A stretch of 64,000 nucleotides of DNA from DASRDR01 sp963812945 [NCBI: uncultured Candidatus Rokubacteria bacterium]. Lineage in GTDB: Bacteria; Methylomirabilota; Methylomirabilia; Rokubacteriales. Location of the stretch: positions 3,224,001-3,288,000 of the forward strand of contig CAWEXD010000008.1 of NCBI GenBank assembly GCA_963812945.1. The letters are read 5' to 3'. Both the position numbers and the translations under genes were made by a program. The notes below the pieces were generated by a model. It was not told where the DNA came from and searched no databases. It saw only the letters and a list, made by a program, of their open reading frames with translations. Shown in pieces: positions 1 to 64,000 of this stretch (positions within the stretch are counted from its first letter, which is position 1; each line of letters starts with the position of its first letter).

Positions 1-1
1 C

Positions 2-307
2 GACGAGAGCGTGCTGGCCTGGGCGCGCGAGCCCTGGGCCTGCGTGATCTTCAACCTGCACGTCGTCCACACGCCGGCCGGCCTCGAGCGCTCCGCGGCG
101 GACTTCCGCCGGTTGATCGACCACGGCCTGCGCTACGGGGGGAGCTACTTCCTGACCTATCATCGCTGGGCGACCCGTCAGCAGGTCGAGGCCGCGCACC
201 CGCGCTTCGTCGAGTTCCTCCGCGCCAAGCGTCGCCACGACCCGGCCGAGCGCTTTCAAAGCGACTGGTACCGGCACTACCGGACGATGTTCGCCGACGC
301 CCTCTGA
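2..307 (+). CDS. FAD-linked oxidase, C-terminal fragment (cut by window edge)
   Basis: The reading frame is open to the left edge, so only about the last 101 residues are present. The tail has the sequence pattern seen at the C terminus of FAD-binding (GlcD/berberine-bridge or aldonolactone type) oxidoreductases: a GGSYFLTYHRWA stretch followed by a KRRHDPAERFQSDWYRHY terminus, where the bound flavin domain normally ends. The substrate cannot be told from this piece. No start codon or cofactor-binding half is visible. The gene ends in TGA about 200 bases before the zinc-ribbon gene, so the two are probably separate transcripts. The family call rests on the terminal motif alone and is moderately sure. 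Confidence 0.6.
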   Translation, partial: DESVLAWAREPWACVIFNLHVVHTPAGLERSAADFRRLIDHGLRYGGSYFLTYHRWATRQQVEAAHPRFVEFLRAKRRHDPAERFQSDWYRHYRTMFADAL

Positions 308-473
308 GCTGGAGACGGTCGCGCCCCGATGCGCTGAGTGGGGTCGCGGGCCGGAGCGCCGGAGCTCAGCCCTCGACGACGCCGCGCGGCCGTCGGAGGA
401 GGTCGAGCGGAGGGCGCTCGGCGACAGCCGGGCGACCCCCGGTAGCCCCTACCCGACCTGGGAAACTTCAATC

Positions 474-502
474 TTGACAATTCCGATGAAGATAGGTAGT
501 TT
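474..502 (+). promoter_or_regulatory. Predicted sigma-70-type promoter giving a leaderless or nearly leaderless mRNA
   Basis: TTGACA at 474-479 and TAGTTT at 497-502 are separated by 17 bases. The -10 box ends only six bases before the ATG at 509, the same distance seen at both Uma2 copies in this window. Transcription would start at or next to the start codon. An AGGTAG at 494-499 could instead act as a ribosome site if transcription starts further upstream. Confidence 0.45.
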
Positions 503-508
503 CCCCTC

Positions 509-715
509 ATGGCCGACGGGAACCTGATCAAGGTCCTGGCGGGGGCCGAGGCCCGGCGCTGCCCCACGTGCCGGACGAAGATCGTCGTGCCCGAGCCCGA
601 CGGCCTCGTCGTGAAGAACGCGGTTCTCCGTGTCAGTGGCAAGACCGGCCGCGCCGCGGCCAAGTGTCCCCGCTGCAAGGGTTGGGTGGAGGTGCCGCTG
701 AACTACCGGGAGTGA
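509..715 (+). CDS. Small zinc-ribbon protein, function unknown
   Basis: A 68-residue protein with two CxxC knuckles, CPTC near residue 18 and CPRC near residue 54, spaced as in single zinc-ribbon modules that bind one zinc ion. Such small ribbons are found in phage Com-like proteins and in many uncharacterised bacterial proteins; no further domain is present, so no reaction can be given. It stands alone between a truncated flavoprotein and a carbonic anhydrase and is followed by a strong hairpin. The ATG at 509 is preceded by AGGTAG and, slightly further, by a consensus-like promoter. The zinc site is visible directly; any nucleic-acid or protein binding role is a guess. Confidence 0.65.
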   Translation: MADGNLIKVLAGAEARRCPTCRTKIVVPEPDGLVVKNAVLRVSGKTGRAAAKCPRCKGWVEVPLNYRE

Positions 716-761
716 TCCGGACCCACGCACCAGCCAGCACGGCGTAAGTCGCACACGAAGA

Positions 762-810
762 CGAAAGCCGAGCGGCGCGGGCCCCCGATGGCCCCTGCCC
801 TCGGCTTTCG
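762..810 (+). terminator. Hairpin after the zinc-ribbon gene
   Basis: A perfect 11-bp inverted repeat, CGAAAGCCGAG at 762-772 and CTCGGCTTTCG at 800-810, with a GC-rich 27-base loop. It lies 46 bases after the stop and before the next gene. There is no T-run, so it is either a non-canonical terminator or a transcript-stabilising end. Confidence 0.5.
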
Positions 811-863
811 CATTTCCAGGCGCCGCGGCCCCTCGAGGGAGCCCGGCAGGAGGAGGACCCGAG

Positions 864-1355
864 ATGAGCGTCACGGACCAGCTGCTGCGGAACAACGAGC
901 ACTACGCCGGCTCCTTCACCAAGGGCGAGCTGCCGCTCCCGCCGGCCAAGGGGGTGGCCGTCGTGGCGTGCATGGACGCGCGGCTCGACCTCCACGAGCT
1001 CCTCGGGCTCGACGAGGGCGACGCCCACGTGATCCGGAACGCCGGCGGCGCGATCACCGAGGACGCAATCCGCTCGCTCGTGATCTCGCAGCGGCTCCTG
1101 GGCACGCGCGAGATCATCCTGATCCACCACTCGGACTGCGGGATGCTGACGTTCGCCGACGAGGCGCTGAAGCGCGACATCCAGGCGGAGACCGGGATCC
1201 GGCCCGCGTTCGCCTTCGAGCCCTTCCCCGATCTCGACGAGGACGTCCGCCAGTCGCTCGCCCGGGTGCGGACGAACCCATTCATTCCCCACCGCAACGA
1301 GGTGCGCGGCTTCGTCTACGACGTGCGGACGGGGCGGCTCCGCGAGGTGAAGTAG
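864..1355 (+). CDS. Beta-class carbonic anhydrase
   Basis: A 163-residue enzyme expected to interconvert carbon dioxide and bicarbonate in the cytoplasm. The zinc ligands of the beta class are all present: Cys36 in the CMDAR motif, with the Asp38-Arg40 dyad, and His89 and Cys92 in HSDCG. The length fits the short beta-carbonic anhydrases common in Actinobacteria and other soil bacteria. The ATG has a strong GGAGGAGG site 5-12 bases upstream. It is bracketed by two perfect hairpins and so is probably monocistronic. Odd point: the last 38 or so codons are repeated downstream as a decayed copy at about 1522-1635. Confidence 0.9.
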   Translation: MSVTDQLLRNNEHYAGSFTKGELPLPPAKGVAVVACMDARLDLHELLGLDEGDAHVIRNAGGAITEDAIRSLVISQRLLGTREIILIHHSDCGMLTFADEALKRDIQAETGIRPAFAFEPFPDLDEDVRQSLARVRTNPFIPHRNEVRGFVYDVRTGRLREVK

Positions 1356-1365
1356 CCCCGGACCG

Positions 1366-1415
1366 GGCGAGAGTCCGAGGGGGGTCTGCTCCCCGGCTCC
1401 CCTCGGACTCTCGCC
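1366..1415 (+). terminator. Perfect 17-bp hairpin after carbonic anhydrase
   Basis: Arms at 1366-1382 and 1399-1415 are perfectly complementary over 17 bases with a 16-base loop, starting 10 bases after the stop codon. There is no T-tract, so this is a strong stem of the kind often seen as a terminator in GC-rich genomes. Confidence 0.65.
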
Positions 1416-1521
1416 GGCGGGGCTGTTGACCTGCGGTGTCGGCCCCGCGCACTGGCTCGAACAGGCCGACGCGAGCCCCGGAAATTGCCGCCGGCCCGTG
1501 GAAGCGCCCGCGGACAATCCT

Positions 1522-1639
1522 CAGGTCCGCCAGTCGCTCGCGCGGGTCCGGGCGAACCCGTTCATCCCGCAACGGGACGCAGTGCGCGGCTTCGTCTACG
1601 ACGTCCGGACGGGGCGGCTCGGTGAGGTGAAGTAGCCCC
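1522..1639 (+). pseudogene. Duplicated 3' tail of the carbonic anhydrase gene
   Basis: The open frame from about 1522 to the stop at 1633-1635 encodes a near copy of carbonic anhydrase residues 126-163: both contain VRQSLARVR, NPFIP, VRGFVYDVRTGRL and end EVK. The zinc-binding half is absent, so it cannot be an active enzyme. The match continues through the stop into CCCC. A still shorter 16-base copy (GAGGTGAAGTAGCCCC) occurs at 2515-2530. This is a remnant of a partial tandem duplication, not a gene with its own start site. Confidence 0.75.
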
Positions 1640-1768
1640 ACCGCAGGACACTCCGGCCGGAGGGGGTCTCGACACGGGACCGCGAGCCGGACCGGATACG
1701 ATCAGGTCCTTTTCCAGACACTCGGCTCCACGGCGAAGCACGGCCGAAGTTGCGACAGCGGGCATTTA

Positions 1769-2443
1769 CGCCCGGCGGCGGTCTGGCCTCGTCCTTGCTC
1801 TTTCTTGATCCGATGAAGTCCTCCCGACGCACAGTCGCTGGGCTCGTTCCCCGCCCCTCACGTTGACCCGGCGCTTGCGTGGATCCTACAATCCCGATGT
1901 GAGCGGCGAGCGAGCGGTCCTGACGTACCGTGACTACGAGGCGCTCCCGGCCAACGGCCGGCGGTACGAGCTCCACGACGGCGAGCTCTCCGTGACGCCC
2001 GCGCCGGGCACCCGGCACCAGCGGGTCATCGGAGCAATGTACATCCTCCTGCGGGCTCATGTGAACGATCGTCGACTCGGCGAGGTCTTCCTGTCCCCGG
2101 TCGACTGCATCCTGAGCGACACCACGGTCGTCCAGCCGGATCTCGTGTATCTCGACCCCACGCGCGCGCGTCTCGTGAGCGAGCGGGGCATCGAGGGCCC
2201 GCCCACGCTGGCCGTGGAGATCCTCTCGCCCTCGACCACGACGATCGACCGGAGGCGGAAGCGCCAGCTCTACGCGGACCACGGAATCCCCTTCTACTGG
2301 ATCGTCGATCCCGAGGCGGGCGCGATCGAGGCATACGGCCTCGCCGAGGGCCGATACGCGCTCCTCGCGCGTGTCTCCGGCGGCGGGCCCGTGTCGCTTC
2401 CGCCCTTTCCCGACCTCGCGTTCGCGCCCGACTCGCTCTGGCC
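1769..2443 (+). repeat. Segmental duplication, copy 1 (promoter plus Uma2 gene)
   Basis: About 675 bases that match 3374-4048 along their whole length, including 130 bases of upstream DNA, the promoter and nearly all of the Uma2 coding region. Identity is highest around the promoter and the first 60 codons and lower in the middle. No transposase or terminal inverted repeats are visible, so the mechanism of duplication is unknown. Confidence 0.8.
1863..1892 (+). promoter_or_regulatory. Promoter of Uma2 copy 1, predicted leaderless
   Basis: TTGACC at 1863-1868 and TACAAT at 1887-1892 with an 18-base spacer. The GTG start is at 1899, six bases after the -10 box, with no room for a ribosome-binding site. 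The same arrangement is kept in the paralog at 3468-3497. Confidence 0.65.
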
Positions 2444-2447
2444 CTGA
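1899..2447 (+). CDS. Uma2 family (DUF820) PD-(D/E)XK endonuclease-like protein, copy 1
   Basis: A 182-residue member of the Uma2/DUF820 family, which has the restriction-endonuclease fold; the cellular role of the family is not established. Visible fold residues are Glu24 in YELHDG, Asp81 in QPDLVYLD, Glu107 in VEILSPST and the later YWIVDP strand. I place the start at the GTG at 1899, not the upstream TTG at 1863, because that TTG is part of the -35 box and the paralog keeps the same GTG. The gene stands alone. Its duplicate lies 1.6 kb downstream, on the other side of a gene for a secreted protein on the opposite strand. Confidence 0.8.
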   Translation: MSGERAVLTYRDYEALPANGRRYELHDGELSVTPAPGTRHQRVIGAMYILLRAHVNDRRLGEVFLSPVDCILSDTTVVQPDLVYLDPTRARLVSERGIEGPPTLAVEILSPSTTTIDRRRKRQLYADHGIPFYWIVDPEAGAIEAYGLAEGRYALLARVSGGGPVSLPPFPDLAFAPDSLWP

Positions 2448-2554
2448 CGGGCCCGCCCGGGCCCGCTGGCGCCCTGCTGACTCACGTCGTCAGAGGGTCG
2501 CCGGCGCCTCCGCGGAGGTGAAGTAGCCCCTCGGCTCTATCCCGGAGCGCGCGA

Positions 2555-2980
2555 TCACGGCGTGGTGACGGCAAGCGTCTTGCCGGACATCACAATCTCC
2601 TCCGTCAGCACGGAAGAGGTCCCCTCGCCCGAGATTCGCACCGCCGTGATCTTCACGTCGGACAGCGTGTACGTTGCGACCACCGTGAAGGCGCTGACGT
2701 CGATGATCTCGACTTGGGCGGAGCCGAACTGCTGGCCGACCTCGAGATTGACCAGGCTGCCGGCCGCTACGGCTTTGAGCGTCACCCTCAGCGTGGGCTT
2801 CTCCGAGTCGTCGAACGCGTCGTACGCGCTCGCGTTGCTCAGTTGACCGCCGCCGAGAACGACTCTGAACGTCAGCCCGGCCGCCCCGGCTTCGCTCCCT
2901 CCCATCGCCAGCAGCAAGCCGCCGAGGACCACTGCTACCGCCAACCTCACTCGAGGGCCTTGACCTGTGCCGCGTCTCAT
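2555..2980 (-). CDS. Secreted protein with a possible Hcp-like beta-barrel fold
   Basis: A 141-residue protein. Its N terminus, MRRGTGQGPRVRL followed by a hydrophobic stretch and an Ala-rich end (GSEAGAAG), looks like a cleavable signal peptide, so it is probably exported. The C-terminal half (YTLSDVKITAVRISGEG, then LTEEIVMS) resembles the strand pattern of the Hcp/T6SS tube family, but no other secretion genes are nearby and a signal peptide would be unusual for a true Hcp. The ATG at 2980 is chosen over an upstream in-frame start because GGAGGCGAC sits directly before it. Function unknown; the fold call is tentative. Confidence 0.55.
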   Translation of the reverse strand: MRRGTGQGPRVRLAVAVVLGGLLLAMGGSEAGAAGLTFRVVLGGGQLSNASAYDAFDDSEKPTLRVTLKAVAAGSLVNLEVGQQFGSAQVEIIDVSAFTVVATYTLSDVKITAVRISGEGTSSVLTEEIVMSGKTLAVTTP

Positions 2981-3503
2981 GTCGCCTCCGTTGTCGAGAA
3001 TGAGCTGCGTGATCCACCCCGATGCGAACCACCCCCACGCGCCGCCGGTGCATCGCGCCGAGTCGGGCCCCTGGAAGCGCTCCCCGGATCCGCTGCGGAG
3101 CGCCTCCACCACTCCGCGCACGTTCTTACCCTCGTCGCTGACGGACAACCCTGCCCTCTCCTCTCGGGGGAAGGCAGGGTTGGGGGGGGGCCGAGATGAC
3201 CAGATGATTCAGATCACCGAGTCACTGAGGGTTCACCCCTTGCCCACCGCGCACACACCAGACATGTTTCAGGGATACCTTGTTGTCGGTGCTCACGAAG
3301 CCAGTGTGGAGGTCCACGTACCACGCGTCCTCGGTAACGATGGCGTTGATGGCGAGGGTAGTCGCCGACCTTCCGCCCGGCGGCGCCTGGCCTCGTCCTT
3401 GCTGTTTCCTCGATCCGATGAGGTCCTTTCGACGGACGCTCGCCGTGCCCGTTGCCAGCCAGTCGCGTTGACCCGTCGCCCGCGTGGATCCTACAATCCC
3501 GGT
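2981..3503. other. Gene-poor stretch before Uma2 copy 2
   Basis: No protein with coding character is seen from 2981 to about 3373. A G-run near 3180-3190 is present. The last 130 bases belong to the segmental duplication and carry the promoter of the second Uma2 gene. The long plus-strand frame running through here is only an upstream extension of Uma2 copy 2. Confidence 0.5.
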
Positions 3504-4048
3504 GTGAGCGGCGAGCGGGCGGTCCTGACGTACCGTGACTACGAGGCGCTCCCGGCCGACGGCCGGCGGTACGAGCTCCACGACGGCGAGCTCTCCGTGA
3601 CGCCCGCGCCGGGCACCCGACACCAGCGGGTCAGCAGTGCCCTCTTCTCGATCCTCAAGGGGTACGTCACCGCCCACGGACTCGGCGAGGTGCTCTACGC
3701 CCCGGTCGACGTCATCCTCGCCGACTCGACGATCGTCCAGCCGGATCTCGTCTACCTGGACCCGACGCGGGCCCATCTCGTCAGCGCGCGAGGCATCGAA
3801 GGGCCTCCGACGCTGGCCATCGAGATCCTGTCGCCGTCCACGACGACCATCGACCAGATCACCAAGCACCGGCTCTACCGCCGATTCGGTATCCCGCACT
3901 ACTGGATCGTGGACCCGGAGACCCGGACGATCGAGGCGTACGCACTGGCCGAGGGCAAGTACCGGCGCGCAGCTCGGGTGTCCGGGGGCACTCCGGCGTC
4001 GCTGCCGCCCTTCCCTCACCTCCCCTTGCCTCCGGTCGCGCTCTGGCC
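3374..4048 (+). repeat. Segmental duplication, copy 2 (promoter plus Uma2 gene)
   Basis: Second copy of the 675-base unit at 1769-2443. The two copies lie in the same orientation and flank the secreted-protein gene. After 4048 the copies diverge: copy 1 reaches a stop directly, copy 2 does not. Confidence 0.8.
3468..3497 (+). promoter_or_regulatory. Promoter of Uma2 copy 2, predicted leaderless
   Basis: TTGACC at 3468-3473, TACAAT at 3492-3497, spacer 18 bases, and the GTG start six bases after the -10 box. Although the spacer DNA differs at several positions from copy 1, both hexamers and the distance to the start are unchanged. Confidence 0.65.
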
Positions 4049-4151
4049 CCGAGCCCGTCCGCCGGCGGTCGGGCGGACCGGCGCTCGCGCACCCGTGAGG
4101 CGCGGACCCCCTCCCGGGCGGCGGGCGGCCTTGCTAGAATCGTGGCGATAG
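3504..4151 (+). CDS. Uma2 family (DUF820) PD-(D/E)XK endonuclease-like protein, copy 2
   Basis: A 215-residue paralog of the protein at 1899-2447. It keeps the YELHDGELS, QPDLVYLD, IEILSPST and YWIVDP elements, including the acidic residues of the nuclease-like core. It differs from copy 1 mainly in the middle (residues 45-75) and at the end: the ordinary stop after the VALWP terminus is missing, so translation runs on for about 33 Arg/Pro-rich residues of no recognisable domain. That tail probably arose by stop-codon loss. The GTG at 3504 is favoured as start by the conserved leaderless promoter. The target and role of this family are not established. Confidence 0.75.
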   Translation: MSGERAVLTYRDYEALPADGRRYELHDGELSVTPAPGTRHQRVSSALFSILKGYVTAHGLGEVLYAPVDVILADSTIVQPDLVYLDPTRAHLVSARGIEGPPTLAIEILSPSTTTIDQITKHRLYRRFGIPHYWIVDPETRTIEAYALAEGKYRRAARVSGGTPASLPPFPHLPLPPVALWPRARPPAVGRTGARAPVRRGPPPGRRAALLESWR

Positions 4152-4191
4152 CGGTGACGGTCCGGCGTCATTCCGCCCTCGGGAGGGGCCC

Positions 4192-5334
4192 ATGATCCGC
4201 AAGTTCTCCGTGCTCTACGTCGGCCAGATCGAGCTCGACAACATCGGGCGCGACGGGACGCCGGCCGACCAGCGGCGCTACGGCAACGAGCCGGTCGTCG
4301 AGGCCTACCGCTCCATGGTCGACGTCGCGCGGGTCATGGACGACGAGGGCTACTACTGCCTCTGGACGGCCGAGCACCACTTCCAGCGCGAGGGCTACGA
4401 GGTCCTCCCCAACCTGGTCCTGATCGGCACGTACCTCGCCGCGGTGACGCGCCAGCTGAAGCTCGGCTGCGCCTTCAACATCCTCCCGATGTGGCACCCG
4501 CTCCGCCTGGCCGAGGACTACGCGGTGGCGGACATCCTCACGGGCGGGCGCGTCATCATGGGCATCGGCCGCGGCTACCACACGCGGGAGGTCGAGTCAT
4601 TCGGGGCGCCGCTCCTCGACGCGGCGGCGAACCTCGAGATGTTCGAGGAGCAGTTCGAGCTCATGTGGAAGGCGCTCCACGAGGAGCAGTTCTCGCACCG
4701 GGGGAAGTACTACACCGTTCCGCCAGGCGTGAAGTACCGCGGCTACGAGCTGACCGACGTGACCCTGGTCCCCCGCCCGATCCACCGCCCCGTCGAGATC
4801 TGGCAGCCGATCGCGAGCGGCAAGACGATCGACTTCCTGGCCAGGCACAATCTCAAGGGCATGGTGACGCTGAACGGCGAGCGGATCACCGACCAGGTCT
4901 TTCACGCGTACCGCGACGCGTGCGCGCGCCACGGCCGCGAGAAGCGGCTCGGCGAGGACCTCTGCCTCGGCCTCGGGTTCTACATGGCGGCGAACCGCGA
5001 GCAGGCGATCCGCGAGGTCGAGCCGGCCCACGACGAGCGCTACAAGTGGTTCGCCCCGTTCGGCTTCGTGCGCTACGCGGACGAGGAGGGCCGCCCGTGG
5101 GGGACGCCCGGCGCGCCGGCCCGGCCTCCCCTGCTCCGCGAGGGCGTCCAGCAGAAGGCGTGGATGGTGGGCTCGCCCGCCGACTGCATCGCGCTGATCC
5201 GGGAGTACGAGGCGAGGTATCCCGGGCTCGACCAGATCATGCTCCACTGGCCGGAGGGCGTGCCGCCCCGCGCGTTCATGGAGCAGCTGCGCTGGTTCGC
5301 CCGGGACGTGATGCCCGCGTTCCGCGACCGGTGA
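4192..5334 (+). CDS. LLM class flavin-dependent oxidoreductase
   Basis: A 380-residue protein of the bacterial luciferase-like monooxygenase family. These are FMN- or F420-using TIM-barrel enzymes acting on small organics. The family's TAEHHF motif (about residues 61-66) and the GGRVIMGIGRGY segment near residue 120 are present. Substrate is unknown. The ATG has GGGAGGGG upstream. It begins what may be a four-gene co-directional run with the HugZ-like gene 22 bases downstream, which would fit a flavin-linked role, but partnership is inferred only from spacing. A TAGAAT at 4135-4140 could be the -10 box; no good -35 is seen. Confidence 0.85.
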   Translation: MIRKFSVLYVGQIELDNIGRDGTPADQRRYGNEPVVEAYRSMVDVARVMDDEGYYCLWTAEHHFQREGYEVLPNLVLIGTYLAAVTRQLKLGCAFNILPMWHPLRLAEDYAVADILTGGRVIMGIGRGYHTREVESFGAPLLDAAANLEMFEEQFELMWKALHEEQFSHRGKYYTVPPGVKYRGYELTDVTLVPRPIHRPVEIWQPIASGKTIDFLARHNLKGMVTLNGERITDQVFHAYRDACARHGREKRLGEDLCLGLGFYMAANREQAIREVEPAHDERYKWFAPFGFVRYADEEGRPWGTPGAPARPPLLREGVQQKAWMVGSPADCIALIREYEARYPGLDQIMLHWPEGVPPRAFMEQLRWFARDVMPAFRDR

Positions 5335-5356
5335 CGACGACCGTGCGGGTTCGGAC

Positions 5357-6154
5357 GTGAGCCGCCACGCGGGTCCGCCCGCCCACGCGGCGGACCCCGA
5401 CGCGCCGCCGCCCGTCCCCGAGCCGACCTACGCCGAGCGCGCGCGGACCCTCGTGCACCGCGCGCGGACGGGCACCCTGGCGACCGTGTCGCGCCGCCAC
5501 CCCGGACATCCGTTCGCGTCGCTCATGCCCTACGCCCTGGACGGGAGCGGTCGGCCCGTGTTCCTGATCAGCACCATGGCGATCCACACCCAGAACCTGG
5601 CCGCGGACGGACGGGCCAGCCTGTTCGTCGCGGAGCCGGACTGGGCCGGGGATCCCCTGGCGGCCGGGCGGCTCACGCTGATGGGCGTCGTCCGCCCCGT
5701 CCCGACCGACGCGCGGGCGGAGGCGCGAGAGGCGTACCTCGCCCGCCACGCGAACGCCGCCTACTGGGTCGACTTCGAGGACTTCGCGTTCCACCGGCTC
5801 GAGGTCGGCGACCTGTACTTCGTGGGTGGCTTCGCGGCCATGGATTGGATCGACGGGCCGACCTACGGCGCGGCCCGCGTCGACCCCTTGGCCGACGTGG
5901 CGGCGGGAATCCTTGAGCACATGAACAAGGACCACCCCGACGCGCTCGTCGTCTACGCGCGGGCGCTCGGGGGCGCCCCCGACGCGGAGGCGGCCACGAT
6001 GGTCGCCGTCGACCGCCTGGGCTTCCGGCTCCGGGTCCGGACGGGCGGCCGTCTCCACGGCGCGCGGATCGCCTTCCCGGAGGAAGTCACGAGCGCCGAC
6101 GACGCCCGGCGCGTCCTGATCCGGATGCTCCAGGACGCGCGCGGCCGCGCCTGA
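5357..6154 (+). CDS. HugZ-like FMN/heme-binding protein (PNPOx-like plus DUF2470)
   Basis: A 265-residue protein with two parts. Residues about 25-165 match the pyridoxamine-5'-phosphate-oxidase-like split barrel (ARTGTLATVS, HPFASLMPYAL). Residues about 175-262 match the DUF2470 domain (ILEHMNKDHPDALVVYARAL). This pairing is typical of the HugZ family, some members of which degrade haem, while others are uncharacterised FMN proteins. Start is the GTG at 5357; no clear ribosome site is seen, and coupling to the oxidoreductase gene 22 bases upstream is likely. Haem oxygenase activity should not be assumed. Confidence 0.8.
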   Translation: MSRHAGPPAHAADPDAPPPVPEPTYAERARTLVHRARTGTLATVSRRHPGHPFASLMPYALDGSGRPVFLISTMAIHTQNLAADGRASLFVAEPDWAGDPLAAGRLTLMGVVRPVPTDARAEAREAYLARHANAAYWVDFEDFAFHRLEVGDLYFVGGFAAMDWIDGPTYGAARVDPLADVAAGILEHMNKDHPDALVVYARALGGAPDAEAATMVAVDRLGFRLRVRTGGRLHGARIAFPEEVTSADDARRVLIRMLQDARGRA

Positions 6155-6171
6155 CGCCAGCCTCCCCGGCC

Positions 6172-6456
6172 ATGGCTAAGCCCCAGGAGTCCTCGGCCAC
6201 CCTCGCCCGCGCCGTGGCGCACCTGGAGAAGCGTGAGTGGCAGGCCGCCCACGAGATCGTCCAGGACGACAAGTCGGTGCTGGCGGCCTGGCTCCACGGG
6301 ATCGTCCACACGCTCGAGGGCGACCTCGAGAACGCCCGCTACTGGTACCGGCGCGCGCGGCGAGAGTTCCACGGCCCGGAGGCCGTCGCGACGGAGATCG
6401 GGGAGGCTCGCCGCGCGCTGGACAGCGGCGCCCGGCCGGCCAGGGGGACGGCGTGA
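6172..6456 (+). CDS. Small helical protein, function unknown
   Basis: A 94-residue protein with a TPR-like helical pattern: alternating small and aromatic residues in KREWQAAHEIVQ, then a second helix pair ending ARYWYRRARREF. There is no signal peptide or catalytic motif. It lies 17 bases after the HugZ-like gene and its stop overlaps the GTG start of the aldolase gene by four bases (GTGA at 6453-6456), so it is almost surely translated and coupled to the aldolase. I do not recognise a named family. Confidence 0.65.
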   Translation: MAKPQESSATLARAVAHLEKREWQAAHEIVQDDKSVLAAWLHGIVHTLEGDLENARYWYRRARREFHGPEAVATEIGEARRALDSGARPARGTA

Positions 6457-7229
6457 CCGAGAACCGCATGCGGGCCCGCGCGGAGCGGGGCGAGGTGCAG
6501 ATCGGCACCTGGATCACGATGATCCGGACGCCGGGGATCCTGACGCTCCTCCAGGCGGCGGGTCTCGACTTCGCGCGGGTCGACATGGAGCACGGCGCCT
6601 TCTCCATGGAGACGGTCGCCGACATGGCCGCGCTCGCCCGCGCGCTCGATTTCCCGCTCGTGGTCCGCCCACCCGAGGGCAGCCGGGAGTGGATCACGCG
6701 GCTTCTCGACGCCGGCGTGCCGAACCTCCACGTGCCCCAGGTCGACACGCCCGAGCAGGCGGTCCGGGTGGCGCGGGCGGCGCGCTACGCGCCTCTCGGC
6801 GAGCGCGGCATGTACGGCTTCGGCCCGCACACCGGGTACCGGGCGACGCCGGTCACCGAGCACATGGCGTCGACCAACGCGCAGGTGCACGTGACGGTGA
6901 TGCTGGAATCGCGCCAGGCCTTCGAGCGTCTCGACGAGATCGCGGCCGTCCCGGGCGTCGACGCGCTCACGCTCGGACCGTCGGACCTCGCTCAGGACCT
7001 GGGAGTCCTCGGCACGCCCGCCCAGCACGCTGTGATCGACGAGCATCGCCAGCGGCTCGTGGCCGCCGCCCGGCGCCACGGCAAGGGCGTGGCGATGCTG
7101 ACCGACAGCGTGGAGGGCGTGCGCCAGATGATCGCCCTCGGCGCGACCCTGGTGAACTACGCGTCGGACGCGGCGGTCCTCCGGTCGGGCTATGCGTCCG
7201 TCGTCGCCGCCATCCGGCGGCCCCGCTGA
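6453..7229 (+). CDS. HpcH/HpaI family aldolase
   Basis: A 258-residue class II (metal-dependent) aldolase-type TIM barrel. Members cleave or form 2-oxo acids such as 4-hydroxy-2-oxoheptanedioate or 2-dehydro-3-deoxyglucarate. Family elements seen are the DMEHGAF motif near residue 43, an Arg-Pro strand then HVPQVDTPEQA where a metal-ligand segment lies, and TLGPSDLAQDLG near residue 175. I start at GTG 6453 because it overlaps the upstream stop and has AGGGGGAC before it; ATG 6468 is an alternative. A frame extending upstream to 6237 is only overlap with the previous gene. The exact substrate is unknown. Confidence 0.85.
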   Translation: MTENRMRARAERGEVQIGTWITMIRTPGILTLLQAAGLDFARVDMEHGAFSMETVADMAALARALDFPLVVRPPEGSREWITRLLDAGVPNLHVPQVDTPEQAVRVARAARYAPLGERGMYGFGPHTGYRATPVTEHMASTNAQVHVTVMLESRQAFERLDEIAAVPGVDALTLGPSDLAQDLGVLGTPAQHAVIDEHRQRLVAAARRHGKGVAMLTDSVEGVRQMIALGATLVNYASDAAVLRSGYASVVAAIRRPR

Positions 7230-7252
7230 GCGCCCCGCCGCAACGCGGCACC

Positions 7253-7267
7253 GGCGGCGAGGCCGCC
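7253..7267. terminator. Short hairpin between convergent genes
   Basis: GGCGGC at 7253-7258 and GCCGCC at 7262-7267 form a tight stem between the convergent aldolase and kinase genes. There is no T-run on either side, so the terminator role is weakly supported. Confidence 0.25.
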
Positions 7268-7337
7268 CGTCACGGGCCCTCCGGTCGCCGATACGGGAGG
7301 GGGACGTACTCGACCGACGGTCCGTGCGACGCCGCGA

Positions 7338-8195
7338 TCAGCGGGGCTGCCAGGCCCGCCACCGCTCGGCCAGGCGCTCGGCCGTCGGCACGCCGGCAAT
7401 GCCCGACGCCTCGACGGTGAGCGCGCCTGCAACGGCGGCGTACGACGCGGCTTCGAAGACGTCTCCGGTCGCGTTGTAGCGCACGAGGAACGCGGCGGCG
7501 AAGACGTCCCCCGCCCCCGTCGGCTCCACCTCCGTCGCGGGGGCGGCGGGAATCGTGTGCCGCTCCCCGTTGACGAAGAGGATCGCGCCTTTCTCGGCGA
7601 AGGTCAGGGCCCCCAGCGGGACTTCCTGGTACAGGGCCAGCGCCTGTTTCTCCCAGCCCGCCACGTCGTCGACCGAGAGGAAGAGCGCCTGAGCGCGCGC
7701 GAGGATGGGCTCCGGGTCGGGCCAAGGCCGCATCTCCACGGTACCGCTCTGGTCCCAGACGCGGCACCATCCCTGGGCGCCGACGCCGACGGCGGCGTCC
7801 GGGAACGCGCGCGCGAGCTCCGGGGCGACCTCGTCCGCGACGGGACAGAGATACGCGAGACCGGCCTCCGCGAAATGGGCCGGCAGGTGCGACGGCTCGA
7901 GACGCGCGGCGCGCTCCCGGATCGTGAGGCGCCGCCCCTCGGGGCCGTACTCGAGGGCGAACCGCGTCGTCCCGGCCGCGGGCACCCCGACCACCTCGAT
8001 CTCGGGCGGCAGCACCTCGAAGGGGAAATCCGGGCCGTAGCTCGTCAGGAGCCCGACGCGCAAGCCCTGCTGGTGGGCGAACAGGCCCGCGTAGAGCGCC
8101 GAGCCGCCGGGCCGGAGCCCGCCCGAGAGCTCGTCGACGGTGAGATGGCCCACGGCGACGAAATCCGGAGGCGCGCCCGCACGGCCGGAAGGCAC
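7338..8195 (-). CDS. PfkB family sugar/polyol kinase
   Basis: A 285-residue ribokinase-fold (PfkB) protein. The substrate-side Gly-rich strand (RPGGSALYAGLFA) is near residue 33 and the catalytic PfkB signature appears as EPTGAGDVF near residue 228, with the anion-hole GAG and base Asp intact; the usual first Asp of that signature is Glu-Pro. ATP-dependent phosphorylation of a sugar or polyol is expected. The short N terminus and VEPTGAGD form recall the inositol-kinase branch as much as ribokinase. As a dehydrogenase, IolD and IolE lie close by, an inositol-related substrate is possible but unproven. Start is GTG 8195, with no clear ribosome site. Confidence 0.75.
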   Translation of the reverse strand: MPSGRAGAPPDFVAVGHLTVDELSGGLRPGGSALYAGLFAHQQGLRVGLLTSYGPDFPFEVLPPEIEVVGVPAAGTTRFALEYGPEGRRLTIRERAARLEPSHLPAHFAEAGLAYLCPVADEVAPELARAFPDAAVGVGAQGWCRVWDQSGTVEMRPWPDPEPILARAQALFLSVDDVAGWEKQALALYQEVPLGALTFAEKGAILFVNGERHTIPAAPATEVEPTGAGDVFAAAFLVRYNATGDVFEAASYAAVAGALTVEASGIAGVPTAERLAERWRAWQPR

Positions 8196-8580
8196 ACGTC
8201 ACTCTAGGAGCCGGGCCGGAGAGTGTCAATCGCGCTCGCCCGCAACCGCGCTCCGGGCGCTCCGGTCGTGCGTGAACCCTGGGCGCTACCCGCCGCTGTT
8301 CGCCCCGGCGCCGCAGCGTGATCGTGCCCGCGGTCGTTCGGCTGATCGTCCCGTTGGTGGACGGGATCGGGACGTCGATGTCGAGGCCCATCGCGGGAAC
8401 CCGGTCAAGGACGGGAAGGGCCGCCATCAGCTTCAAGCTGCGCCGACGTCCGCCCCCGTTGGCCGGAGCACGCGCGCGGGCCCGCCCAAACCTCTGGCGC
8501 CCGGTCGCGATCCGTCGTATGATCCCGCCAGCGTCGCACTAGATGCTGTGTCCGGCCGAACGTCCCAAAGGGGGGTTCGC
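8196..8580. other. Intergenic stretch between kinase and small protein
   Basis: No convincing gene. TATGAT at 8518-8523 could be the -10 box for the small gene that follows, with only a poor -35 (CTGGCG) 18 bases upstream. Both flanking genes are transcribed away from this gap, so promoters for both must lie here. Confidence 0.4.
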
Positions 8581-8769
8581 ATGGCGGACGAAGGTCCTCG
8601 AGACGATCGCGCGCTCCTGGTCGTGGCACGCGGGCAAGAGAGCCTGCTGGAAGCGCTTCGCGAGTTCGTCGCCGAGCTGGGGTGGGTCGACGTGATCGAG
8701 GACCGGCGGGGAGGCAGCTCCTTGCTCCCCCGGACGGAGCGCCCGGACCGGCCCTCGCTGGCCACGTAG
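8581..8769 (+). CDS. Short protein of unknown function
   Basis: A 62-residue frame with an ATG preceded by AAAGGGGGG. It starts MADEGPRDDRALLVVARGQE and continues with an amphipathic helix and IEDRRGG. The pattern of a beta strand, a helix, a second strand and an Arg-rich DRR tail looks like the start of a small receiver- or flavodoxin-like fold that ends early, so it may be a truncated member of a longer family. It has a ribosome site and a possible -10 box, and stands between two minus-strand genes. No function can be assigned. Confidence 0.45.
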   Translation: MADEGPRDDRALLVVARGQESLLEALREFVAELGWVDVIEDRRGGSSLLPRTERPDRPSLAT

Positions 8770-8791
8770 CAGCCGCCCGGCCGCCGCGCCG

Positions 8792-9670
8792 TCAGCCAGC
8801 CGTCCGGCGCATCGCTCCCGGCGGAGGCCAGCACGCCCGGAGCCGGCGCAAGGACTCCCCGATGTCCGCGTCGAGGATCTCCGCGGACCGCGCGTCCTTG
8901 ATCGCCCGGAACGGATCCGGCCCGGGCGCCATGATCTCCACGACGATCGCCCCGCCGTAGTCGATGCGTGCCAGAGCGTCCGCCACCGCCCCGAGATCGA
9001 GATGGCCGTGCCCGAGGCCGCGCCGCGTCGTGTCCGCGGCCTGGACGTGCCAGAGCCGCGGGCCGGCCGACCGGATCGACGCCGAGACGTCGGGCTCCTC
9101 GATGTTCGCGTGGAACAGGTCGAGCGTCATCCCCACCCAGGGCGATCCGACGGCGTCGAGATAGGCGAGGGCGTCGGCCACCGAGGTCACGAGGTAGCCT
9201 TCGTAGCGGTTCAGCGGCTCCACGGCGATGCCCACGCCGGCCCGCTCGGCCTCGCGAGCCGCCGCCTGCATGCCGGCCACGGACCACGCCCACTCGGCGT
9301 CGCGGGTGGCGATGGGCGCGAGACGGGGCTCGCCGGAGGCGAGCATCTGGACGATGGGAGCCCCGATGTCGGCCGCCATCCCGAGGCAGCGGCGCACGTA
9401 GTCGACGGCGACGCCCCGGATGCGCGCGTCGGGATGCGCGAGGTCCCGCTCGGTCGCCACCATGCAGGACGCCGTGAGCGCGACCGGAACGAGCCCGTGG
9501 TCCCGGAGCCAGCGACGAAGATCGGCCGGGCGCCACGTCTCCGGCTCGCCCGGGAGCTCCACCCCGTCGTAGCCAGCCGCGGCGATCCGGCCCAGGGTTT
9601 CCGGCAGCGGCGCGTCCCCGTAGATCCAGGCTGACACGCCGAAGCGCCCGCGGGCCAGCGGCGGGGTCAC
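8792..9670 (-). CDS. Sugar phosphate isomerase/epimerase (xylose-isomerase-like TIM barrel)
   Basis: A 292-residue AP-endonuclease-2-like barrel. Metal-binding style segments are visible: a Glu in AVEPLNRYEG near residue 147, an Asp and His in TLDLFHANIEE near residue 180, a His in LWHVQAADT, and a Glu in VVEIMAPG. Family members are hexulose or inosose epimerases/isomerases such as IolI, IolH and D-psicose epimerase. The GTG at 9670 overlaps the stop of the upstream phosphatase gene by four bases (GTGA), which settles the start. It is the last gene of a three-gene minus-strand operon with an IMPase-like enzyme and a dehydrogenase, so an inosose epimerase role is a fair inference. Confidence 0.8.
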   Translation of the reverse strand: MTPPLARGRFGVSAWIYGDAPLPETLGRIAAAGYDGVELPGEPETWRPADLRRWLRDHGLVPVALTASCMVATERDLAHPDARIRGVAVDYVRRCLGMAADIGAPIVQMLASGEPRLAPIATRDAEWAWSVAGMQAAAREAERAGVGIAVEPLNRYEGYLVTSVADALAYLDAVGSPWVGMTLDLFHANIEEPDVSASIRSAGPRLWHVQAADTTRRGLGHGHLDLGAVADALARIDYGGAIVVEIMAPGPDPFRAIKDARSAEILDADIGESLRRLRACWPPPGAMRRTAG

Positions 9671-10476
9671 GAGGGCGGCCCGGACCGCGCGCTTCGTGGC
9701 AGGCGCCGGCCGTTCAGGTGGGCGACGATACGATCGTGCACTCGGCCGTTCGAGGCCACAATCGATGGCTCGTTCACATCGAAACGCTGGCCCGCGCCGC
9801 CGGTCACCCGGCCACCTGCCTCGCGGACGAGCAGCGCACCCGCCGCCACGTCCCACGGGTGCGCCCGCCTCTCCCAGTAGGCGTCAAGGCGGCCGGCGGC
9901 GACGTACGCGAGCGAGAAGCAGGCCCCGAACATGGCTACGCTTCGCACCTCCCTCCCCACGCGTGCCACGCGCGCGCGCATCTGCGCATCCCGCCAGAGC
10001 CCGGGATCATGCCAGAGCGACACGACGCAGCGTGCCATCTCTCCCGTGCGAGACACGTGCAGGCGCCGGCCGTTCAGCCAGGCGCCGCGGCCCCGCTCGG
10101 CGACGAACAGCTCCCGCAGCCGCGGGAACAGCATCACCCCCGTCTCGAGCCGTCCCCGCCGCTCCAGGGCGATGGACACTCCGAACGTCGGCAGGCCCGC
10201 CACGAAGGCGATGGTGCCGTCGAGCGGGTCGACGATCCATCGGCCATCCGGGCCGGTCGTGACCGTGCCGCTCTCCTCGCCGACGAAGCCGATCGCCGGA
10301 AACCGGCGGCCGAGAAGCCTCCGGATGAGCCGCTCGGACGCTCCATCCGCGCGCGTCACGGGATCACGTGGCCCCTTCAGCCGGACCGGGCCTGCCCGGC
10401 CGAACCATCGGTCCAGGATCCGACCGGCCGCGCGCGCCGCACCGATCGCCGCGCGGGTCTCCGGGCTCAGAGTCAT
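9667..10476 (-). CDS. Inositol monophosphatase family protein
   Basis: A 269-residue member of the lithium-sensitive, magnesium-dependent sugar phosphatase family. Metal-site motifs are present: GEESG near residue 69, WIVDPLDGTIAF near residue 84 and HPWDVAAGALLVREAGG near residue 212. The usual Asn of the DGTxNF motif is Ala here. The product could dephosphorylate inositol phosphate or another sugar phosphate. The ATG overlaps the stop of the dehydrogenase gene (ATGA) and its own stop overlaps the epimerase start, so the three are translationally coupled. In this setting it could supply free inositol to the dehydrogenase. Confidence 0.85.
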   Translation of the reverse strand: MTLSPETRAAIGAARAAGRILDRWFGRAGPVRLKGPRDPVTRADGASERLIRRLLGRRFPAIGFVGEESGTVTTGPDGRWIVDPLDGTIAFVAGLPTFGVSIALERRGRLETGVMLFPRLRELFVAERGRGAWLNGRRLHVSRTGEMARCVVSLWHDPGLWRDAQMRARVARVGREVRSVAMFGACFSLAYVAAGRLDAYWERRAHPWDVAAGALLVREAGGRVTGGAGQRFDVNEPSIVASNGRVHDRIVAHLNGRRLPRSARSGPPS

Positions 10477-11555
10477 CCGAGGAGGGGGCGCTTGATCGCG
10501 TGGAAGATCCGGTGCAAGAGCGCCACGTCTCCCCTGGCGTCCTCCGGCGTCGTGATCGGACGAGCCCCCGTCCCGACGCACTCGGCAAAGTGGAGCAGCT
10601 CCTCCTTGAACGCCTCGTTCATGGACGCCGTCACGCGCTTCTCGACGGCCTTCCCCTCCTCCATGGACTCCACGACGATCCCGGTGGGCATGTTCCGGAA
10701 GAACGGCGACGGAAACGTGAGCTTGATCCGGCCAGCCTTCGCGTAGTAGGCAACCGTCTCCTGGTAGTTGGCAAGGTCCGGCAGGTAGTGAAGCGCGAGG
10801 GTGGCACGGACCCCCGAGGGGTAGCGCAGAACGGTCAGCATGCTCTCGCCACCGGCCCACACGTCGGTGAACAGCACCTCGGCAGGGTCCCCCGAGAGCC
10901 CACGGAGCACGTTGATGTCGTGAACCAAGGTGGAGAGGAGGTTACCGGCGAAGACCCGCCGCTCGAGCGGCGTGAACTCACCGATCGCTTCCCGGATGAG
11001 CCGGTCCTGGTCCGCGCGCAGGCGATCTCGGGCTGGCGCCGGGACATCGGGAAATCGGTGAACATCGTGATGCCCGATCTGGTTGGCCTCGGAGGGATGG
11101 AGCACCGTGATCTCGATGGCCTGCAGATCATGCATGCTCCGGATCAGTGGGGCAGCGTGGCGGTAGGCGGGGTCGTACCGCTTCATGTACGCGACCATGC
11201 AGACCGTGCCCCCCGCCCGGTGCGCGGCCAGGATCTCGTCCGCCTCGCCCGTGGTGAAGCACATGGGCTTCTCGGTCAGCACATGCTTGCCGGCGCGAAG
11301 AGCATCGACCACGACCTGACCGTGCGAGTCCGGGCTCGCGACGAGCACGGCGTCGAGCGGCTCCCGCAGGAGATCCCGGTAGTCGGTGAAGCGACGGGGC
11401 ACTCCGTACTGCTCGCCAACGTAACGCAGCGCACCCGGAGACACGTCGCAGAGCGCCGCCAGGTCGAAGCGCTCGTGGAGCTCTCGGAGATGGGGGAGGT
11501 GCATCACCTGCGCGATCAGCCCGCAGCCGACGACGCCGATACGGATCCGAGGCAC
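10473..11555 (-). CDS. Gfo/Idh/MocA family oxidoreductase
   Basis: A 360-residue NAD(P)-dependent sugar or polyol dehydrogenase. The N-terminal Rossmann motif is GVVGCGLIAQ (about residues 6-15) and the catalytic-loop EKPM motif is near residue 94. The C-terminal alpha/beta domain follows. The GTG start at 11555 has GAGGAGAGAGC before it; the longer upstream frame has no ribosome site. It is the first gene of the minus-strand operon, divergent from IolD and IolE. Oxidation of myo-inositol to 2-inosose (the IolG step) would complete the beginning of that pathway, but this family has many substrates. Confidence 0.8.
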   Translation of the reverse strand: MPRIRIGVVGCGLIAQVMHLPHLRELHERFDLAALCDVSPGALRYVGEQYGVPRRFTDYRDLLREPLDAVLVASPDSHGQVVVDALRAGKHVLTEKPMCFTTGEADEILAAHRAGGTVCMVAYMKRYDPAYRHAAPLIRSMHDLQAIEITVLHPSEANQIGHHDVHRFPDVPAPARDRLRADQDRLIREAIGEFTPLERRVFAGNLLSTLVHDINVLRGLSGDPAEVLFTDVWAGGESMLTVLRYPSGVRATLALHYLPDLANYQETVAYYAKAGRIKLTFPSPFFRNMPTGIVVESMEEGKAVEKRVTASMNEAFKEELLHFAECVGTGARPITTPEDARGDVALLHRIFHAIKRPLLG

Positions 11556-11614
11556 GCTCTCTCCTCGTCTGCCGGCCCTGACCCATGCAGTCAGTCGCCG
11601 CCAGCGCACGCAAG

Positions 11615-11644
11615 TTGACGGGACACGCGGAAGCAATCTAGCAT
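11615..11644 (+). promoter_or_regulatory. Likely promoter of the iolD-iolE operon
   Basis: TTGACG at 11615-11620 and TAGCAT at 11639-11644 with an 18-base spacer, about 50 bases before the iolD start. The spacing matches the two Uma2 promoters in this window. It lies in the 139-base gap between divergent operons, where a regulator would also be expected to bind. Confidence 0.45.
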
Positions 11645-11694
11645 GCGCCCGACGCGGCCGTGGGCCTCCGGGCCCGGGCCAAGGAGGAACGGCA

Positions 11695-13530
11695 ATGGCC
11701 ACCCAGCGGCTGACCATGGCGCAAGCGCTGGTCCGCTTCCTGTGCGCCCAGCGCACCGAGGCGGACGGTGGCGAGGCGCCGCTCTTCGCGGGCGTGTGGG
11801 CGATCTTCGGCCACGGCAACGTGGCCGGCCTCGGCGAGGCGCTCCAGGCCGTCTCTGACCGGCTGCCGACGCTCCGGGCTCACAACGAGCAGGCGATGGC
11901 CCACGCGGCCATCGCCTTCGCCAAGGCGAGCGCCCGGCGCCGCATGATGGCGTGCACCACCTCGATCGGCCCGGGCGCCACGAACATGGTCACCGCGGCT
12001 GCCGTCGCCCACGTCAACCGTCTGCCCCTTCTGCTTCTGCCCGGAGACGTGTTCGCGACCCGCGGGCCGGACCCGGTCCTCCAGCAGGTCGAGGACTTCG
12101 GCGACCCGACGGTCTCCGCAAACGACTGCTTCCGGCCGGTCTCCCGGTACTGGGACCGGATCACCCGGCCGGAGCAGCTCCTGCAGAGCTTGCCGGCGGC
12201 CATCGCGGTCCTCACGGACCCCGCGGCGTGCGGGCCCGTGACCCTCGCCCTGCCCCAGGACGTTCAGGCGGAGGCCTGGGAGTACCCCGACCGCTTCTTC
12301 GAGCCGCGTGTCCACCGGGTCCGCCGGCCGGGACCCGATCCGGGCGAGCTCGCCGCGGCGGCCGACCGCCTCCGGCGCGCGCAGAAGCCGCTGGTCGTCG
12401 CCGGGGGCGGGGTCCACTACTCGCTGGCCGACGGCGCGCTCCGGGCCTTCGCCGAGCGTCACGGCGTGCCCGTCGCGGAGACCCAGGCCGGAAAGGGGGC
12501 CCTGCCCTGGGACCATCCGGCCAACGTGGGCCCGGTCGGCGTGACGGGGGCGACCGCGGCCAACGCGCTCGCGGCCGAGGCCGACGTCGTCCTGGCCGTC
12601 GGGACCCGCCTCGGCGACTTCACCACCGGGTCGCGCGCGCTGTTCCGGGCGCCCGGTCTCGCCCTGCTGGCCCTGAACGTCGCGGCGCACGACGCCGGGA
12701 AGCACGAGGCCCAGCCGCTCCTCGCCGACGCCCGGCGCGGCCTGGAGGAGCTGTCGGTCGCGCTCGGGCCGTGGCGCGCGCCGGCCGCATGGACGGCAAC
12801 CGCGGTACGGCTGGCCGCCGAGTGGACGCGTCTCGTCGACCTCGCGACGACGGCCGGTCAGGACGTTCCGCCCACCGAGGCCCAGGTGATCGGCGCGGTC
12901 AACCGGGCCGCGGGCCCGCGCGACGTGGTCGTCTGCGCCGCGGGCGGGCTCCCCGGCGAGCTCCACCGCCTCTGGCGAACGCGGGACCCTCGCGGCTACC
13001 ACCTCGAGTACGGCTACTCGTGCATGGGATACGAGATCGCGGGGGGCCTCGGGGCGAAGCTGGCGCTCCCGGACCGCGAGGTCTTCGTCATGGTCGGCGA
13101 CGGCAGCTACCTCATGATGAACTCGGAGATCGCCACCTCGGTCGCGATGCGAAAGAAGCTCGTGATCGTGCTCCTCGACAACCACGGCTTCGGCTGCATC
13201 AACCGTCTTCAGCAGGCCTGCGGTGGCGCGCCGTTCAACAACCTGCTCGGTCCCGACGCCCCGGCGGTGGACTTTGCCGCGCACGCGCGGAGCCTGGGCG
13301 CCCATGCCGAGCAGGTCAAGACGGTCGCCGACCTCGAGGGAGCGCTCGAGCGCGCCTTGCTTCGCGACCGCACGGCGGTGGTCGTCATCGAGACCGATCC
13401 GGCCCGTCCCTTCCCGGGCGGCGGCGCCTGGTGGGACGTTCCGGTGCCGGAGGTCTCGGCCCGCCCGGAGGTCCGCGCCGCGCGCGAGGGATACGAGGCG
13501 GCGCGCCGGCAGCCGCGTGCGGGAGGCTAG
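11695..13530 (+). CDS. iolD: 3D-(3,5/4)-trihydroxycyclohexane-1,2-dione hydrolase
   Basis: A 611-residue thiamine-diphosphate enzyme of inositol catabolism that opens the ring of the trione formed by IolE. The three-domain ThDP fold is complete: the activating Glu lies in HNEQAMAHAA near residue 64, the central domain follows, and the ThDP-binding segment is MVGDGSYLMMNSEI near residue 466. The N-terminal MAQALVRFL and WAIFGHGNVAGLGEAL are characteristic of IolD as opposed to acetolactate synthase. The ATG has AAGGAGG eight bases upstream. iolE begins two bases after its stop, so the two form an operon. The confidence is high because both diagnostic partners are adjacent. Confidence 0.9.
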   Translation: MATQRLTMAQALVRFLCAQRTEADGGEAPLFAGVWAIFGHGNVAGLGEALQAVSDRLPTLRAHNEQAMAHAAIAFAKASARRRMMACTTSIGPGATNMVTAAAVAHVNRLPLLLLPGDVFATRGPDPVLQQVEDFGDPTVSANDCFRPVSRYWDRITRPEQLLQSLPAAIAVLTDPAACGPVTLALPQDVQAEAWEYPDRFFEPRVHRVRRPGPDPGELAAAADRLRRAQKPLVVAGGGVHYSLADGALRAFAERHGVPVAETQAGKGALPWDHPANVGPVGVTGATAANALAAEADVVLAVGTRLGDFTTGSRALFRAPGLALLALNVAAHDAGKHEAQPLLADARRGLEELSVALGPWRAPAAWTATAVRLAAEWTRLVDLATTAGQDVPPTEAQVIGAVNRAAGPRDVVVCAAGGLPGELHRLWRTRDPRGYHLEYGYSCMGYEIAGGLGAKLALPDREVFVMVGDGSYLMMNSEIATSVAMRKKLVIVLLDNHGFGCINRLQQACGGAPFNNLLGPDAPAVDFAAHARSLGAHAEQVKTVADLEGALERALLRDRTAVVVIETDPARPFPGGGAWWDVPVPEVSARPEVRAAREGYEAARRQPRAGG

Positions 13531-13531
13531 C

Positions 13532-14419
13532 GTGACCATCCGTATCGGCGTCAACCCCATCGGCTGGACCAATGACGACCTCGAGACGCTCGGCGACGAC
13601 ACCCCGCTGGAGGTATGCCTCGCCGAGGCGCGTCTGGCCGGTTACGCGGGAATCGAGCTCGGTCGGAAGTTTCCCCGGCGCCCGGCCGAGCTTCGGGCCG
13701 TGCTCCAGCAGCACGGGCTCGAGCTCGTGTCGGGATGGTACGGCTCCCACCTCCTCCGGCGCTCGGCCACGGAGGAGATCGCCGCGATGCAGGCGCATGC
13801 GAGCCTTCTGGCCGCGCTGGGCGCGACGGCCGTCGTGTTCGCCGAGGAAACGGGCAGCGTCCACGGGCGGCTCGGCGTACCGCTGTCCACGCGCCCCCGG
13901 ATCGCCGAGGGGGACTGGCCGCGCTTCGGCGAGGCGCTGACCGAGGTCGCCGAGCACCTCCGCGGGCGCGGGATGCGCCTCGCGTACCACCACCACATGG
14001 GGACCGTCGTCGAGACGGAGGCCGAGATCGACCGCCTGATGGGCGCGACCGGGCCGGCCGTGGGGCTCCTCCTGGATACCGGGCATCTCACCTACGCGGG
14101 GGGCGACGTGGAGCGCGTCGCGCGCCGCCACGGAGATCGGATCGTCCACGTCCACTGCAAGGACGTCAGGCCGCCGGTGCTGGAGGACGCGCGCCGGCGC
14201 GACCGGAGCTTCCTCGACGCGGTGGTCGACGGGGTGTTCACGGTGCCCGGCGACGGCTGCGTCGACTACCGGGCGCTACTCGGAGCCCTGGACGACGCCG
14301 GCTACGCGGGCTGGCTCGTCGTCGAGGCGGAGCAGGATCCGGTCAAGGCCCACCCACTCACCTACGCCCGAATGGGGTTCGCCCACCTGAGCCGGCTCCT
14401 CGCCGACCTCAGGATGTAG
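13532..14419 (+). CDS. iolE: Myo-inosose-2 dehydratase
   Basis: A 295-residue TIM-barrel dehydratase that removes water from 2-inosose in inositol catabolism. It begins TIRIGVNPIGWTNDDL, the typical IolE opening, and shows the expected metal-site residues in AEETGSVHG, LAYHHHMGT, LLLDTGHLTYAGGD, VHCKDVR and VEAEQDP. The GTG start at 13532 has GGGAGG six bases upstream and follows the iolD stop by one base. A longer in-frame extension into iolD has no support. A hairpin follows the gene. IolB, IolC and IolJ are not found in this window, so the rest of the pathway is elsewhere or differs. Confidence 0.9.
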   Translation: MTIRIGVNPIGWTNDDLETLGDDTPLEVCLAEARLAGYAGIELGRKFPRRPAELRAVLQQHGLELVSGWYGSHLLRRSATEEIAAMQAHASLLAALGATAVVFAEETGSVHGRLGVPLSTRPRIAEGDWPRFGEALTEVAEHLRGRGMRLAYHHHMGTVVETEAEIDRLMGATGPAVGLLLDTGHLTYAGGDVERVARRHGDRIVHVHCKDVRPPVLEDARRRDRSFLDAVVDGVFTVPGDGCVDYRALLGALDDAGYAGWLVVEAEQDPVKAHPLTYARMGFAHLSRLLADLRM

Positions 14420-14428
14420 CGCTGATCC

Positions 14429-14456
14429 TCCCGCGGGCTGACGAGCGCCCGCGGGA
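14429..14456 (+). terminator. Hairpin after iolE
   Basis: Perfect 10-bp inverted repeat TCCCGCGGGC at 14429-14438 and GCCCGCGGGA at 14447-14456 with an 8-base loop, 10 bases past the stop. No T-run follows. Confidence 0.55.
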
Positions 14457-14521
14457 CCTGCCGAACGGGGCCGGCTACACCGCGCCGGTACGGCGGAGCG
14501 ATCGCGTCGTCCCGTAACCGG

Positions 14522-14550
14522 CCGTGCTACACTGAACCCGTGTAGCACGG
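14522..14550 (+). promoter_or_regulatory. Palindromic operator of the toxin-antitoxin operon
   Basis: CCGTGCTACAC at 14522-14532 and GTGTAGCACGG at 14540-14550 form a perfect 11-bp inverted repeat with a 7-base spacer. A TACACT (14528-14533) within it may be the -10 box, and the downstream arm touches the GGGAGG ribosome site. This is the geometry expected for autorepression by a ribbon-helix-helix antitoxin. Confidence 0.65.
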
Positions 14551-14560
14551 GAGGTGCAGG

Positions 14561-14791
14561 GTGGCGAACCTGACCATCACGGTCGACGACCAAGTCCTCA
14601 AGAAGGCACGGCTGCGCGCCCTGGAGCAGGGCACGTCGGTGAACGCCCTCTTGCGAGAGTATCTCAGCCGCTTCGCGGGCGCCGCCTCCTCGCACGGGGA
14701 GGCCGTGGAAGGGCTGATCCAGCTCGCCAAGACGGCTCGGGCCGGGCGGGGCCGGCGGAGCTGGACGCGCGATGAGCTTCACGAGCGATGA
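14561..14791 (+). CDS. Ribbon-helix-helix antitoxin (VapB-type)
   Basis: A 76-residue protein whose N terminus, NLTITVDDQVLKKARLRA then GTSVNALLREYL, is a ribbon-helix-helix DNA-binding domain; the C-terminal 30 residues are an Arg-rich tail of the type that wraps the toxin. It is expected to dimerise, bind the palindrome just upstream and neutralise the PIN-domain toxin. The GTG start has GGGAGG six bases upstream. Its stop overlaps the toxin's ATG by four bases (ATGA at 14788-14791), the usual coupling in such modules. Confidence 0.85.
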   Translation: MANLTITVDDQVLKKARLRALEQGTSVNALLREYLSRFAGAASSHGEAVEGLIQLAKTARAGRGRRSWTRDELHER

Positions 14792-15207
14792 GAGCGTTCT
14801 TCGACACGAACGTCCTCGTCTACGTGTTCGACCGGGACTCGCCGGACCGGTCGCGGAGAGCCCACGAGCTCATGCGGGAGCACGTGGCATCAGGTGGCCT
14901 GCTGCTGAGCACCCAGGTTCTCCAGGAGTTCTACGTGACCGTCACGCGGAAGCTCGCGAGACCGCTTCCCGAGGAGACGGCCCTCGTCGCGGTGCGGCGC
15001 CTGGCGAGCTTGCCGACGGTTCAGGTAGACAGCCGGCTGGTGCTGGAGGCGGCGAGCAGGAGCCGGGAACTGCAGCTGTCCTTCTGGGACGCCTTGATCG
15101 TCCAGGCGGCGATCGAGGGCGGCGCCTCCCACCTGCTGTCAGAGGATCTCCAGCACGGGCGCCGCATCGACGGACTGACGATCCAGAATCCCTTCCGCAC
15201 GCCCTGA
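14788..15207 (+). CDS. vapC: PIN-domain toxin, VapC-type ribonuclease
   Basis: A 139-residue PIN domain expected to be a magnesium-dependent RNase that cleaves tRNA or rRNA when free of its antitoxin. The four acidic residues of the active site are in place: Asp6 in FFDTN, Glu47 in STQVLQEFY, Asp101 in SFWDALI and Asp120 in LSEDL. Full length for the family, no frameshift. It is translated from an ATG overlapping the antitoxin stop. The target RNA cannot be read from the sequence. Confidence 0.9.
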   Translation: MRAFFDTNVLVYVFDRDSPDRSRRAHELMREHVASGGLLLSTQVLQEFYVTVTRKLARPLPEETALVAVRRLASLPTVQVDSRLVLEAASRSRELQLSFWDALIVQAAIEGGASHLLSEDLQHGRRIDGLTIQNPFRTP

Positions 15208-15228
15208 AGCAACCGGCCGGGTGTTGGC

Positions 15229-16392
15229 TCAGACGGCGCCGGTGCGGCGAAGCGTGGCGATCTCGTCGTCCCGGTAGCCGAGCTCCCGGAGGATCTCCTC
15301 GGTGTGCTCGCCGCGCTCGGGCGCGGCCGAGCGTATGGTCGGCGGCGTCCGCTCGAGGTTCACGCCGTGGCCCACCAGCCGGATCGGGCCGAGGGCCTTG
15401 CTCACCACGGGCCGCTCGACGGGGAGGGTCCGCGCCTGGGGGTCCTCGAAGGCCTGCCGCACGTCGAGGATCGGCCCCGCCGGCACGCCGGCCTCGTCGA
15501 AGCGCGCCTGCCACTCCGCGCGGTCGCGCGTGACGAGCCGGCGCTCCAGCTCCTCGGTCATCTCCTCGCGGTGCCCGCGGCGCAGGTCGCTCGTGGTGAA
15601 CCGGGGGTCGTCGATCAGCTCCGGGGCGTCGAGCGCGCGGCAGAGCCGCTGGTAGAGCCGATTGTTGGCGGCCTGGATGATCACGGCGCCGTCCCGGCAG
15701 CGGAACACGCCCGTCGGGACCCCGACCGGGTGGTAGTTGCCGGCCTGCCCCGGCACCTCGCCGCCGATGAGCCAGCGCGCGGCCTGGAGGTCCATCAGCC
15801 GGATCATCGCTTGGAGCAGGGACGTGTGCACCCACTGGCCCCGGCCCGAGCGCTCGCGCTCGAGCAGCGCGACCATCACGCCGTGGGCGGCCATCAAGCC
15901 GGCGGTGAGGTCCGCGATCGGGAGCCCCGCCCGGAGAGGCCCCTGACCGGGGAACCCGTTCACGGTCATGAAGCCCGAGAGCCCCTGGGCGATCTGATCG
16001 AGCCCCGCCAGGTCGGCGTAGGGTCCGGTCTGGCCGAACCCGGAGATGCTCACGTAGACGAGCCGCGGGTTGAGCTTGGACAGCGTGTCGTAGTCGATCC
16101 CGAGCCGGTGCTTCACGCCGGGCCGGAAGTTCTCGGCGAAGACGTCGGCCTGGCGCACGAGCCGGTAGAGCACCTCGCGGCCCGCCTCAGACTTGAGATT
16201 GAGGGTGAGGCCGCGCTTGTTCGGGTGGAGATTCTGGAAGTCGAAGCCGTGGCGGCCGCCGACGTCGTCGTCCTGCTCCTCGGGCAGCTCCACCTTGATG
16301 ACCTGGGCGCCGAACTCCGAGAGCTGCCGGATGCAGGTGGGCCCCGTCCGGGCGCGGCAGAGGTCGACGACGCGGATGTGGGACAGCGGCAT
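15229..16392 (-). CDS. Class III CoA-transferase (CaiB/BaiF family)
   Basis: A 387-residue formyl-CoA/carnitine-CoA-transferase family protein, which moves CoA between carboxylic acids by a covalent Asp-CoA route. The catalytic Asp lies in GLPIADLTAG near residue 165; the N-terminal VVDLCRARTGPTCIRQLSEFGA and AENFRPGVKHRLGIDY segments are family hallmarks. The ATG has a strong GAGGAGGGGAGA. The gene starts 16 bases after the ABC ATPase stop and so probably ends that operon. This suggests that the imported solute, or a product of it, is a carboxylic acid that is then activated with CoA. Confidence 0.85.
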   Translation of the reverse strand: MPLSHIRVVDLCRARTGPTCIRQLSEFGAQVIKVELPEEQDDDVGGRHGFDFQNLHPNKRGLTLNLKSEAGREVLYRLVRQADVFAENFRPGVKHRLGIDYDTLSKLNPRLVYVSISGFGQTGPYADLAGLDQIAQGLSGFMTVNGFPGQGPLRAGLPIADLTAGLMAAHGVMVALLERERSGRGQWVHTSLLQAMIRLMDLQAARWLIGGEVPGQAGNYHPVGVPTGVFRCRDGAVIIQAANNRLYQRLCRALDAPELIDDPRFTTSDLRRGHREEMTEELERRLVTRDRAEWQARFDEAGVPAGPILDVRQAFEDPQARTLPVERPVVSKALGPIRLVGHGVNLERTPPTIRSAAPERGEHTEEILRELGYRDDEIATLRRTGAV

Positions 16393-16408
16393 TCTCCCCT
16401 CCTCGGGG

Positions 16409-17485
16409 TCAGGGCACGACGGTGACGCCGTGGTCCTCGAAGGCCACCCACACCGAGGTCCCGGCAGGCGTCGGGCGCGTTACGGCGCGGTCGACCACGA
16501 ACAGCTCTCCGACCGACGTGGAAACAGTGTACTCCATGTGCGTGCCGAGGTACGCCGCCTTGGCGATGCGCCCCTCGAGCGCCGGTCCACCGGGCGGCGC
16601 CGGCGAGAGGACGAGCGACTCCGGGCGGATCGCGATCTTCACGGGCCCGGGCGCCGCCCCGCGATGCGGCAGGAGGAGCTCGATCCCGCCGACTCGCACC
16701 TGCCCCGCGACCCCGTTCCGCGTCGTGAGCTCGGCGTCGACGAGATTCGAGTCGCCGACGAAGTCCGCCACGAAGAGGCTCACCGGCGCCTCGTAGAGCT
16801 CCCGTGGCGTCCCGCTCTGGGCGATCGCGGCCTGGTCCATCACGATGATGCGATCGGACACGGCGAGCGCCTCCTGCTGGTCGTGCGTCACGTAGGCCAC
16901 GGTCAGCCCGAGCCGCTGCTGGAGCTCGCGGATGTCCTCGCGCACCCGGCGCCGCAGCTTGGCGTCGAGGTTCGAGAGCGGCTCGTCGAAGCAGAGCACC
17001 TCGGGCTCCAGCACGAGAGCCCGGGCGACCGCGACCCGCTGCTGCTGCCCGCCCGAGAGCTCCGAGGGCAGGCGCGCGTCGAGGCCCTGCAGGCCCACCA
17101 GGGCCAGCTTCTCCCGCGCCTGCTCGTGGGCGCGGCTCCGGGGCGCGCCCGTGACGAGCGGACCGTAGGACACGTTCTCGAGCACGGTCATGTGCGGGAA
17201 CAGGGCGTAGGACTGGAACACCATGCTCACGTTCCGGTCGGTCGCCGGCCGGCGCGTCACGTCACGCCCGCCTATCAGGACCTGCCCCTCGCTGGCCAGC
17301 TCGAGCCCCGCGATGAGGCGCAGCGTCGTCGTCTTGCCGCAGCCCGAGGGGCCGAGGAGCGTGACGAGCGTCGACCGCTCGATCACGAACGACACCTGGT
17401 TGACGGCGACGACATCCCCGTAGCGCTTCGTGACGCCACGGAACTCGACCGCCGCGGGCTGCCCGGCGTCCTGTCTGGCCATCAT
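16409..17485 (-). CDS. ABC importer ATP-binding subunit (Fe3+/polyamine type)
   Basis: A 358-residue ATPase of the FbpC/PotA group. Walker A is GPSGCGKTT, the Q-loop FQSYALFPHMT, the signature LSGGQQQRVAVARAL, Walker B VLCFDEPLSNLDA and the switch His in THDQQEA. A C-terminal TOBE-like regulatory domain occupies the last 120 residues. The start is ATG 17485 (GGCGGAGA upstream); an in-frame extension to 17542 lies inside the permease gene. It follows the permease by seven bases. It energises import through the 734-residue permease from the binding protein at 19783-20826. Confidence 0.9.
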   Translation of the reverse strand: MMARQDAGQPAAVEFRGVTKRYGDVVAVNQVSFVIERSTLVTLLGPSGCGKTTTLRLIAGLELASEGQVLIGGRDVTRRPATDRNVSMVFQSYALFPHMTVLENVSYGPLVTGAPRSRAHEQAREKLALVGLQGLDARLPSELSGGQQQRVAVARALVLEPEVLCFDEPLSNLDAKLRRRVREDIRELQQRLGLTVAYVTHDQQEALAVSDRIIVMDQAAIAQSGTPRELYEAPVSLFVADFVGDSNLVDAELTTRNGVAGQVRVGGIELLLPHRGAAPGPVKIAIRPESLVLSPAPPGGPALEGRIAKAAYLGTHMEYTVSTSVGELFVVDRAVTRPTPAGTSVWVAFEDHGVTVVP

Positions 17486-17492
17486 TCTCCGC

Positions 17493-19697
17493 CTATCCGC
17501 CCGCCGTCTGGAGGCTGAGGTCGGCGGGCGCCCGCCGCCCAAGCCGACGCTCGCCGACGAGCCACTGGATGAGAAGGATCGCCGCCAGCATCACGACGAT
17601 CAGGACCGACGAGTAGGCGATGGCCAGGCCGAACTCCCCCGCCTCGACCCGGCCGACGATGTATGCGGTCGCGAGGTTGTACCGGGCGCTGACCAGGAAG
17701 ATCACCGCGCTCACCGCGGTCATCGCGCGGACGAAGCTGTACACCAGCGCGGCCACGATCGCCGGGCGGAGGAGCGGCAGCACGACGCGCCGCATCGTCG
17801 TGCCGGTGCGCGCGCCCAGCGTGAGCGACGCCTCGTCGAGACTCCGGTCGATCTGCGAGAGGGACGCGATGCCGGCCCGCACGCCGACCGGCATGTTGCG
17901 GAACACGAAGCAGAGGACGAGGATCGCGCCCGTCCCGGTGAGCTCGATGGGCGGCACGTTGAACGCCAGGATGTAGGCGATGCCGATCACCGTCCCCGGA
18001 ATGGCGAAGGAGAGCATCGTCCCGAACTCGAACAGGTCTCGCCCCGCGAACCGCTGCCGCGCAAGCAGGTACGCCGTGAGCACCCCGACCGCCGCGGTGA
18101 TGGGTGCCGCGATCGCCGCGATCTGGATGGTCGTCCAGAAGGAATCCCAGGCCGATCCCGTGAAGTGGAGGCCGCCCGCGGCGGCGCGCTCGACGCTGAA
18201 GCCCGTCAGGAAATGCTGGAGGGTGGGCGTGTAGTCGCGGCCCATGGCCCGCACGAAGCCTCCGACGAGGATCACGGCGTAGATCACCACCGCCAGCACC
18301 GCCCACGGCAGGGCGAGCGCATAGCAGCCCCAGCGGAGTGGCGCGGGCAACGGCGTGGGAAGCCCCGAGTCGCCCTTCCCGGTGACCGTGGTGTAGACCC
18401 GCCGGCCGAGCCACCGCTGCTGCGCGTAGAACGCCCCCAGCGTGAACACGAGGAGGATGAGCGCGAGCACGGCCGCCCGGCCCTGGTCGTGAGCCGCGCC
18501 GACCACGGCGAAGAAGATCTGGATCGAGAGGACCTCGTAGTTCCCCGACAGCACGAGGGGGTTGCCGAAATCGGCCATGCTCTCGACGAATCCCAAGAGG
18601 AACGCGTTCGCGACCCCGGGCCGGAGGAGCGGCCACGTCACCGTCCGGAACGTCGTCCAGCGACTGGCCCGGAGCGTCTGCGCCGCCTCCTCGAGCGATG
18701 GGCTGATCCCCTGCACGACGCCGATCAGCACCAGGAACGCGATCGGGGCGAACGCGAGGAGCTGGGCGATCAGGACCCCGGGCAGCCCGTAGAGCCACCG
18801 CGTCCGCGGGAAGCCGAACCAGTCCGACAGGAGGGTCGTGACCGCCCCCGAGCGGCCGAAGAGGAGGATCAGCGCGAGGCCGATCACGAACGGAGGCGTG
18901 ATGATCGGCAGGACGGACAGGGCCCGCAGGAGGGGCTTCGCCGGGAACCCGGTCCGGGTGGCGATCAGGGCGAAGGCGAGGCCCAGGATCGTCGTCCCGG
19001 CCCCCACCAGGATCGCGAGGAACAGCGTGTTCCAGGCCACGCCGCACCGGAGCGGCCCGCGCAGGCAGTCCAGGCCCCAGACGGAGCGGGCCGAGAGCTT
19101 GGCGAAGAAGACGGATGGCGCGAGCGCGCCGGCCTCGTCGCGCACGGCGCTGGCGAGCACCGTGAGCACCGGCCAGAAGACGAAGACGGTCACGAGCGCG
19201 ACGACGAGGCCGATGGCGCTCGCGAGGAATGCGTCACCCTTCATGAAGCCCCGCGCCGCCAGACCGTGACAGAGGAGCATGAGGCACGCCAGGCCCAGGA
19301 GGAAGGCGCCCGTCCCGAAGCCGGCCTGCCGGGGCCCCGGCCCGCCGAGCAGGTTCGTGAGCCACCCGGCCGCCCAGCCCCGATGGTCGATGGCCAACCC
19401 CTGGAGAGCGATCCACACGAGGGCGCCGGCCCCCGCCAGGACCAGCGCCGTCGCGACGCGAGGGTCTTCCTTCGGGCGTCGCCAGACCAGCAACGGCAAG
19501 AGGAGCGGGAGCGCGGCCGGAAGGAGCCAGACCCGGCCGTGGAGAAGCCCCTGAAGGAGGGCCGGCGCCGTGGCGGCGTCCGGATAGCGCCCGAGCCAGC
19601 GCAGATCCAGCCAGCCGTCGCCGGGAAGGACGTACCAGGGCAGGACGGCGAAGGCCAGCCAGGCGACGCCCAGCCAGCCCGCCGTCGCGCGCGTCAT
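17493..19697 (-). CDS. Two-domain ABC permease (FbpB/AfuB type)
   Basis: A 734-residue membrane protein. After about 170 residues with four or five extra hydrophobic segments come two binding-protein-dependent transport permease domains in one chain. Each has an EAA loop facing the ATPase: SLEEAAQTLRASRW in the first half and SLDEASLTLGART in the second. Fused permeases of this kind are usual in Fe3+/thiamine/phosphonate-type importers, but the N-terminal extension makes this one longer than standard FbpB (about 520-560 residues). It sits between the binding-protein gene and the ATPase gene in one operon. Substrate not determined. Confidence 0.9.
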   Translation of the reverse strand: MTRATAGWLGVAWLAFAVLPWYVLPGDGWLDLRWLGRYPDAATAPALLQGLLHGRVWLLPAALPLLLPLLVWRRPKEDPRVATALVLAGAGALVWIALQGLAIDHRGWAAGWLTNLLGGPGPRQAGFGTGAFLLGLACLMLLCHGLAARGFMKGDAFLASAIGLVVALVTVFVFWPVLTVLASAVRDEAGALAPSVFFAKLSARSVWGLDCLRGPLRCGVAWNTLFLAILVGAGTTILGLAFALIATRTGFPAKPLLRALSVLPIITPPFVIGLALILLFGRSGAVTTLLSDWFGFPRTRWLYGLPGVLIAQLLAFAPIAFLVLIGVVQGISPSLEEAAQTLRASRWTTFRTVTWPLLRPGVANAFLLGFVESMADFGNPLVLSGNYEVLSIQIFFAVVGAAHDQGRAAVLALILLVFTLGAFYAQQRWLGRRVYTTVTGKGDSGLPTPLPAPLRWGCYALALPWAVLAVVIYAVILVGGFVRAMGRDYTPTLQHFLTGFSVERAAAGGLHFTGSAWDSFWTTIQIAAIAAPITAAVGVLTAYLLARQRFAGRDLFEFGTMLSFAIPGTVIGIAYILAFNVPPIELTGTGAILVLCFVFRNMPVGVRAGIASLSQIDRSLDEASLTLGARTGTTMRRVVLPLLRPAIVAALVYSFVRAMTAVSAVIFLVSARYNLATAYIVGRVEAGEFGLAIAYSSVLIVVMLAAILLIQWLVGERRLGRRAPADLSLQTAGG

Positions 19698-19782
19698 GCC
19701 GGCCGGGAAGGGGCGCGGTCGATGAGAATGGGGGTCCCCGCCCGCCGCTCCGGCCGCCAGCCGAGCGGGGACCCCGCCGGCC

Positions 19783-20826
19783 TCACTTCGGAAGCGCCTT
19801 CACCTCCGTGTCCCACTTCGAGAGCAGGCGCTTGCGCTCGGCCGAGGAGCCGTACTTCGCGAAGTCGTAGTTGATCAGCTTGATCTGGGTGAACTTCGGC
19901 GCCTGGGCGGGGATCGGCGCGCTCTTGTTCGACGGCACCTGATACGCCTTCGCGCCAGCGCCGAGCGCCTGCGCCTCGGGGGTGAGCGCCCAGTCGTACC
20001 ACTTCTTGGCGTTCTCGGGGTTCGGCCCGCCCTTGATGATGCTCTGCGAGCCGATCTCGTAGCCGGTGCCCTCGCACGGCGCCACGACCTTCACCGGACG
20101 ACCCTGGACGGCAAACGTCACGATGTCGTGCATGAACGTGATGCCGATCAGCGTCTCGCCCTGGGCCATGGCCTGGGCCGGCGCCGCGCCCGACTTCGTG
20201 TACTGGTTCACGTTCTTGTGGAGCTTCTTCAGGTAGTCGAAGCCCTTGTCCTCGCCCATGATCTGCACCATCGTCGCGAGGAGCGTGTACGCGGTGCCGG
20301 AGGAGTTCGGGTCAGCCACCTGGACCTCGTCCTTGAACCGCGGGTCGAGGAGGTCCGCCCAGCACTTGGGCTCGGGCAGCCCCTTCTTCGCGAGCAGCTC
20401 CGTGTTGAAGCCGAACCCGAGGGCGCCGGCGTAGACCCCGACGGTCCGGAACTTCGCCTGCTCGCCCTGACGCACGGCCCACTCCTGGAGCTCCCCGAGC
20501 TTCGGCGACTTGTACTCGACGGTCAGACCCTCTTCCGCCGCCTGGAGGTGCGGGTCGCCGGTCCCGCCCCACCAGATGTCGCCCTTCGGGTTCGCGGCCT
20601 CGGCCTTGATCTGGGCGTAGTTCTCCCCGGAGCTCTTCCGGGTCATGCTGACCTTGATGCCGGTGGCCCGCTCGAACGCGGTCACCATCGCCCGGCACCA
20701 CTCCTCCTGCGGCGTGCAGTAGAGCACCAGCTGCCCCTGGGCGTCGGCCGGGATGGTCCCGGCCAGCAGGACCAGCAGGGCGACGAGGACGGGGGCGAGG
20801 GTACGGCAGGCGGCCTGGACTCGCAT
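19783..20826 (-). CDS. Periplasmic ABC solute-binding protein (family 1, AfuA-like)
   Basis: A 347-residue exported protein. The signal peptide is about residues 1-30 with a hydrophobic VLVALLVLLAG core and cleavage near ADAQG. The mature part starts LVLYCTPQEEW and shows the two-lobed family-1 binding fold seen in Fe3+, thiamine and phosphonate carriers (ATGIKVSM, KGDIWWGG, FKDEVQVADPNSSGTAYT). Two cysteines pair plausibly in the N lobe. ATG 20826 has GGGAGGAAACG upstream, so a longer upstream frame is rejected. First gene of the operon; the ligand is unknown, and the downstream CoA-transferase hints at an organic acid. Confidence 0.9.
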   Translation of the reverse strand: MRVQAACRTLAPVLVALLVLLAGTIPADAQGQLVLYCTPQEEWCRAMVTAFERATGIKVSMTRKSSGENYAQIKAEAANPKGDIWWGGTGDPHLQAAEEGLTVEYKSPKLGELQEWAVRQGEQAKFRTVGVYAGALGFGFNTELLAKKGLPEPKCWADLLDPRFKDEVQVADPNSSGTAYTLLATMVQIMGEDKGFDYLKKLHKNVNQYTKSGAAPAQAMAQGETLIGITFMHDIVTFAVQGRPVKVVAPCEGTGYEIGSQSIIKGGPNPENAKKWYDWALTPEAQALGAGAKAYQVPSNKSAPIPAQAPKFTQIKLINYDFAKYGSSAERKRLLSKWDTEVKALPK

Positions 20827-21000
20827 CGTTTCCTCCCTAGTATCGGGGGTCCGGATCGTGGGCACGGCTCGCTCGGCCGGGCAGGGCGAGCCCCTGGGTG
20901 CCGGCGTAACGGAACTGTAGCAAATGATCGGCCCCGCGTCCCGGGTGATCCCGCCACGCGGCCGGGCCTCGGGACGCTCGCCGGTGAGGCTGGGCGGCGC

Positions 21001-22098
21001 TCATTCCGCCGCGTACACCTGGAGCTTGGCCGCCGGGATCCGGACCGCCACCGGCCCGGCCGGGGTGGGCTCCGCGGCGTCCACCATGACCATCTCGTCG
21101 CCGACGCGCACGTAGTGCCGGTAGACGGAGCCGAGGAACAGATGCTCCTCGAGGGCCCCCCGCAGGACGGCGTCGCCAGGACCGGCCGCCGCTCCGGCGG
21201 CGAGGAGCACGGCATCGGTCGCCTTGAAGATCACCGTCGCCGCCCCGCGCACGGCCCCGGCGTACGGCAGACGCTGCCCCTCGACGGAGAGCGCCCCCGC
21301 CTCGGCCGTCGCGGAGAGCTGGTTGGAGACCCCGAGGAACTCCGCGGCGAAGGCACTGCCCGGCCGGAAGTAGATCTCCTGCGGGCTCCCGGCCTGGACA
21401 ATCCGCCCGGCGTTCATGAGGACGACCGTGTCGGCGATCGCCAGCGCCTCCTCCTGGTCGTGAGTGACATAGATGGCGGTGATGCCGACGGTCCGCTGGA
21501 GCCGGCGCACCTCGACCCGGAGCCGCTGGCGGACCTTGGCATCGAGGTTCGAGAGGGGCTCATCCATGAGGAGGACCCGCGGCTCCACCACGAGGGCGCG
21601 CGCGAGCGCCACCCGCTGCTGCTGCCCGCCGGACAGCTGGCCCGGCTTCCGGTCCATGACGCCGGTGAGCTGGCCGATCTCCACCATGTTCAGGACCCGC
21701 GCCACCCGCTCGCGAATCTCGGCGGCGGGAAGCTTGCGGAGCCGGAGCCCGTAGGCCACGTTCTCGAAGACCGTCATGTGCGGCCACAGCGCGTAGTTCT
21801 GGAACACCATGGCCGTGCCGCGCGCCTGTGGCTCGAGCGCCGTCACATCGTCGCCGCCGAAGCGAATCTGGCCAGCGTCGACACCGACGAACCCGGCGAG
21901 GCTCCGGAGCAGCGTGGTCTTGCCGCACCCGGACGGCCCGAGGATGGCCGTCAGCCCGCCCGCCGGGAACGCGAGGCTCACGCCATCGAGCGCGGCCACC
22001 CGACCGTAGCGCTTGACGAGGCCCTCGACGCGGACCTCGACGCCGCGCATGCGGGCGGATCCCCGGGGGGCGGCCACCGTCTCCGGTCCGACGCTCAT
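21001..22098 (-). CDS. ABC importer ATP-binding subunit (polyamine/Fe3+ type)
   Basis: A 365-residue ATPase with Walker A GPSGCGKTT, Q-loop FQNYALWPHMT, signature LSGGQQQRVALARAL, Walker B VLLMDEPLSNLDA and switch His in THDQEEA, then a TOBE-like C-terminal domain. The ATG at 22098 shares one base with the stop of the upstream permease (TGATG), which fixes the start; the much longer open frame reaching 22764 is read-through inside the permease gene. It is the last gene of a four-gene importer operon that begins with the binding protein at 23946-25094. Confidence 0.9.
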   Translation of the reverse strand: MSVGPETVAAPRGSARMRGVEVRVEGLVKRYGRVAALDGVSLAFPAGGLTAILGPSGCGKTTLLRSLAGFVGVDAGQIRFGGDDVTALEPQARGTAMVFQNYALWPHMTVFENVAYGLRLRKLPAAEIRERVARVLNMVEIGQLTGVMDRKPGQLSGGQQQRVALARALVVEPRVLLMDEPLSNLDAKVRQRLRVEVRRLQRTVGITAIYVTHDQEEALAIADTVVLMNAGRIVQAGSPQEIYFRPGSAFAAEFLGVSNQLSATAEAGALSVEGQRLPYAGAVRGAATVIFKATDAVLLAAGAAAGPGDAVLRGALEEHLFLGSVYRHYVRVGDEMVMVDAAEPTPAGPVAVRIPAAKLQVYAAE

Positions 22099-22922
22099 CA
22101 GAGCCTCCCGAACATCGACAGGTACTCCGACTTCATGTACCGCTCGAGGAGAATCAGGAGGAGGATGCCCGGCAGCATCAGGATGAGCGCCGCGATCGAG
22201 GCCACCTGGAGCTCGTAGCCCACCGACGTCCGGTACATGTAGACCGGGAGCGTCAGGATGAACGGGCTTCCCACGAGGAGCGTCCCGGTGAACTCGTCCA
22301 GGGAGTAGAGAAATACCAAGAGCGTGCTCGCGACCAGCCCCGGCGTCGCGAGCGGCAGCGCGATGGTGAAGAACGTCCAGAGGCGCGAGGCCCCGAGGTT
22401 CCACGCCGCCTCCTCGAGGCTCTCGGGGATCGATCGGAAGACGGCGGTCATGGTCCAGACGGCGAACACGAGCGCGCCCACCATGTGGATCAGGACCACC
22501 CCGGACAGCTTCGCGGCCAGGTTCGCCCGGTAGAGGAGCGTCGTGGCGTTCACGAAGACCGGCAGCTGCGGGAAGGCGTGCGGCAAGAGGAACACGAGCA
22601 GGATCGCAGCCTTGAAGGGGACGGGGTAGCGCGCCAGGAGGTAGGCCAGCGGCACGGTCAGGACGAGCGTCAGGACCGTCACGATGACGGCGATCAGGAA
22701 CCCGGACTGAAGCGCCCGCAGGAGGTCTCCTTCCAGCACCTTCCGCCAGTAGAACAGGCCCCACTCCTGCGGGAGGGCGTGCGGCCAGAACCAGCGCCGT
22801 GCGAAGGACCAGATCACGAGGCTCGAGAGCGGCGCCAGGATGACGACCCCCGCGACGACGCCGATGGCCATGCGCACCGTCGCCCGGAGGAGCGTGCGCC
22901 GCTCGAGCGCCGTCCCCGACAT
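22098..22922 (-). CDS. ABC permease, second subunit
   Basis: A 274-residue inner-membrane permease of the PotC/PhnV type with six predicted membrane segments. The ATPase-coupling EAA loop is SLEEAAWNLGASRLWTF near residue 175. It starts with ATG 22922 and its stop overlaps the ATPase ATG. About 80 bases separate it from the first permease gene. Together with the first permease subunit it forms the heterodimeric channel. Confidence 0.85.
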   Translation of the reverse strand: MSGTALERRTLLRATVRMAIGVVAGVVILAPLSSLVIWSFARRWFWPHALPQEWGLFYWRKVLEGDLLRALQSGFLIAVIVTVLTLVLTVPLAYLLARYPVPFKAAILLVFLLPHAFPQLPVFVNATTLLYRANLAAKLSGVVLIHMVGALVFAVWTMTAVFRSIPESLEEAAWNLGASRLWTFFTIALPLATPGLVASTLLVFLYSLDEFTGTLLVGSPFILTLPVYMYRTSVGYELQVASIAALILMLPGILLLILLERYMKSEYLSMFGRL

Positions 22923-23001
22923 CAGCGTGGCATCCCGGTCACGCCGAGGTACGGGCGCCCGCCGCGGGACCCGGGCGCCGCCGGGTCCGTCGAGCGGGGG
23001 C

Positions 23002-23823
23002 TCACGCCGGCCTCCTCGTGATCGTGCGGAGGTAGTAGCCGGCGACGCCCATCGCGAACAGGTAGGACACCATGCCCAACGCGTTGGCAGTGCCCAGGTC
23101 GTCCTGGTAGTTGATCCGGTAGTACACGTCGACCATGAGCATCTGCGGCTGCTCCCCGCCCCCGATCATGAGGGGAACCGAGAACGCGGCCAGGCTCGCG
23201 GTGAACATGAAGGCCGAGGCCACGACGAGCGACGGAGCCGCCATCGGCAACAGGATGTCCGTGATCTGGCGTAGCGTCGACGCGCCGACATTGCGCGCGG
23301 CCTCGAGGTACGCCTCGTCGACGGCCCGGTAGGCCCCGAGCACGAGCAACACGGCGAGCGCCATGTTCTTCCACATCAGCGACACGACGATGCCCGCCCA
23401 CGTGAAGGCGATCGAGGGCGGGTCGGCCAGATCGACGAGCCCGCCCTGGGCCAGGGCGGAGTTGAGCGTCCCCCGAGGCGCAAGGAGGACTCGCATCCCG
23501 TGGCCCACCACCACGAACGGGACGAAGAGCGGCACCTTGAACAGGAACTCGACCGTCCGGTGCCCCACGATCCTGAGGTACCCGCAGAGCAGCACGGCGA
23601 TGCCGATCGTCAGCACCAGGCTCACCCCCGAGATCCAGAGGGTGTAGAGCACGTCCCAGCGGTAGAGCCGCCACACGAGGGCGTAGTTCCTGAGGGTCCA
23701 CTGCCCGTCCTTGAGGAACGAGAGGTGGGCCGACGAGAGAAAGGGGATGAAGAACAGCCAGACGACGATCGCCAGCGGCGGCGCCGCGATCGCCAAGCTG
23801 GCCAGACGAAGGGACGGCCGCAC
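23002..23823 (-). CDS. ABC permease, first subunit
   Basis: A 273-residue inner-membrane permease of the PotB/PhnU type, again with six hydrophobic segments and an EAA loop, AVDEAYLEAARNVGAST, near residue 175. The start is a GTG at 23823 without an obvious ribosome site; the hydrophobic first segment follows directly, which fits the N terminus. It lies about 120 bases downstream of the binding-protein gene in the same operon. Confidence 0.85.
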   Translation of the reverse strand: MRPSLRLASLAIAAPPLAIVVWLFFIPFLSSAHLSFLKDGQWTLRNYALVWRLYRWDVLYTLWISGVSLVLTIGIAVLLCGYLRIVGHRTVEFLFKVPLFVPFVVVGHGMRVLLAPRGTLNSALAQGGLVDLADPPSIAFTWAGIVVSLMWKNMALAVLLVLGAYRAVDEAYLEAARNVGASTLRQITDILLPMAAPSLVVASAFMFTASLAAFSVPLMIGGGEQPQMLMVDVYYRINYQDDLGTANALGMVSYLFAMGVAGYYLRTITRRPA

Positions 23824-23945
23824 GGCGCGCCGCTACCCCATGTCCGGCGTCACGCGCCGGGGCGCGCCGGCAGCAGCCCGGCCAGGGTCAGGAGCCCGGC
23901 CGGGCCGCTCCGCGTCACGCGTGAAGACCTCGACGAGCCGACGGG

Positions 23946-25094
23946 CTAGTTCTCCTCGTACGTGGTCATCAGGTCCTTGAAGTACTGCCCCTGAGGGAAC
24001 GACAGCCCGTTCTTCTGGAGCGCGTCCGGCGGGACGTCCTGGAACAGGAGCGCCTTCGCCTTGTCGGAGACGTGCGGCAGGACGTGCTGCCCGTCGATGC
24101 CCGGGTACCAGCCGTTCCGCTCCACGATCACCTTTGCCTGCATCTCGGGCGACGTGATGAACTCCACGTACTTCCGCGCCGCATCCGCGTTGGCGGCGTT
24201 CGTGGGCACGACCAGGTACATCGGCTGCCCGGGGAAGCCGGGCGAGATCAGCTTCATGCGGATCTTGGGGTCCATCCGGCCCTGGTTCTTCATGTCCACG
24301 AGCATGTCCACCCAGACCGGGCCCATCCAGATCTCGCCGCGGTTCAGGCGGTCGAGCGTGTCGTTGTTGCCGGTGGTCAGGGTGACGGGGAGGCTCTTCA
24401 GCTCCTTGATCGCGGCAGGCCACGCCGCCTGCGTGTCCTTGGCGTAGGGGCCCTTCGTGTACTTCTCGTCGCCGCCGGCCTTCCAGTAGACCCAGCCGGT
24501 CGTGAAGGCGACGCCGCTCATCCCGCCCTTCACGCCGTTGTAGCCGAACTTCTTCGGGTTCGCCTTGATCCACGTGACGAGCTCGTCGAAGTTGTTCGGC
24601 GGGCTCTTCACGAACTCGGGGTTGTACGCGAGCACGACCTGGCTGTGGAACATCGGCATCACATAGCCGTCGACGTTGAAGCCCAGCGCGTTCTTGCCGT
24701 CGGCCGCCGTCATCAGCTTGGACGTCGAGATCTCGGGGGTGTACTTGGCGACCAGCCCGTTCTGGACGAGATCCGGCATCACGATCTGGTGGACGATGGC
24801 CACGTCGACGTCCCACTTGGCAACGCCCGCGTCCTTCTGGCTCTTGATCTTGTTGACGATCGCGCGGCTCCCCGGCTCGCCGGGGCCGGTGCCCACGGCG
24901 TTGATCTTGATGCCGGGGTTTCGCTTCTCGAACTCGGGGGCGAAGACGGTGCGCTGGAGATCGTGCATGTTCGTGTCACCGGCCGTGACCACGTTCAGCG
25001 TGACCTGGGCCGAGGCCGGGCCGGCCCCGCCCAGGATCAGCGCGGCCAGGACCGCGCCGACGAGGCTCGCGCACAGGACGAGACGCATGCGCAT
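23946..25094 (-). CDS. Periplasmic ABC solute-binding protein (family 1)
   Basis: A 382-residue exported binding protein. The signal peptide (MRMRLVLCASLVGAVLAALI, cleavage near ASAQV) is followed by TLNVVTAGDTNMHDLQ and the two-lobed fold of family 1 carriers for polyamines, phosphonates or sugars. The ATG at 25094 has AAGGAGGG upstream. First gene of the second importer operon. A 40-base piece of this gene family, with four mismatches to 24729-24768, recurs at 26431-26470 as a stray fragment. The ligand is unknown. Confidence 0.9.
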   Translation of the reverse strand: MRMRLVLCASLVGAVLAALILGGAGPASAQVTLNVVTAGDTNMHDLQRTVFAPEFEKRNPGIKINAVGTGPGEPGSRAIVNKIKSQKDAGVAKWDVDVAIVHQIVMPDLVQNGLVAKYTPEISTSKLMTAADGKNALGFNVDGYVMPMFHSQVVLAYNPEFVKSPPNNFDELVTWIKANPKKFGYNGVKGGMSGVAFTTGWVYWKAGGDEKYTKGPYAKDTQAAWPAAIKELKSLPVTLTTGNNDTLDRLNRGEIWMGPVWVDMLVDMKNQGRMDPKIRMKLISPGFPGQPMYLVVPTNAANADAARKYVEFITSPEMQAKVIVERNGWYPGIDGQHVLPHVSDKAKALLFQDVPPDALQKNGLSFPQGQYFKDLMTTYEEN

Positions 25095-25314
25095 GGGAAA
25101 CCCTCCTTGATGTGGTGAGACCACGCGGCGCCCTCGGGCGCCGACCCTAGCCTATGCCAAGGCGCCCTCTCCGGGTGTGACGATGCTATGACAGGGCGGC
25201 GGGGCGATCAAGGCCGCGACGGCAGGGCCCGCCAGGGCGGATCGCCCGCACGCCGAAAGGCGAGCATGAAGGCCTCGCAAACGGTCGGCTCGCCCGCTGC
25301 GCCCGTCTCAGGGC

Positions 25315-26055
25315 TCACGCAGGTGGACGCTTGAACTCGGACGAGCTCCTTCCCGGAATCCGATCCTGGACTCCTCGATAGAGAGGAGCGATGCCCCGGT
25401 TTCGCATCTCAGCGATCCATCTCTCGGGCTCTCTTGCGCCAACGCAGAACAGGTACACAGGATTCACAGGGCTGTCGTTGGTCGTGCAGTAGATCATTCT
25501 GAAGCCGAAACCCCGGAACAGCTCATCCATGGCAAACGGGGAGAACCGCCAATAGTCCCAGAAGGAGCCTTCCTCCCAGTGAAGTTCCTGCAAGAACGGG
25601 ACGACAATGATCACGAGGTCACGGGACAACTCGCAGATATTCCTCATCGCGAGCCTCGCCTCGTAGATATGCTCCAGGGTCGTATGGTTGAATACGACGT
25701 CGTATCTCCTTTCAAGTTCTTTCGGCAGCTCCGCCGTCAGATCCAGGATGATCTGATTCTGATCAGCCGCGGTGCCCCGAGCCCCCCCATAGTTCGAGAT
25801 CGCGTAGGATTTCCTGTTCGGGAAGTACTCGGCATACTTTCCCCCCTCCTTGTCTCTGTCCTCCCACGCGGACACGTTGATCACATCGCCCTTGACGAGA
25901 GGACCCCACTTCCTCAGCTCTCGATTGGACCAGTATCTCGGGTCCCACTCGGAATGAATCCGTCTAAGGATCCGGCCGCTAAGAGAATAGAAGAACAGGA
26001 ATACCCAATCTAGCCTCGCCAGCACCCTTCGAAGTAGTCTCTTTGCGGAGCTCAC
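25315..26055 (-). CDS. SAM-dependent methyltransferase-like protein
   Basis: A 246-residue protein with a class I methyltransferase pattern in its middle: a DVINVSAWEDRDKEG strand region where the SAM-binding loop should lie, a conserved acidic strand end in QIILDLTAELP, and the DVVFNHTTLEHIYEA segment that resembles the post-SAM motif of Methyltransf_11 proteins. The SAM motif is not a clean GxGxG, so activity is uncertain. The gene is less GC-rich than its neighbours, suggesting transfer. It stands apart from the importer operon and may belong to the polysaccharide region, where small-molecule methylation is common. Confidence 0.55.
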   Translation of the reverse strand: MSSAKRLLRRVLARLDWVFLFFYSLSGRILRRIHSEWDPRYWSNRELRKWGPLVKGDVINVSAWEDRDKEGGKYAEYFPNRKSYAISNYGGARGTAADQNQIILDLTAELPKELERRYDVVFNHTTLEHIYEARLAMRNICELSRDLVIIVVPFLQELHWEEGSFWDYWRFSPFAMDELFRGFGFRMIYCTTNDSPVNPVYLFCVGAREPERWIAEMRNRGIAPLYRGVQDRIPGRSSSEFKRPPA

Positions 26056-26554
26056 GTGGCCTGCCTCGCTGATGTGCCTGGGCCCTCCGGCTGGATTGGG
26101 TCAAACGTCAAGCTGGGACCGCGCGACGGACCCGACGCCTACCCGCGTTAGGCCACCCTTCTTCGCTGGCCCGGCAGCATACGTCATCGCGACCAAGGGT
26201 ACAAGCGGGCCGATCCTGGCGCTGCCAGCAGCGAAATGGGGAGTCCCCCGCTCCCGAGCCCGTTTCGGCGGGGTGGCGAGCCGGTCGAGCGAAACACCCG
26301 CCAGGACGTCGTTCGCAGCTGAAGCCGGCCGAGGGCCCATTCTGTGGGATCGTCCATGCGAGCCACAGCCAGATGATCGGACTGACGAGCCGCCAGCCAG
26401 TATGACCACGGACAAAAGTCGAACGTGGGGGATCTCGGGGGTGTATTTGGCGATCCGCCCCTTCTGGACGCGTCTCGCCAGTCCAGGCGGGATGCTCGCC
26501 ACCCGGGCCGCAATCGGCCGGCCTGGCGTCGACCCCAGCTGAGGAGTGCGCGGA
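26056..26554. other. Gene-free stretch with a solute-binding-protein remnant
   Basis: No intact gene is visible in about 500 bases. At 26431-26470 the minus strand matches 24729-24768 of the binding-protein gene at 36 of 40 bases and would read QKGRIAKYTPEI, compared with VQNGLVAKYTPEI in the intact protein. The surrounding frame is not alignable, so this is a decayed fragment. The rest shows nothing I can assign. Confidence 0.5.
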
Positions 26555-27421
26555 TCATGCGCCTCCACGTGAGGGCAGCCTGCGGCCGGGTGTCTCGCCA
26601 CAGGGCGGACCGTCAGACAGCACGAAGCGCTCGATCACGTCCCGAACTCCCTCTTCCTCCGCGGTCCCACACACGAAGTCCGCCCGGGCCCGGAGTCCCG
26701 CGGGCGCGCTCCGCATCGCGACGCCCAGGCCGGCCGCCTCGATCATCTCGACGTCGTTCCAGTTATCGCCGATCGCGATCGTCTCGGAGTGGTGGATCCC
26801 GAGCTCGTGGAGCATCGCATGGAGCGCAGAGCCCTTCGACACTCCGGGCGGCAGAATCTCGAGGTATACGGGTTCTGACTGCGCCGTATGGACAGGCAGC
26901 CTCGCGGCTCGCACGGACCCTTCAAGCGCCTCCACCCGCTCCGGCGCGCCGATGATCAGGATCTTGTGCGGATCGTCCTCGAGGATGGCGTCGAGGGACG
27001 GCACGACCTCGTACGTCAGGCCATCGTCGGCGGCGTAGGCGTCGGTGAGAGGGTGCCGCCGCTCGACGTAGACCCGGTCGGCGAGGTAGAGATGGGGTTG
27101 CATGGCCGGATCTCGTCTCACGAGAGCCAGTGCGGCCCGCGCCGCATCGCGCGGGAGACGCCGCTCGTAGAGCGTCCGCCCCGTCGTGAAGTCGAGCACC
27201 TGGCCGCCATTGTAGAGGATCGCCGGCGAATCGGCGCCCAGCCCCCGCACCCAGGGCTCCGCAGAGCGCCACATCCGGCCGGTCGCCACGCACACCCGCG
27301 CGCCCCGCGCGCGCGCACCCGCCACCGCCGCCCGTACTCCGGGCGTGATCCCGAGCTTCCGGGATCGGACCGTGCCGTCCAGGTCGACCACGACGAGACG
27401 ATATCGAAGGAGGGCGGACAC
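26555..27421 (-). CDS. HAD-IIB (Cof-type) phosphatase
   Basis: A 288-residue haloacid-dehalogenase-superfamily hydrolase with a C2-type cap. Motif I is DLDGT near residue 11, motif II CVATGR, the conserved Lys is in PHKILIIG and the metal motif is GDNWNDVEMI near residue 235. Such enzymes dephosphorylate sugar phosphates or nucleotides. The start is uncertain: the GTG at 27421 just after the epimerase stop avoids overlap, while ATG 27469 would overlap it by 31 bases; neither has a good ribosome site. It is co-transcribed with the nucleotide-sugar epimerase upstream, so sugar-phosphate metabolism for glycan synthesis is a fair guess. Confidence 0.8.
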   Translation of the reverse strand: MSALLRYRLVVVDLDGTVRSRKLGITPGVRAAVAGARARGARVCVATGRMWRSAEPWVRGLGADSPAILYNGGQVLDFTTGRTLYERRLPRDAARAALALVRRDPAMQPHLYLADRVYVERRHPLTDAYAADDGLTYEVVPSLDAILEDDPHKILIIGAPERVEALEGSVRAARLPVHTAQSEPVYLEILPPGVSKGSALHAMLHELGIHHSETIAIGDNWNDVEMIEAAGLGVAMRSAPAGLRARADFVCGTAEEEGVRDVIERFVLSDGPPCGETPGRRLPSRGGA

Positions 27422-27438
27422 CGGCGCAGTCTTCCGCG

Positions 27439-28467
27439 TCAGCCTGTCCGATAGTACGCGCGATACCATTCGACGAAGCGCGCCACCCCTTCCTCCACGG
27501 TGATCTTGGGCCGATACCCGAAGTCCTCCGACAGGTCCGACAGTTCGGCCCGGGTCGCCGGCACGTCTCCCGCCTGCATGGGCAGCCAGTTCCTCGTCGT
27601 CGTCCGGCCCAGGCACGCCTCCAGCACCTCGATGTAGCGAAGGACCTTCACGGGGCGATCGTTGCCGATGTTGTACAGGCGGTACGGGGCGCTGCTGGAG
27701 CCCGGATCGGGCCGGTCTCCGGACCACGCGGCGTCGGGCGGCGCGGGCCGCGCGAGCACCCGGACGATGCCCTCGACGACGTCGTCGACGTACGTGAAGT
27801 CCCGCTCCATGTTCCCGTGGTTGAACACGTCGATCGGCCGGCCCTCGAGGATGGCCCGCGTGAAGAGGAACAGCGCCATGTCGGGCCGTCCCCAGGGACC
27901 GTACACCGTGAAGAACCGGAGCCCCGTGCAGGGGATCCCGTAGAGGTGCGCGTAGGCGTGCGCCATCAGCTCGTTGGCCTTCTTGGTTGCCGCGTAGAGG
28001 CTCAGCGGATGGTCGACGTTGTCGTGCACCGAGAAGGGGAGCCGTGTGTTCGCCCCGTACACCGAGCTGGAAGACGCGTAGACGAGATGCTCGACCCGGT
28101 GGCGCCGGCATTCCTCCAGGACATGGAGAAACCCAACGAGATTGGAGTCGACGTAGGCGTGCGGGTTGACGATGGAGTGGCGCACCCCGGCCTGCGCGGC
28201 GAGGTGCACGACCCGGCCCGGACGGTGCCGCCGGAACAGATCCGTCATCGCCTCCCGATCGCGGAGGTCGACCCGCTCGAACGCGAATGCCGGCTGGGGC
28301 AGGAGCTGGGCGAGGCGGGCTTCCTTGAGCGTCGGGTCGTAGTAGTCGTTCAGGTTGTCGAGGCCGACGACCGGATGGCCGTCGCTGAGAAGACGGCGAG
28401 CCACGTGGAAGCCGATGAATCCGGCCGCCCCGGTCACGAGGAGCGGCCGGCCCTGGGCGTCGCTCAC
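27439..28467 (-). CDS. NAD-dependent epimerase, UDP-glucuronate 4-epimerase-like
   Basis: A 342-residue extended short-chain dehydrogenase. The NAD motif is VTGAAGFIGFHVA near residue 11, the catalytic triad shows in SSSSVYG and YAATKKANE, and the NDYYDPTLKEARL segment after strand 2 together with FFTVYGPWGRPDMA is typical of UDP-glucuronate 4-epimerases, which make UDP-galacturonate for capsule or LPS. The start is the GTG at 28467; an upstream in-frame start adds 24 residues without similarity. It is divergent from the riboswitch-controlled gene. An O-antigen/EPS role fits the neighbourhood. Confidence 0.85.
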   Translation of the reverse strand: MSDAQGRPLLVTGAAGFIGFHVARRLLSDGHPVVGLDNLNDYYDPTLKEARLAQLLPQPAFAFERVDLRDREAMTDLFRRHRPGRVVHLAAQAGVRHSIVNPHAYVDSNLVGFLHVLEECRRHRVEHLVYASSSSVYGANTRLPFSVHDNVDHPLSLYAATKKANELMAHAYAHLYGIPCTGLRFFTVYGPWGRPDMALFLFTRAILEGRPIDVFNHGNMERDFTYVDDVVEGIVRVLARPAPPDAAWSGDRPDPGSSSAPYRLYNIGNDRPVKVLRYIEVLEACLGRTTTRNWLPMQAGDVPATRAELSDLSEDFGYRPKITVEEGVARFVEWYRAYYRTG

Positions 28468-28781
28468 GGGTAGGCCACACCGGCGTCGAGACTGATCATC
28501 CTGGTCATTGTAGGGCACCCGGTAGGGCACCCGAGACACTCGAGGCGCGCGGCCCCGGCGGAATTGACAGGCACCCAGCCAGATTGGCGTGGTTCGCGGG
28601 CTCGCCCGCAGAGGATCGCTCGGTCCGCCGACGTCACCACGGATCTCCGAACCGATCGCCGCATATGCGGTTTCCGGCCCGATTCCAGAACTCCCGCTGG
28701 CCCCCGATCAGCCGTTGGCATCTTCCTTGAAGGTCGCGGCCGGGTCCTAGTGACCAGGCGCGCCACAACCGAATAGGAACG
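28468..28781. other. Divergent intergenic region upstream of the riboswitch
   Basis: This gap must hold promoters for the minus-strand epimerase and for the riboswitch transcript. I see no clear consensus pair; TTGAAG at 28727-28732 and GAATAG near 28771-28776 are candidate elements but are badly spaced. No protein-coding gene is convincing. Confidence 0.4.
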
Positions 28782-28872
28782 CCTCTTTCCGAAAAGGCAA
28801 ACCCGTCGTGAGGCGGGGACGCAAAGCCACGGGTCAGGGTCGAGCCCTGATAGCCGGGTTACCGAAGAAGAG
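28782..28872 (+). promoter_or_regulatory. Cyclic-di-GMP-I (GEMM-I) riboswitch
   Basis: The conserved GEMM-I core is present in order: GGCAAACC (28796-28803), a CCCGTC-GTGA-GGCGGG stem with a GNRA tetraloop, GACGCAAAGCC (28818-28828), a second stem (CAGGGTCGAGCCCTG), then GATAGCCGGGTTACCG ending at 28864. The outer stem can form between CTCTTT (from 28783) and the purine-rich GAAGAAGAG (from 28864). By alignment to the known Vibrio Vc2 aptamer, the three ligand-contacting bases correspond to G28797, A28824 and C28862, all conserved. It lies 48 bases upstream of the start of the CARDB/GH123-like gene, in the sense direction. Confidence 0.9.
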
Positions 28873-28882
28873 GGGGGGCGGG

Positions 28883-28915
28883 TGCTCCTCCCGGGAAGGG
28901 CTTCCGGAGGGAGCA
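28883..28915 (+). promoter_or_regulatory. Possible Shine-Dalgarno-sequestering hairpin (riboswitch expression platform)
   Basis: TGCTCCTCC at 28883-28891 can pair with GGAGGGAGCA at 28906-28915 with one bulged base. The 3' arm includes the GGAGGG ribosome site of the downstream gene (ATG at 28921). Opening or closing this stem in response to aptamer folding would control translation. No T-run terminator is seen. Confidence 0.5.
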
Positions 28916-28920
28916 TACCC

Positions 28921-31900
28921 ATGTCTGCTCAGCTCCTCCCCTTCTGCCGCCGGAGTTCGGCCAGAACCCCGACGCTCCTGCTCGCCGTCCTGCTCTTCGC
29001 GCTCTGGCCGATTCGCACTGCCCTCGCCCAGCCGCCCGACGTCGTCGTCTCCAGTCTGACGCTGACTCCCGGGGCAGCGCGGGTCGGGGACCCTGTCACC
29101 GCCACTGTCACCGTCAGGAATCAGGGGAGCGGGGTTGCCGGGTCCTCGCTGGTCGGTCTTTACCTCGGGACCTCGAGCGGGGCGCCCCTGACGAGCGCGG
29201 TTCCCCTCGGTTCGCTCGCCGTGGCCGACCTGGCTCCGGGCGCCGCGCAGCAACTCTCGGTGTCCTTCACCGTCCCCAGCGTGGCTCCGGGCTCGTTCTC
29301 GGTGATCGCCGCCGCCGATCAGGCCGGCGCGCTCGCCGAGAACAACGAGACGAACAACCGGCGGGCCGCCACGCTCCAGGTCACCCACACCGACCTCACG
29401 GTGTCGGGCTTGACACTCGCCCCCTGGCACGCTCGGGCCGGAGACACGGTCACCGCCAGCGTCACCGTCCACAATGCGGGCCTGGTGCCGGCGAACGCCA
29501 GCACGGTGCGCCTCTACTTCGAGCCCGGCTCGGGGGCATCCTCGAGCACCCTCGTCACCATGCCCGTCGCATCGCTCGCCGCGCGCGAGTCACGCACCCT
29601 CTCGCTCTCTTTCACCGTCCCTGCCGTGCCGCACGGCCGCTGGTACTACGTCTGGGCCCAGACCGACGCGGATGCCGCCCTCCCGGAAACGAACGAGGGC
29701 AACAACCGCCGCGGCGCCTGGCTCTACGTGACCATCCCCGACCTCACGCTCACCACCCTCTCCGTGCGGCCCGCCCCCACCCGCGCCGGGGACCCCGTCA
29801 ACGCCGTCGTCGTCGTCCGCAACAGCAGCCAGGTCCCCGCCAGCGCCAGCACCCTCCGGGTCTACTTCGAGCCGGGCGCCGGGGCGCCGGCCCGCGTCCT
29901 CGGCTCCCTCCCCGTCGGCCCGCTCGCGCCCGGGCAGTCCCAGGAGCTCTCGCTCCCCTTCACCGTCCCCGACCTGCCGCACGGCCGCTGGTACTACGTC
30001 TGGGCCCAGACCGACGCCGACACGACCCTGCTCGAAACCAACGAGGGCAACAACCGCCGCGGCACCTGGCTCTACGTGACCATCCCCGACCTCACGCTCA
30101 CCGCCCTCTCCGTGCGGCCCGCCCCCACCCGCGCCGGGGACCCCGTCAACGCCGTCGTCGTCGTCCGCAACAGCAGCCAGGTCCCCGCCAGCGCCAGCAC
30201 CCTCCGGGTCTACTTCGAGCCGGGCGCCGGGGCGTCGACTCGCGTCCTCGGCTCCCTCCCCGTCGGCCCGCTCGCGCCCGGGCAGTCCCAGGAGCTCTCG
30301 CTCCCCTTCACCGTCCCCGACCTGCCGCACGGCCGCTGGTACTACGTCTGGGCCCAGACCGACGCCGACACGACCCTGCTCGAAACCAACGAGGGCAACA
30401 ACCGCCGCGGCGCCTGGCTCTACGTGACCATCCCCGACCTCACGCTCACCACCCTCTCCGTGCGGCCCGCCCCCACCCGCGCCGGGGACCCCGTCAACGC
30501 CGTCGTCGTCGTCCGCAACAGCAGCCAGGTCCCCGCCAGCGCCAGCACCCTCCGGGTCTACTTCGAGCCGGGCGCCGGGGCGTCGACTCGCGTCCTCGGC
30601 TCCCTCCCCGTCGGCCCGCTCGCGCCCGGGCAGTCCCAGGAGCTCTCGCTCCCCTTCACCGTCCCCGACCTGCCGCACGGCCGCTGGTACTACGTCTGGG
30701 CCCAGACCGACGCCGACACGACCCTGCTCGAAACCAACGAGGGCAACAACCGCCGCGGCACCTGGCTCTACGTGACCATCCCCGACCTCACGCTCACCGC
30801 CCTCTCCGTGCGGCCCGCCCCCACCCGCGCCGGGGACCCCGTCAACGCCGTCGTCGTCGTCCGCAACAGCAGCCAGGTCCCCGCCAGCGCCAGCACCCTC
30901 CGGGTCTACTTCGAGCCGGGCGCCGGGGCGCCGGCTCGCGTCCTGGGCTCCCTCCGCGTCGGCTCGCTCGCGCCCGGGCAGTCCCAGGAGCTCTCGCTCC
31001 CCTTCACCGTCCCCGACCTGCCGCACGGCCGCTGGTACTACGTCTGGGCCCAGACCGACCCTGACGCCAGCCTCCCGGAGACCAACGAGAGCAACAACCG
31101 CCGCGGCGCCTGGCTCCAGGTCACGGTGCCGGACCTCACCCTCACGAGCCTCTCCGTGGCGCCAACCCCCACGCGGGCAGGCGATCCGGTCACGGTCACC
31201 CTGCGCATCCGGAATCACGGGTCGGTACCCGCCGACGGAAGCCGGACGAGTCTCTATGTGACCACGTCGTCCAGCAGCCCCCTGACCGGGGTGGCTCCCG
31301 TGGCGACCGTCGACGTGCCGATCCTGGCGCCGGGCAAGGAGACGCAGCTGGTCCAGGCGGTGAACCTGCCACCGCTCGCCGCCGGGTACTACCACCTCGT
31401 CGCGGTGGCCGACAGCGGCGCAGCCGTCGTCGAGGGCAACGAGACGAACAACCGGCGGACGGCGGGGTTCGAGGTGGCCGTGCCCGTCATCACGGTCGAC
31501 ACCCTGAGCGTGACGCCGTCGCTCGTCTCTCCAGGTCAGGCCGCGACGGCCAGCGTACGGATCGTGAACCGCGGTCGCGCCTGGTCACGGCCGACGACGG
31601 CGGATGTCTTCCTGGCGACGAGCGAGCTGGCGGAGCTTCACGAGGGGGTCCACGTCCAGACCCTCGCTGTCAACGGCCTCGGCCCGGGAGCCTCCGCGAG
31701 CTTTCTCGTGCCCGTTCTGGTTCCCGTCGTAGACCCCGGGGCGCACTACGTGATCACGCAGGTGGACGCGTCGACGGCGGTCGGCGGCTGGACGACCATG
31801 CTTGTCAGCACGGCTTCGGGGACCTCGTCACCCAGCCGGCCTCGCAGATCCGTGAAGCTGCGCGTGAGCCAGCCGGACCTGGTCGCCGAGGCGCTCGCCG

Positions 31901-33750
31901 TGAGCCGCACCGAAGCCCGTCCGGGGCAGCCCCTCACGGTGACCTTCACGGTTCGGAACGCCGGAGCGGTGACGGTCCCTGCGTCCACGGCCGGCGTCTA
32001 CCTGTCTGGGGGACCAGATTCCAGCCTGCCGGAGGCCACCCCCCTGGGAGCGCTCGCCGTCCCATCGCTCGCGGCCGGTGCCTCGACCAGGCTCACCCTG
32101 GCCACGTCCCTGCCGGCGGCCGAGCCCGGCGCCGCCTACGTCATCGTGGCGGCGGACGCAGGCGCGGCGATCGCGGAGTCCATTGAAGCGAACAACCGGG
32201 TGAGTGTCGGTCTCCAGCTGCTCGACAACCAGTCCGACCTCACCGTATGGGTGGTCGACAGCCTCACCCGTGTCCAGCCCACCGACGCCCCTGGATCCGC
32301 CGTCGGGGCATGGATCAAGGCCGCGCGCAACGAGTCCGAGGCCTTCCAGATCGTCATCCGCGCCCCGAATGGCCAGGCCCTGTCCAACGTCAACGTTGTC
32401 GCCTCCTCCCTTGTCGGCCCCGGCGGCGCCCTCGCCGGTCCCGTCCGGCTCTACCGCGAGCACTACGTCCGGGTCACGTCTTCCACGGGCGGTTCGCCGT
32501 ATCCCCCGGGCTGGTGGCCCGACGCCCTGATTCCGTTCGTGCATCCCGAGACCGGCCAGCCGCTCGGCGCCCGTTTCCAGGCCGCGCCCTTCACCGTCAA
32601 CGCCGGGCAGAACCAGCCCGTCTGGGTCGAGGTCCAGGTCTCCCGAACCGCCCCCGCGGGCACGTACGAGGGCCACCTCACCGTCACCGCCAGCGGCCAT
32701 GCGCCGTTCGAGGTCCCCGTCACCTTGACCGTCTGGAATTTCACCCTCCCGACCCGGCCCTCCCTCCAGACCTGGTTCGGAGGCCTGGATGTGGGAGATC
32801 CCGTCGTCGCTCAGCGCTACCTGGACGAGCTCCTCCGTCACGGAATGTCCCCGCTGCCGCCGGGCAACACAACGCCCCGCGTCCGCTCCGACGGCTCCAT
32901 AGACACGTCCACCTCCGACGCTGGCCTGGCCGCGTTCCTCGAGCGCGCCTCGACCTGGACCATCCCCTGGTGGCCGGGCGGCTATCCCTTCGGCGACATG
33001 TTCGGCGCCAACCGGGGCCGCACCCAGCGCTATCTCTACGAGATGCAGGAATATCTCCGGTCGCGCGGCTGGCTCGGCCGCGCCGTCCTCTTTCTCTACG
33101 ACGAGCCCGACAATCCGGACAAGATGTACTGGGCCGTCGAGTACGCCCGGCTCGTGAAAAGCGCCGCCCCGGATCTCCGCATCATGGTCACCACGCCCAT
33201 CCGCAGCGAGTTCTACAACCTCGTCAATCTCTGGGTTCCCCTCTTCCGCGAGCAGAGCCAGCAACTGACCCAGGAGCGGCAGGCGCGAGGCGAGGAGGTC
33301 TGGAGCTACACGGCGGTCACGGTGAACCCCGCGTATCCGACCTGGCAGCTCGACCACCCCCTCTTCCACTACCGGCTGCCTACCTGGATCAACTGGTCCA
33401 CCGGGCTAACGGGGCTTCTCTACTGGGCCACGAACTACTGGCAAGAAAGCGTCGATCCGTGGACGGATCCGACGACCTACGGTACCCAGAACGGCGAGGG
33501 CGCCCTCGTCTATCCGGGCGGCGCCATCGGCTACAGCGGCCCCGTCGCGAGCCTCCGGCTCAAGGCCATCCGGGACGCCGTCGAGGACTACGAGTATCTC
33601 AAGATCCTCACGGCGCTCGGCGATCGGGCGTCGGCCACCACTATCGCCGCCGGCGTGGGCCGAACCTTCACGGACTGGACCCGGGACCCGGGCGCCATCC
33701 TCGACGCGCGCGAGCGGCTCGGCGACCGTATCCACCAGCTCGCGCGCTGA
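28921..33750 (+). CDS. Giant secreted CARDB-repeat protein with DUF4091/GH123-like catalytic domain
   Basis: A 1609-residue exported protein. Residues 1-37 form a signal peptide (hydrophobic TLLLAVLLFALWPI, then TALAQ). About nine CARDB-type Ig-like repeats follow to about residue 1100; four of them (residues 271-734) are near-identical 116-residue units. From about 1105 to the end is a DUF4091-type module resembling glycoside hydrolase family 123, in which an adjacent Asp-Glu pair does catalysis; here LFLYDEPD gives Asp1394-Glu1395. A role in cutting or binding amino-sugar polysaccharide at the surface is inferred. ATG 28921 follows GGAGGG; a GTG at 28882 lacks a ribosome site. Expression should respond to c-di-GMP through the upstream riboswitch. 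Confidence 0.8.
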   Translation: MSAQLLPFCRRSSARTPTLLLAVLLFALWPIRTALAQPPDVVVSSLTLTPGAARVGDPVTATVTVRNQGSGVAGSSLVGLYLGTSSGAPLTSAVPLGSLAVADLAPGAAQQLSVSFTVPSVAPGSFSVIAAADQAGALAENNETNNRRAATLQVTHTDLTVSGLTLAPWHARAGDTVTASVTVHNAGLVPANASTVRLYFEPGSGASSSTLVTMPVASLAARESRTLSLSFTVPAVPHGRWYYVWAQTDADAALPETNEGNNRRGAWLYVTIPDLTLTTLSVRPAPTRAGDPVNAVVVVRNSSQVPASASTLRVYFEPGAGAPARVLGSLPVGPLAPGQSQELSLPFTVPDLPHGRWYYVWAQTDADTTLLETNEGNNRRGTWLYVTIPDLTLTALSVRPAPTRAGDPVNAVVVVRNSSQVPASASTLRVYFEPGAGASTRVLGSLPVGPLAPGQSQELSLPFTVPDLPHGRWYYVWAQTDADTTLLETNEGNNRRGAWLYVTIPDLTLTTLSVRPAPTRAGDPVNAVVVVRNSSQVPASASTLRVYFEPGAGASTRVLGSLPVGPLAPGQSQELSLPFTVPDLPHGRWYYVWAQTDADTTLLETNEGNNRRGTWLYVTIPDLTLTALSVRPAPTRAGDPVNAVVVVRNSSQVPASASTLRVYFEPGAGAPARVLGSLRVGSLAPGQSQELSLPFTVPDLPHGRWYYVWAQTDPDASLPETNESNNRRGAWLQVTVPDLTLTSLSVAPTPTRAGDPVTVTLRIRNHGSVPADGSRTSLYVTTSSSSPLTGVAPVATVDVPILAPGKETQLVQAVNLPPLAAGYYHLVAVADSGAAVVEGNETNNRRTAGFEVAVPVITVDTLSVTPSLVSPGQAATASVRIVNRGRAWSRPTTADVFLATSELAELHEGVHVQTLAVNGLGPGASASFLVPVLVPVVDPGAHYVITQVDASTAVGGWTTMLVSTASGTSSPSRPRRSVKLRVSQPDLVAEALAVSRTEARPGQPLTVTFTVRNAGAVTVPASTAGVYLSGGPDSSLPEATPLGALAVPSLAAGASTRLTLATSLPAAEPGAAYVIVAADAGAAIAESIEANNRVSVGLQLLDNQSDLTVWVVDSLTRVQPTDAPGSAVGAWIKAARNESEAFQIVIRAPNGQALSNVNVVASSLVGPGGALAGPVRLYREHYVRVTSSTGGSPYPPGWWPDALIPFVHPETGQPLGARFQAAPFTVNAGQNQPVWVEVQVSRTAPAGTYEGHLTVTASGHAPFEVPVTLTVWNFTLPTRPSLQTWFGGLDVGDPVVAQRYLDELLRHGMSPLPPGNTTPRVRSDGSIDTSTSDAGLAAFLERASTWTIPWWPGGYPFGDMFGANRGRTQRYLYEMQEYLRSRGWLGRAVLFLYDEPDNPDKMYWAVEYARLVKSAAPDLRIMVTTPIRSEFYNLVNLWVPLFREQSQQLTQERQARGEEVWSYTAVTVNPAYPTWQLDHPLFHYRLPTWINWSTGLTGLLYWATNYWQESVDPWTDPTTYGTQNGEGALVYPGGAIGYSGPVASLRLKAIRDAVEDYEYLKILTALGDRASATTIAAGVGRTFTDWTRDPGAILDARERLGDRIHQLAR
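29733..31124 (+). repeat. Four tandem 348-bp near-identical CARDB units
   Basis: Units start at 29733, 30081, 30429 and 30777, each exactly 348 bases (116 codons). Small differences alternate: units 1 and 3 read TTLSV and end GTW, units 2 and 4 read TALSV, suggesting duplication of a two-unit block. More divergent repeats flank them on both sides. The near identity means recent expansion or homogenisation and is a risk point for assembly collapse. Confidence 0.9.
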
Positions 33751-34522
33751 GCCCTCGAGGATCGCGCCTACCAGCGGCCGGCATCGACCGGCACGAGTGC
33801 CGCCTGTGAGTCCGAAGCCGTACCGGTAGCTTCCGGCGCGTCGCCCGAAGCGGGATCGCCGGACCGGCGCCGGCTGCGCGCGAAGATCTACCCTTGCTCC
33901 GCCGCGTTTCCCGAGGGCTGGCTAGGTCGAACCTGGCTGCTGTCGTAAGATACGAGACGAGAGTCATGCTGTTTCCCGACACCCCCGCCGAGCGACTCCC
34001 TGACCCGGACGCCGCGCCGTTGAGGTCCCGCATCGCGCCCCCTCCCTCGACCCGGCGCACGTCGCACATGGCGGACCGAGCCGCGCAGGCCTGGCCGCCG
34101 GCGCATCGGAGAGGAAAATGACACCGCGAGCTTCGAAGCGGTGGAGACAACCAGCCTCGCCCGCATCGTCGAGCGCGACACCCCGGGCGGCATAGACCTG
34201 CTCAAGATCGATTGCTAGGGCGCCGAGTCCGCACTCGCCCACGTGCGCGAGGTTCGCATGGAGTACCACGATGGCCGGGAGCGCGAGCTGGTGGAGCTCT
34301 TCCGGCGATGCGGCTTCGATATCACCCTGTGACGCGCGGACAGCGCATCCTTCGGTCAGCTGTGGGTGCGCAGACCACGCCCCGGCGAACGTGCATGACG
34401 CTCTCGTTGCGCAGCCGGGCTACTATCGAAACCGCACGGGACATGGGCCGTGACAGTGGAGGACTCGCAACCCCTCCGCTGGGGCGCCCACGACGGGTGG
34501 CTCGCCCAAGGATGGCTTCCGC
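33751..34522. other. Long gap between the two GH123-like genes, holding a broken gene
   Basis: Apart from the FkbM remnant (described separately) no intact gene is visible. I see no second riboswitch: the GGCAAACC and GACGCAAAGCC elements are not repeated here, so the downstream paralog is not under the same control. Confidence 0.55.
34111..34332 (+). pseudogene. FkbM-family methyltransferase remnant
   Basis: The plus-strand frame reads ENDTASFEAVETTSLARIV, then GGIDLLKIDC followed by an in-frame TAG at 34216-34218 where FkbM proteins have the Glu of the LLKIDCEGAE motif. It continues in the same frame as GAESALAHVREVRMEYHDG and ends ELFRRCGFDITL with a stop at 34330-34332. Both sides of the stop match the C-terminal half of FkbM O-methyltransferases, but the SAM-binding N-terminal half cannot be found. 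A nonsense mutation plus 5' loss makes this a pseudogene. Confidence 0.75.
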
Positions 34523-36202
34523 ATGGATCGATCGGGCGCTGAAGACGCCACGCTGTCGCGAGCAGCAGGCGCGACCACCCCGCGGCCTGGGCGACGTTCC
34601 TGGCATCGTGTAGTCGTCCCCCTCATCGTCGGCCTGTTCTTCGTCGCGTTTCACACAACCGATCGCCACCTCGCCACGCCGGAGGGCCCGTCAGCACTCG
34701 TCGTATGGGTGGTTGACAGCCTCACCCGCGTCCAGCCCACCGACAGCCCGGGACCCGATGTGGCGGCCCGGATCAAAGCCGCCCGCAACGAGTACGAGGC
34801 CTTCCAGATCGTGATCCGCGCCACGAATGGCCAGGCCCTGTCCAACGTCAGCGTCGCCGCGTCCCCGCTCATCGGCCCGGGGGGCGCCAGTGCGGGGCCC
34901 GTCCGGCTGTATCGGGAGCACTACATCCACGTCACGTCGCCGAGCCCGCAGTCGCCGTACGCGCCCGGCTGGTGGCCCGACCCCTTGATCCCGTTCGTTC
35001 ATCCCACCACCGGGCAACCGCTCGGGGGACGGTTCCCGAGCGCCCCGTTTCCCGTCAGCAGCGGCCAGAACCAGCCGATCTGGGTCGAGGTTCACGTGGC
35101 GCCAAACGCTCCCGCCGGGACCTACGAGGGCGCGCTCACCGTAACCGCCGACGGTCACGCGTCGGTCAGAGTCCCCGTGACCCTGACGGTCTGGAACATC
35201 ACGCTGCCGACACGCCCGTCCCTCCAGACCTGGTTCGGCGGCCTCGATACGCAGGATCACTTCGAGGAGTATCTCGACGAGCTGCTCAGGCACGGCGTAT
35301 CGGTCCTGCCTCCAAGCCGCACGCTTCCGGAGATTCGCCAAGACGGCTCCATCGACACCAGCGGCTCGGATGCGGCGCTGGCCGAGTTCCTCGAACGGGC
35401 CACCACGTGGACCATCCCGTGGTGGCCCGGAGGACACCCTTTCCCCGACGCCCTCGGCGCCAATCGGGTGCGGACTCAGCGCTACCTCCGCGAGATGCAG
35501 GATTACCTGCGGTCGCGTGGCTGGCTCCGCCGCGCCGTCCTCTTCCTCTACGATGAGCCGGACACCTCGGACAAGATGCGCGAAGCCGTCGCGTATGCCC
35601 GGGTCGCTCGGGAGGCGGCGCCGGACCTGCGGATCCTCGTGACCACACCGATCCGGAGCGAGTTCTACAACCTCGTGAATCTCTGGGTCCCCCCGTTTCG
35701 CGCCCAGAACCCGCGGCTCACCCGGAACCGCCAGGGACGAGGCGAAGAGGTGTGGAGCTACACGGCGCTCGCCCTCTGCCGAGCCTGCCCAACGTGGTTG
35801 CTCGACTATCCGCTCTTCCACCATCGCCTCCCCGCCTGGATCAACTGGTCCACGGGGCTCACCGGGCTGCTGTACTGGGCCACCAACCACTGGCGCGAAA
35901 GCACCGACCCGTGGACGAATCCGACGACCTACGGCCCCCACAACGGCGAGGGCGCTCTCGTGTATCCGGGCGAGGTCGTCGGCTACCCTGGCCCGGTAAC
36001 CAGCCTGCGATTGAAGGCGATCCGGGACGCCATCGAAGACTACGAGTACCTCACGATGCTCGCATCCCTCGGGGATCGGGCTTCTGCCGCCGACATCGCA
36101 TCGAGCGTCGGCCGGAGCTTCACGAGCTGGACCAGTGATCCGCGCGCACTCCTGGACGCGCGTGACCGGCTCGGCGATCGGCTTCACCGACTTGCGCGGT
36201 GA
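34523..36202 (+). CDS. DUF4091/GH123-like secreted or membrane-anchored protein, repeat-free paralog
   Basis: A 559-residue paralog of the C-terminal 505 residues of the giant CARDB protein (both contain VVWVVDSLTRVQPTD or a close variant, PSLQTWFGGLD, and YDYEYL-like ends). Residues about 28-46 (VVVPLIVGLFFVAFHTT) form an uncleaved signal anchor or signal peptide. The candidate catalytic pair is Asp344-Glu345 in LFLYDEPD. It lacks CARDB repeats, so it may work at the membrane while the larger protein reaches outward. The ATG at 34523 has only AAGG as a weak ribosome site. The enzymatic role is inferred from family, not shown. Confidence 0.75.
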   Translation: MDRSGAEDATLSRAAGATTPRPGRRSWHRVVVPLIVGLFFVAFHTTDRHLATPEGPSALVVWVVDSLTRVQPTDSPGPDVAARIKAARNEYEAFQIVIRATNGQALSNVSVAASPLIGPGGASAGPVRLYREHYIHVTSPSPQSPYAPGWWPDPLIPFVHPTTGQPLGGRFPSAPFPVSSGQNQPIWVEVHVAPNAPAGTYEGALTVTADGHASVRVPVTLTVWNITLPTRPSLQTWFGGLDTQDHFEEYLDELLRHGVSVLPPSRTLPEIRQDGSIDTSGSDAALAEFLERATTWTIPWWPGGHPFPDALGANRVRTQRYLREMQDYLRSRGWLRRAVLFLYDEPDTSDKMREAVAYARVAREAAPDLRILVTTPIRSEFYNLVNLWVPPFRAQNPRLTRNRQGRGEEVWSYTALALCRACPTWLLDYPLFHHRLPAWINWSTGLTGLLYWATNHWRESTDPWTNPTTYGPHNGEGALVYPGEVVGYPGPVTSLRLKAIRDAIEDYEYLTMLASLGDRASAADIASSVGRSFTSWTSDPRALLDARDRLGDRLHRLAR

Positions 36203-36275
36203 GCGCAAGCGTCGCTTGAGGCGGCTTTGCGCGACTCGAGCGGCCGCGGGCGCCGTGCCGACCGAAGTCTGGTCG

Positions 36276-38024
36276 CTACGACCCGCGCCTGATTGACACG
36301 GGTTCCGACTCAGCGCGCCTCTGGTGTCGCTCGAAGATCTTGACACTGCGGTCGTCCGCCTCGAACACCACTCGCAGACCCTCTCGCTCGGCAAGCGCCG
36401 CATCGGTCCACAGGCGCCACAACTCAGGTTTGCCGGGGCCGTAGTAGCGGTCCACCACGAGGTACGCAGGCGCGCGGGTGTCCATGCCATCGACGATGTC
36501 GCGGACCGACATCGTCGACAGCACCTTCCTCTGGTGCCCCCGAGGTGCCGCCTTGCCGCTGGCGTAGAAGAGCACGACGTCGCCCTTGCCCGGGGCCCAG
36601 ACCGTGATCTCCTCGATGCGAGCGCCGGAGCGGGCAAGCCAGAGCCCCGCCGCTCGAAGGCCACGGTGCCCGTGCGCGCGTGCCCATTCGGCCGGCAGGG
36701 ACGGCCACGGAGAGGGCAGCGGCAGCAGCACGGCACTCATCGCCACCAAGACACCGGCGGTGAGAGGCACCGCCGCCGCGGCTCGCGACAAGGGTCGGTC
36801 CCGCTCGCACTCGTTCAGCCACGCGCCGACTACGACGGCGATGGCGCTCAGCGCCAGGACCGCGTACGGCAACAGGAAACGATCCAAGATGAAGAACAGG
36901 AGGTACACCGGCAGCGGGCTCATGAAGACGACGAACGTCACGCTGAACGGCACACCCCATGCCCGAGCCGCGACCATGCAGGCGCGCGCGCCGCCCAGCC
37001 GCCGAACCGAGAAACCGCCAATCAGCACCAGAAGCAGTAGCCCGTGGAGCGTGATCTTGACCAGTTGCCCAACTTCCATCAAGAGGTTTCGCCACACCCG
37101 CAGAATCATCCTCGAGCCCTGGCTGCCGATGTAGACGAACAAGCCGGTCCGTTCCAGGTTCGCGCTCTCAGCCAGCTTCTGTTCCAGCGCGTCCTCGCCA
37201 TCGACAACGCTCTCGCCGACGACGAGGTTGACGCCGAGCTTCGTGGACAAGGTCCAGTGCCCCGTCTCGCGATGAAGAAACCAGGCGTAGGGGAACACCA
37301 CGATCACGGTCATGAGCGCAGCCAGACACACGCGGGACAATGGCTGCGCCCGTCCCCGGAGCGCATCCGGGTCGAGCTCCCGGGCCCGACGCCACACCCG
37401 GACAGCAAGAGAGCCCAGGGCCAGCACCGCGACCAGCGCCCCCTCCGGACGGATCAGACAGTTGAACCCGAGCCCGACGCCGAGCAGCACGTGTCCGGGA
37501 AGAGATGCCTCGCCAAGCCAGGCCGCCAGGTACAGACGCGCAGTCAGCACCAGGAACAGCGCGAAGGCGAGGTCGGAGTAGTTCACGTGCGCATACTTGA
37601 CCATCGTGGGCCAGCACGTGACCAGGAAGGCTCCGACCCACCCAGCTCGGTCGCCGGCAATCCGGGCTACGATGCTGAACACGATCGGGATCGTCAGGAC
37701 TGCCGAGATCGCGGACACCAGCATGCCCGACAGCTCGATATCCCGGACGACCAGAAACACGACGTACGCGAGCACCCCAAACCCCGGCGGCATGAGGAGC
37801 TGCGTTTCGCCCATGTAGCTGTACCCGTTCCCGGCCAGCAGGTTGTGCACCGGGATGAGATACAGGAGCGAGTCGCTCCCGATGTTCGGCTCGGTCCAGA
37901 CGCGCAGACCGGCGCTGACCGCCGCCAATACGGCCAGGCCGCCAACACCCCACCGCCATCCCCGAGACCCGCGGTGCCTCGGGTCGACGCGCGCCGGCCG
38001 CTCCTCCCGGCTCCCGCGACTCAC
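36276..38024 (-). CDS. GT-C type glycosyltransferase (GT39/ArnT-like), multi-pass membrane protein
   Basis: A 582-residue membrane protein with about ten hydrophobic segments in the first 430 residues and a soluble C-terminal part. The first extracytoplasmic loop contains TEPNIGSDSLLYLIPVHNLL, where GT-C enzymes using lipid-phosphate sugars keep an acidic pair. This points to transfer of a sugar from a polyprenyl-phosphate donor on the outer face of the inner membrane. The start is a GTG at 38024. It is the most distal gene of the polysaccharide locus on this strand. Confidence 0.7.
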   Translation of the reverse strand: MSRGSREERPARVDPRHRGSRGWRWGVGGLAVLAAVSAGLRVWTEPNIGSDSLLYLIPVHNLLAGNGYSYMGETQLLMPPGFGVLAYVVFLVVRDIELSGMLVSAISAVLTIPIVFSIVARIAGDRAGWVGAFLVTCWPTMVKYAHVNYSDLAFALFLVLTARLYLAAWLGEASLPGHVLLGVGLGFNCLIRPEGALVAVLALGSLAVRVWRRARELDPDALRGRAQPLSRVCLAALMTVIVVFPYAWFLHRETGHWTLSTKLGVNLVVGESVVDGEDALEQKLAESANLERTGLFVYIGSQGSRMILRVWRNLLMEVGQLVKITLHGLLLLVLIGGFSVRRLGGARACMVAARAWGVPFSVTFVVFMSPLPVYLLFFILDRFLLPYAVLALSAIAVVVGAWLNECERDRPLSRAAAAVPLTAGVLVAMSAVLLPLPSPWPSLPAEWARAHGHRGLRAAGLWLARSGARIEEITVWAPGKGDVVLFYASGKAAPRGHQRKVLSTMSVRDIVDGMDTRAPAYLVVDRYYGPGKPELWRLWTDAALAEREGLRVVFEADDRSVKIFERHQRRAESEPVSIRRGS

Positions 38025-38117
38025 GTCCGTCTCAGCGAGTGAGTGAGCGGCAGTGGTCGGGCGGCGGGGCCGGCACGATCACGACGGCTGGCCCGGCGGT
38101 GCCACCACGGCCGATGG

Positions 38118-39470
38118 CTAGAGCTCGGCGCTCGGCGCCGCACCCTGCTGCCGGCGCAGGGCCCACAGCTTCTGCAGCACGATCTTTCCGAGGAACGACA
38201 CCGTCTTGTAGTCGACCAATATGGACGGCGACAGCTTCACACCCGCATTGTTCAGCGCGTCGACACCGAAGGTCCCGACCAGCTGCTTCACCCCCCCCGC
38301 GTCGGCGGCAAAGCGACCATTCACGGTCAACGTATCGATGCCCCACGCGTGCTTGAACACGACATTCAGGCTGTCCGACCCCATGCTCAGCTTGTAGTCC
38401 GACCGCCGCGTGGCAATCTCTTCGAGGCCCCGGTCGAAGGAAAAGCGCACCAGCAGGTCCAGATCCCACAAGAATATCTCGATCGGGCGGAGCAACCCGA
38501 GGATGGGCACCCGACGGATCAACGCTACGGTCCGGCGATCGTTCTCGGCCGCGATGCGCGCGATATATCCCTCCGCAGACCGCTTCAACTCCTCGATCCC
38601 AACTCGCGGCGCTTTGCGCAATGGCCGCGTCGGGATGCTCTCATAGTCACTCCGATACCGATCGTTTGCGGCTCCATTGTCGTGCGCCGCGCCAATCGCC
38701 CATCTGTCACCCGGATACAGGAGTATGGGTTGCGATGCCGTCCGCTGGATGGCCTGGACCGCGGTACTCGGGTGGTTCGCCGCGTCGTTGGTGAACGAGT
38801 TCTCCTCATGAGAGAAATAGCTGAAGCTCGCGAACGGCACCGTGAATCGTGGCTCCAGCACCTCGATTTGATCTCGCATGATCTCGAGCTTGCGCTGGGC
38901 GTCCACCACCCGCAGCCGGGTGTCCTCACGATTTCCCCGCCAGGCGGCGTAGTTGAACTGCGTGAACAGGACGTCGACCCTGCCAACCTCTCGCTTCAGT
39001 CGCCTCAGCGAGGCTGTACCGCGCACGACCACGTCGTTCAGGTTCAGGACGGTGAACCGTGGAGACCGAATCAGGAGCCACGAATCGTACAGCGGGACCG
39101 CCCGACACTGAAGCGTAACACCCTGGCCCAGGTCAAGCGTCTCACCGGCTTTCAGCTCCCTGGTTGTGAAACCCAGCTTTTGACAGAAGCGCACGACCTT
39201 CTTGTCCGGCGTCTCCTTGTACAGTACCCGGATGCGCTGCCGCACGGGCTCGGGAATTCCTGACAGCACGGGCGGACTGAAGTGATCAGGATGCTCGTGC
39301 GAGAACCAGATATAGTCGATACCTTCGAAGTCCGAAGTTCGGAACCTGGTGTCCGAAACCAGGTCCCAGCCATTGTTGAATGCGCTTCCATGCAGCCACG
39401 GATCACACATGATCTGAAGCCCGCCGGCTTCACACACGAAGCTCGCATGGTTTACGAAGCGGATCTCCAT
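38118..39470 (-). CDS. MBL-fold metallohydrolase in the polysaccharide locus
   Basis: A 450-residue protein. The N-terminal 230 residues are a metallo-beta-lactamase fold of the UlaG/NAPE-PLD-like kind with the metal motif SHEHPDHF near residue 58 and an early Asp (MCDPWLHGS) near residue 23. The C-terminal 200 residues have no domain I recognise. The ATG at 39470 (AGGGGC upstream) is preferred to a TTG one codon earlier. In glycan clusters such enzymes are often found but rarely characterised, so a hydrolytic or lactonase-like step on a sugar derivative is a guess only. Confidence 0.75.
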   Translation of the reverse strand: MEIRFVNHASFVCEAGGLQIMCDPWLHGSAFNNGWDLVSDTRFRTSDFEGIDYIWFSHEHPDHFSPPVLSGIPEPVRQRIRVLYKETPDKKVVRFCQKLGFTTRELKAGETLDLGQGVTLQCRAVPLYDSWLLIRSPRFTVLNLNDVVVRGTASLRRLKREVGRVDVLFTQFNYAAWRGNREDTRLRVVDAQRKLEIMRDQIEVLEPRFTVPFASFSYFSHEENSFTNDAANHPSTAVQAIQRTASQPILLYPGDRWAIGAAHDNGAANDRYRSDYESIPTRPLRKAPRVGIEELKRSAEGYIARIAAENDRRTVALIRRVPILGLLRPIEIFLWDLDLLVRFSFDRGLEEIATRRSDYKLSMGSDSLNVVFKHAWGIDTLTVNGRFAADAGGVKQLVGTFGVDALNNAGVKLSPSILVDYKTVSFLGKIVLQKLWALRRQQGAAPSAEL

Positions 39471-39579
39471 CAAAGCCCCTGATCCACGTCCCGGCGACCC
39501 CGCGCCATTGAACCGATCACCCTGTCCTCGAGTATCCCGCCGGTTCGCCGGTACCGGTCACCTCTCCGTTGCCGGCGGC

Positions 39580-40323
39580 TCACTTCCAGCAGACCCAGAA
39601 GAACCCGCTGGTATAGCTGGCGTCGCGCTCGCTGCGCTTCGGCGCGCGCCTGAGGTCGACCGCGATCAAGGCTCGAGTGAAGGTCTTGAGCCCCTGTCGG
39701 ATCGGCGCGTGCCATCGCCTCGGCATCGCCTCGTTGACGGTCTCCTCCAGAAACATCCCTAGCACCCCCCAGAACCCACCCATCGGCCAGATTGCCACTC
39801 GCGCAAAGGATTCGCACATCGCCTCGATCTTCGACGGAGCAAATCGAGAATAGTCGTCCGGATCGAGATGTACCGGATAGAGAAACGGAGTCGACGCGAT
39901 CAGCGCGCCGCCTGGTCTCAGGACTCTTCCGAACTCACGAACTGCGTTCTCGGGTTGCCGCACGTGCTCCAGCACCTCACAGCACACGATGCAATCGACC
40001 GACTCGGACCGCAGCGGCAGCTCGCTAGCGTCAGCAATGACATCGGGATCCATCTCGGGCGCGAGATTGACGTACCGCCACGTGAGAGCGCTATGTACTG
40101 GGGGTCGAAACGCACCTCGCGTGCGCTCGCGCTGTCCTCCAACATCGAGAACATCCCCTCGCATCAGGATCGAGCTGGCCTCCAGATACTGGTCAAGGAG
40201 GTAGCGGCGGTAGGTGAGAAAGCCGCGCGCGAACAGGTCCCTGTAGCGCACGGCTGGTGGAATCGGAGAGAACTCGCGATCACCGACGACCGCAGGATGG
40301 GGCGCGGAGTGCGAACCTATCAT
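39580..40323 (-). CDS. Class I SAM-dependent methyltransferase
   Basis: A 247-residue methyltransferase. The SAM-binding motif is DVLDVGGQRERTRG near residue 58, the acidic strand end is in DVIADASELPL, and the post-motif is VDCIVCCEVLEHVRQPE followed by FGRVLRPGGALIASTPF, all typical of Methyltransf_11. It probably methylates a sugar or the reducing end of the glycan. The stop of the upstream membrane-protein gene is 18 bases away, so they are likely co-transcribed. Confidence 0.85.
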   Translation of the reverse strand: MIGSHSAPHPAVVGDREFSPIPPAVRYRDLFARGFLTYRRYLLDQYLEASSILMRGDVLDVGGQRERTRGAFRPPVHSALTWRYVNLAPEMDPDVIADASELPLRSESVDCIVCCEVLEHVRQPENAVREFGRVLRPGGALIASTPFLYPVHLDPDDYSRFAPSKIEAMCESFARVAIWPMGGFWGVLGMFLEETVNEAMPRRWHAPIRQGLKTFTRALIAVDLRRAPKRSERDASYTSGFFWVCWK

Positions 40324-40341
40324 CGTTCTCGTCGCGACATC

Positions 40342-41973
40342 CTAGAGCGGGAACCACTCAAGGTCGGCCGGCGGCAGGCTAAGCCGAGTCGATGGCGGCA
40401 GCACCCGCTTCGCCTCTTCCGAGAGCCGGATCGTCACGATCACGCAGGCGCCATTCGGCAGCGTTCGCGGAAACTCCTCGCCAGGACTCCAGCCCGCGTA
40501 GACCACCGAGCGATTGGCCGCTCGCAGCTCGAGCACCCGTCCGTTCCCCAGTCTGTCGACCAAGGCAATCCGGCCTTCTCGGCGGGACATTACCGTCGTG
40601 AAGTGGGCCAGTCCCGTCCACCCGCCAGCGACCAGACAACCGTCCGACAGGTCAGGCAGGAGAGTCGTCCAACGCTCACGGTCCCACGCGAGAAACGCCT
40701 CGTTGAGTCGATGCCGCTCCCATACGCTCTCGCCCAGCCTTCGCGCACCCTGCACGTCGACGTGTCTGACCACACCACTCGTCAAAGCCCCGAGCGGCAG
40801 ATAGGCGAACAGGTTGGCCCCGCCGACCATGCCGATCAGCGCCCAGGGCGCGAGACCAGCGTGAGGCATGAGGCGCCGCCACAGAAGCGCGCCAAACAAG
40901 CAACCTCCCACCACGGCGTGGAGGAAATGACGGGACGGGAACGGGTTGCCGAGATAGAAGGCCAGCGTCGGGCCAACCATGAGCGCTCCCGCCGCAAGGT
41001 AGCGCCATTCCCTTCTGACCAGCACGCACGCCGTGCCGATTCCGAGCGCGACAATCGACCCGATACTCGCAACGTGCACCCATTTGGCAGCGCCGCGAAG
41101 CAACAGTGCCGGCCAGTAGTTGTCCTGCACGAATGCCAACACATCGACGCTTTCGACACCCCCGAGCGCAAGTAGCCGTCCCACACCGAGATAGCCCAGC
41201 ATGCTCGAACCAACAACGGCCCCGGACCACGCCGTCTCCCGCCAGGACCCGTCGGTCGCCCAGAAGGTCAATACTGGTACGACGAGAAACAGCAGGCCGA
41301 CATCAGCGCGATTCTCCAACGCGGCAAGAAACAAGAAAAGAGCACATGCCGAGCGAGTGACCTTCCACCACGACGACCCGTCACTGACCGAATGCCCACG
41401 GATCTCGACCAGGGCCGCCACTAGGAAGAGCAGGAGGGCCACCGTGACTGGATGCCCGTAGCTCCCGACCTCCAGCACGACGGGCGACGAGGCCATCGCC
41501 ACCGTCACCGCGAGCGCGCCCATCCGATCGGTGAACTCGCGGGCAAGGACGTACATCGTCCCGATGGCCAACCCGGTGGCGAGCCAGGATCCCATGTTCA
41601 TGAAGCCGATGAGCTGGTCGATCGTCCACTGCCTCCACCGGCCGACGCTGATCAACGCCCCGTAGTACAAGGGATGCCCTTGTGGGGCGTACAGCATCGG
41701 CTCGGTCAGACCCAGTCCGCCGAGAATCGCCTGATACGCACCAACCGCCATCGCCAGCGAGTCGGGCTCGCCCATCCCGTTCCGATACACCCATGGACTT
41801 GCAGCCACCAGCCACACGGCGACCAGGGCGCCCGCGATCACGACATCGGCACCACGCGAGGCACTCTTCAATCTGAACGCCCTCCCGGCGCAGAGGTACT
41901 CTCCACTCCCCGGAGACACTTCCGGTGCGCTGGGATCGGCCTCAGGTGCGCGAGTGCTCCGGACGCCGAGCAT
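40342..41973 (-). CDS. GT-C-like polytopic membrane protein
   Basis: A 543-residue protein with about ten to twelve membrane segments in the first 420 residues and a C-terminal soluble domain. The segment after the first helix, YRNGMGEPDSLAMAVGAYQAI, places an acidic Glu-Pro-Asp in the first periplasmic loop, and YAPQGHPLYYGAL follows, as in GT-C glycosyltransferases and related uncharacterised polymerases. ATG 41973 (GAGG nine bases upstream) is preferred to TTG 41988; either way it overlaps the upstream ligase gene by about 30 bases. Exact role unknown. Confidence 0.6.
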   Translation of the reverse strand: MLGVRSTRAPEADPSAPEVSPGSGEYLCAGRAFRLKSASRGADVVIAGALVAVWLVAASPWVYRNGMGEPDSLAMAVGAYQAILGGLGLTEPMLYAPQGHPLYYGALISVGRWRQWTIDQLIGFMNMGSWLATGLAIGTMYVLAREFTDRMGALAVTVAMASSPVVLEVGSYGHPVTVALLLFLVAALVEIRGHSVSDGSSWWKVTRSACALFLFLAALENRADVGLLFLVVPVLTFWATDGSWRETAWSGAVVGSSMLGYLGVGRLLALGGVESVDVLAFVQDNYWPALLLRGAAKWVHVASIGSIVALGIGTACVLVRREWRYLAAGALMVGPTLAFYLGNPFPSRHFLHAVVGGCLFGALLWRRLMPHAGLAPWALIGMVGGANLFAYLPLGALTSGVVRHVDVQGARRLGESVWERHRLNEAFLAWDRERWTTLLPDLSDGCLVAGGWTGLAHFTTVMSRREGRIALVDRLGNGRVLELRAANRSVVYAGWSPGEEFPRTLPNGACVIVTIRLSEEAKRVLPPSTRLSLPPADLEWFPL

Positions 41974-43408
41974 GTGACATCGCCTCAACCGGCCGGGTCT
42001 GACGCAGATCGCCCTCGCCGGAGCGGCCAGCCAGCCTGGCTAACACCAGAACCATACCGACCCAATACCAATTGAACGGGTCACCCGTGAAGGGACCGGG
42101 ATTGTGGAAGAAGGCGTTGACCTGGTACCCGACGAAGGATCCAGTCAACCCGATCGCTACACTCCGAAGAAATGGCGAGAGATTCGGAGAGCGCCGAATC
42201 CTCCCCAAGAGGCGGAACAGCTCGACATAGAACCAGATCAGGCCTAGCAACCCGAGGAAACCGAGGGCCACCAGGACGTTGAGGAACTGATTGTGAGCGG
42301 CTCGCTCCATCACGAAATGCGCTCCGGGCAGGTCCGACACCTCCGAATAGTAGTTCGCTGCGTACTCGTTGAAATGACCCTGTGGCCCGATACCCAGGGG
42401 GTGATCCAGCGCCACCAGGGTACCGGCGACAAACAGCGGTAGCCGTCCGTACGTGAGATCCTCGACGCCCAGGCCGCGGCGTTCGGCCAAATCAACGGCA
42501 CCGACGAGCACGATCATCACTGTCATCATGCCCAACAGCCACCGCACGCGCCCGCGTCGGCCAGAGAGCCAGACCACGACCGCGACTCCGATCATCGCTC
42601 CCGCAATCCCCGAGCGCGCAAGCGTCGCTCCCAGGCCGGCGACCAGCGCTCCTACCGCGACAAGGGGTATGAGCCGCGCTCTTGGTGCCCCCTTGCCGAT
42701 CAGCCATACGCTCATCGCGATGGGCAGCACGGTGACCAACTGGTACGCGAGTTGAATCGCGAAGTACGTCAGGCCGGTCACACGTTCACGCCCCCGGATC
42801 TGGTGCGAGACGCTGCCCTCGGCCTCGAGGCCCAGGCTCTCGCGGAGCTGCCACGCTTCCTCGACGCCAAACATCTGCAGGACGGCCACCAGCGACGACA
42901 GCGCGAGGCATCCGGTAACGAACTGAAGAAAACGCCTGATGTCCCGCTCTTTGGTGAGGATGCTCGACGTAACGAGACAGATCAGAATCGGAACGCCGAG
43001 CGTCTTCGCGAACTCGTATGACGCATTGACAAGGTCCGGGGCCAGGCCCAGGCCACGGACGAACGCCCACGAGGTGATCAACAGTACCGCGCCGGCGAAA
43101 CGGTAGGCCGAGGCCGGGACGGGCACGACGCCTCCGTAGAGAACCCTGATCGCGGCAGGAAACGCCAGGAACGCGATCACGTAGTTGCGCGGCGGCAGGC
43201 CCAGCGCTTGCACGTACGAGAAGTAGAGGTCGAGAAGCACCGCCAGGCATAGTCCCCACACTGGCTGCGCGACCATCGCAACCGCGGCGACTACAACGCC
43301 CGCCAGCCCGATCGACTCCATGATGCCGAGGCGGCTCTGGAGCGTCAGCAACCCGACCACGCCCGTCATGCCCAAGCCCGCAACGACGGCCAGCCAGAGT
43401 CCTTTCAT
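41942..43408 (-). CDS. O-antigen ligase/polymerase family membrane protein
   Basis: A 488-residue protein with about eleven hydrophobic segments and the Wzy_C-like periplasmic loop pattern: LARSGIAGAMIG, then GIGPQGHFNEYAANYY and ERAAHNQFLNVLVALG near residue 370. These elements mark WaaL ligases and Wzy polymerases. The start ATG overlaps the stop of the flippase gene by four bases (ATGA). With the adjacent Wzx-like flippase it may polymerise the exported repeat unit; a second, TPR-fused family member lies at 60336-63245. Confidence 0.85.
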   Translation of the reverse strand: MKGLWLAVVAGLGMTGVVGLLTLQSRLGIMESIGLAGVVVAAVAMVAQPVWGLCLAVLLDLYFSYVQALGLPPRNYVIAFLAFPAAIRVLYGGVVPVPASAYRFAGAVLLITSWAFVRGLGLAPDLVNASYEFAKTLGVPILICLVTSSILTKERDIRRFLQFVTGCLALSSLVAVLQMFGVEEAWQLRESLGLEAEGSVSHQIRGRERVTGLTYFAIQLAYQLVTVLPIAMSVWLIGKGAPRARLIPLVAVGALVAGLGATLARSGIAGAMIGVAVVVWLSGRRGRVRWLLGMMTVMIVLVGAVDLAERRGLGVEDLTYGRLPLFVAGTLVALDHPLGIGPQGHFNEYAANYYSEVSDLPGAHFVMERAAHNQFLNVLVALGFLGLLGLIWFYVELFRLLGRIRRSPNLSPFLRSVAIGLTGSFVGYQVNAFFHNPGPFTGDPFNWYWVGMVLVLARLAGRSGEGDLRQTRPVEAMSHARRPEHSRT

Positions 43409-44670
43409 GGTTGTCCCGTCAGAACGCCTGCCGGTTCCCTTCGCCGGACGCCGCTCCAGTAGAAAGCCGCCGCCACACCTGCCCAGCCGCCGATGACGAC
43501 CGCCACCGAGACACCCAGGGATCCCAGCCAGTAGCCAAGGACGGCGGTCCCCAGGACCATCGTGACGTCGGCGACGACGCTCGGAATCGCCTCACCGGCC
43601 ACTCGCAGATTGACACTTGGAATCAGCGCCAGGATGCTCTGCAGTATTCTGGCCGGCACGGCCAGCGACAGGATAGCGTACATCCAAATCGCGCCTTGGT
43701 ACGCCTCGGGCATGGTCACCGCCAGATACAGGGAGCCAGCCAAGAGACACCCTACCCACGACACTGCGAGACCAACGGTCGCACTGCCGAGGTGGCGGCG
43801 CACACCGGCGACCGCATGGTTCTCGTCACGCGACGCGAACTCCGCGCGGAGCGCGTCGCGGCCGATGTCAGCGGCCACCCGGACGAGACGGGCGTACAGC
43901 CGATACGCGACCGCGAACACAGCGAGCTGCTCGAACCCGAGCACGTATGCCGTCACAAACGTCATACCTTCAGTGCCGAATGACGAGACCATGGACAGCG
44001 GCATCAACCGGAAACCATAGGCGCGGACCGATCGATCCACCTCGCCAGCCCGGTACGAGTCGCCGACCCGCCAGCGTCGACTCACCCACACGTAGCCGGC
44101 AGCACTGACGACGGCCTGGACCACAAAGGTCGCCACCGCCACGGCGACGATGCTCCTCGTAACAACCGCCACCACGGCCATCGCGATGGACGGCAGCGTG
44201 CCCAAGGCGACGTCCCACGGGGCAAGCTCTCGAAACGCGCGCTTTCCCACCAGGAACGCGCGAAACGTCAGAAACGGTGCGCCGCACAGCAGGTACCCCG
44301 CCCCGGCCAGGATCAAGCTCGGCAGCAATGGATCGCCGGAGCGGCTGACATGGTAGGCGACCCCCACCATGATCGCCGCAGCGCCGACGGCCAGCTTGAG
44401 GCGGTCCCTGACGACGGACACCAACGTACCGTCCTTGCCACGCGCCGCAGCAGCGGCCACGGCGTTCATGGTCGCGGGTGCCGTCAACTGGAGCGCCAAC
44501 GCGAACACTGCCATCGCCGTCACGAACTTGCCGTAGTCGTCCAGCGAGACGCTGGACACCACGATGGGCATGGCCGCCAAAGTGATCAGGCTAGCCACGA
44601 CATGCCGGGGAAGCAGGAAGAGCACCCCTTGGCCATGCCGGCTGAAGAGCGTGCGGAGCCTACTGACCAT
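43405..44670 (-). CDS. Polysaccharide flippase (Wzx/MATE-like)
   Basis: A 421-residue membrane protein with about twelve hydrophobic segments, consistent with the MOP superfamily that flips polyprenyl-pyrophosphate-linked repeat units across the inner membrane. The first segment (LPRHVVASLITLAAMPIVVS) and the long loops with SVSLDDYGKF recall Wzx/PST proteins. The ATG at 44670 lies within the last bases of the upstream glycosyltransferase gene, giving an 11-base overlap; an in-frame GTG-type extension to 44718 is less likely. Coupled by ATGA to the ligase gene. Confidence 0.85.
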   Translation of the reverse strand: MVSRLRTLFSRHGQGVLFLLPRHVVASLITLAAMPIVVSSVSLDDYGKFVTAMAVFALALQLTAPATMNAVAAAAARGKDGTLVSVVRDRLKLAVGAAAIMVGVAYHVSRSGDPLLPSLILAGAGYLLCGAPFLTFRAFLVGKRAFRELAPWDVALGTLPSIAMAVVAVVTRSIVAVAVATFVVQAVVSAAGYVWVSRRWRVGDSYRAGEVDRSVRAYGFRLMPLSMVSSFGTEGMTFVTAYVLGFEQLAVFAVAYRLYARLVRVAADIGRDALRAEFASRDENHAVAGVRRHLGSATVGLAVSWVGCLLAGSLYLAVTMPEAYQGAIWMYAILSLAVPARILQSILALIPSVNLRVAGEAIPSVVADVTMVLGTAVLGYWLGSLGVSVAVVIGGWAGVAAAFYWSGVRRREPAGVLTGQP

Positions 44671-46018
44671 GCTCACGATTTGCCTTGTCGGTCGAGGCGG
44701 CATGCCGAGCACGCCCATCCCGGCGACCGGCTCTCCGTCCGGGAAGCTCGCGGCAGAACGTCAGGAACCCGTCGACGACGGCCTCGTCATTGAACCGCGC
44801 ACGCACCGCGTGCCACGCATTCCGGCCCAGACGCTCCCGGAGCCCGTCATCCGCCAATAGCCGAAGCAGGGCCTCCGCAAGAGCCCCGGCATCCCGAGGC
44901 GGCACCAGGAGACCCGTCTCGCCGTCGAGAACGACCTCCGGGTTACCTCCCACCCGCGTCGCCACCGCCGCCTTGCCGAACGAGCCGGCGTCGATCAGGT
45001 TCTGGGGCAACGGCTCCGGGTAGATGGACGGATGAACCACGATGTCCGCCATCCGATAGAGCTTCGCCAGCTCCTCGCGCGAGGCCACGCCGAGCCGGCG
45101 AACATGACTGCCGTCGATCTTGACATCTCCCTTCCCGGCCAGGAGAAAGCTGACGTCGTCGCGCCGTTCCATCACGATGGCGGCGGCCTCCGCCAGCACC
45201 GGCGTACCCTTCCCCAACGATTGCTTCCCCGCATAGAAGACGACCTTGCGGCCGCCGACCCCATGGCGGGCTCTCGTCTCGGCGACTGGCTCCGTCCCGA
45301 TCGACTCGTCCAGTGTTCTGGTCGAGTAACGCACCATCAGGCGACGATCGTCCAGCGGAAGCAATCCCGACCGCCGATACAAATCCAGGAGGCCTCCGCT
45401 GACGAACAGAGCGCCGTCGAACCAGCGGAGTGTCTTGAGCATCGCCTGGTGCGCAGCAAAGCTCGGCGCCAGAACGAGCTTCGTCCGTAGTCGCCGACGC
45501 CAGCTCCCACCGACATACCGATCGAAGTAGTATCCCGCGCAGTGTTGCCACAGCCGGCGCTGGCCGCAGTCGGCCGGTATCCGGTCACCTTCCAAGAGGC
45601 AGGTCGTGATGGGGCAACCATACCCAGGGTCACGGAACTCCGTCAGCGCCTTGGCGCCGAGCAGCCGGGCGGCGACGAGCGTCGGCAGCATCGAGAACCG
45701 CAAACACGCGAGCACGACATCGGGGCGAAATAGCCGCCCCGCTCGATACAGCTCCCACGAGAAGCGCGCCCAGAAGAAAGGATTGGCGTGCCATCGGAGA
45801 GGCACCGACCCCTGGCCCGACTCCAGCTTCCGCGAAAAGGGGAATCGGCGGACCTGAATGCCGTCGATCTGCTCGTCGGGCGGCGCGCCGTAGTTCGGCG
45901 TCACCACGACCACTCCGTGCCCGCGCCGCACGAGAGCCCGCGCCAGACCCAGCGTGTTCCATTGTCCGCCGCCCGGCGCGAACGGCGGAAAGTACTCGGA
46001 GGCGATCAGCAGCTTCAA
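44660..46018 (-). CDS. GT4-family glycosyltransferase
   Basis: A 452-residue GT-B transferase. The N domain opens LLIASEYFPPFAPGGGQW, and the C domain carries the nucleotide-sugar site GKQSLGKGTP and YPEPLPQNLIDAGSFGKAAV, where one of the usual EX7E acidic residues is kept and the second is Asp. There is a Cys-rich central insert (CPITTC, CGQRRLWQHC) seen in some EPS glycosyltransferases. Retaining transfer of a sugar from an NDP donor to the lipid-linked repeat unit is expected. Overlaps the next upstream transferase gene by four bases. Confidence 0.85.
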   Translation of the reverse strand: MKLLIASEYFPPFAPGGGQWNTLGLARALVRRGHGVVVVTPNYGAPPDEQIDGIQVRRFPFSRKLESGQGSVPLRWHANPFFWARFSWELYRAGRLFRPDVVLACLRFSMLPTLVAARLLGAKALTEFRDPGYGCPITTCLLEGDRIPADCGQRRLWQHCAGYYFDRYVGGSWRRRLRTKLVLAPSFAAHQAMLKTLRWFDGALFVSGGLLDLYRRSGLLPLDDRRLMVRYSTRTLDESIGTEPVAETRARHGVGGRKVVFYAGKQSLGKGTPVLAEAAAIVMERRDDVSFLLAGKGDVKIDGSHVRRLGVASREELAKLYRMADIVVHPSIYPEPLPQNLIDAGSFGKAAVATRVGGNPEVVLDGETGLLVPPRDAGALAEALLRLLADDGLRERLGRNAWHAVRARFNDEAVVDGFLTFCRELPGRRAGRRDGRARHAASTDKANREHGQ

Positions 46019-47340
46019 GGTGGCGATCCCGCCCGGGGCGCCGCCAATCGGACCCTGGCCTGTCCGGCCGCGACGTCACACAGGAGGGCGTTCGTCGCTT
46101 CCAGGGCCCGACTAATGTCGAACTGCGCGGTCGCGAGCTCGCGCGCCCGACGGCTCAGGTTTGCGCGGAGCGACCGGTCGGTCAGGACGCGCTCGACGGC
46201 CTGGGCCAAAGCCTCGACGTCGGACGGGTCGTGGATCAACGCGGTCTCGCCCGGCGTGATGACAGAACGGTTCCCCTCACAGCTCGACACGACGCACGCC
46301 GCGCCACAACTCATGGCCTCGAGCAACGCCTTCGGATGTCCTTCCGCCAGCGAAGGTAGCACGAACACGTCGGCCGCCCGATAGTACATCGGCAACTGGT
46401 CGTTCGGAACGAATCCGACGAAGTCGACGGGCACGCCGGCGGCAGCGGCACGCTGGGCCAGATCGTCTCGGAGTGAGCCGTCACCCACCAACGTGAGGCG
46501 GATCGGATGGCGGCGACACACGATCCCGAGCGCCTCGATCAACACGCCCAGATTCTTCTGACGCTCGAGGCGACCCACGAACAGCACCTTGGACTCGCTG
46601 GAGCCAGCCCCATGCCAGCGCGGCCCCATCGCATTGAACAGGGTGGTGTCCACTCCATTGGGGATCATGACGGTCCGACGCGAGCCGCCGAGGCCGGCAA
46701 CGTATCGACGCATGGCGTCAGTCGTCACTATCACGGCGGCCGCCCACCGGATGGCCATCCGTTCGAACAGCGAGACGACGAACCCCTTTAGGCGCGATCG
46801 TTCGATGCTAGCGAACTCCGCGTACCGGTATCCGAACGTCGAGACGTACGGAACCCCGAACGCCGCCCGCGCGATGATGGTGGGTAGCGCGCCAGTGGCC
46901 TGGAGCACACGGAAGACAGCGCAGTCGCGAACCGGGCCGCGATGAACGAACGGCAGCAGCAGCGCGTAGAGCTTGTCCGGAATGGCCGATCGCTTCGGCC
47001 ACACCGTGATGCGCGCGCGGAGCACCGGGTCGTCGGTGTAGTCCTCGATTCGCTCGTCCTGATAGCTGAAGAACGAGATGCGCTCGAAGACCTGGAGATA
47101 GGCGGAGAGGTGGTAGCGAAACAGGTTGTCGATCTGCCCGTTACGCTCATAGTCCCGCAGACTGCCCCCCATCTGCATGATGACGCCCAGCGTGCTCCCC
47201 GGCGGGGGAGCCGGTGTCGTGGGCTCGGAGACCGGGGCCTGACCGGACAGCTGTCTCGCCATGGGGCCTTCTGGTCGCCTCTCCAAGGGGTCGTGAGGTT
47301 CGCTCCTGTCGCGCCCGGACGCCGCACTGCGCCGAGCCAT
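46015..47340 (-). CDS. GT4-family glycosyltransferase
   Basis: A 441-residue GT-B transferase with the clear EX7E motif in EGHPKALLEAMSCGAACV and the donor-binding FVGRLERQKNLGVLIEAL. The ATG at 47340 is taken because GGAGGCGGAG lies directly upstream; a GTG 18 bases earlier is possible. The first 45 residues are Pro/Arg-rich and may be disordered. Its stop overlaps the start of the next transferase gene (ATGA). It follows a 457-base gap and is probably the first gene of a sub-operon that runs to the GT39-like gene. Confidence 0.85.
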   Translation of the reverse strand: MARRSAASGRDRSEPHDPLERRPEGPMARQLSGQAPVSEPTTPAPPPGSTLGVIMQMGGSLRDYERNGQIDNLFRYHLSAYLQVFERISFFSYQDERIEDYTDDPVLRARITVWPKRSAIPDKLYALLLPFVHRGPVRDCAVFRVLQATGALPTIIARAAFGVPYVSTFGYRYAEFASIERSRLKGFVVSLFERMAIRWAAAVIVTTDAMRRYVAGLGGSRRTVMIPNGVDTTLFNAMGPRWHGAGSSESKVLFVGRLERQKNLGVLIEALGIVCRRHPIRLTLVGDGSLRDDLAQRAAAAGVPVDFVGFVPNDQLPMYYRAADVFVLPSLAEGHPKALLEAMSCGAACVVSSCEGNRSVITPGETALIHDPSDVEALAQAVERVLTDRSLRANLSRRARELATAQFDISRALEATNALLCDVAAGQARVRLAAPRAGSPP

Positions 47341-47797
47341 CTCCGCCTCCGGCGTCACCTACCGACCTCCTCGACCTGGGCGAATCCGCGCGGTAGGGGT
47401 CTCGACCGTCCCGCGCCTCGGCCAACCGTCTAGGTCCACTCCCCAACTCCTCCTACCGTCGTAAGGTCCGGGCCTTCGGCTCGCGTCGGCCAACGAGCGC
47501 AACCCTGCAAGCGTTCGCGTCACAAGTGATCTCACGTGGCGATCGGCCTCCAGGGCCGCGAGACCGCGAAAGACGCCGGGGCGAGCGGGTTGAACGTAAA
47601 CCTAGATGCAGCAATTGGCGTGCCCGGGCCCGGGTGGGGGCATCGTGGCCTTGGATGCCCGCCCCGCCCCGCCGGGACGGCGGGATCGCCTGGCGGGGTC
47701 GCGGGGAAGGGAGAATATCCCCATTCCGACGAACGAATTCCTCGCTCCGCGATCCCGACGGCGACCGGAGGCAGCCGGCCGCCAGGGCCCTCGCTGG
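47341..47797. other. Intergenic gap inside the polysaccharide locus
   Basis: No coding region is convincing on either strand. It should contain the promoter of the glycosyltransferase sub-operon (47340 downward). Short GC hairpins such as CCGCC-GGGAC-GGCGG near 47672-47686 could end the upstream transcript, which stops at 47798. No riboswitch or repeat is recognised. Confidence 0.45.
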
Positions 47798-48796
47798 TCA
47801 CGGCGACCAAGCTAGCCATGCCAAGGTGGGTCGGAGCCGCCCAGCCAGGACGACGGCGGCGAAGGCTCCGGCCGCCGCGAGCGACACGTAGATGGACGTG
47901 ACGTGCCGGTGGCTCAGGCCCGCGATCACGAGCCGCTGGTACACGTGCGATCGGTGCGCAGCGAAGACATTCTCTCGCCGGACAGCACGGCGGACGAACG
48001 TCAATCCCGCGTCGAGCACAAACGGCCAAACGACGAGGCACCCCAGGACGGGAGCGAGGCGCGTGAGCCGCGGGTCGGTCGAGAGGTGGGACAGGAGAAG
48101 GGGGAGCACGGCGAAGCTGTATCCGAGAAACGCGCTCCCGACGTCCCCCATGAAGATGCGAGCGGGTGGCCAGTTGTGACCGAGGAACCCCACGCTCGTG
48201 GCGCCCAGCATGAGGCCGAGCGTCGAGACGAGCGGCTGTCCACCGACCCACCCGATGACCGCCCAGGCAAAGCCCGCGACGACGCCCTGCCCGGCGGCGA
48301 TACCGTCGATGCCATCCATGAAGTTGTACGCATTGGTGAGGCCGAGCAGCCATACCAGGGTGAGCGGGAGACCGGCCCATCCCAACGGCACCGTCCCCAG
48401 GCCATGCAATGACACCGCGGTCCAGTAGCCCAACCCGAGGACCGCCACCCCTGCCCCGGCCGCATGCGCGACCAGCCGGGTCAAGCTCGACAGTGACCGA
48501 AGGTCGTCGAGCCAGCTGACGAGCGCCACGACAGCCGCACCTCCCGCGTAGGCCAACAGGGAGGAGCTCACCGGGTGCCCATCGGTCCCAACGTGGACCA
48601 GGAGCGTGCCCGCGAGCGTGATGGCAGCGATCGCGAGCCCCCCGCCGCGCGGAGTCGGTTGCGTGTGCGAGCTCCGCGGATTGGGCACGTCCACCAGCCG
48701 GTGGCGCTCCGCCCATCGCCGCAGCGCACCGACCGCGACGTACGTCACGACCGCGGTCGCGACGGGGATGGCGACGTCACCGATGGACATCGACAC
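47798..48796 (-). CDS. Undecaprenyl-phosphate sugar-1-phosphate transferase (WecA/MraY family)
   Basis: A 332-residue polytopic membrane enzyme that starts repeat-unit synthesis by moving a sugar-1-phosphate (commonly GlcNAc) from UDP to undecaprenyl phosphate. Family motifs are present: NPRSSHTQPTPRGGG near residue 35, the catalytic NAYNFMDGIDGIAAGQG, FMGDVGSAFLG, and the terminal HRSHVYQRL. I start at GTG 48796, seven bases after GAGGGG; ATG 48790 is two codons further in. It overlaps the epimerase gene upstream by 20 bases. This is the WbpL-type partner of a WbpV-like epimerase. Confidence 0.9.
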   Translation of the reverse strand: MSMSIGDVAIPVATAVVTYVAVGALRRWAERHRLVDVPNPRSSHTQPTPRGGGLAIAAITLAGTLLVHVGTDGHPVSSSLLAYAGGAAVVALVSWLDDLRSLSSLTRLVAHAAGAGVAVLGLGYWTAVSLHGLGTVPLGWAGLPLTLVWLLGLTNAYNFMDGIDGIAAGQGVVAGFAWAVIGWVGGQPLVSTLGLMLGATSVGFLGHNWPPARIFMGDVGSAFLGYSFAVLPLLLSHLSTDPRLTRLAPVLGCLVVWPFVLDAGLTFVRRAVRRENVFAAHRSHVYQRLVIAGLSHRHVTSIYVSLAAAGAFAAVVLAGRLRPTLAWLAWSP

Positions 48797-49811
48797 GGAG
48801 CGTCCCCTCGCCGCCTCCATTTCGGTACCAAGCCACCTGTCGCCTCAGACCCTCGGGCAGGTCGACGCCGGCGCGGAATCCGAACACCGCCGCGAACCGA
48901 GAACCATCGTAGGCGTCATCGGCCAGCAATCTCGCCACCGCCGTGCCGACGGCACCGACGAGCCCCCGGCCACCAGTGAGTCCCAGGGCGGCGCGGGCGA
49001 GAGGGCGCGCGACCCAGGCCGGTACGGCGAGGCGGGGTGGCCGGCGCCCGAGCGCCGCCGCCAGGGTGCTTACCAGCTCGCGCATCGTGCAGGGCGCGGC
49101 CGTCACGTTGTAGACAGTGGTGCCGGATGCGGGTCTGGTCACCGCGAGGAGAATCGCGCGCGCCGCGTCGTCCCGGTGAATCAGGCTCTTCCGATTGCGC
49201 CCGTCTCCAACCCACACGAACCGGCCCCGGTCGAGCGCGAGCAGGAGCCGCGCGATGTTCCCGCGGTCCCCTTCCCCGTAGACGATCGGGAATCGCAGCA
49301 CGGTCAGCGGCACGCCGGCGGCTTCGGCGATCTCGATGGCCCGCTGCTCACCGCGCCACTTGCTGACAGCATATGGGCCGACCGGCCGACACGGGGTGCG
49401 CTCGTCGGCCGCGTGTCCGCTTCCGTACACCGCCACGGAGCTCACCAGAACCACGTGCGTCGCACCGCCATCAACCGCCGCATGAAGGACGTTCGCCGTG
49501 CCCTCCTCGTTGACGGCCGTGAACAGGGCGCGGTCGTTTCGGCGCTTGTCGAAGACGTGCACGAGCGCGGCCGCATGGACGATCGTGCGGGCCCCCCGGA
49601 ACGCCCTCCCCAGGGCCGCCCGATCCTGGACGTCGCTCCGGCAGAACGTCACACCCTGGACGGACGGCGCGGTGGTTCGGGTGACGCCACGAACGCCGAG
49701 GCCGTGCGCCGCCGCCTGCCGAACGAACGCGGATCCGAGGAACCCCGAGGCACCCGTGCACACCACCGGTCCCGCCACGACCGTCATCGGCTCGTCAGTC
49801 ACGCGACTCAT
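48777..49811 (-). CDS. NAD-dependent epimerase/dehydratase (WbpV/GalE-like)
   Basis: A 344-residue extended short-chain dehydrogenase. The NAD motif is CTGASGFLGSAFV near residue 12; SSVAVYGSG and the YAVSKWRGEQ triad follow. Proteins of this type next to a WecA-like transferase make UDP-N-acetyl-fucosamine or -quinovosamine precursors, as in Pseudomonas B-band O-antigen. ATG 49811 overlaps the stop of the upstream transferase by four bases (ATGA), fixing the start over an in-frame extension. Substrate is inferred from context. Confidence 0.85.
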   Translation of the reverse strand: MSRVTDEPMTVVAGPVVCTGASGFLGSAFVRQAAAHGLGVRGVTRTTAPSVQGVTFCRSDVQDRAALGRAFRGARTIVHAAALVHVFDKRRNDRALFTAVNEEGTANVLHAAVDGGATHVVLVSSVAVYGSGHAADERTPCRPVGPYAVSKWRGEQRAIEIAEAAGVPLTVLRFPIVYGEGDRGNIARLLLALDRGRFVWVGDGRNRKSLIHRDDAARAILLAVTRPASGTTVYNVTAAPCTMRELVSTLAAALGRRPPRLAVPAWVARPLARAALGLTGGRGLVGAVGTAVARLLADDAYDGSRFAAVFGFRAGVDLPEGLRRQVAWYRNGGGEGTLRVDVHR

Positions 49812-51001
49812 CGCCGGGAGGTTCCTGCCGATACCTCTTGGTAGACACCGAGCACGCGCTCCAGCATGCGCTCGCACGTGAACTCTGCCTCGACGCGGGC
49901 CCGGCCCCGAGCGCCAAGTTGCTCCCGAAGCGCACGATCCGCCACCAGCCGGCCGATGGCCGCGGCGAGCTCCCCGGCATCACGAGGCGCCACCGTCAGC
50001 CCGGTGATCCCGTCGACGCTCACGAACGGCACTCCGGTCGGGAGCGCGGTGTTCACCACCGGCTTCCCGCACGCCATCGCCTCGACCTGCACCAGACCGA
50101 ACCCTTCGCTCTCGTGGGCCGATGGCAGCACGAACACGTCGCAGGCGTGCAGGTACGCGACGACGTCCTCATCGGACGCTGAGTCGACGAAGTGGACTCG
50201 GTTCGCCACGCCCTCGCGCCGGGCCTGACGGTCCAACGCCGTGCGCAAGTCACCAGATCCCACCAGCAGGAGACTGGCCGGAACCTCGCGCATGGCCGTG
50301 ACGAGATACTCGAGGCCCTTGTAGTAGACGAGTCGACCGACGAACAGGACGAGCGGCTCGCCGAAGTGGCGCCGGATCTCGTGCGCTCGTCGTCGCCTAG
50401 CGTCATTGAGCTCGAACCGCCGGACATCGACGCCGAGCGGGACAACCCGGCACTTGTCCGGCACGGCGCGCAAGAGCGCCGAGCCCTGCGCGGCCATTGG
50501 TGAGGTCACCATCACTCGGTCGACGCGGTCGAGGAATCGCCGCATCAGCTTCCGGTATGCCGGCCGAACCAGCCACTGGCGGACGATGTCACTGTGCCAG
50601 GTGGCCACGGTGGGCATGGCTCGATCGAGCAGGAACGCGGACAGCTCCCCCAGTGGGAATGGGGAGTGGAAATGAACGAGATCGACCTGCCGGCTCCGGC
50701 TCCGCACGTGCCAGGGCAACGTGCCGGCCAGCGGCATCGAGAGCAGGCGGCCGACGCTCCCGACGCGATGGACACGGACACCGTTCAGCCAGTCGATTCG
50801 ACCGCGACCTCTGATCTGGCCCGCCAGGACCTCGCCGGCCACGCGCTGCTGAAGCCCCTCGGCGATGACCTGCACCACCCGTTCGACACCCCCGATTTCC
50901 GGCGGGTAGAGCTTCGCCACCTGGAGCACCCGGAGCCGCGCCCCGGCCGCCGCCGCGACACCCGGTGCCCCCGCATCGCATTGGGGGCCTCGATCACTCA
51001 C
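49808..51001 (-). CDS. GT4-family glycosyltransferase
   Basis: A 397-residue GT-B transferase with LRVLQVAKLYPPEIGGVE at the start of the N domain, LFVGRLVYYKGLEYL in the donor site and the EX7E motif in ESEGFGLVQVEAMACGKPVV. The GTG at 51001 is the start. It lies 31 bases downstream of another transferase gene. Expected to add one sugar of the repeat unit on the cytoplasmic face. Confidence 0.85.
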   Translation of the reverse strand: MSDRGPQCDAGAPGVAAAAGARLRVLQVAKLYPPEIGGVERVVQVIAEGLQQRVAGEVLAGQIRGRGRIDWLNGVRVHRVGSVGRLLSMPLAGTLPWHVRSRSRQVDLVHFHSPFPLGELSAFLLDRAMPTVATWHSDIVRQWLVRPAYRKLMRRFLDRVDRVMVTSPMAAQGSALLRAVPDKCRVVPLGVDVRRFELNDARRRRAHEIRRHFGEPLVLFVGRLVYYKGLEYLVTAMREVPASLLLVGSGDLRTALDRQARREGVANRVHFVDSASDEDVVAYLHACDVFVLPSAHESEGFGLVQVEAMACGKPVVNTALPTGVPFVSVDGITGLTVAPRDAGELAAAIGRLVADRALREQLGARGRARVEAEFTCERMLERVLGVYQEVSAGTSRR

Positions 51002-51032
51002 GGCCGAGAGTCACACGGCCCGCTTCGTGACT

Positions 51033-52190
51033 TCACCGAGAGGCTCGGACATCGAGGACCTGGGCATAGAGCGACCCGATCTCCGCGACCGTGTGCCCGA
51101 TCGAGAACTGCTCCTCGACCCGTCGACGGCCCGCCTCGGCGAGTCGTCGGCGAAGGTCGACATCCCGCAGGAGCCGACACACGCCCGCGGCAAGAGCATC
51201 GGGATCCCCGACCGGGACCAGGACTCCGCTACTCCCATCCAGGACCACATCGTTGTTGCCGCCGACATCCGTCGCAACGATCGGCCTCCGACACGCCATC
51301 GCCTCCAGCAGCGTGATCGGCAGCCCCTCCCACAGCGACGAGGACACATACACATCGAAGATTTTCATGAGCCTGACCGCGTCGCTCCGGTATCCGGTCA
51401 TGACCAGCTTGTCCGAAAGCTTCAGCGACGCGACGAGCTCACTGAACCGCTGCTTCAGACCCTCGTCTCCGACCGGCGCATCGCCTACCAGGACGAAGCG
51501 CGCCCCAGGCACGGCATTGGCCACGAGACGCATCGCACGGGCGAAGTCATCGAGACCCTTCTGGGGGCTGATCCTCGACACGGTGCCAACGACGACCGAC
51601 GCGTCGGCCAGGCCGAGGGCGGCGCGTTCGCGGCTGGAATCGATCGACAGTCGATCGATCTCCTCACAGTCCACGGCGTTCGGAATGACGACGGCACGCT
51701 CGGCCTTGCTCACGCCGAGCACGAGCGCTTCTTGCATCTCGGACCGCGACACATGGATGAACCGCGCCGTCAGCCGGGCCAGGCCGCGCTCGAGGGCGAG
51801 GTATGCCGCCTGGCCCGTGCGTCCGTGCCGCCGGTGATGAAGCCCTTGGAACGAATGGACGACCGGGACTCGGGTGAGCATCGCGGCCAGGCGTCCGTAG
51901 AGGCCCGCCCCCTTGCCGTGCGAGTGGATCAGCTGCACGCGGTGGTGTCGGACTGCCGCCACGATCCCGCTCAGGGTAGCCGGCCGGAGCCCTCGGCCGG
52001 GCAGATCCAGGACCGGAACGCCCAGCGCCTTGTACTGAGCGAAGTATGGCCCGTCGTCCGGAGTCACCACGATCGGAGCGAAGTGATCCCGCCCGAGGCC
52101 CCCGACCAAATCGAGCATGGCCTTGGGGCCGCCGCCGAGAGCCGAGGTCACGTTCAACTCCAGAACACGGATCGGGGACGCCACGCTCAC
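51033..52190 (-). CDS. GT4-family glycosyltransferase
   Basis: A 385-residue GT-B transferase. It begins with a glycine-rich acceptor loop (VTSALGGGPKAMLDLVGGL), has SRISPQKGLDDFARAM in the donor domain and EX7E in WEGLPITLLEAMACRRPIV. The start is the GTG at 52190, about six bases after GGGAG. Nine bases separate it from the GT2 gene upstream, so they are co-transcribed. Confidence 0.85.
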   Translation of the reverse strand: MSVASPIRVLELNVTSALGGGPKAMLDLVGGLGRDHFAPIVVTPDDGPYFAQYKALGVPVLDLPGRGLRPATLSGIVAAVRHHRVQLIHSHGKGAGLYGRLAAMLTRVPVVHSFQGLHHRRHGRTGQAAYLALERGLARLTARFIHVSRSEMQEALVLGVSKAERAVVIPNAVDCEEIDRLSIDSSRERAALGLADASVVVGTVSRISPQKGLDDFARAMRLVANAVPGARFVLVGDAPVGDEGLKQRFSELVASLKLSDKLVMTGYRSDAVRLMKIFDVYVSSSLWEGLPITLLEAMACRRPIVATDVGGNNDVVLDGSSGVLVPVGDPDALAAGVCRLLRDVDLRRRLAEAGRRRVEEQFSIGHTVAEIGSLYAQVLDVRASR

Positions 52191-52199
52191 ACGCTCCCT

Positions 52200-53003
52200 T
52201 CAGAAGGGACGCCCTAGGAGCGCGCGGCGCACCCAGTTGCGAGTCCGGATCGGGGTCAATCGAGCAGCCAGCGGACGAACGAGATGAACGAGACTCGACA
52301 GCGGGTACTGCCCGCGGCGGATCACGGCCAACCGTAGCCTGAGACCCCACGCCAGCTGCTCGTTGTCGCGACGAATCGAGACATTGACGCCGTCGTAGCG
52401 GCGCATCCCGAGCGGCTCCGACAGATTGGCCAGCCGAGCGTGCCGCGCAACCCGGAACCACAGCTCATAGTCTTCGACGAGAGGCCACGCCACATCGTAG
52501 AGGCCGACGGTAGTGAGAACGTCACGCCTGAGCATTACTGAGGCGTGAAAGAACGGATTGTATCGCATCAGCGTCGCCCGAAGCGTCTGATCATCGGTCG
52601 GGAATCTCTTGACACCGATTGTCCGGCCCTCACCGTCGATCTCGTAGTAGCCAGTGCCCAGCAGCCCGACATCGGGGTGAGAATCCAGGAACGCGACCTG
52701 GCGCTCGATCCGTCGTTGGTCCGCGAGATCGTCGGCATCCATCCGGGCGACGTACTCGCCCCCGCTCAGCTCAAGACCTCGGTTGAGGGACCGCGTGAGC
52801 CCCATGTTGGGATGCCGGAAGACACGCAGCCGTGGATCCTCGCGCCGTCGCTTCTCCAAGATCTCGGAAGAGCCGTCCGTCGACCCATCGTCGATGACGA
52901 CAAACTCGAGGTCGTCGTACGTCTGCCCGAGAATGCTGTCCACCGCCGCGAGGAGAAACCGCTCGCCGTTGAACACGCTCATCACGACGCTCACGCGCGG
53001 CAT
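52200..53003 (-). CDS. GT2-family glycosyltransferase
   Basis: A 267-residue GT-A inverting transferase. The first strand is SVVMSVFNGERFLLAAVDSI, the nucleotide pocket is VIDDGSTDGS near residue 37, and the metal-binding acid cluster is ARMDADDLAD near residue 89. A single catalytic domain without membrane segments, so it is soluble or peripheral. Sixty bases separate it from the dioxygenase gene upstream. Confidence 0.9.
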   Translation of the reverse strand: MPRVSVVMSVFNGERFLLAAVDSILGQTYDDLEFVVIDDGSTDGSSEILEKRRREDPRLRVFRHPNMGLTRSLNRGLELSGGEYVARMDADDLADQRRIERQVAFLDSHPDVGLLGTGYYEIDGEGRTIGVKRFPTDDQTLRATLMRYNPFFHASVMLRRDVLTTVGLYDVAWPLVEDYELWFRVARHARLANLSEPLGMRRYDGVNVSIRRDNEQLAWGLRLRLAVIRRGQYPLSSLVHLVRPLAARLTPIRTRNWVRRALLGRPF

Positions 53004-53063
53004 ACGGGTATCGCGAGGCGGACGGACGTCGATACCGGCGGCGCCGGCCGCCGTCCGCCCGGA

Positions 53064-53888
53064 TCAACGACCGGACAGACGTCCGAGCCCGCCGAGAATC
53101 TTGCGGATTGGCTCCCGCGCCTGGGGCACGAGACGGCCCAGACGGGGAATCAGGTAGAGGAGCTGGTTCCGCGGATTCATCCGGCCACGGAATACACGGA
53201 CGAACTCCGGGGCCGATCGCCCGTTCCGGGCAGCGATGAAGTATGGCTTCCGGATATACGGGTCGAACTGGTCCATCGACATGTACTCGACGACATAGGC
53301 CCAGCGAGGCTTCTCTCCGACATTCGGCGATGTCCGATGCAGCATCAGCGACGAGAACAGTATCACGTCGCCGGGCTCAGCCTCGACCGCCACCGCCCCG
53401 GCCGGCTCCCCTTCGCACACTTGATGGCTGCCGTCCAGGCTGTGGGTCATCACACCCCTTCGGTGACTGCCCGGCTGGAGCCACAGCAACCCAGTCTGCT
53501 CATTGATCTCTGTCATCGCGACCCAGAGCTGGAAATGCCCCTGCTTGAGCTTGTTGTACCCGTTGTCCTGGTGCCAGGGGAACTCCGGACCACCGGGCAC
53601 CTTCGCAATGGCTTGGTCCCAGCGGACCCAGATGTCTGGCCCGATGATGGGGCTCATGAAGTCAATCACTTTCTGCTGAGACACGAAGCCCTGAAGAAAC
53701 GGGCTATCGTGGAGCAGATTGTGCTTGAACGTGAGGCCGCCCTTGTTCAGCTCGCTTGGCAGTTTCTCCATCGGCTGAGCCTTGTGGATTGCCTCCAGGA
53801 GCTCCTTGATCTCACCCGGCGAGAAGAAGCCCCGGCCGACGGTGAAACCTCGATCCTCGAACTCTCGCTTCCGCTCACTTCCGTTCAT
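53064..53888 (-). CDS. Phytanoyl-CoA dioxygenase (PhyH) family protein
   Basis: A 274-residue non-haem Fe(II)/2-oxoglutarate dioxygenase-like protein. The iron ligands are visible as His106 and Asp108 in WHQDNGY and His184 in SLMLHRTSPN, with the expected double-stranded beta-helix spacing. The ATG at 53888 has an ideal GGAGGTGACC upstream and overlaps the upstream transferase by 14 bases; the longer frame reaching 53969 is rejected. PhyH proteins in glycan loci may hydroxylate a sugar or lipid group, but no glycan substrate is known for this one. Confidence 0.85.
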   Translation of the reverse strand: MNGSERKREFEDRGFTVGRGFFSPGEIKELLEAIHKAQPMEKLPSELNKGGLTFKHNLLHDSPFLQGFVSQQKVIDFMSPIIGPDIWVRWDQAIAKVPGGPEFPWHQDNGYNKLKQGHFQLWVAMTEINEQTGLLWLQPGSHRRGVMTHSLDGSHQVCEGEPAGAVAVEAEPGDVILFSSLMLHRTSPNVGEKPRWAYVVEYMSMDQFDPYIRKPYFIAARNGRSAPEFVRVFRGRMNPRNQLLYLIPRLGRLVPQAREPIRKILGGLGRLSGR

Positions 53889-55071
53889 GGTCACCTCCGC
53901 GGATCCCCGTGGTCCACGCTCGACGCTCAGTGGCGAGCCGACGGGCGGCATATTGCTCCACGGTCTCACCGTAGATCTTCAGAACGTCCCGGACTGTCTG
54001 ATCCCAGGAGAACAGACGTTTGACATGCTCTGCGCCCGTCCAGCCGATGCGAGTCCGGCTCTCGTCGTCCCCGAGCAGCATCGCGACGCGGTTTGCGAAC
54101 GCCTCGACGTCTCCCGCGGGCACGAGTAGACCGGAGACTCCGTCATCGATCGTCTCGGTCAGCGACGCCACGGCCTGCGCGACGACAGGCTTGCCGCACG
54201 CCATCGCTTCCTGGGGGGCGAGAGCGAACCCCTCGAGCAGCGACGAGAACACGAACACGTCCGCGAGGTTGATAGTGGCGACCTTCTCGGCCTCGGGGAC
54301 ATGACCGGCGAGGACCACTGAGTCCCGAACTCCGGCCGCCACGGCTCGTCGCTCGATCTCCTTGCGCATCGGCCCCTCACCGATGAGCATGAGTACGACG
54401 TCGTTCCCGACCAGCTGGCGGACTCGCGCGAGCACCTCCACGAGCATCACCTGGTTCTTGCGGGCGGTGAGAACACCCGTGGAAAGAAGCACCCGCTTGC
54501 CGACGAGGCCCCAGCGCTGAAGCAATACCGGGTCCTTGGCCATGGGCGTGAACTTGTCCTCGACTCCGCAGTAGACGACACGGATATTCGATCCATCGAG
54601 GTCGAGCTCTTCGAGGAGACACCGGCGCGAGTACTCGCTATCGGTGATCACCTGGTCGGACGCCATCAGGACCCGCCGCTCGATGACACGGTTGAGGGGA
54701 CTCGGGTCAAGGTGATGATGGTGCGTAACGACGGGAACCGGCAGCCGGTAGATACGGCGCGCCAGCAGCGCGGCGAGGCCGATGTGCCGCACGGCATGGG
54801 CGCGGATCAGGTCGAAGGGGGCTCGATCGTACGTCTGCTTGATGTAAGGCGCGAACACGAATGGCGCAACCCACCAGCGGAGGCCACGGGACGGGACGAT
54901 GCGGCGCACCTCCCACCCAGGGACCCCGACCTCGTGCGGCTGACTGCCCGCAAGAAGGATGCGCAGATCGACGCCCTGCTCGCCCAGCCCTCGCAGCAAA
55001 CCGCACTCGTAAACCTCGCCGCCGAGACCGGAGCCGGGAAAGAGGCCGCACTGGGGGGAGCAGACGCGCAT
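53875..55071 (-). CDS. GT4-family glycosyltransferase
   Basis: A 398-residue GT-B transferase: a Gly-rich acceptor loop (FPGSGLGGEVYECGLL) near residue 12, LSTGVLTARKNQVMLVEVL in the donor site and EX7E in LEGFALAPQEAMACGKPVV. ATG 55071 shares a base with the aminotransferase stop (TGATG); GTG 55074 is a possible alternative. Part of a coupled series from the BY-kinase down to the dioxygenase. Confidence 0.85.
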   Translation of the reverse strand: MRVCSPQCGLFPGSGLGGEVYECGLLRGLGEQGVDLRILLAGSQPHEVGVPGWEVRRIVPSRGLRWWVAPFVFAPYIKQTYDRAPFDLIRAHAVRHIGLAALLARRIYRLPVPVVTHHHHLDPSPLNRVIERRVLMASDQVITDSEYSRRCLLEELDLDGSNIRVVYCGVEDKFTPMAKDPVLLQRWGLVGKRVLLSTGVLTARKNQVMLVEVLARVRQLVGNDVVLMLIGEGPMRKEIERRAVAAGVRDSVVLAGHVPEAEKVATINLADVFVFSSLLEGFALAPQEAMACGKPVVAQAVASLTETIDDGVSGLLVPAGDVEAFANRVAMLLGDDESRTRIGWTGAEHVKRLFSWDQTVRDVLKIYGETVEQYAARRLATERRAWTTGIRGGDHERK

Positions 55072-56183
55072 CACCGAGTCACCCCCGCCCGCACGGCTTC
55101 GACGATGAGTCCCCGATCACTCTCGCTGAGATCCGGAGAACACGAGACGTAGAGCCCTCGCGCGAGGACGTCCGCGGCGACCGGCGTGTCGCTCGGCTCG
55201 TAGCCCAGGGCGCGATAGGGCCCCTCGCCGCTGATCAGCGAGAAGAACGGACGCGTCTCCACTCCAGCCTCGTGGAGCGCGTGCTCCGCCTGCTGCCGAT
55301 GCCGGGCCGTGCGGAAGAGCATGTGATATGCGAAGGGCGCCGTCGCGGCGTACGGCGCTTCGCCGGGCAGGCGTTCGATGCTGTCCGTGAGGTCCGCGAG
55401 CTCACGATTCAGCGCCGCGATGTTCTGTCGACGCCGCGCGATCGCCTGCGGGAGCTTGCCCATCTGGACCAGCCCGATCGCAGCCTGAAGATCCGTCAGC
55501 TTGTAGTTGGCGCCGAGCAGCGGATGGACGAAGTGCTCGCCGGGCAACTGTCCGAGGTTGCGCACGGCCTGCATGCGCCGGCACAGGTCGGCATCGCCGG
55601 TGACGATCATGCCGCCCTCTCCGGACGTGACCGTCTTGTTGGTGTAGAGAGAGAAGTAGCCGGCATGACCCATGCTTCCCACCGGCCGGCCGCGATACTG
55701 CGCGCCGATCGCCTGGCACGCGTCCTCCACGATAGGGATCCCATGACGCGCGCCAATCTCCAGCAGCGGGTCCATGTCCACCGGGTGGCCGAGGAGATGG
55801 ACCGGCAGGATGAGCTTCGTTCTCGAGGTGATTCGGGCCTCGACCTTGGTGACGTCGAGGTTGTATGTCCCGGGGTCGATATCGACGAACACCGGCTCGG
55901 CGCCCTGGAACAGCACAGGGTTGGCGGAGGCGATGCAGGAGAGCGGCGAGGTCAGAACCTGATCGCCCCGCTTGATGTCGAGGCCGAGCAGAACGGTGTG
56001 GAGGGCGGCGGTTCCGTTGCACGTCGCCACGGCGTGGGGGGCCCCCGTCAACCGGCGGAAGGCATCCTCCAGGTCGCGGACTCGTGGTCCCTGGCTGATC
56101 CAGCCGCTGCGGACCACGGCCGCGACGGCCTCCGCCTCGGCTTCGCCGATGTCCGGGCGCGCGACCGGAACCTGCCACCCCAT
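55071..56183 (-). CDS. DegT/DnrJ/EryC1/StrS family PLP aminotransferase
   Basis: A 370-residue sugar aminotransferase. The PLP-binding Lys183 is in SLYTNKTVTSGEGG, with Asp154 of the cofactor ring contact in IVEDACQAIGA and the CNGTAALHTVL segment near residue 55. Such enzymes aminate the 4-keto sugar made by a FlaA1/PglF-type dehydratase. The gene directly upstream encodes exactly such a dehydratase (with a receiver domain), so the two likely make a UDP-4-amino-sugar together. ATG 56183 has AGGGG upstream; GTG 56201 is a longer option overlapping the dehydratase stop. Confidence 0.9.
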   Translation of the reverse strand: MGWQVPVARPDIGEAEAEAVAAVVRSGWISQGPRVRDLEDAFRRLTGAPHAVATCNGTAALHTVLLGLDIKRGDQVLTSPLSCIASANPVLFQGAEPVFVDIDPGTYNLDVTKVEARITSRTKLILPVHLLGHPVDMDPLLEIGARHGIPIVEDACQAIGAQYRGRPVGSMGHAGYFSLYTNKTVTSGEGGMIVTGDADLCRRMQAVRNLGQLPGEHFVHPLLGANYKLTDLQAAIGLVQMGKLPQAIARRRQNIAALNRELADLTDSIERLPGEAPYAATAPFAYHMLFRTARHRQQAEHALHEAGVETRPFFSLISGEGPYRALGYEPSDTPVAADVLARGLYVSCSPDLSESDRGLIVEAVRAGVTR

Positions 56184-56194
56184 CCTTCTGGCCC

Positions 56195-58591
56195 CTAACA
56201 CTTCTCCGGGACGGGGATCCCGGGAGTGCTCGCCGGCTCCGGTCCGACCGTGCGTCGCAGCACGGCCTGGACACGAGCGAGAAGCTCGTCGATGCTGAAC
56301 GGCTTCGTCACGTAGTCGTCCGCCCCCGCTTGAAGGCCGACGACCGCGGATCCATCGGCGCTGTATCCGGTGATGAGAATGACTCGGATCCCCGCCGTGA
56401 TCGGATCGCTCCGGAGGGTCCGGCAGAGATCGAGCCCACTCGCGTCCGGGAGGTTCACGTCGAGCAGCACGAGATGGGGGGGTCGGTGCCGCGACAGATC
56501 GAGGCCCACGGCCGCGGTCTCCGCGACCTCGACATCGTAGCGCTCGTCGAGGATCTCCCGCAGGAGGTCGCGGCTCATGCTGTCGTCATCCACGATGAGG
56601 ATCCGGTGCTTCTCGCCCGCTTCGGGCACCGTGAATCCCTGCCGGCCAGGCGGCGGCGAGTAGCTCGGAACGACCTCGTGGACGAGCCCCAGCAGGCCGG
56701 GGACATCGCCCTGAATGGCCCTCCGCTCCAGCTCGCCGACGAGAGCCTTCATCTCCCTCACGGGCCGCCGAATCTGGCGGATGGCGAAGATCCGCTCAGC
56801 AGGGGACCGTACGATCTCCTCGTCGTCCTGCCAGAGGACCTCGTGCAACTTCTCCCCGGGTCGTAGTCCCACGAACTGCTTCGAGACATCGCCCGGTGCC
56901 AGCCCGAGCGACGCGACCAAGTCGTCGACGAGCTGCGTGATCTTCACCGGCTCGCCCATGTCGAGCACGAACACGTCGCCCTCGAGGTTCGTCGTCGGGC
57001 TCTCCAGGACCAGGCTCACCGCCTCGGGAATCGTCATCAGGAATCGGGACACGTCGGGATCGGTGATGGTGATCGGCTCGCCATTCTCGATCTGCCGCGT
57101 GAACAGCGGCACGACGCTCCCCGCGCTGCCGAGCACGTTCCCGAATCGGACGACGACGAATCGGGTCGAGGGGTTCCGGCCCTGGCGCCCCCCGTGGCTG
57201 CCGTTGAGAGCCGCCAGGTACATCTCGCAGATCCGCTTGGTGGCGCCCATGAGATTGCCCGGCTTCGCGGCCTTGTCCGTCGAGATGAAGACGAATGTCT
57301 CGGCGCCGTACATCTCGGTGACGTCCGCCAAGCGCCGGGTCCCGACGACGTTGTTGAGCACCGCCTCCCCGGGGTGGTCTTCGAGGATCGGGACGTGCTT
57401 GTAGGCCGCCGCGTGAAAGACGATCTGCGGCCGGTAGCGCTGGCAGAGCTCGGTCATCCGCGGCACGTGCTTGACGTCCGCGAGAGCCGCCGTCACGGAG
57501 GCGTCGGGAAATCGGCTCGCCATCTCGAGAGTAATCTCGTTAAGGGCGTTCTCCGACCGCTCGACCATCACCAACGACGACACGCCGAACCGCAGCACCT
57601 GACGGCAGATCTCGGAGCCGATCGAGCCCCCGGCACCGGTGACCATGACCCGCTTGCCTTCGAGGAAGGCCCGGAGCTTCGGCTCGTCAGGCCGAGTCGG
57701 CTCGCGGCGTAGCAGCTCGTCCACGTCGAAGGATCGGAGGTACCGGAACCGGCCACGGCCCTGCACGAGCTGGGTCACCGAAGGCAAGACCTTGAAGTTC
57801 ACGCCGGCCGCGACGCACGTGGTTGAAATCGAACGGAGCATCGCCCCGTCGAGATTCGGAAGCGCGATGACCGCGTCGTGCACCCGAAAGTGTCGCGCGA
57901 CACGCGGCAGCTCGGCGATGGTCCCGAGCACCGGCACATCGCGGACCGTCTGGCCGGTCCGCGCAGGGTCGTTGTCGAGGAAGCCCACCACCTGGAACCC
58001 CATCGAGGGATTCGCACCGATCTCTCGGGCGATCGATTCACCCGACTCACCGACGCCAATGATCACCACCCGCCGCATCTCGGTCGCATTAGGCTCGGTG
58101 CGCACCTGGCTCACGAGGCGCACCAGAGCGCGAATCGCGGTCGCCAAGACCACCGTGAACACCAGGGTGAGCAGGAGCACCGAGCGCGGGTACGATCGCC
58201 ACCCCAGAACCACCACGATCAGCGCGTGCAGGCTCCCTCCGAGCACCGCCGCCTTGGTGACACGGAGGAGATCCTCCATGCTTGCGTAGCGCCAGATGCT
58301 CCGATAGGTTCGCAAGGTCGCGAACGCCAGGAAGTAAGCCGATGTCGTCACGAGGACCCCGTGCACGAGAAGCCACGCTTGCTCGAGCGGCAGGACCCCC
58401 TCGAATCGGACCATGAAGGCCAGCACGTTGGCGGCAACGACCGCGGCGACATCGATGGCGATCCGGCCGCACTGCTGCCAGATCGCGAAGGCCTGCGGGC
58501 CCCCGACCCATCGATCGCTGATCGGCGTCGTCATCAGTCTCCGAAGCGCCGACCATCGGCTCGGCGCCACTGGCCGCATCGGTGTGCTCAC
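56195..58591 (-). CDS. FlaA1/CapD-type nucleotide-sugar 4,6-dehydratase fused to a response-regulator receiver domain
   Basis: A 798-residue fusion. Residues about 43-158 hold four membrane segments, 172-290 a Rossmann domain (VVIIGVGESGES), and 315-600 the short-chain-dehydrogenase core with TGAGGSIGSE, STDK (437-440) and MGATK (448-452), where Met replaces Tyr as in PglF-type 4,6-dehydratases. So far this is an ordinary FlaA1/CapD protein. Residues 662-780 add a full CheY-like receiver: acidic DDD (668-670), phospho-acceptor Asp711 in LVLLDVNLPD, Thr741 and Lys763. No DNA-binding domain follows. GTG 58591 overlaps the sensor-kinase stop (GTGA), so the kinase is the likely cognate partner. 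Phospho-control of the dehydratase is inferred. Confidence 0.9.
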   Translation of the reverse strand: MSTPMRPVAPSRWSALRRLMTTPISDRWVGGPQAFAIWQQCGRIAIDVAAVVAANVLAFMVRFEGVLPLEQAWLLVHGVLVTTSAYFLAFATLRTYRSIWRYASMEDLLRVTKAAVLGGSLHALIVVVLGWRSYPRSVLLLTLVFTVVLATAIRALVRLVSQVRTEPNATEMRRVVIIGVGESGESIAREIGANPSMGFQVVGFLDNDPARTGQTVRDVPVLGTIAELPRVARHFRVHDAVIALPNLDGAMLRSISTTCVAAGVNFKVLPSVTQLVQGRGRFRYLRSFDVDELLRREPTRPDEPKLRAFLEGKRVMVTGAGGSIGSEICRQVLRFGVSSLVMVERSENALNEITLEMASRFPDASVTAALADVKHVPRMTELCQRYRPQIVFHAAAYKHVPILEDHPGEAVLNNVVGTRRLADVTEMYGAETFVFISTDKAAKPGNLMGATKRICEMYLAALNGSHGGRQGRNPSTRFVVVRFGNVLGSAGSVVPLFTRQIENGEPITITDPDVSRFLMTIPEAVSLVLESPTTNLEGDVFVLDMGEPVKITQLVDDLVASLGLAPGDVSKQFVGLRPGEKLHEVLWQDDEEIVRSPAERIFAIRQIRRPVREMKALVGELERRAIQGDVPGLLGLVHEVVPSYSPPPGRQGFTVPEAGEKHRILIVDDDSMSRDLLREILDERYDVEVAETAAVGLDLSRHRPPHLVLLDVNLPDASGLDLCRTLRSDPITAGIRVILITGYSADGSAVVGLQAGADDYVTKPFSIDELLARVQAVLRRTVGPEPASTPGIPVPEKC

Positions 58592-60330
58592 GATGCGCTC
58601 TTCTCGACCGCCGGAAGCCGAATCTCGAGCACGGTGGATCCGCCGGCACTCGACAGTGACACCGAGCCGCCGTGTCTGTTCACGAGAGACCGAATGACCG
58701 ACAGACCAAGTCCGAGGTGCGGCCGTTCCTTCGTCGACACAAGAGGCGCGAATGCATCCTGCTGCACGTCAGCGGGAACGCCGGAGCCGGAATCCTCGAC
58801 GGCGATCAGGACGTGACCGTTGACCCGCGCCGTGCGAAGCCGGACGCGCCCGCCGTCCGGCATCGCCTCCACCGCGTTCTCGATCGCGTGGACAATGGCC
58901 CCGATGAGTGACGCCGACGCCTGCGCCAGGAGCGGCTCGGACGGCGTCTCCATGTGGTACTCCACCGCCGGAGCCAGCCCATCCTGATGCTGGTCCCAGC
59001 GCCAGCGGGCGATCTCGACCGCGTGCTGGACCATCCCGTTGACGTCGATTGGCTCCACGCGGATCGGGCCCGGGGATCCCATGCGTTCCCGAACCGGCCC
59101 AAGCACGGCGAGGACCTCATCGGCCACGCGCTCGGCGAGCGAAGGCGCGCTCGTGCCCCCTTCGAGGGCCTTCCCGGATTGGGGAACGAGCCGGGCCAGA
59201 CGCGGCGGCAGCTGAGTCGACACGAGATCAAGAATGCGGGCGACCGTCTCCGACAGGGCGGTCCGCTGGTGCTCGGTCAGGAGCTGGTAGGCCGCACCAC
59301 CGAGCCGGCGCTGCTCGCTCCGGTGATCCTCGAGCGCACCCACGACACCGAGTGCAAGGCTGACCAGCTCGCCGCGCCGGCGGAACGCTTCGAGTTCCCA
59401 GTTGCTTGGCCGGAGGTCGTCCGCGACGTACAGGCAGGCGATCCCCTGCAGGCGGTCCGCGCGCATCAGCGGGAGCCCGACACGGCTCCACACCTCGCCG
59501 GATCTCATCGCCGGATTGAGAGGGTCAAGCGGGTCGTCGGCGACGCTGACCACGCTGACGGGCCACCGCCCGTCGGCGCCCGTGCGCACGAGAGCGAGGA
59601 TGAGCTGAGCGGCGTCGTGACTGTTGAACGGCCCCGGGAGACCGTGCTGTGCGATCGGCTCCATTGCGCCATCAGGCCTGGCCCGAAACAGGATGCCACT
59701 CACGGGGGCACCTACCCAGTCGGACATCTCCGCTGAGCACGCCGCCAGAACCTCGGCCGGACTCCGCGCCTCCATGACGTCCTGGGCCAGCCGCAGGAGC
59801 GACGACATGGCTCGCGTCTGCCGTCGTACACGCCCCGCTTCCCACGCGTGGGCCGAACCGGTCACGAATTCGTCGAGAATGGCTCGGCAGCGGCTTCGCT
59901 TCTGCTCGGTGAACGCCGCGCGGGCCGACGACCGCATTTCCCCAAGTCCGAGCACGCCGATCGCTTCCTCGCCGAGGCGGATCGGCACCAGGTAGACCGA
60001 CTGCAGACTCAGCTCGTGTCCCCCGTTCCCCTCCAGGCTGACGGCCGGCCGGCCTTGGCCGTCGAGAAAGACCGGTTCCTGCCGCTCGAGCACAGCGCGG
60101 TGCCACGGTGACCGGGCGAGCCAGATCTTCGTGCCGATCCGTGGCGACTGCGGAAGGGGTCGGGGCATTCCAACGGCTTTCACGGTCAGACCAAAGCTCG
60201 GATGGTCCCAGAGCGCAACGCTGGCAACGGTCACCGGGAGCGCGCGCGCCAGGTCCTCGGCGAACTCCTGCACCGCCGTTTCCATGCCCCACTGCCCGGG
60301 TCCGGCGTCCACCGTGTACATGTCGCCCAC
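58588..60330 (-). CDS. GAF-GAF-HATPase sensor kinase with degenerate H-box
   Basis: A 580-residue, apparently soluble sensor protein. Two GAF-like domains (about 15-165 and 185-335) precede a helical dimerisation region (340-440) and a histidine-kinase ATPase domain with N-box IENAVEAM (Asn485), G1 DSGSG (513-517), F-box region and G2 GLGLS (540-544). Where the phospho-acceptor HELxNPL motif would be expected there is TQLPPRL (372-378), so the phosphorylatable His seems lost. GTG 60330 has GAGGG nine bases upstream. It is coupled to the receiver-fused dehydratase. It could act with another kinase, phosphorylate from a non-canonical His, or work as a phosphatase. Confidence 0.85.
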   Translation of the reverse strand: MGDMYTVDAGPGQWGMETAVQEFAEDLARALPVTVASVALWDHPSFGLTVKAVGMPRPLPQSPRIGTKIWLARSPWHRAVLERQEPVFLDGQGRPAVSLEGNGGHELSLQSVYLVPIRLGEEAIGVLGLGEMRSSARAAFTEQKRSRCRAILDEFVTGSAHAWEAGRVRRQTRAMSSLLRLAQDVMEARSPAEVLAACSAEMSDWVGAPVSGILFRARPDGAMEPIAQHGLPGPFNSHDAAQLILALVRTGADGRWPVSVVSVADDPLDPLNPAMRSGEVWSRVGLPLMRADRLQGIACLYVADDLRPSNWELEAFRRRGELVSLALGVVGALEDHRSEQRRLGGAAYQLLTEHQRTALSETVARILDLVSTQLPPRLARLVPQSGKALEGGTSAPSLAERVADEVLAVLGPVRERMGSPGPIRVEPIDVNGMVQHAVEIARWRWDQHQDGLAPAVEYHMETPSEPLLAQASASLIGAIVHAIENAVEAMPDGGRVRLRTARVNGHVLIAVEDSGSGVPADVQQDAFAPLVSTKERPHLGLGLSVIRSLVNRHGGSVSLSSAGGSTVLEIRLPAVEKSAS

Positions 60331-60335
60331 AGCGG

Positions 60336-63245
60336 TTACCCTCGACCGCCGCCGTCAAGATTCGCGAGGCCGCGGCGAGCGCCTTCATGCTCCGGACGCC
60401 CGCTGAGAATTCGCCGATACTGCTCGGCGGCGCGGTCAGGCCATCCGGCACGGGCAAACAGCTCGGCCAGCTCCAGCCGGAGGTCCCAGTCGCGAGGCCG
60501 CAGCGCGATCGACGCTTCGTACGTGGCCACCGCTTCTCGCACGTGACCGGCGCGCGCCAGGGCTCGCGCGACCTCCCACTGGAGATACGCGTCACTGCTG
60601 GCCATGCTCGACGCCGTCTGGAACTCCACGAGCGCCCCCGACCCGTCGCCCCCCGCGACCATGGTCCGCCCCAGGTCGAGGCGCAGCCACGGATCGTTGG
60701 GCGTCGCCTTGAGGACCTGGCGCCACAGGGCGATGGCCCGATCGCCCTGACCGTGTCGGGCGAAGAACCCGGCGAGCTGGCGGCGATACGCGTTGGCCCG
60801 CTGGGGGGCGTCCGGGCCCACGCGCGCGATCGCGGAGGTGAAGGCTGCCTCGGCCTCCGTCACCTTGCCGAGATCCTCGTAGACCTCGCCGAGCAGGACG
60901 AAGACGTCCGGGTCCTCGGGCGCCGCCACCAGGGCCTGGCGGGCCTGGCTCAGCGCGCGCTCGCGATCGCTGCGCCGCAGGAGGGCCCGACCGTAAGCGA
61001 TCCGAGCCTCGGCCTCCTGCGCCGGGTGGGCAGAAAGCTCGATCGCCTCCTCGTAGGCTCTCCAGGCGGCGCGCCACCGCTCCCGCTGCTCGAAGTGCTG
61101 GGCGAGCTCGCGCCGGAGCGTGCGGTTGCGGGGAACCGAGTCGAAGACGAACTCCTGATCCGCGTTGCGGCTGAAGAGCTCGTCGACAACCCGACCGAGA
61201 TACCACGGGTCGATGGTGAGCACTCGACGAAACGCCTCAGCCGCGATCCGACGGCTGGTCTTCTCGTCCACCGGAAAGGCCAGGGCGTACCGTGCAAGAC
61301 TCAAGAAGCGCGGCACGTTGTTGGGGTCGATCTGTGTGCCCAGCGTCACCTCACCGAGTCCCCGGGCGATGAGGTCGTCGTCGGACCGGAAGAGGTCGGC
61401 GAGTGGCGCATCCAGCGCCCCATCCGAAAGGCCCCGGGCGGCGCGGCGGACCCCGTGGAGCCGGCCAAGCAGCCAACCGAAGCCCTGGTGGGCGACCGGG
61501 TCCACGGGCCTGTGCTCAAGACTCTGCCGGTACGCCACGTAGGCGCGAGCGACCAGGCCCTGGGTCGCCCGGAGCCGCGTTTGAGCCGAGGCGTCGGGCA
61601 GGCGGCGCCCCTCGGCGTCGATGCCGGCAATCCACATCCGCGCGGCCGTCTCGTCGAGCACCTCGGCCAGGGCCGCCTGGGCGCGCGGGTTACGCGGATC
61701 CCACGCGACGGCCTGCTCCATGTCACGACGCGCCTCGGCGAGCTCGCGCATGCCCACCGTGCCGCGCACGCGCTCGGCGCGACCCGCCCGGGCGAGCGCC
61801 GACTGGAGCTTCCAGTCAGCCACGCCTGGGGGAACGAGCCAGAACGTGGCGACGACGACCAGGCCGGCCGCGACCACCCCGGTGGCCCATGCGCCCGTGC
61901 GCCCCGCGAGAGACCAGCGCCACTGCTCGAGCTCGACGCTCTCGCCGGTCCGGTGCACGCGCCAGGTTACGATCGCCGGCGTGAGCGCCGCCACCGCGAC
62001 GACCACGAGGGCGTTCCCCGGCCGGTGCAGCCCGAAGTCGACCAGGCTGTGGAGGGCGGCGACCACGAGCGCGCAGGTCCCCCCGATGGTGAGGCCCTTG
62101 ACGAACGGGTCACGCCGCTGGCGGAGACGCCTCACCACGAACATCCCGAACGCCACGAGAGCCCAGACGAGCAAGCCGAGGCCGACGACGCCCGCCTCCG
62201 CAAACAGCTGAAGGTAATCGTTGTGCGCGAAATCGATGAGCTTGTCAAAGGCCACCGCAGTGGGCCGAACCCGGGTGAACGCATCCTGGAACCCACCCAG
62301 ACCCACGCCGAGGAGGGGCGTCTCCATCGCCATGCGCAAGGTCGCTTCCCAGATCGGCCACCGCAACTCGACGACGGGATCGCGTGCGACGCTGATCAGG
62401 CGCGCGGCCGTGGATTCCAGTCCCACCCACGCCGCGTACGCAGTGGTCGCAACCAGCCCGCCGACGATCAGGAACGGCAGCCGGCCCCGGGCTCGGCCGG
62501 CCGCCACCAGCACGAGGAGGATCACCAGGCCGCCGAGGGTGCTCACGATGGCGCCACGTGACATGGTCAGCGCGAGGGCCATCCCGAGGACGAAGATCAG
62601 ACCCACCAAAACCACGCTCGCGCCCAGCCGACGGGAGCCGCGGCCGGCCATCCTGGTGTCCGAGTCGCCGCGCCGACTGGGGCGCAGCAGTAGCCCGAGA
62701 GCGAGGAACAGGGACATCGAGAAGTAGAGCGCCTGGTGGTTCGGATTGAGGAAGGTCGTCGTCAGACGGTCATGGGTCAGCGACTTGGGCAGCCAGAGCA
62801 ATGGCTGAGCCCCCAGGGCGAAGTTCATCAGGCCCAGCACGGCCGCGGCCGCGCCCAACGCGACGAGCGTCCACGTGAGGCGAAGGATGCGCGCGCGGGT
62901 AGAGAGATAGCCGCTCAAGACCACCAGGAGCACGAAATACGCGAGGTAGAGTCGCGCACTCTCTCCCGTCGCGTACGGGCTCACGGATCGCCCGGGCACC
63001 AGCGCCTGCAGCATCACGACGGCAGCCATCAGGCACCCGGGCCAGAAGGCCGGATGGCGGCGAACGGTGAACTCGCCCGCCGCTAGCATGCGTACCAGCC
63101 AGAGAGCCGCCACCACGGCAACTCCGGCCTCGATGGCCGCCTGCGCCCACGGGCGCACGCCGCCGTAGGGCAACGGTGCGAACAGCAGGAGCGCCACGAC
63201 GCCGATCTCGATGCCGGCGTCGAGCGCCCGCGACAGCCGGGTCAC
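60336..63245 (-). CDS. O-antigen ligase-like membrane protein fused to TPR repeats
   Basis: A 969-residue fusion. The first 460 residues hold about a dozen membrane segments with Wzy_C/WaaL marks: TTFLNPNHQALYF near residue 165, TMSRGAI, VGLGGFQDAF and DFAHNDYLQLFAEAG near residue 330. The rest, from about residue 470, is a string of TPR-like helix pairs, including ALVAAPEDPDVFVLLGEVYED and later repeats spaced about 34 residues. TPR-fused ligases occur in EPS loci, where the repeats probably hold partner proteins in the periplasm. The GTG start overlaps the BY-kinase stop (GTGA). Five bases separate its stop from the sensor-kinase start. Confidence 0.85.
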   Translation of the reverse strand: MTRLSRALDAGIEIGVVALLLFAPLPYGGVRPWAQAAIEAGVAVVAALWLVRMLAAGEFTVRRHPAFWPGCLMAAVVMLQALVPGRSVSPYATGESARLYLAYFVLLVVLSGYLSTRARILRLTWTLVALGAAAAVLGLMNFALGAQPLLWLPKSLTHDRLTTTFLNPNHQALYFSMSLFLALGLLLRPSRRGDSDTRMAGRGSRRLGASVVLVGLIFVLGMALALTMSRGAIVSTLGGLVILLVLVAAGRARGRLPFLIVGGLVATTAYAAWVGLESTAARLISVARDPVVELRWPIWEATLRMAMETPLLGVGLGGFQDAFTRVRPTAVAFDKLIDFAHNDYLQLFAEAGVVGLGLLVWALVAFGMFVVRRLRQRRDPFVKGLTIGGTCALVVAALHSLVDFGLHRPGNALVVVAVAALTPAIVTWRVHRTGESVELEQWRWSLAGRTGAWATGVVAAGLVVVATFWLVPPGVADWKLQSALARAGRAERVRGTVGMRELAEARRDMEQAVAWDPRNPRAQAALAEVLDETAARMWIAGIDAEGRRLPDASAQTRLRATQGLVARAYVAYRQSLEHRPVDPVAHQGFGWLLGRLHGVRRAARGLSDGALDAPLADLFRSDDDLIARGLGEVTLGTQIDPNNVPRFLSLARYALAFPVDEKTSRRIAAEAFRRVLTIDPWYLGRVVDELFSRNADQEFVFDSVPRNRTLRRELAQHFEQRERWRAAWRAYEEAIELSAHPAQEAEARIAYGRALLRRSDRERALSQARQALVAAPEDPDVFVLLGEVYEDLGKVTEAEAAFTSAIARVGPDAPQRANAYRRQLAGFFARHGQGDRAIALWRQVLKATPNDPWLRLDLGRTMVAGGDGSGALVEFQTASSMASSDAYLQWEVARALARAGHVREAVATYEASIALRPRDWDLRLELAELFARAGWPDRAAEQYRRILSGRPEHEGARRGLANLDGGGRG

Positions 63246-63955
63246 TTCGACTTCGCCCCTCGGGTGTAGTAGCCGTCGTACGTGTCGTAGTAGCGCTTGG
63301 AGTACCCGTTGGCGCCGGCGTCGAAGCGGTTGATGACGGCGCCGATGATGCGTCCGTGCACGGCCACGATCTGCTCCTTCGCGCGGCGGAGAGCCGCCTG
63401 CGGAGCACTCCCGCTCCCGACCACCAGAAGCACGCCGTCGACGACACCGGCCAGGGTGCAGGCGTCGCTCACCGCGAGGACCGGCGGAGAGTCGAACACG
63501 ACGGTGTCGAAGCGCTCGCTGACGGCGCCGACGAAGTCGCGCATTCGACGGGAAGCAAGAAGTTCAGCTGGATTCGGTGGCATCGGTCCGCTCGACACGA
63601 TGGACAGGTTCGGGATCGCCGTCTTCTGGACGACCGCATCGAGCAGGGCGTCGCCCGCCAGGTAGGACGACAACCCGGGGTTGTTCGGCTGCCGGAACAT
63701 CATGTGCAGCATCGGCCGGCGAAGATCGGTGTCCACGAGCAGCACGACCCGCTCGCTCTGCGCCATGCAGATGCCCAGGTTCGCCACGGTCGTCGACTTG
63801 CCCTCGCCCGGACCGGCACTCGTGATCAGGATGCGGCGCAACGGCGCGTCGGGGTTCGCGTAGTGCAGGTTCGTGCGCAGGACGCGGTACGCTTCCGCCT
63901 GAAATGAGCGCGGATCGTCCAGCATCACGAGCCGCTCGGAAGGGGAACGCTTCAC
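63242..63955 (-). CDS. BY-kinase ATPase domain protein (CpsD/CapB/Wzc C-terminal type)
   Basis: A 237-residue P-loop tyrosine autokinase of the kind that controls polysaccharide chain length and export. Walker A is SAGPGEGKST (46-55), Walker A' LLVDTDLRR (72-80) and Walker B VVFDSPP (151-157). The C-terminal end carries a cluster of six tyrosines (217, 221, 222, 225, 228, 229), the usual autophosphorylation sites. There is no membrane part, so it needs a Wzz-like partner, probably the gene cut by the window edge. GTG 63955 has GGAGG seven bases upstream. Confidence 0.9.
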   Translation of the reverse strand: MKRSPSERLVMLDDPRSFQAEAYRVLRTNLHYANPDAPLRRILITSAGPGEGKSTTVANLGICMAQSERVVLLVDTDLRRPMLHMMFRQPNNPGLSSYLAGDALLDAVVQKTAIPNLSIVSSGPMPPNPAELLASRRMRDFVGAVSERFDTVVFDSPPVLAVSDACTLAGVVDGVLLVVGSGSAPQAALRRAKEQIVAVHGRIIGAVINRFDAGANGYSKRYYDTYDGYYTRGAKSK

Positions 63956-63958
63956 GGC

Positions 63959-64000
63959 TTAGCCTCCAGCTCTGGCGCTCAGGCGCGGTTTCGCGTTGGG
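63959..64000 (-). CDS. C-terminal end of an upstream gene, possibly the Wzz-like partner
   Basis: Thirteen codons (ending KPRLSARAGG, then TAA at 63959-63961) remain before the window edge, in a frame that stops three bases before the kinase start. The ribosome site of the kinase lies inside it. By position it should be the chain-length/co-polymerase partner of the BY-kinase, but the piece is too short to recognise. Confidence 0.35.
   Translation of the reverse strand, partial: PNAKPRLSARAGG

What the first reader, a model, noticed from the sequence alone, without database searches (positions are those of the whole stretch)
56195..58591. Nucleotide-sugar dehydratase with a built-in two-component receiver domain
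A FlaA1/CapD-type 4,6-dehydratase ends in a complete CheY-like receiver (acidic DDD 668-670, Asp711, Thr741, Lys763). Known response regulators drive DNA binding, c-di-GMP turnover, methylesterase or phosphatase outputs; a membrane-bound sugar dehydratase as the output is not one I know of. This would let a signal directly switch precursor supply for surface glycan without transcription. The sensor kinase gene overlaps it by four bases.
Basis: partly seen in the sequence, partly recalled or inferred. Interest (0 to 1): 0.92.

Follow-up and report, generated by a model that had tools for sequence, protein, structure and literature searches.

The report
Sugar dehydratase carrying a receiver domain
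A membrane-type enzyme that probably makes a building block for surface sugars carries a built-in bacterial signal-receiver domain, and the sensor gene beside it appears to have lost the amino acid that would normally pass on the signal, so sugar supply may be switched directly but not in the textbook way.

Summary
On the minus strand, 56195-58591 is one open frame of 798 aa: N-terminal helices, CoA_binding_3, a PglF/WbpM-type UDP-GlcNAc 4,6-dehydratase, a roughly 20-residue linker, and a complete receiver (REC) domain with its phosphorylation residues. The neighbouring 'sensor kinase' overlaps by 4 bp but looks degenerate: no HisKA match, and the column that is His in 26 of 26 aligned relatives is Asp368, while the ATP-binding boxes are largely kept. 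Plain kinase-to-receiver phosphotransfer is therefore doubtful; a reader or phosphatase role, with phosphate from elsewhere, fits better. No second dehydratase-REC fusion turned up among 250 distinct dehydratase frames, drawn partly from whole-genome samples of nine inferred phyla. Three of those frames carry other signalling domains at the same C-terminal position: PilZ twice, and a degenerate-looking EAL once. REC domains on metabolic enzymes are a known class (PMC5847659), so this is a new variant. A stop codon lost by sequence error cannot be excluded, since the junction is seen in one sequence only.

The parts
56195..58591 (-). Dehydratase-receiver fusion gene, 798 aa
   Evidence: single open frame; Pfam domains
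58100..58501 (-). N-terminal four-helix region, residues 31-164
   Evidence: AlphaFold2 helices 31-62, 69-92, 105-129, 136-164; membrane insertion is inferred from WbpM (PMC8987622 passages)
57782..58297 (-). CoA_binding_3 (PF13727) match, residues 99-270
   Evidence: 65.8 bits, cut-off 25
56780..57649 (-). Polysacc_synt_2 catalytic domain, residues 315-604, with T438 D439 K440 and M448 x3 K452 (PglF/WbpM signature)
   Evidence: 346.2 bits; these five residues are the same in 37 of 37 relatives in alignment A1; signature from PMC8987622
56609..56671 (-). Linker, residues 641-661, rich in Pro and Gly
   Evidence: sequence; model confidence block means 69 and 62
56627..56629 (-). In-frame GTG (V655) just before the receiver; possible internal or ancestral start
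   Evidence: sequence; weak AGG upstream; inference
56267..56602 (-). Receiver domain, residues 664-775
   Evidence: 91.6 bits, full length; complete (beta-alpha)5 fold, 10 of 12 block means from 661 to 780 at 92 or more, the others 89 and 77; Foldseek matches OmpR-family receivers
56459..56461 (-). Codon of D711, predicted phosphorylation site
   Evidence: D in 23 of 23 receivers of A1
58588..60330 (-). Partner gene, 580 aa: GAF-type region plus degenerate histidine-kinase core
   Evidence: GAF and GAF_2 above cut-off, HATPase_c 60.8 bits, no HisKA listed at E <= 1
59227..59229 (-). Codon of D368, in place of the phosphoacceptor His
   Evidence: H in 26 of 26 aligned relatives; caveat: profile does not reach this stretch
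58609..58902 (-). HATPase_c domain of the partner, residues 477-574; N, G1 and G2 boxes kept, F box partly (L530 for F, H538 for G)
   Evidence: model confidence blocks mostly 88-96
55071..56201 (-). DegT/DnrJ/EryC1 sugar aminotransferase, overlaps the fusion gene by 7 bp; likely next pathway step
   Evidence: Pfam 353.3 bits; below the PseC and LegC-family cut-offs
60336..63245 (-). Wzy_C O-antigen ligase domain with TPR repeats
63242..63955 (-). Polysaccharide-type tyrosine autokinase
   Evidence: TIGR01007 177.3 bits, cut-off 108

Best explanation
The gene encodes a membrane-anchored PglF/WbpM-type UDP-GlcNAc 4,6-dehydratase whose C-terminal receiver domain is a regulatory input. Shown here by sequence: an intact enzyme signature, an intact receiver, a single frame, and an overlapping partner gene with a GAF-type region, a histidine-kinase-like core and an ATPase domain but, by alignment, Asp in place of the phosphoacceptor His. 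Inferred: D711 is phosphorylated by another kinase or a small phosphodonor; the partner does not donate the phosphate but binds the receiver, as the pseudokinase DivL binds DivK~P, or dephosphorylates it, depending on what its GAF region senses; receiver dimerisation or partner binding then changes the dehydratase's assembly or activity and so the supply of a 4-keto-6-deoxy precursor to the aminotransferase encoded next to it and to the surface-glycan cluster.
For: Complete receiver with all catalytic residues. PglF-type residues T438 D439 K440 M448 K452 kept, identical in 37 of 37 relatives of alignment A1. Partner: no HisKA match; the H column is His in 26 of 26 relatives and Asp in the window; D368-to-N485 spacing 117, inside the range 111-121 of 23 of 26 relatives; best PDB sequence match is DivL, E 4.2e-14, though only over residues 422-576. 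Operon: overlaps of 4 and 7 bp; cluster of glycosyltransferases, a PF00953 protein, flippase-like and Wzy_C proteins. Other signalling domains at the C-terminus of the same enzyme family: PilZ in L247 and L301, EAL in L319.
Against: No biochemical data and no second REC fusion: 0 of 250 distinct frames. The alpha4 Lys/Arg position (dimer face, from recall) is A749 here; the column holds K in 14, R in 3 and A in 3 of 23 receivers. A profile of the 26 relatives aligns to the partner only from residue 395, so the placement of D368 rests on multiple alignment and spacing; H354 (in EHQRT) is not excluded as a displaced acceptor. By fold search the partner model is nearest to active kinases; DivL is rank 11 and 14, so a special likeness to DivL is not shown.
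Confidence: 0.5

Rival explanations
1. Conventional two-component control: the partner is still an active kinase, using a displaced histidine such as H354, and phosphorylates the receiver to switch the enzyme.
For: Gene overlap; ATP-binding boxes largely intact; H354 lies in EHQRT on the same predicted helix 321-379; fold search ranks active kinases first.
Against: No HisKA match; the only H[DE]xx[NTQ] stretch of the protein is at 238, outside the kinase core; H354-to-N485 spacing of 131 is outside 111-121, though three of 26 relatives have 134, 140 and 151.
Confidence: 0.15
2. The fusion is a sequence error or a recent stop loss: originally a dehydratase gene followed in frame by a separate single-domain receiver gene starting at GTG 56627-56629.
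For: GTG directly before the receiver; relatives of the enzyme end close to this point, 108 of the 111 measured within 45 residues of residue 645, median 16; no second example; several linker codons are one base from a stop (sequence).
Against: No stop in 798 codons; third-position GC similar across the junction, though the linker is only 21 codons; Pro/Gly-rich linker looks like an interdomain linker; other signalling domains occur at the same position in relatives.
Confidence: 0.17
3. Dual products: the frame makes both the fusion and a free receiver from the internal GTG, the free receiver acting elsewhere.
For: Internal GTG with a weak AGG upstream.
Against: Weak ribosome-binding site; no further output domain on the receiver.
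Confidence: 0.08
4. The receiver is a phosphorylation-independent docking module that holds the enzyme and its partner in a glycan-assembly complex.
For: Partner seems to lack the acceptor His; one dimer-face position is Ala.
Against: The receiver's catalytic positions are kept, which is not expected if phosphorylation were dispensable.
Confidence: 0.1

Closest known systems
PglF / WbpM / CapD-type UDP-GlcNAc 4,6-dehydratases
   Same: PF13727 and PF02719 domains, TDKx(n)Mx3K signature (PMC8987622 passages); Foldseek ranks 1-9 are PglF (with high rmsd because part of the model is poor)
   Different: 108 of the 111 relatives measured end within 45 residues of the equivalent of residue 645; this one adds a receiver
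Response regulators with enzymatic domains (e.g. the REC-glycosyltransferase MTH_548 group)
   Same: Receiver joined to a metabolic or glycan enzyme; narrow phyletic spread (PMC5847659 section 14)
   Different: Different enzyme family; receiver at the C-terminus of a membrane-type dehydratase; coupled to a partner that seems to lack the acceptor His
DivL pseudokinase of Caulobacter
   Same: Histidine-kinase core with the acceptor His replaced (PMC4211667 passages); best PDB sequence match to the partner
   Different: DivL has Tyr550 and PAS domains and senses DivK~P; the partner here has Asp368 and GAF-type domains and lies next to an enzyme-receiver fusion; DivL is only rank 11 by fold
Dehydratases of this family with C-terminal PilZ (L247, L301) or EAL (L319)
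   Same: Signalling domain attached at the same end of the same enzyme
   Different: Cyclic-di-GMP-type domains, no receiver; found here, function untested

Membership tests
PglF/WbpM-type 4,6-dehydratase | PF13727 and PF02719 domains | tested here: met
   65.8 and 346.2 bits
PglF/WbpM-type 4,6-dehydratase | TDKx(n)Mx3K, Met in place of Tyr | tested here: met
   T438 D439 K440 M448 K452; signature from PMC8987622
PglF/WbpM-type 4,6-dehydratase | 4,6-dehydratase activity on UDP-GlcNAc | not testable with these tools
   no assay
Response regulator (receiver) | acid pair, phosphoacceptor Asp, Thr/Ser, Lys | tested here: met
Response regulator (receiver) | phosphorylation in response to a kinase | not testable with these tools
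   no assay
OmpR/PhoB response regulator | C-terminal winged-helix DNA-binding domain | tested here: not met
   no such Pfam domain among the 22 families listed; the protein ends 23 residues after the receiver match
Histidine kinase | HATPase_c with N, G1, F, G2 boxes | tested here: met
   HATPase_c 60.8 bits; N485, D513, G515, G517, G540, G542 kept, F box partly (L530, H538)
Histidine kinase | phosphoacceptor histidine in an H-box | tested here: not met
   Asp368 where 26 of 26 aligned relatives have His; no HisKA match; caveats H354
DivL family | Tyr at the acceptor position and PAS domains | tested here: not met
   Asp368; GAF-type N-terminus, no PAS listed
DivL family | binds a phosphorylated receiver | not testable with these tools
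   no assay

The most novel reading that the evidence does not exclude
The C-terminus of PglF-type dehydratases is a recurrent socket for signalling modules (receiver here; PilZ and a degenerate EAL in other phyla), giving cells direct post-translational control of an early precursor sugar of surface glycans; in this locus a His-less GAF kinase-like protein serves as a dedicated reader or phosphatase of the enzyme-borne receiver, a two-component pair without a canonical kinase.
Probability: 0.33. Interest if true: 0.8.

Novelty: new variant of a known kind. Interest (0 to 1): 0.62.

Why it matters
A receiver on the dehydratase would let phosphorylation set precursor supply for surface glycan at once, without new transcription. 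The parallel PilZ and EAL fusions make the general question, whether PglF-type dehydratases are regulated through their C-terminus, directly testable with purified protein. The His-less partner is also a compact model for how kinase-like proteins may act on receivers without phosphotransfer.

Tried and rejected
Plasmids: the 5000 best records only, one covering >=80% of the query and ending at residue 687. Whole genomes with a match at the stated cut-off: 76 of 199, 53 of 140 (24), 99 of 198 (26), 67 of 188 (32; largely the same genomes, so partly wasted), 86 of 198 (33), 132 of 299 (37), 71 of 168 (42), 25 of 149 (43), 47 of 156 (74), 72 of 149 (75); 16 of 16 at 1e-20, where some matches are receiver only. 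Cut-offs differed (1e-60; 1e-90 in 37, 42, 43; 1e-80 in 74, 75). In some searches the whole fusion was the query, so receivers competed for the 3-7 candidates scored per genome and dehydratases may have been missed. Phylum names are inferred from the titles of the seed loci; the genome tool names none. By my reading of the listings, every listed place with an open frame of 740 aa or more was fetched or already held as a locus and checked for a receiver by BLAST and, up, by a receiver profile.

Many roughly 850-aa frames in the Nitrospirota sample looked like candidates but carry an N-terminal extension; the three scanned, and L301, hold a sugar transferase domain (Bac_transf).

The whole genome of the window is not held, so the organism stayed unidentified; no tRNA gene was found.

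Of the 12 frames with tails of 60 aa or more, 8 were scanned with Pfam. L256, L309 and L318 gave no extra C-terminal domain; L315 and L316 neither, though L316 shows a P-loop-like motif by eye. L233, L245, L246 and L330 were judged read-through or low complexity by eye and not scanned.

Rows dropped: alignment A1 used 37 of the 159 dehydratase stretches and 23 of the 26 receiver stretches prepared; the partner alignment used 26 of 29 kinase-like frames (the three below 65 bits, from L080, L040 and L221, were left out; one search shows an H-box-like motif in each).

Model limits: the fusion model has low confidence at 504-602, so domain packing was not interpreted; the partner's N-terminal region and its two helices are low confidence.

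Full report
Observation. The named interval holds a single minus-strand frame of 798 codons. hmmscan finds CoA_binding_3 (99-270), Polysacc_synt_2 (315-604) and a full-length Response_reg (664-775, 91.6 bits against a cut-off of 30.2). AlphaFold2 on a 61-row alignment gives a complete (beta-alpha)5 receiver, with 10 of 12 ten-residue block means from 661 to 780 at 92 or more, a linker with block means 69 and 62, and a poorly modelled second half of the catalytic domain. Foldseek matches the model to PglF, with high rmsd, and to OmpR-family receivers.

The enzyme. The motif TDK...M...K (T438 D439 K440, M448, K452) is that of the WbpM/PglF group, in which Met replaces the usual Tyr (review PMC8987622, passages seen). 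The 37 dehydratases of alignment A1 share these residues. The N-terminal bundle and PF13727 domain resemble those of large phosphoglycosyl transferases; the authors of PMC10942596 suggest feedback control of both enzyme groups through that domain (passages). The next gene, overlapping by 7 bp, is a DegT-family sugar aminotransferase, which fits a 4-amino-6-deoxy sugar pathway (inference). The flanks hold glycosyltransferases, a PF00953 (MraY/WecA-type by recall) protein, flippase-like and Wzy_C proteins and a tyrosine autokinase.

The partner. The upstream gene (58588-60330) overlaps by GTGA. Pfam finds GAF-type domains above cut-off and HATPase_c, and lists no HisKA at E <= 1. I aligned the protein with 26 kinase frames from the loci fetched when a Myxococcota sample was searched with it (109 of 131 genomes matched); they are the best scorers (above 65 bits), not orthologues. 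The column of the phosphoacceptor is His in 26 of 26 and Asp368 in the window. At +1 the window has Leu (relatives 17 E, 8 D, 1 Q), at +4 Thr (23 N, 2 T, 1 E) and at +6 Leu (25 of 26). Spacing from D368 to the N-box Asn is 117; 23 of 26 relatives have 111-121 and three have 134, 140 and 151. The N, G1 and G2 boxes are retained; the F box is partly changed (L530 where F is usual, H538 where G is usual). AlphaFold2 gives a long helix 321-379, a second helix 395-417, both at low confidence, and a confident ATPase domain. Cautions: a profile built without the window protein aligns to it only from residue 395, so the register of the first helix is not proven and H354 remains a possible displaced acceptor. 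The best PDB sequence match is DivL, over residues 422-576, but by fold search active kinases rank first and DivL is 11th and 14th. DivL is a pseudokinase with Tyr in place of His that senses the phosphorylated receiver DivK (PMC4211667, start of abstract and passages). From general knowledge (recalled, no call), kinases lacking the His can keep phosphatase activity when the +4 residue is Thr or Asn.

Is the fusion unique? Searches covered 80 loci from named genomes, 80 from viral contigs of which 28 match the dehydratase part, plasmids, and whole-genome samples from phyla inferred to be Acidobacteriota, Myxococcota, Nitrospirota, Desulfobacterota, Pseudomonadota, Actinomycetota, Planctomycetota, Cyanobacteriota and Bacillota. 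Among 250 distinct dehydratase frames (BLAST above 150 bits) in the 341 loci then in hand, none holds a receiver by BLAST (E <= 0.01) or by a receiver profile (E <= 10); one further locus and one duplicate checked by BLAST gave none. Places with shorter frames were judged from the listings only. Coverage is limited by cut-offs and by the few candidates scored per genome, and the window's own phylum is unknown and may not have been sampled.

Unexpected parallel. Of 247 frames that reach near the end of the enzyme, 12 have a tail of 60 residues or more; 8 of the 12 were scanned with Pfam and three carry a signalling domain: PilZ in L247 (28.2 bits, cut-off 22.5), PilZ in L301 (37.6 bits) and EAL in L319 (210.2 bits). 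These long frames were fetched because they were long, so 3 of 247 is not a frequency. By eye against recalled motifs, the EAL domain looks degenerate (DNIGVG where DDFGTG is usual, ATGVE where AEGVE is usual), so it may be a binding rather than a catalytic domain. The same enzyme end has thus received signalling modules more than once, in samples inferred to be Desulfobacterota, Nitrospirota and Cyanobacteriota.

Mechanism and alternatives. I favour a receiver-regulated dehydratase whose partner reads or removes the phosphate rather than donating it (0.5). A conventional kinase with a displaced His (0.15), a stop lost by error or very recently (0.17), dual products (0.08) and a phosphorylation-independent dock (0.1) remain. 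The error rival matters most because the junction is seen in one sequence only, relatives of the enzyme end close to it (108 of the 111 measured, before the later long frames were fetched, within 45 residues of residue 645), and a GTG with a weak ribosome site sits at V655.

Novelty. A census of archaeal two-component systems (PMC5847659; passages, section 14 read) states that bacterial receivers attached to standard metabolic enzymes are known and lists a receiver-glycosyltransferase fusion; the two older reviews it cites were not held. My searches for a receiver on such a dehydratase found 0 papers, 92 with 20 listed, 2 and 0; for PilZ or EAL on such enzymes, 123 with 10 listed. None of the listed titles and abstract starts is about such a fusion; the library holds open-licence papers only. 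I rate this a new variant of a known kind.

Noticed in passing
window 28787-28867 (+): c-di-GMP-I-GGC riboswitch (71.5 bits) directly upstream of a 1622-aa CARDB/GH123 protein at 28882-33750, in the same window as the glycan cluster.
   Followed up: partly
L319:2865-5702 (+): PglF-type dehydratase with a C-terminal EAL domain (210 bits) that looks degenerate by eye.
   Followed up: partly
L247:4617-6938 (-) and L301:895-3795 (+): Dehydratases with a C-terminal PilZ domain; L301 also has an N-terminal sugar transferase domain.
   Followed up: partly
L315:2182-5025 (-) and L316:1877-4957 (-): Dehydratases with C-terminal extensions of about 290-355 aa and no Pfam match there; L316 has a P-loop-like motif by eye.
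   Followed up: no
L204-L223: Dehydratase frames of about 810-945 aa from the Nitrospirota sample with an N-terminal extension; Bac_transf confirmed in the three scanned (L204, L214, L221).
   Followed up: partly
window 34523-36202 (+): Second GH123-type glycoside hydrolase near the one behind the riboswitch.
   Followed up: no
window 40342-41988 (-) and 25315-26055 (-): Proteins of 548 and 246 aa in the glycan region without any Pfam match at E <= 1e-4.
   Followed up: no
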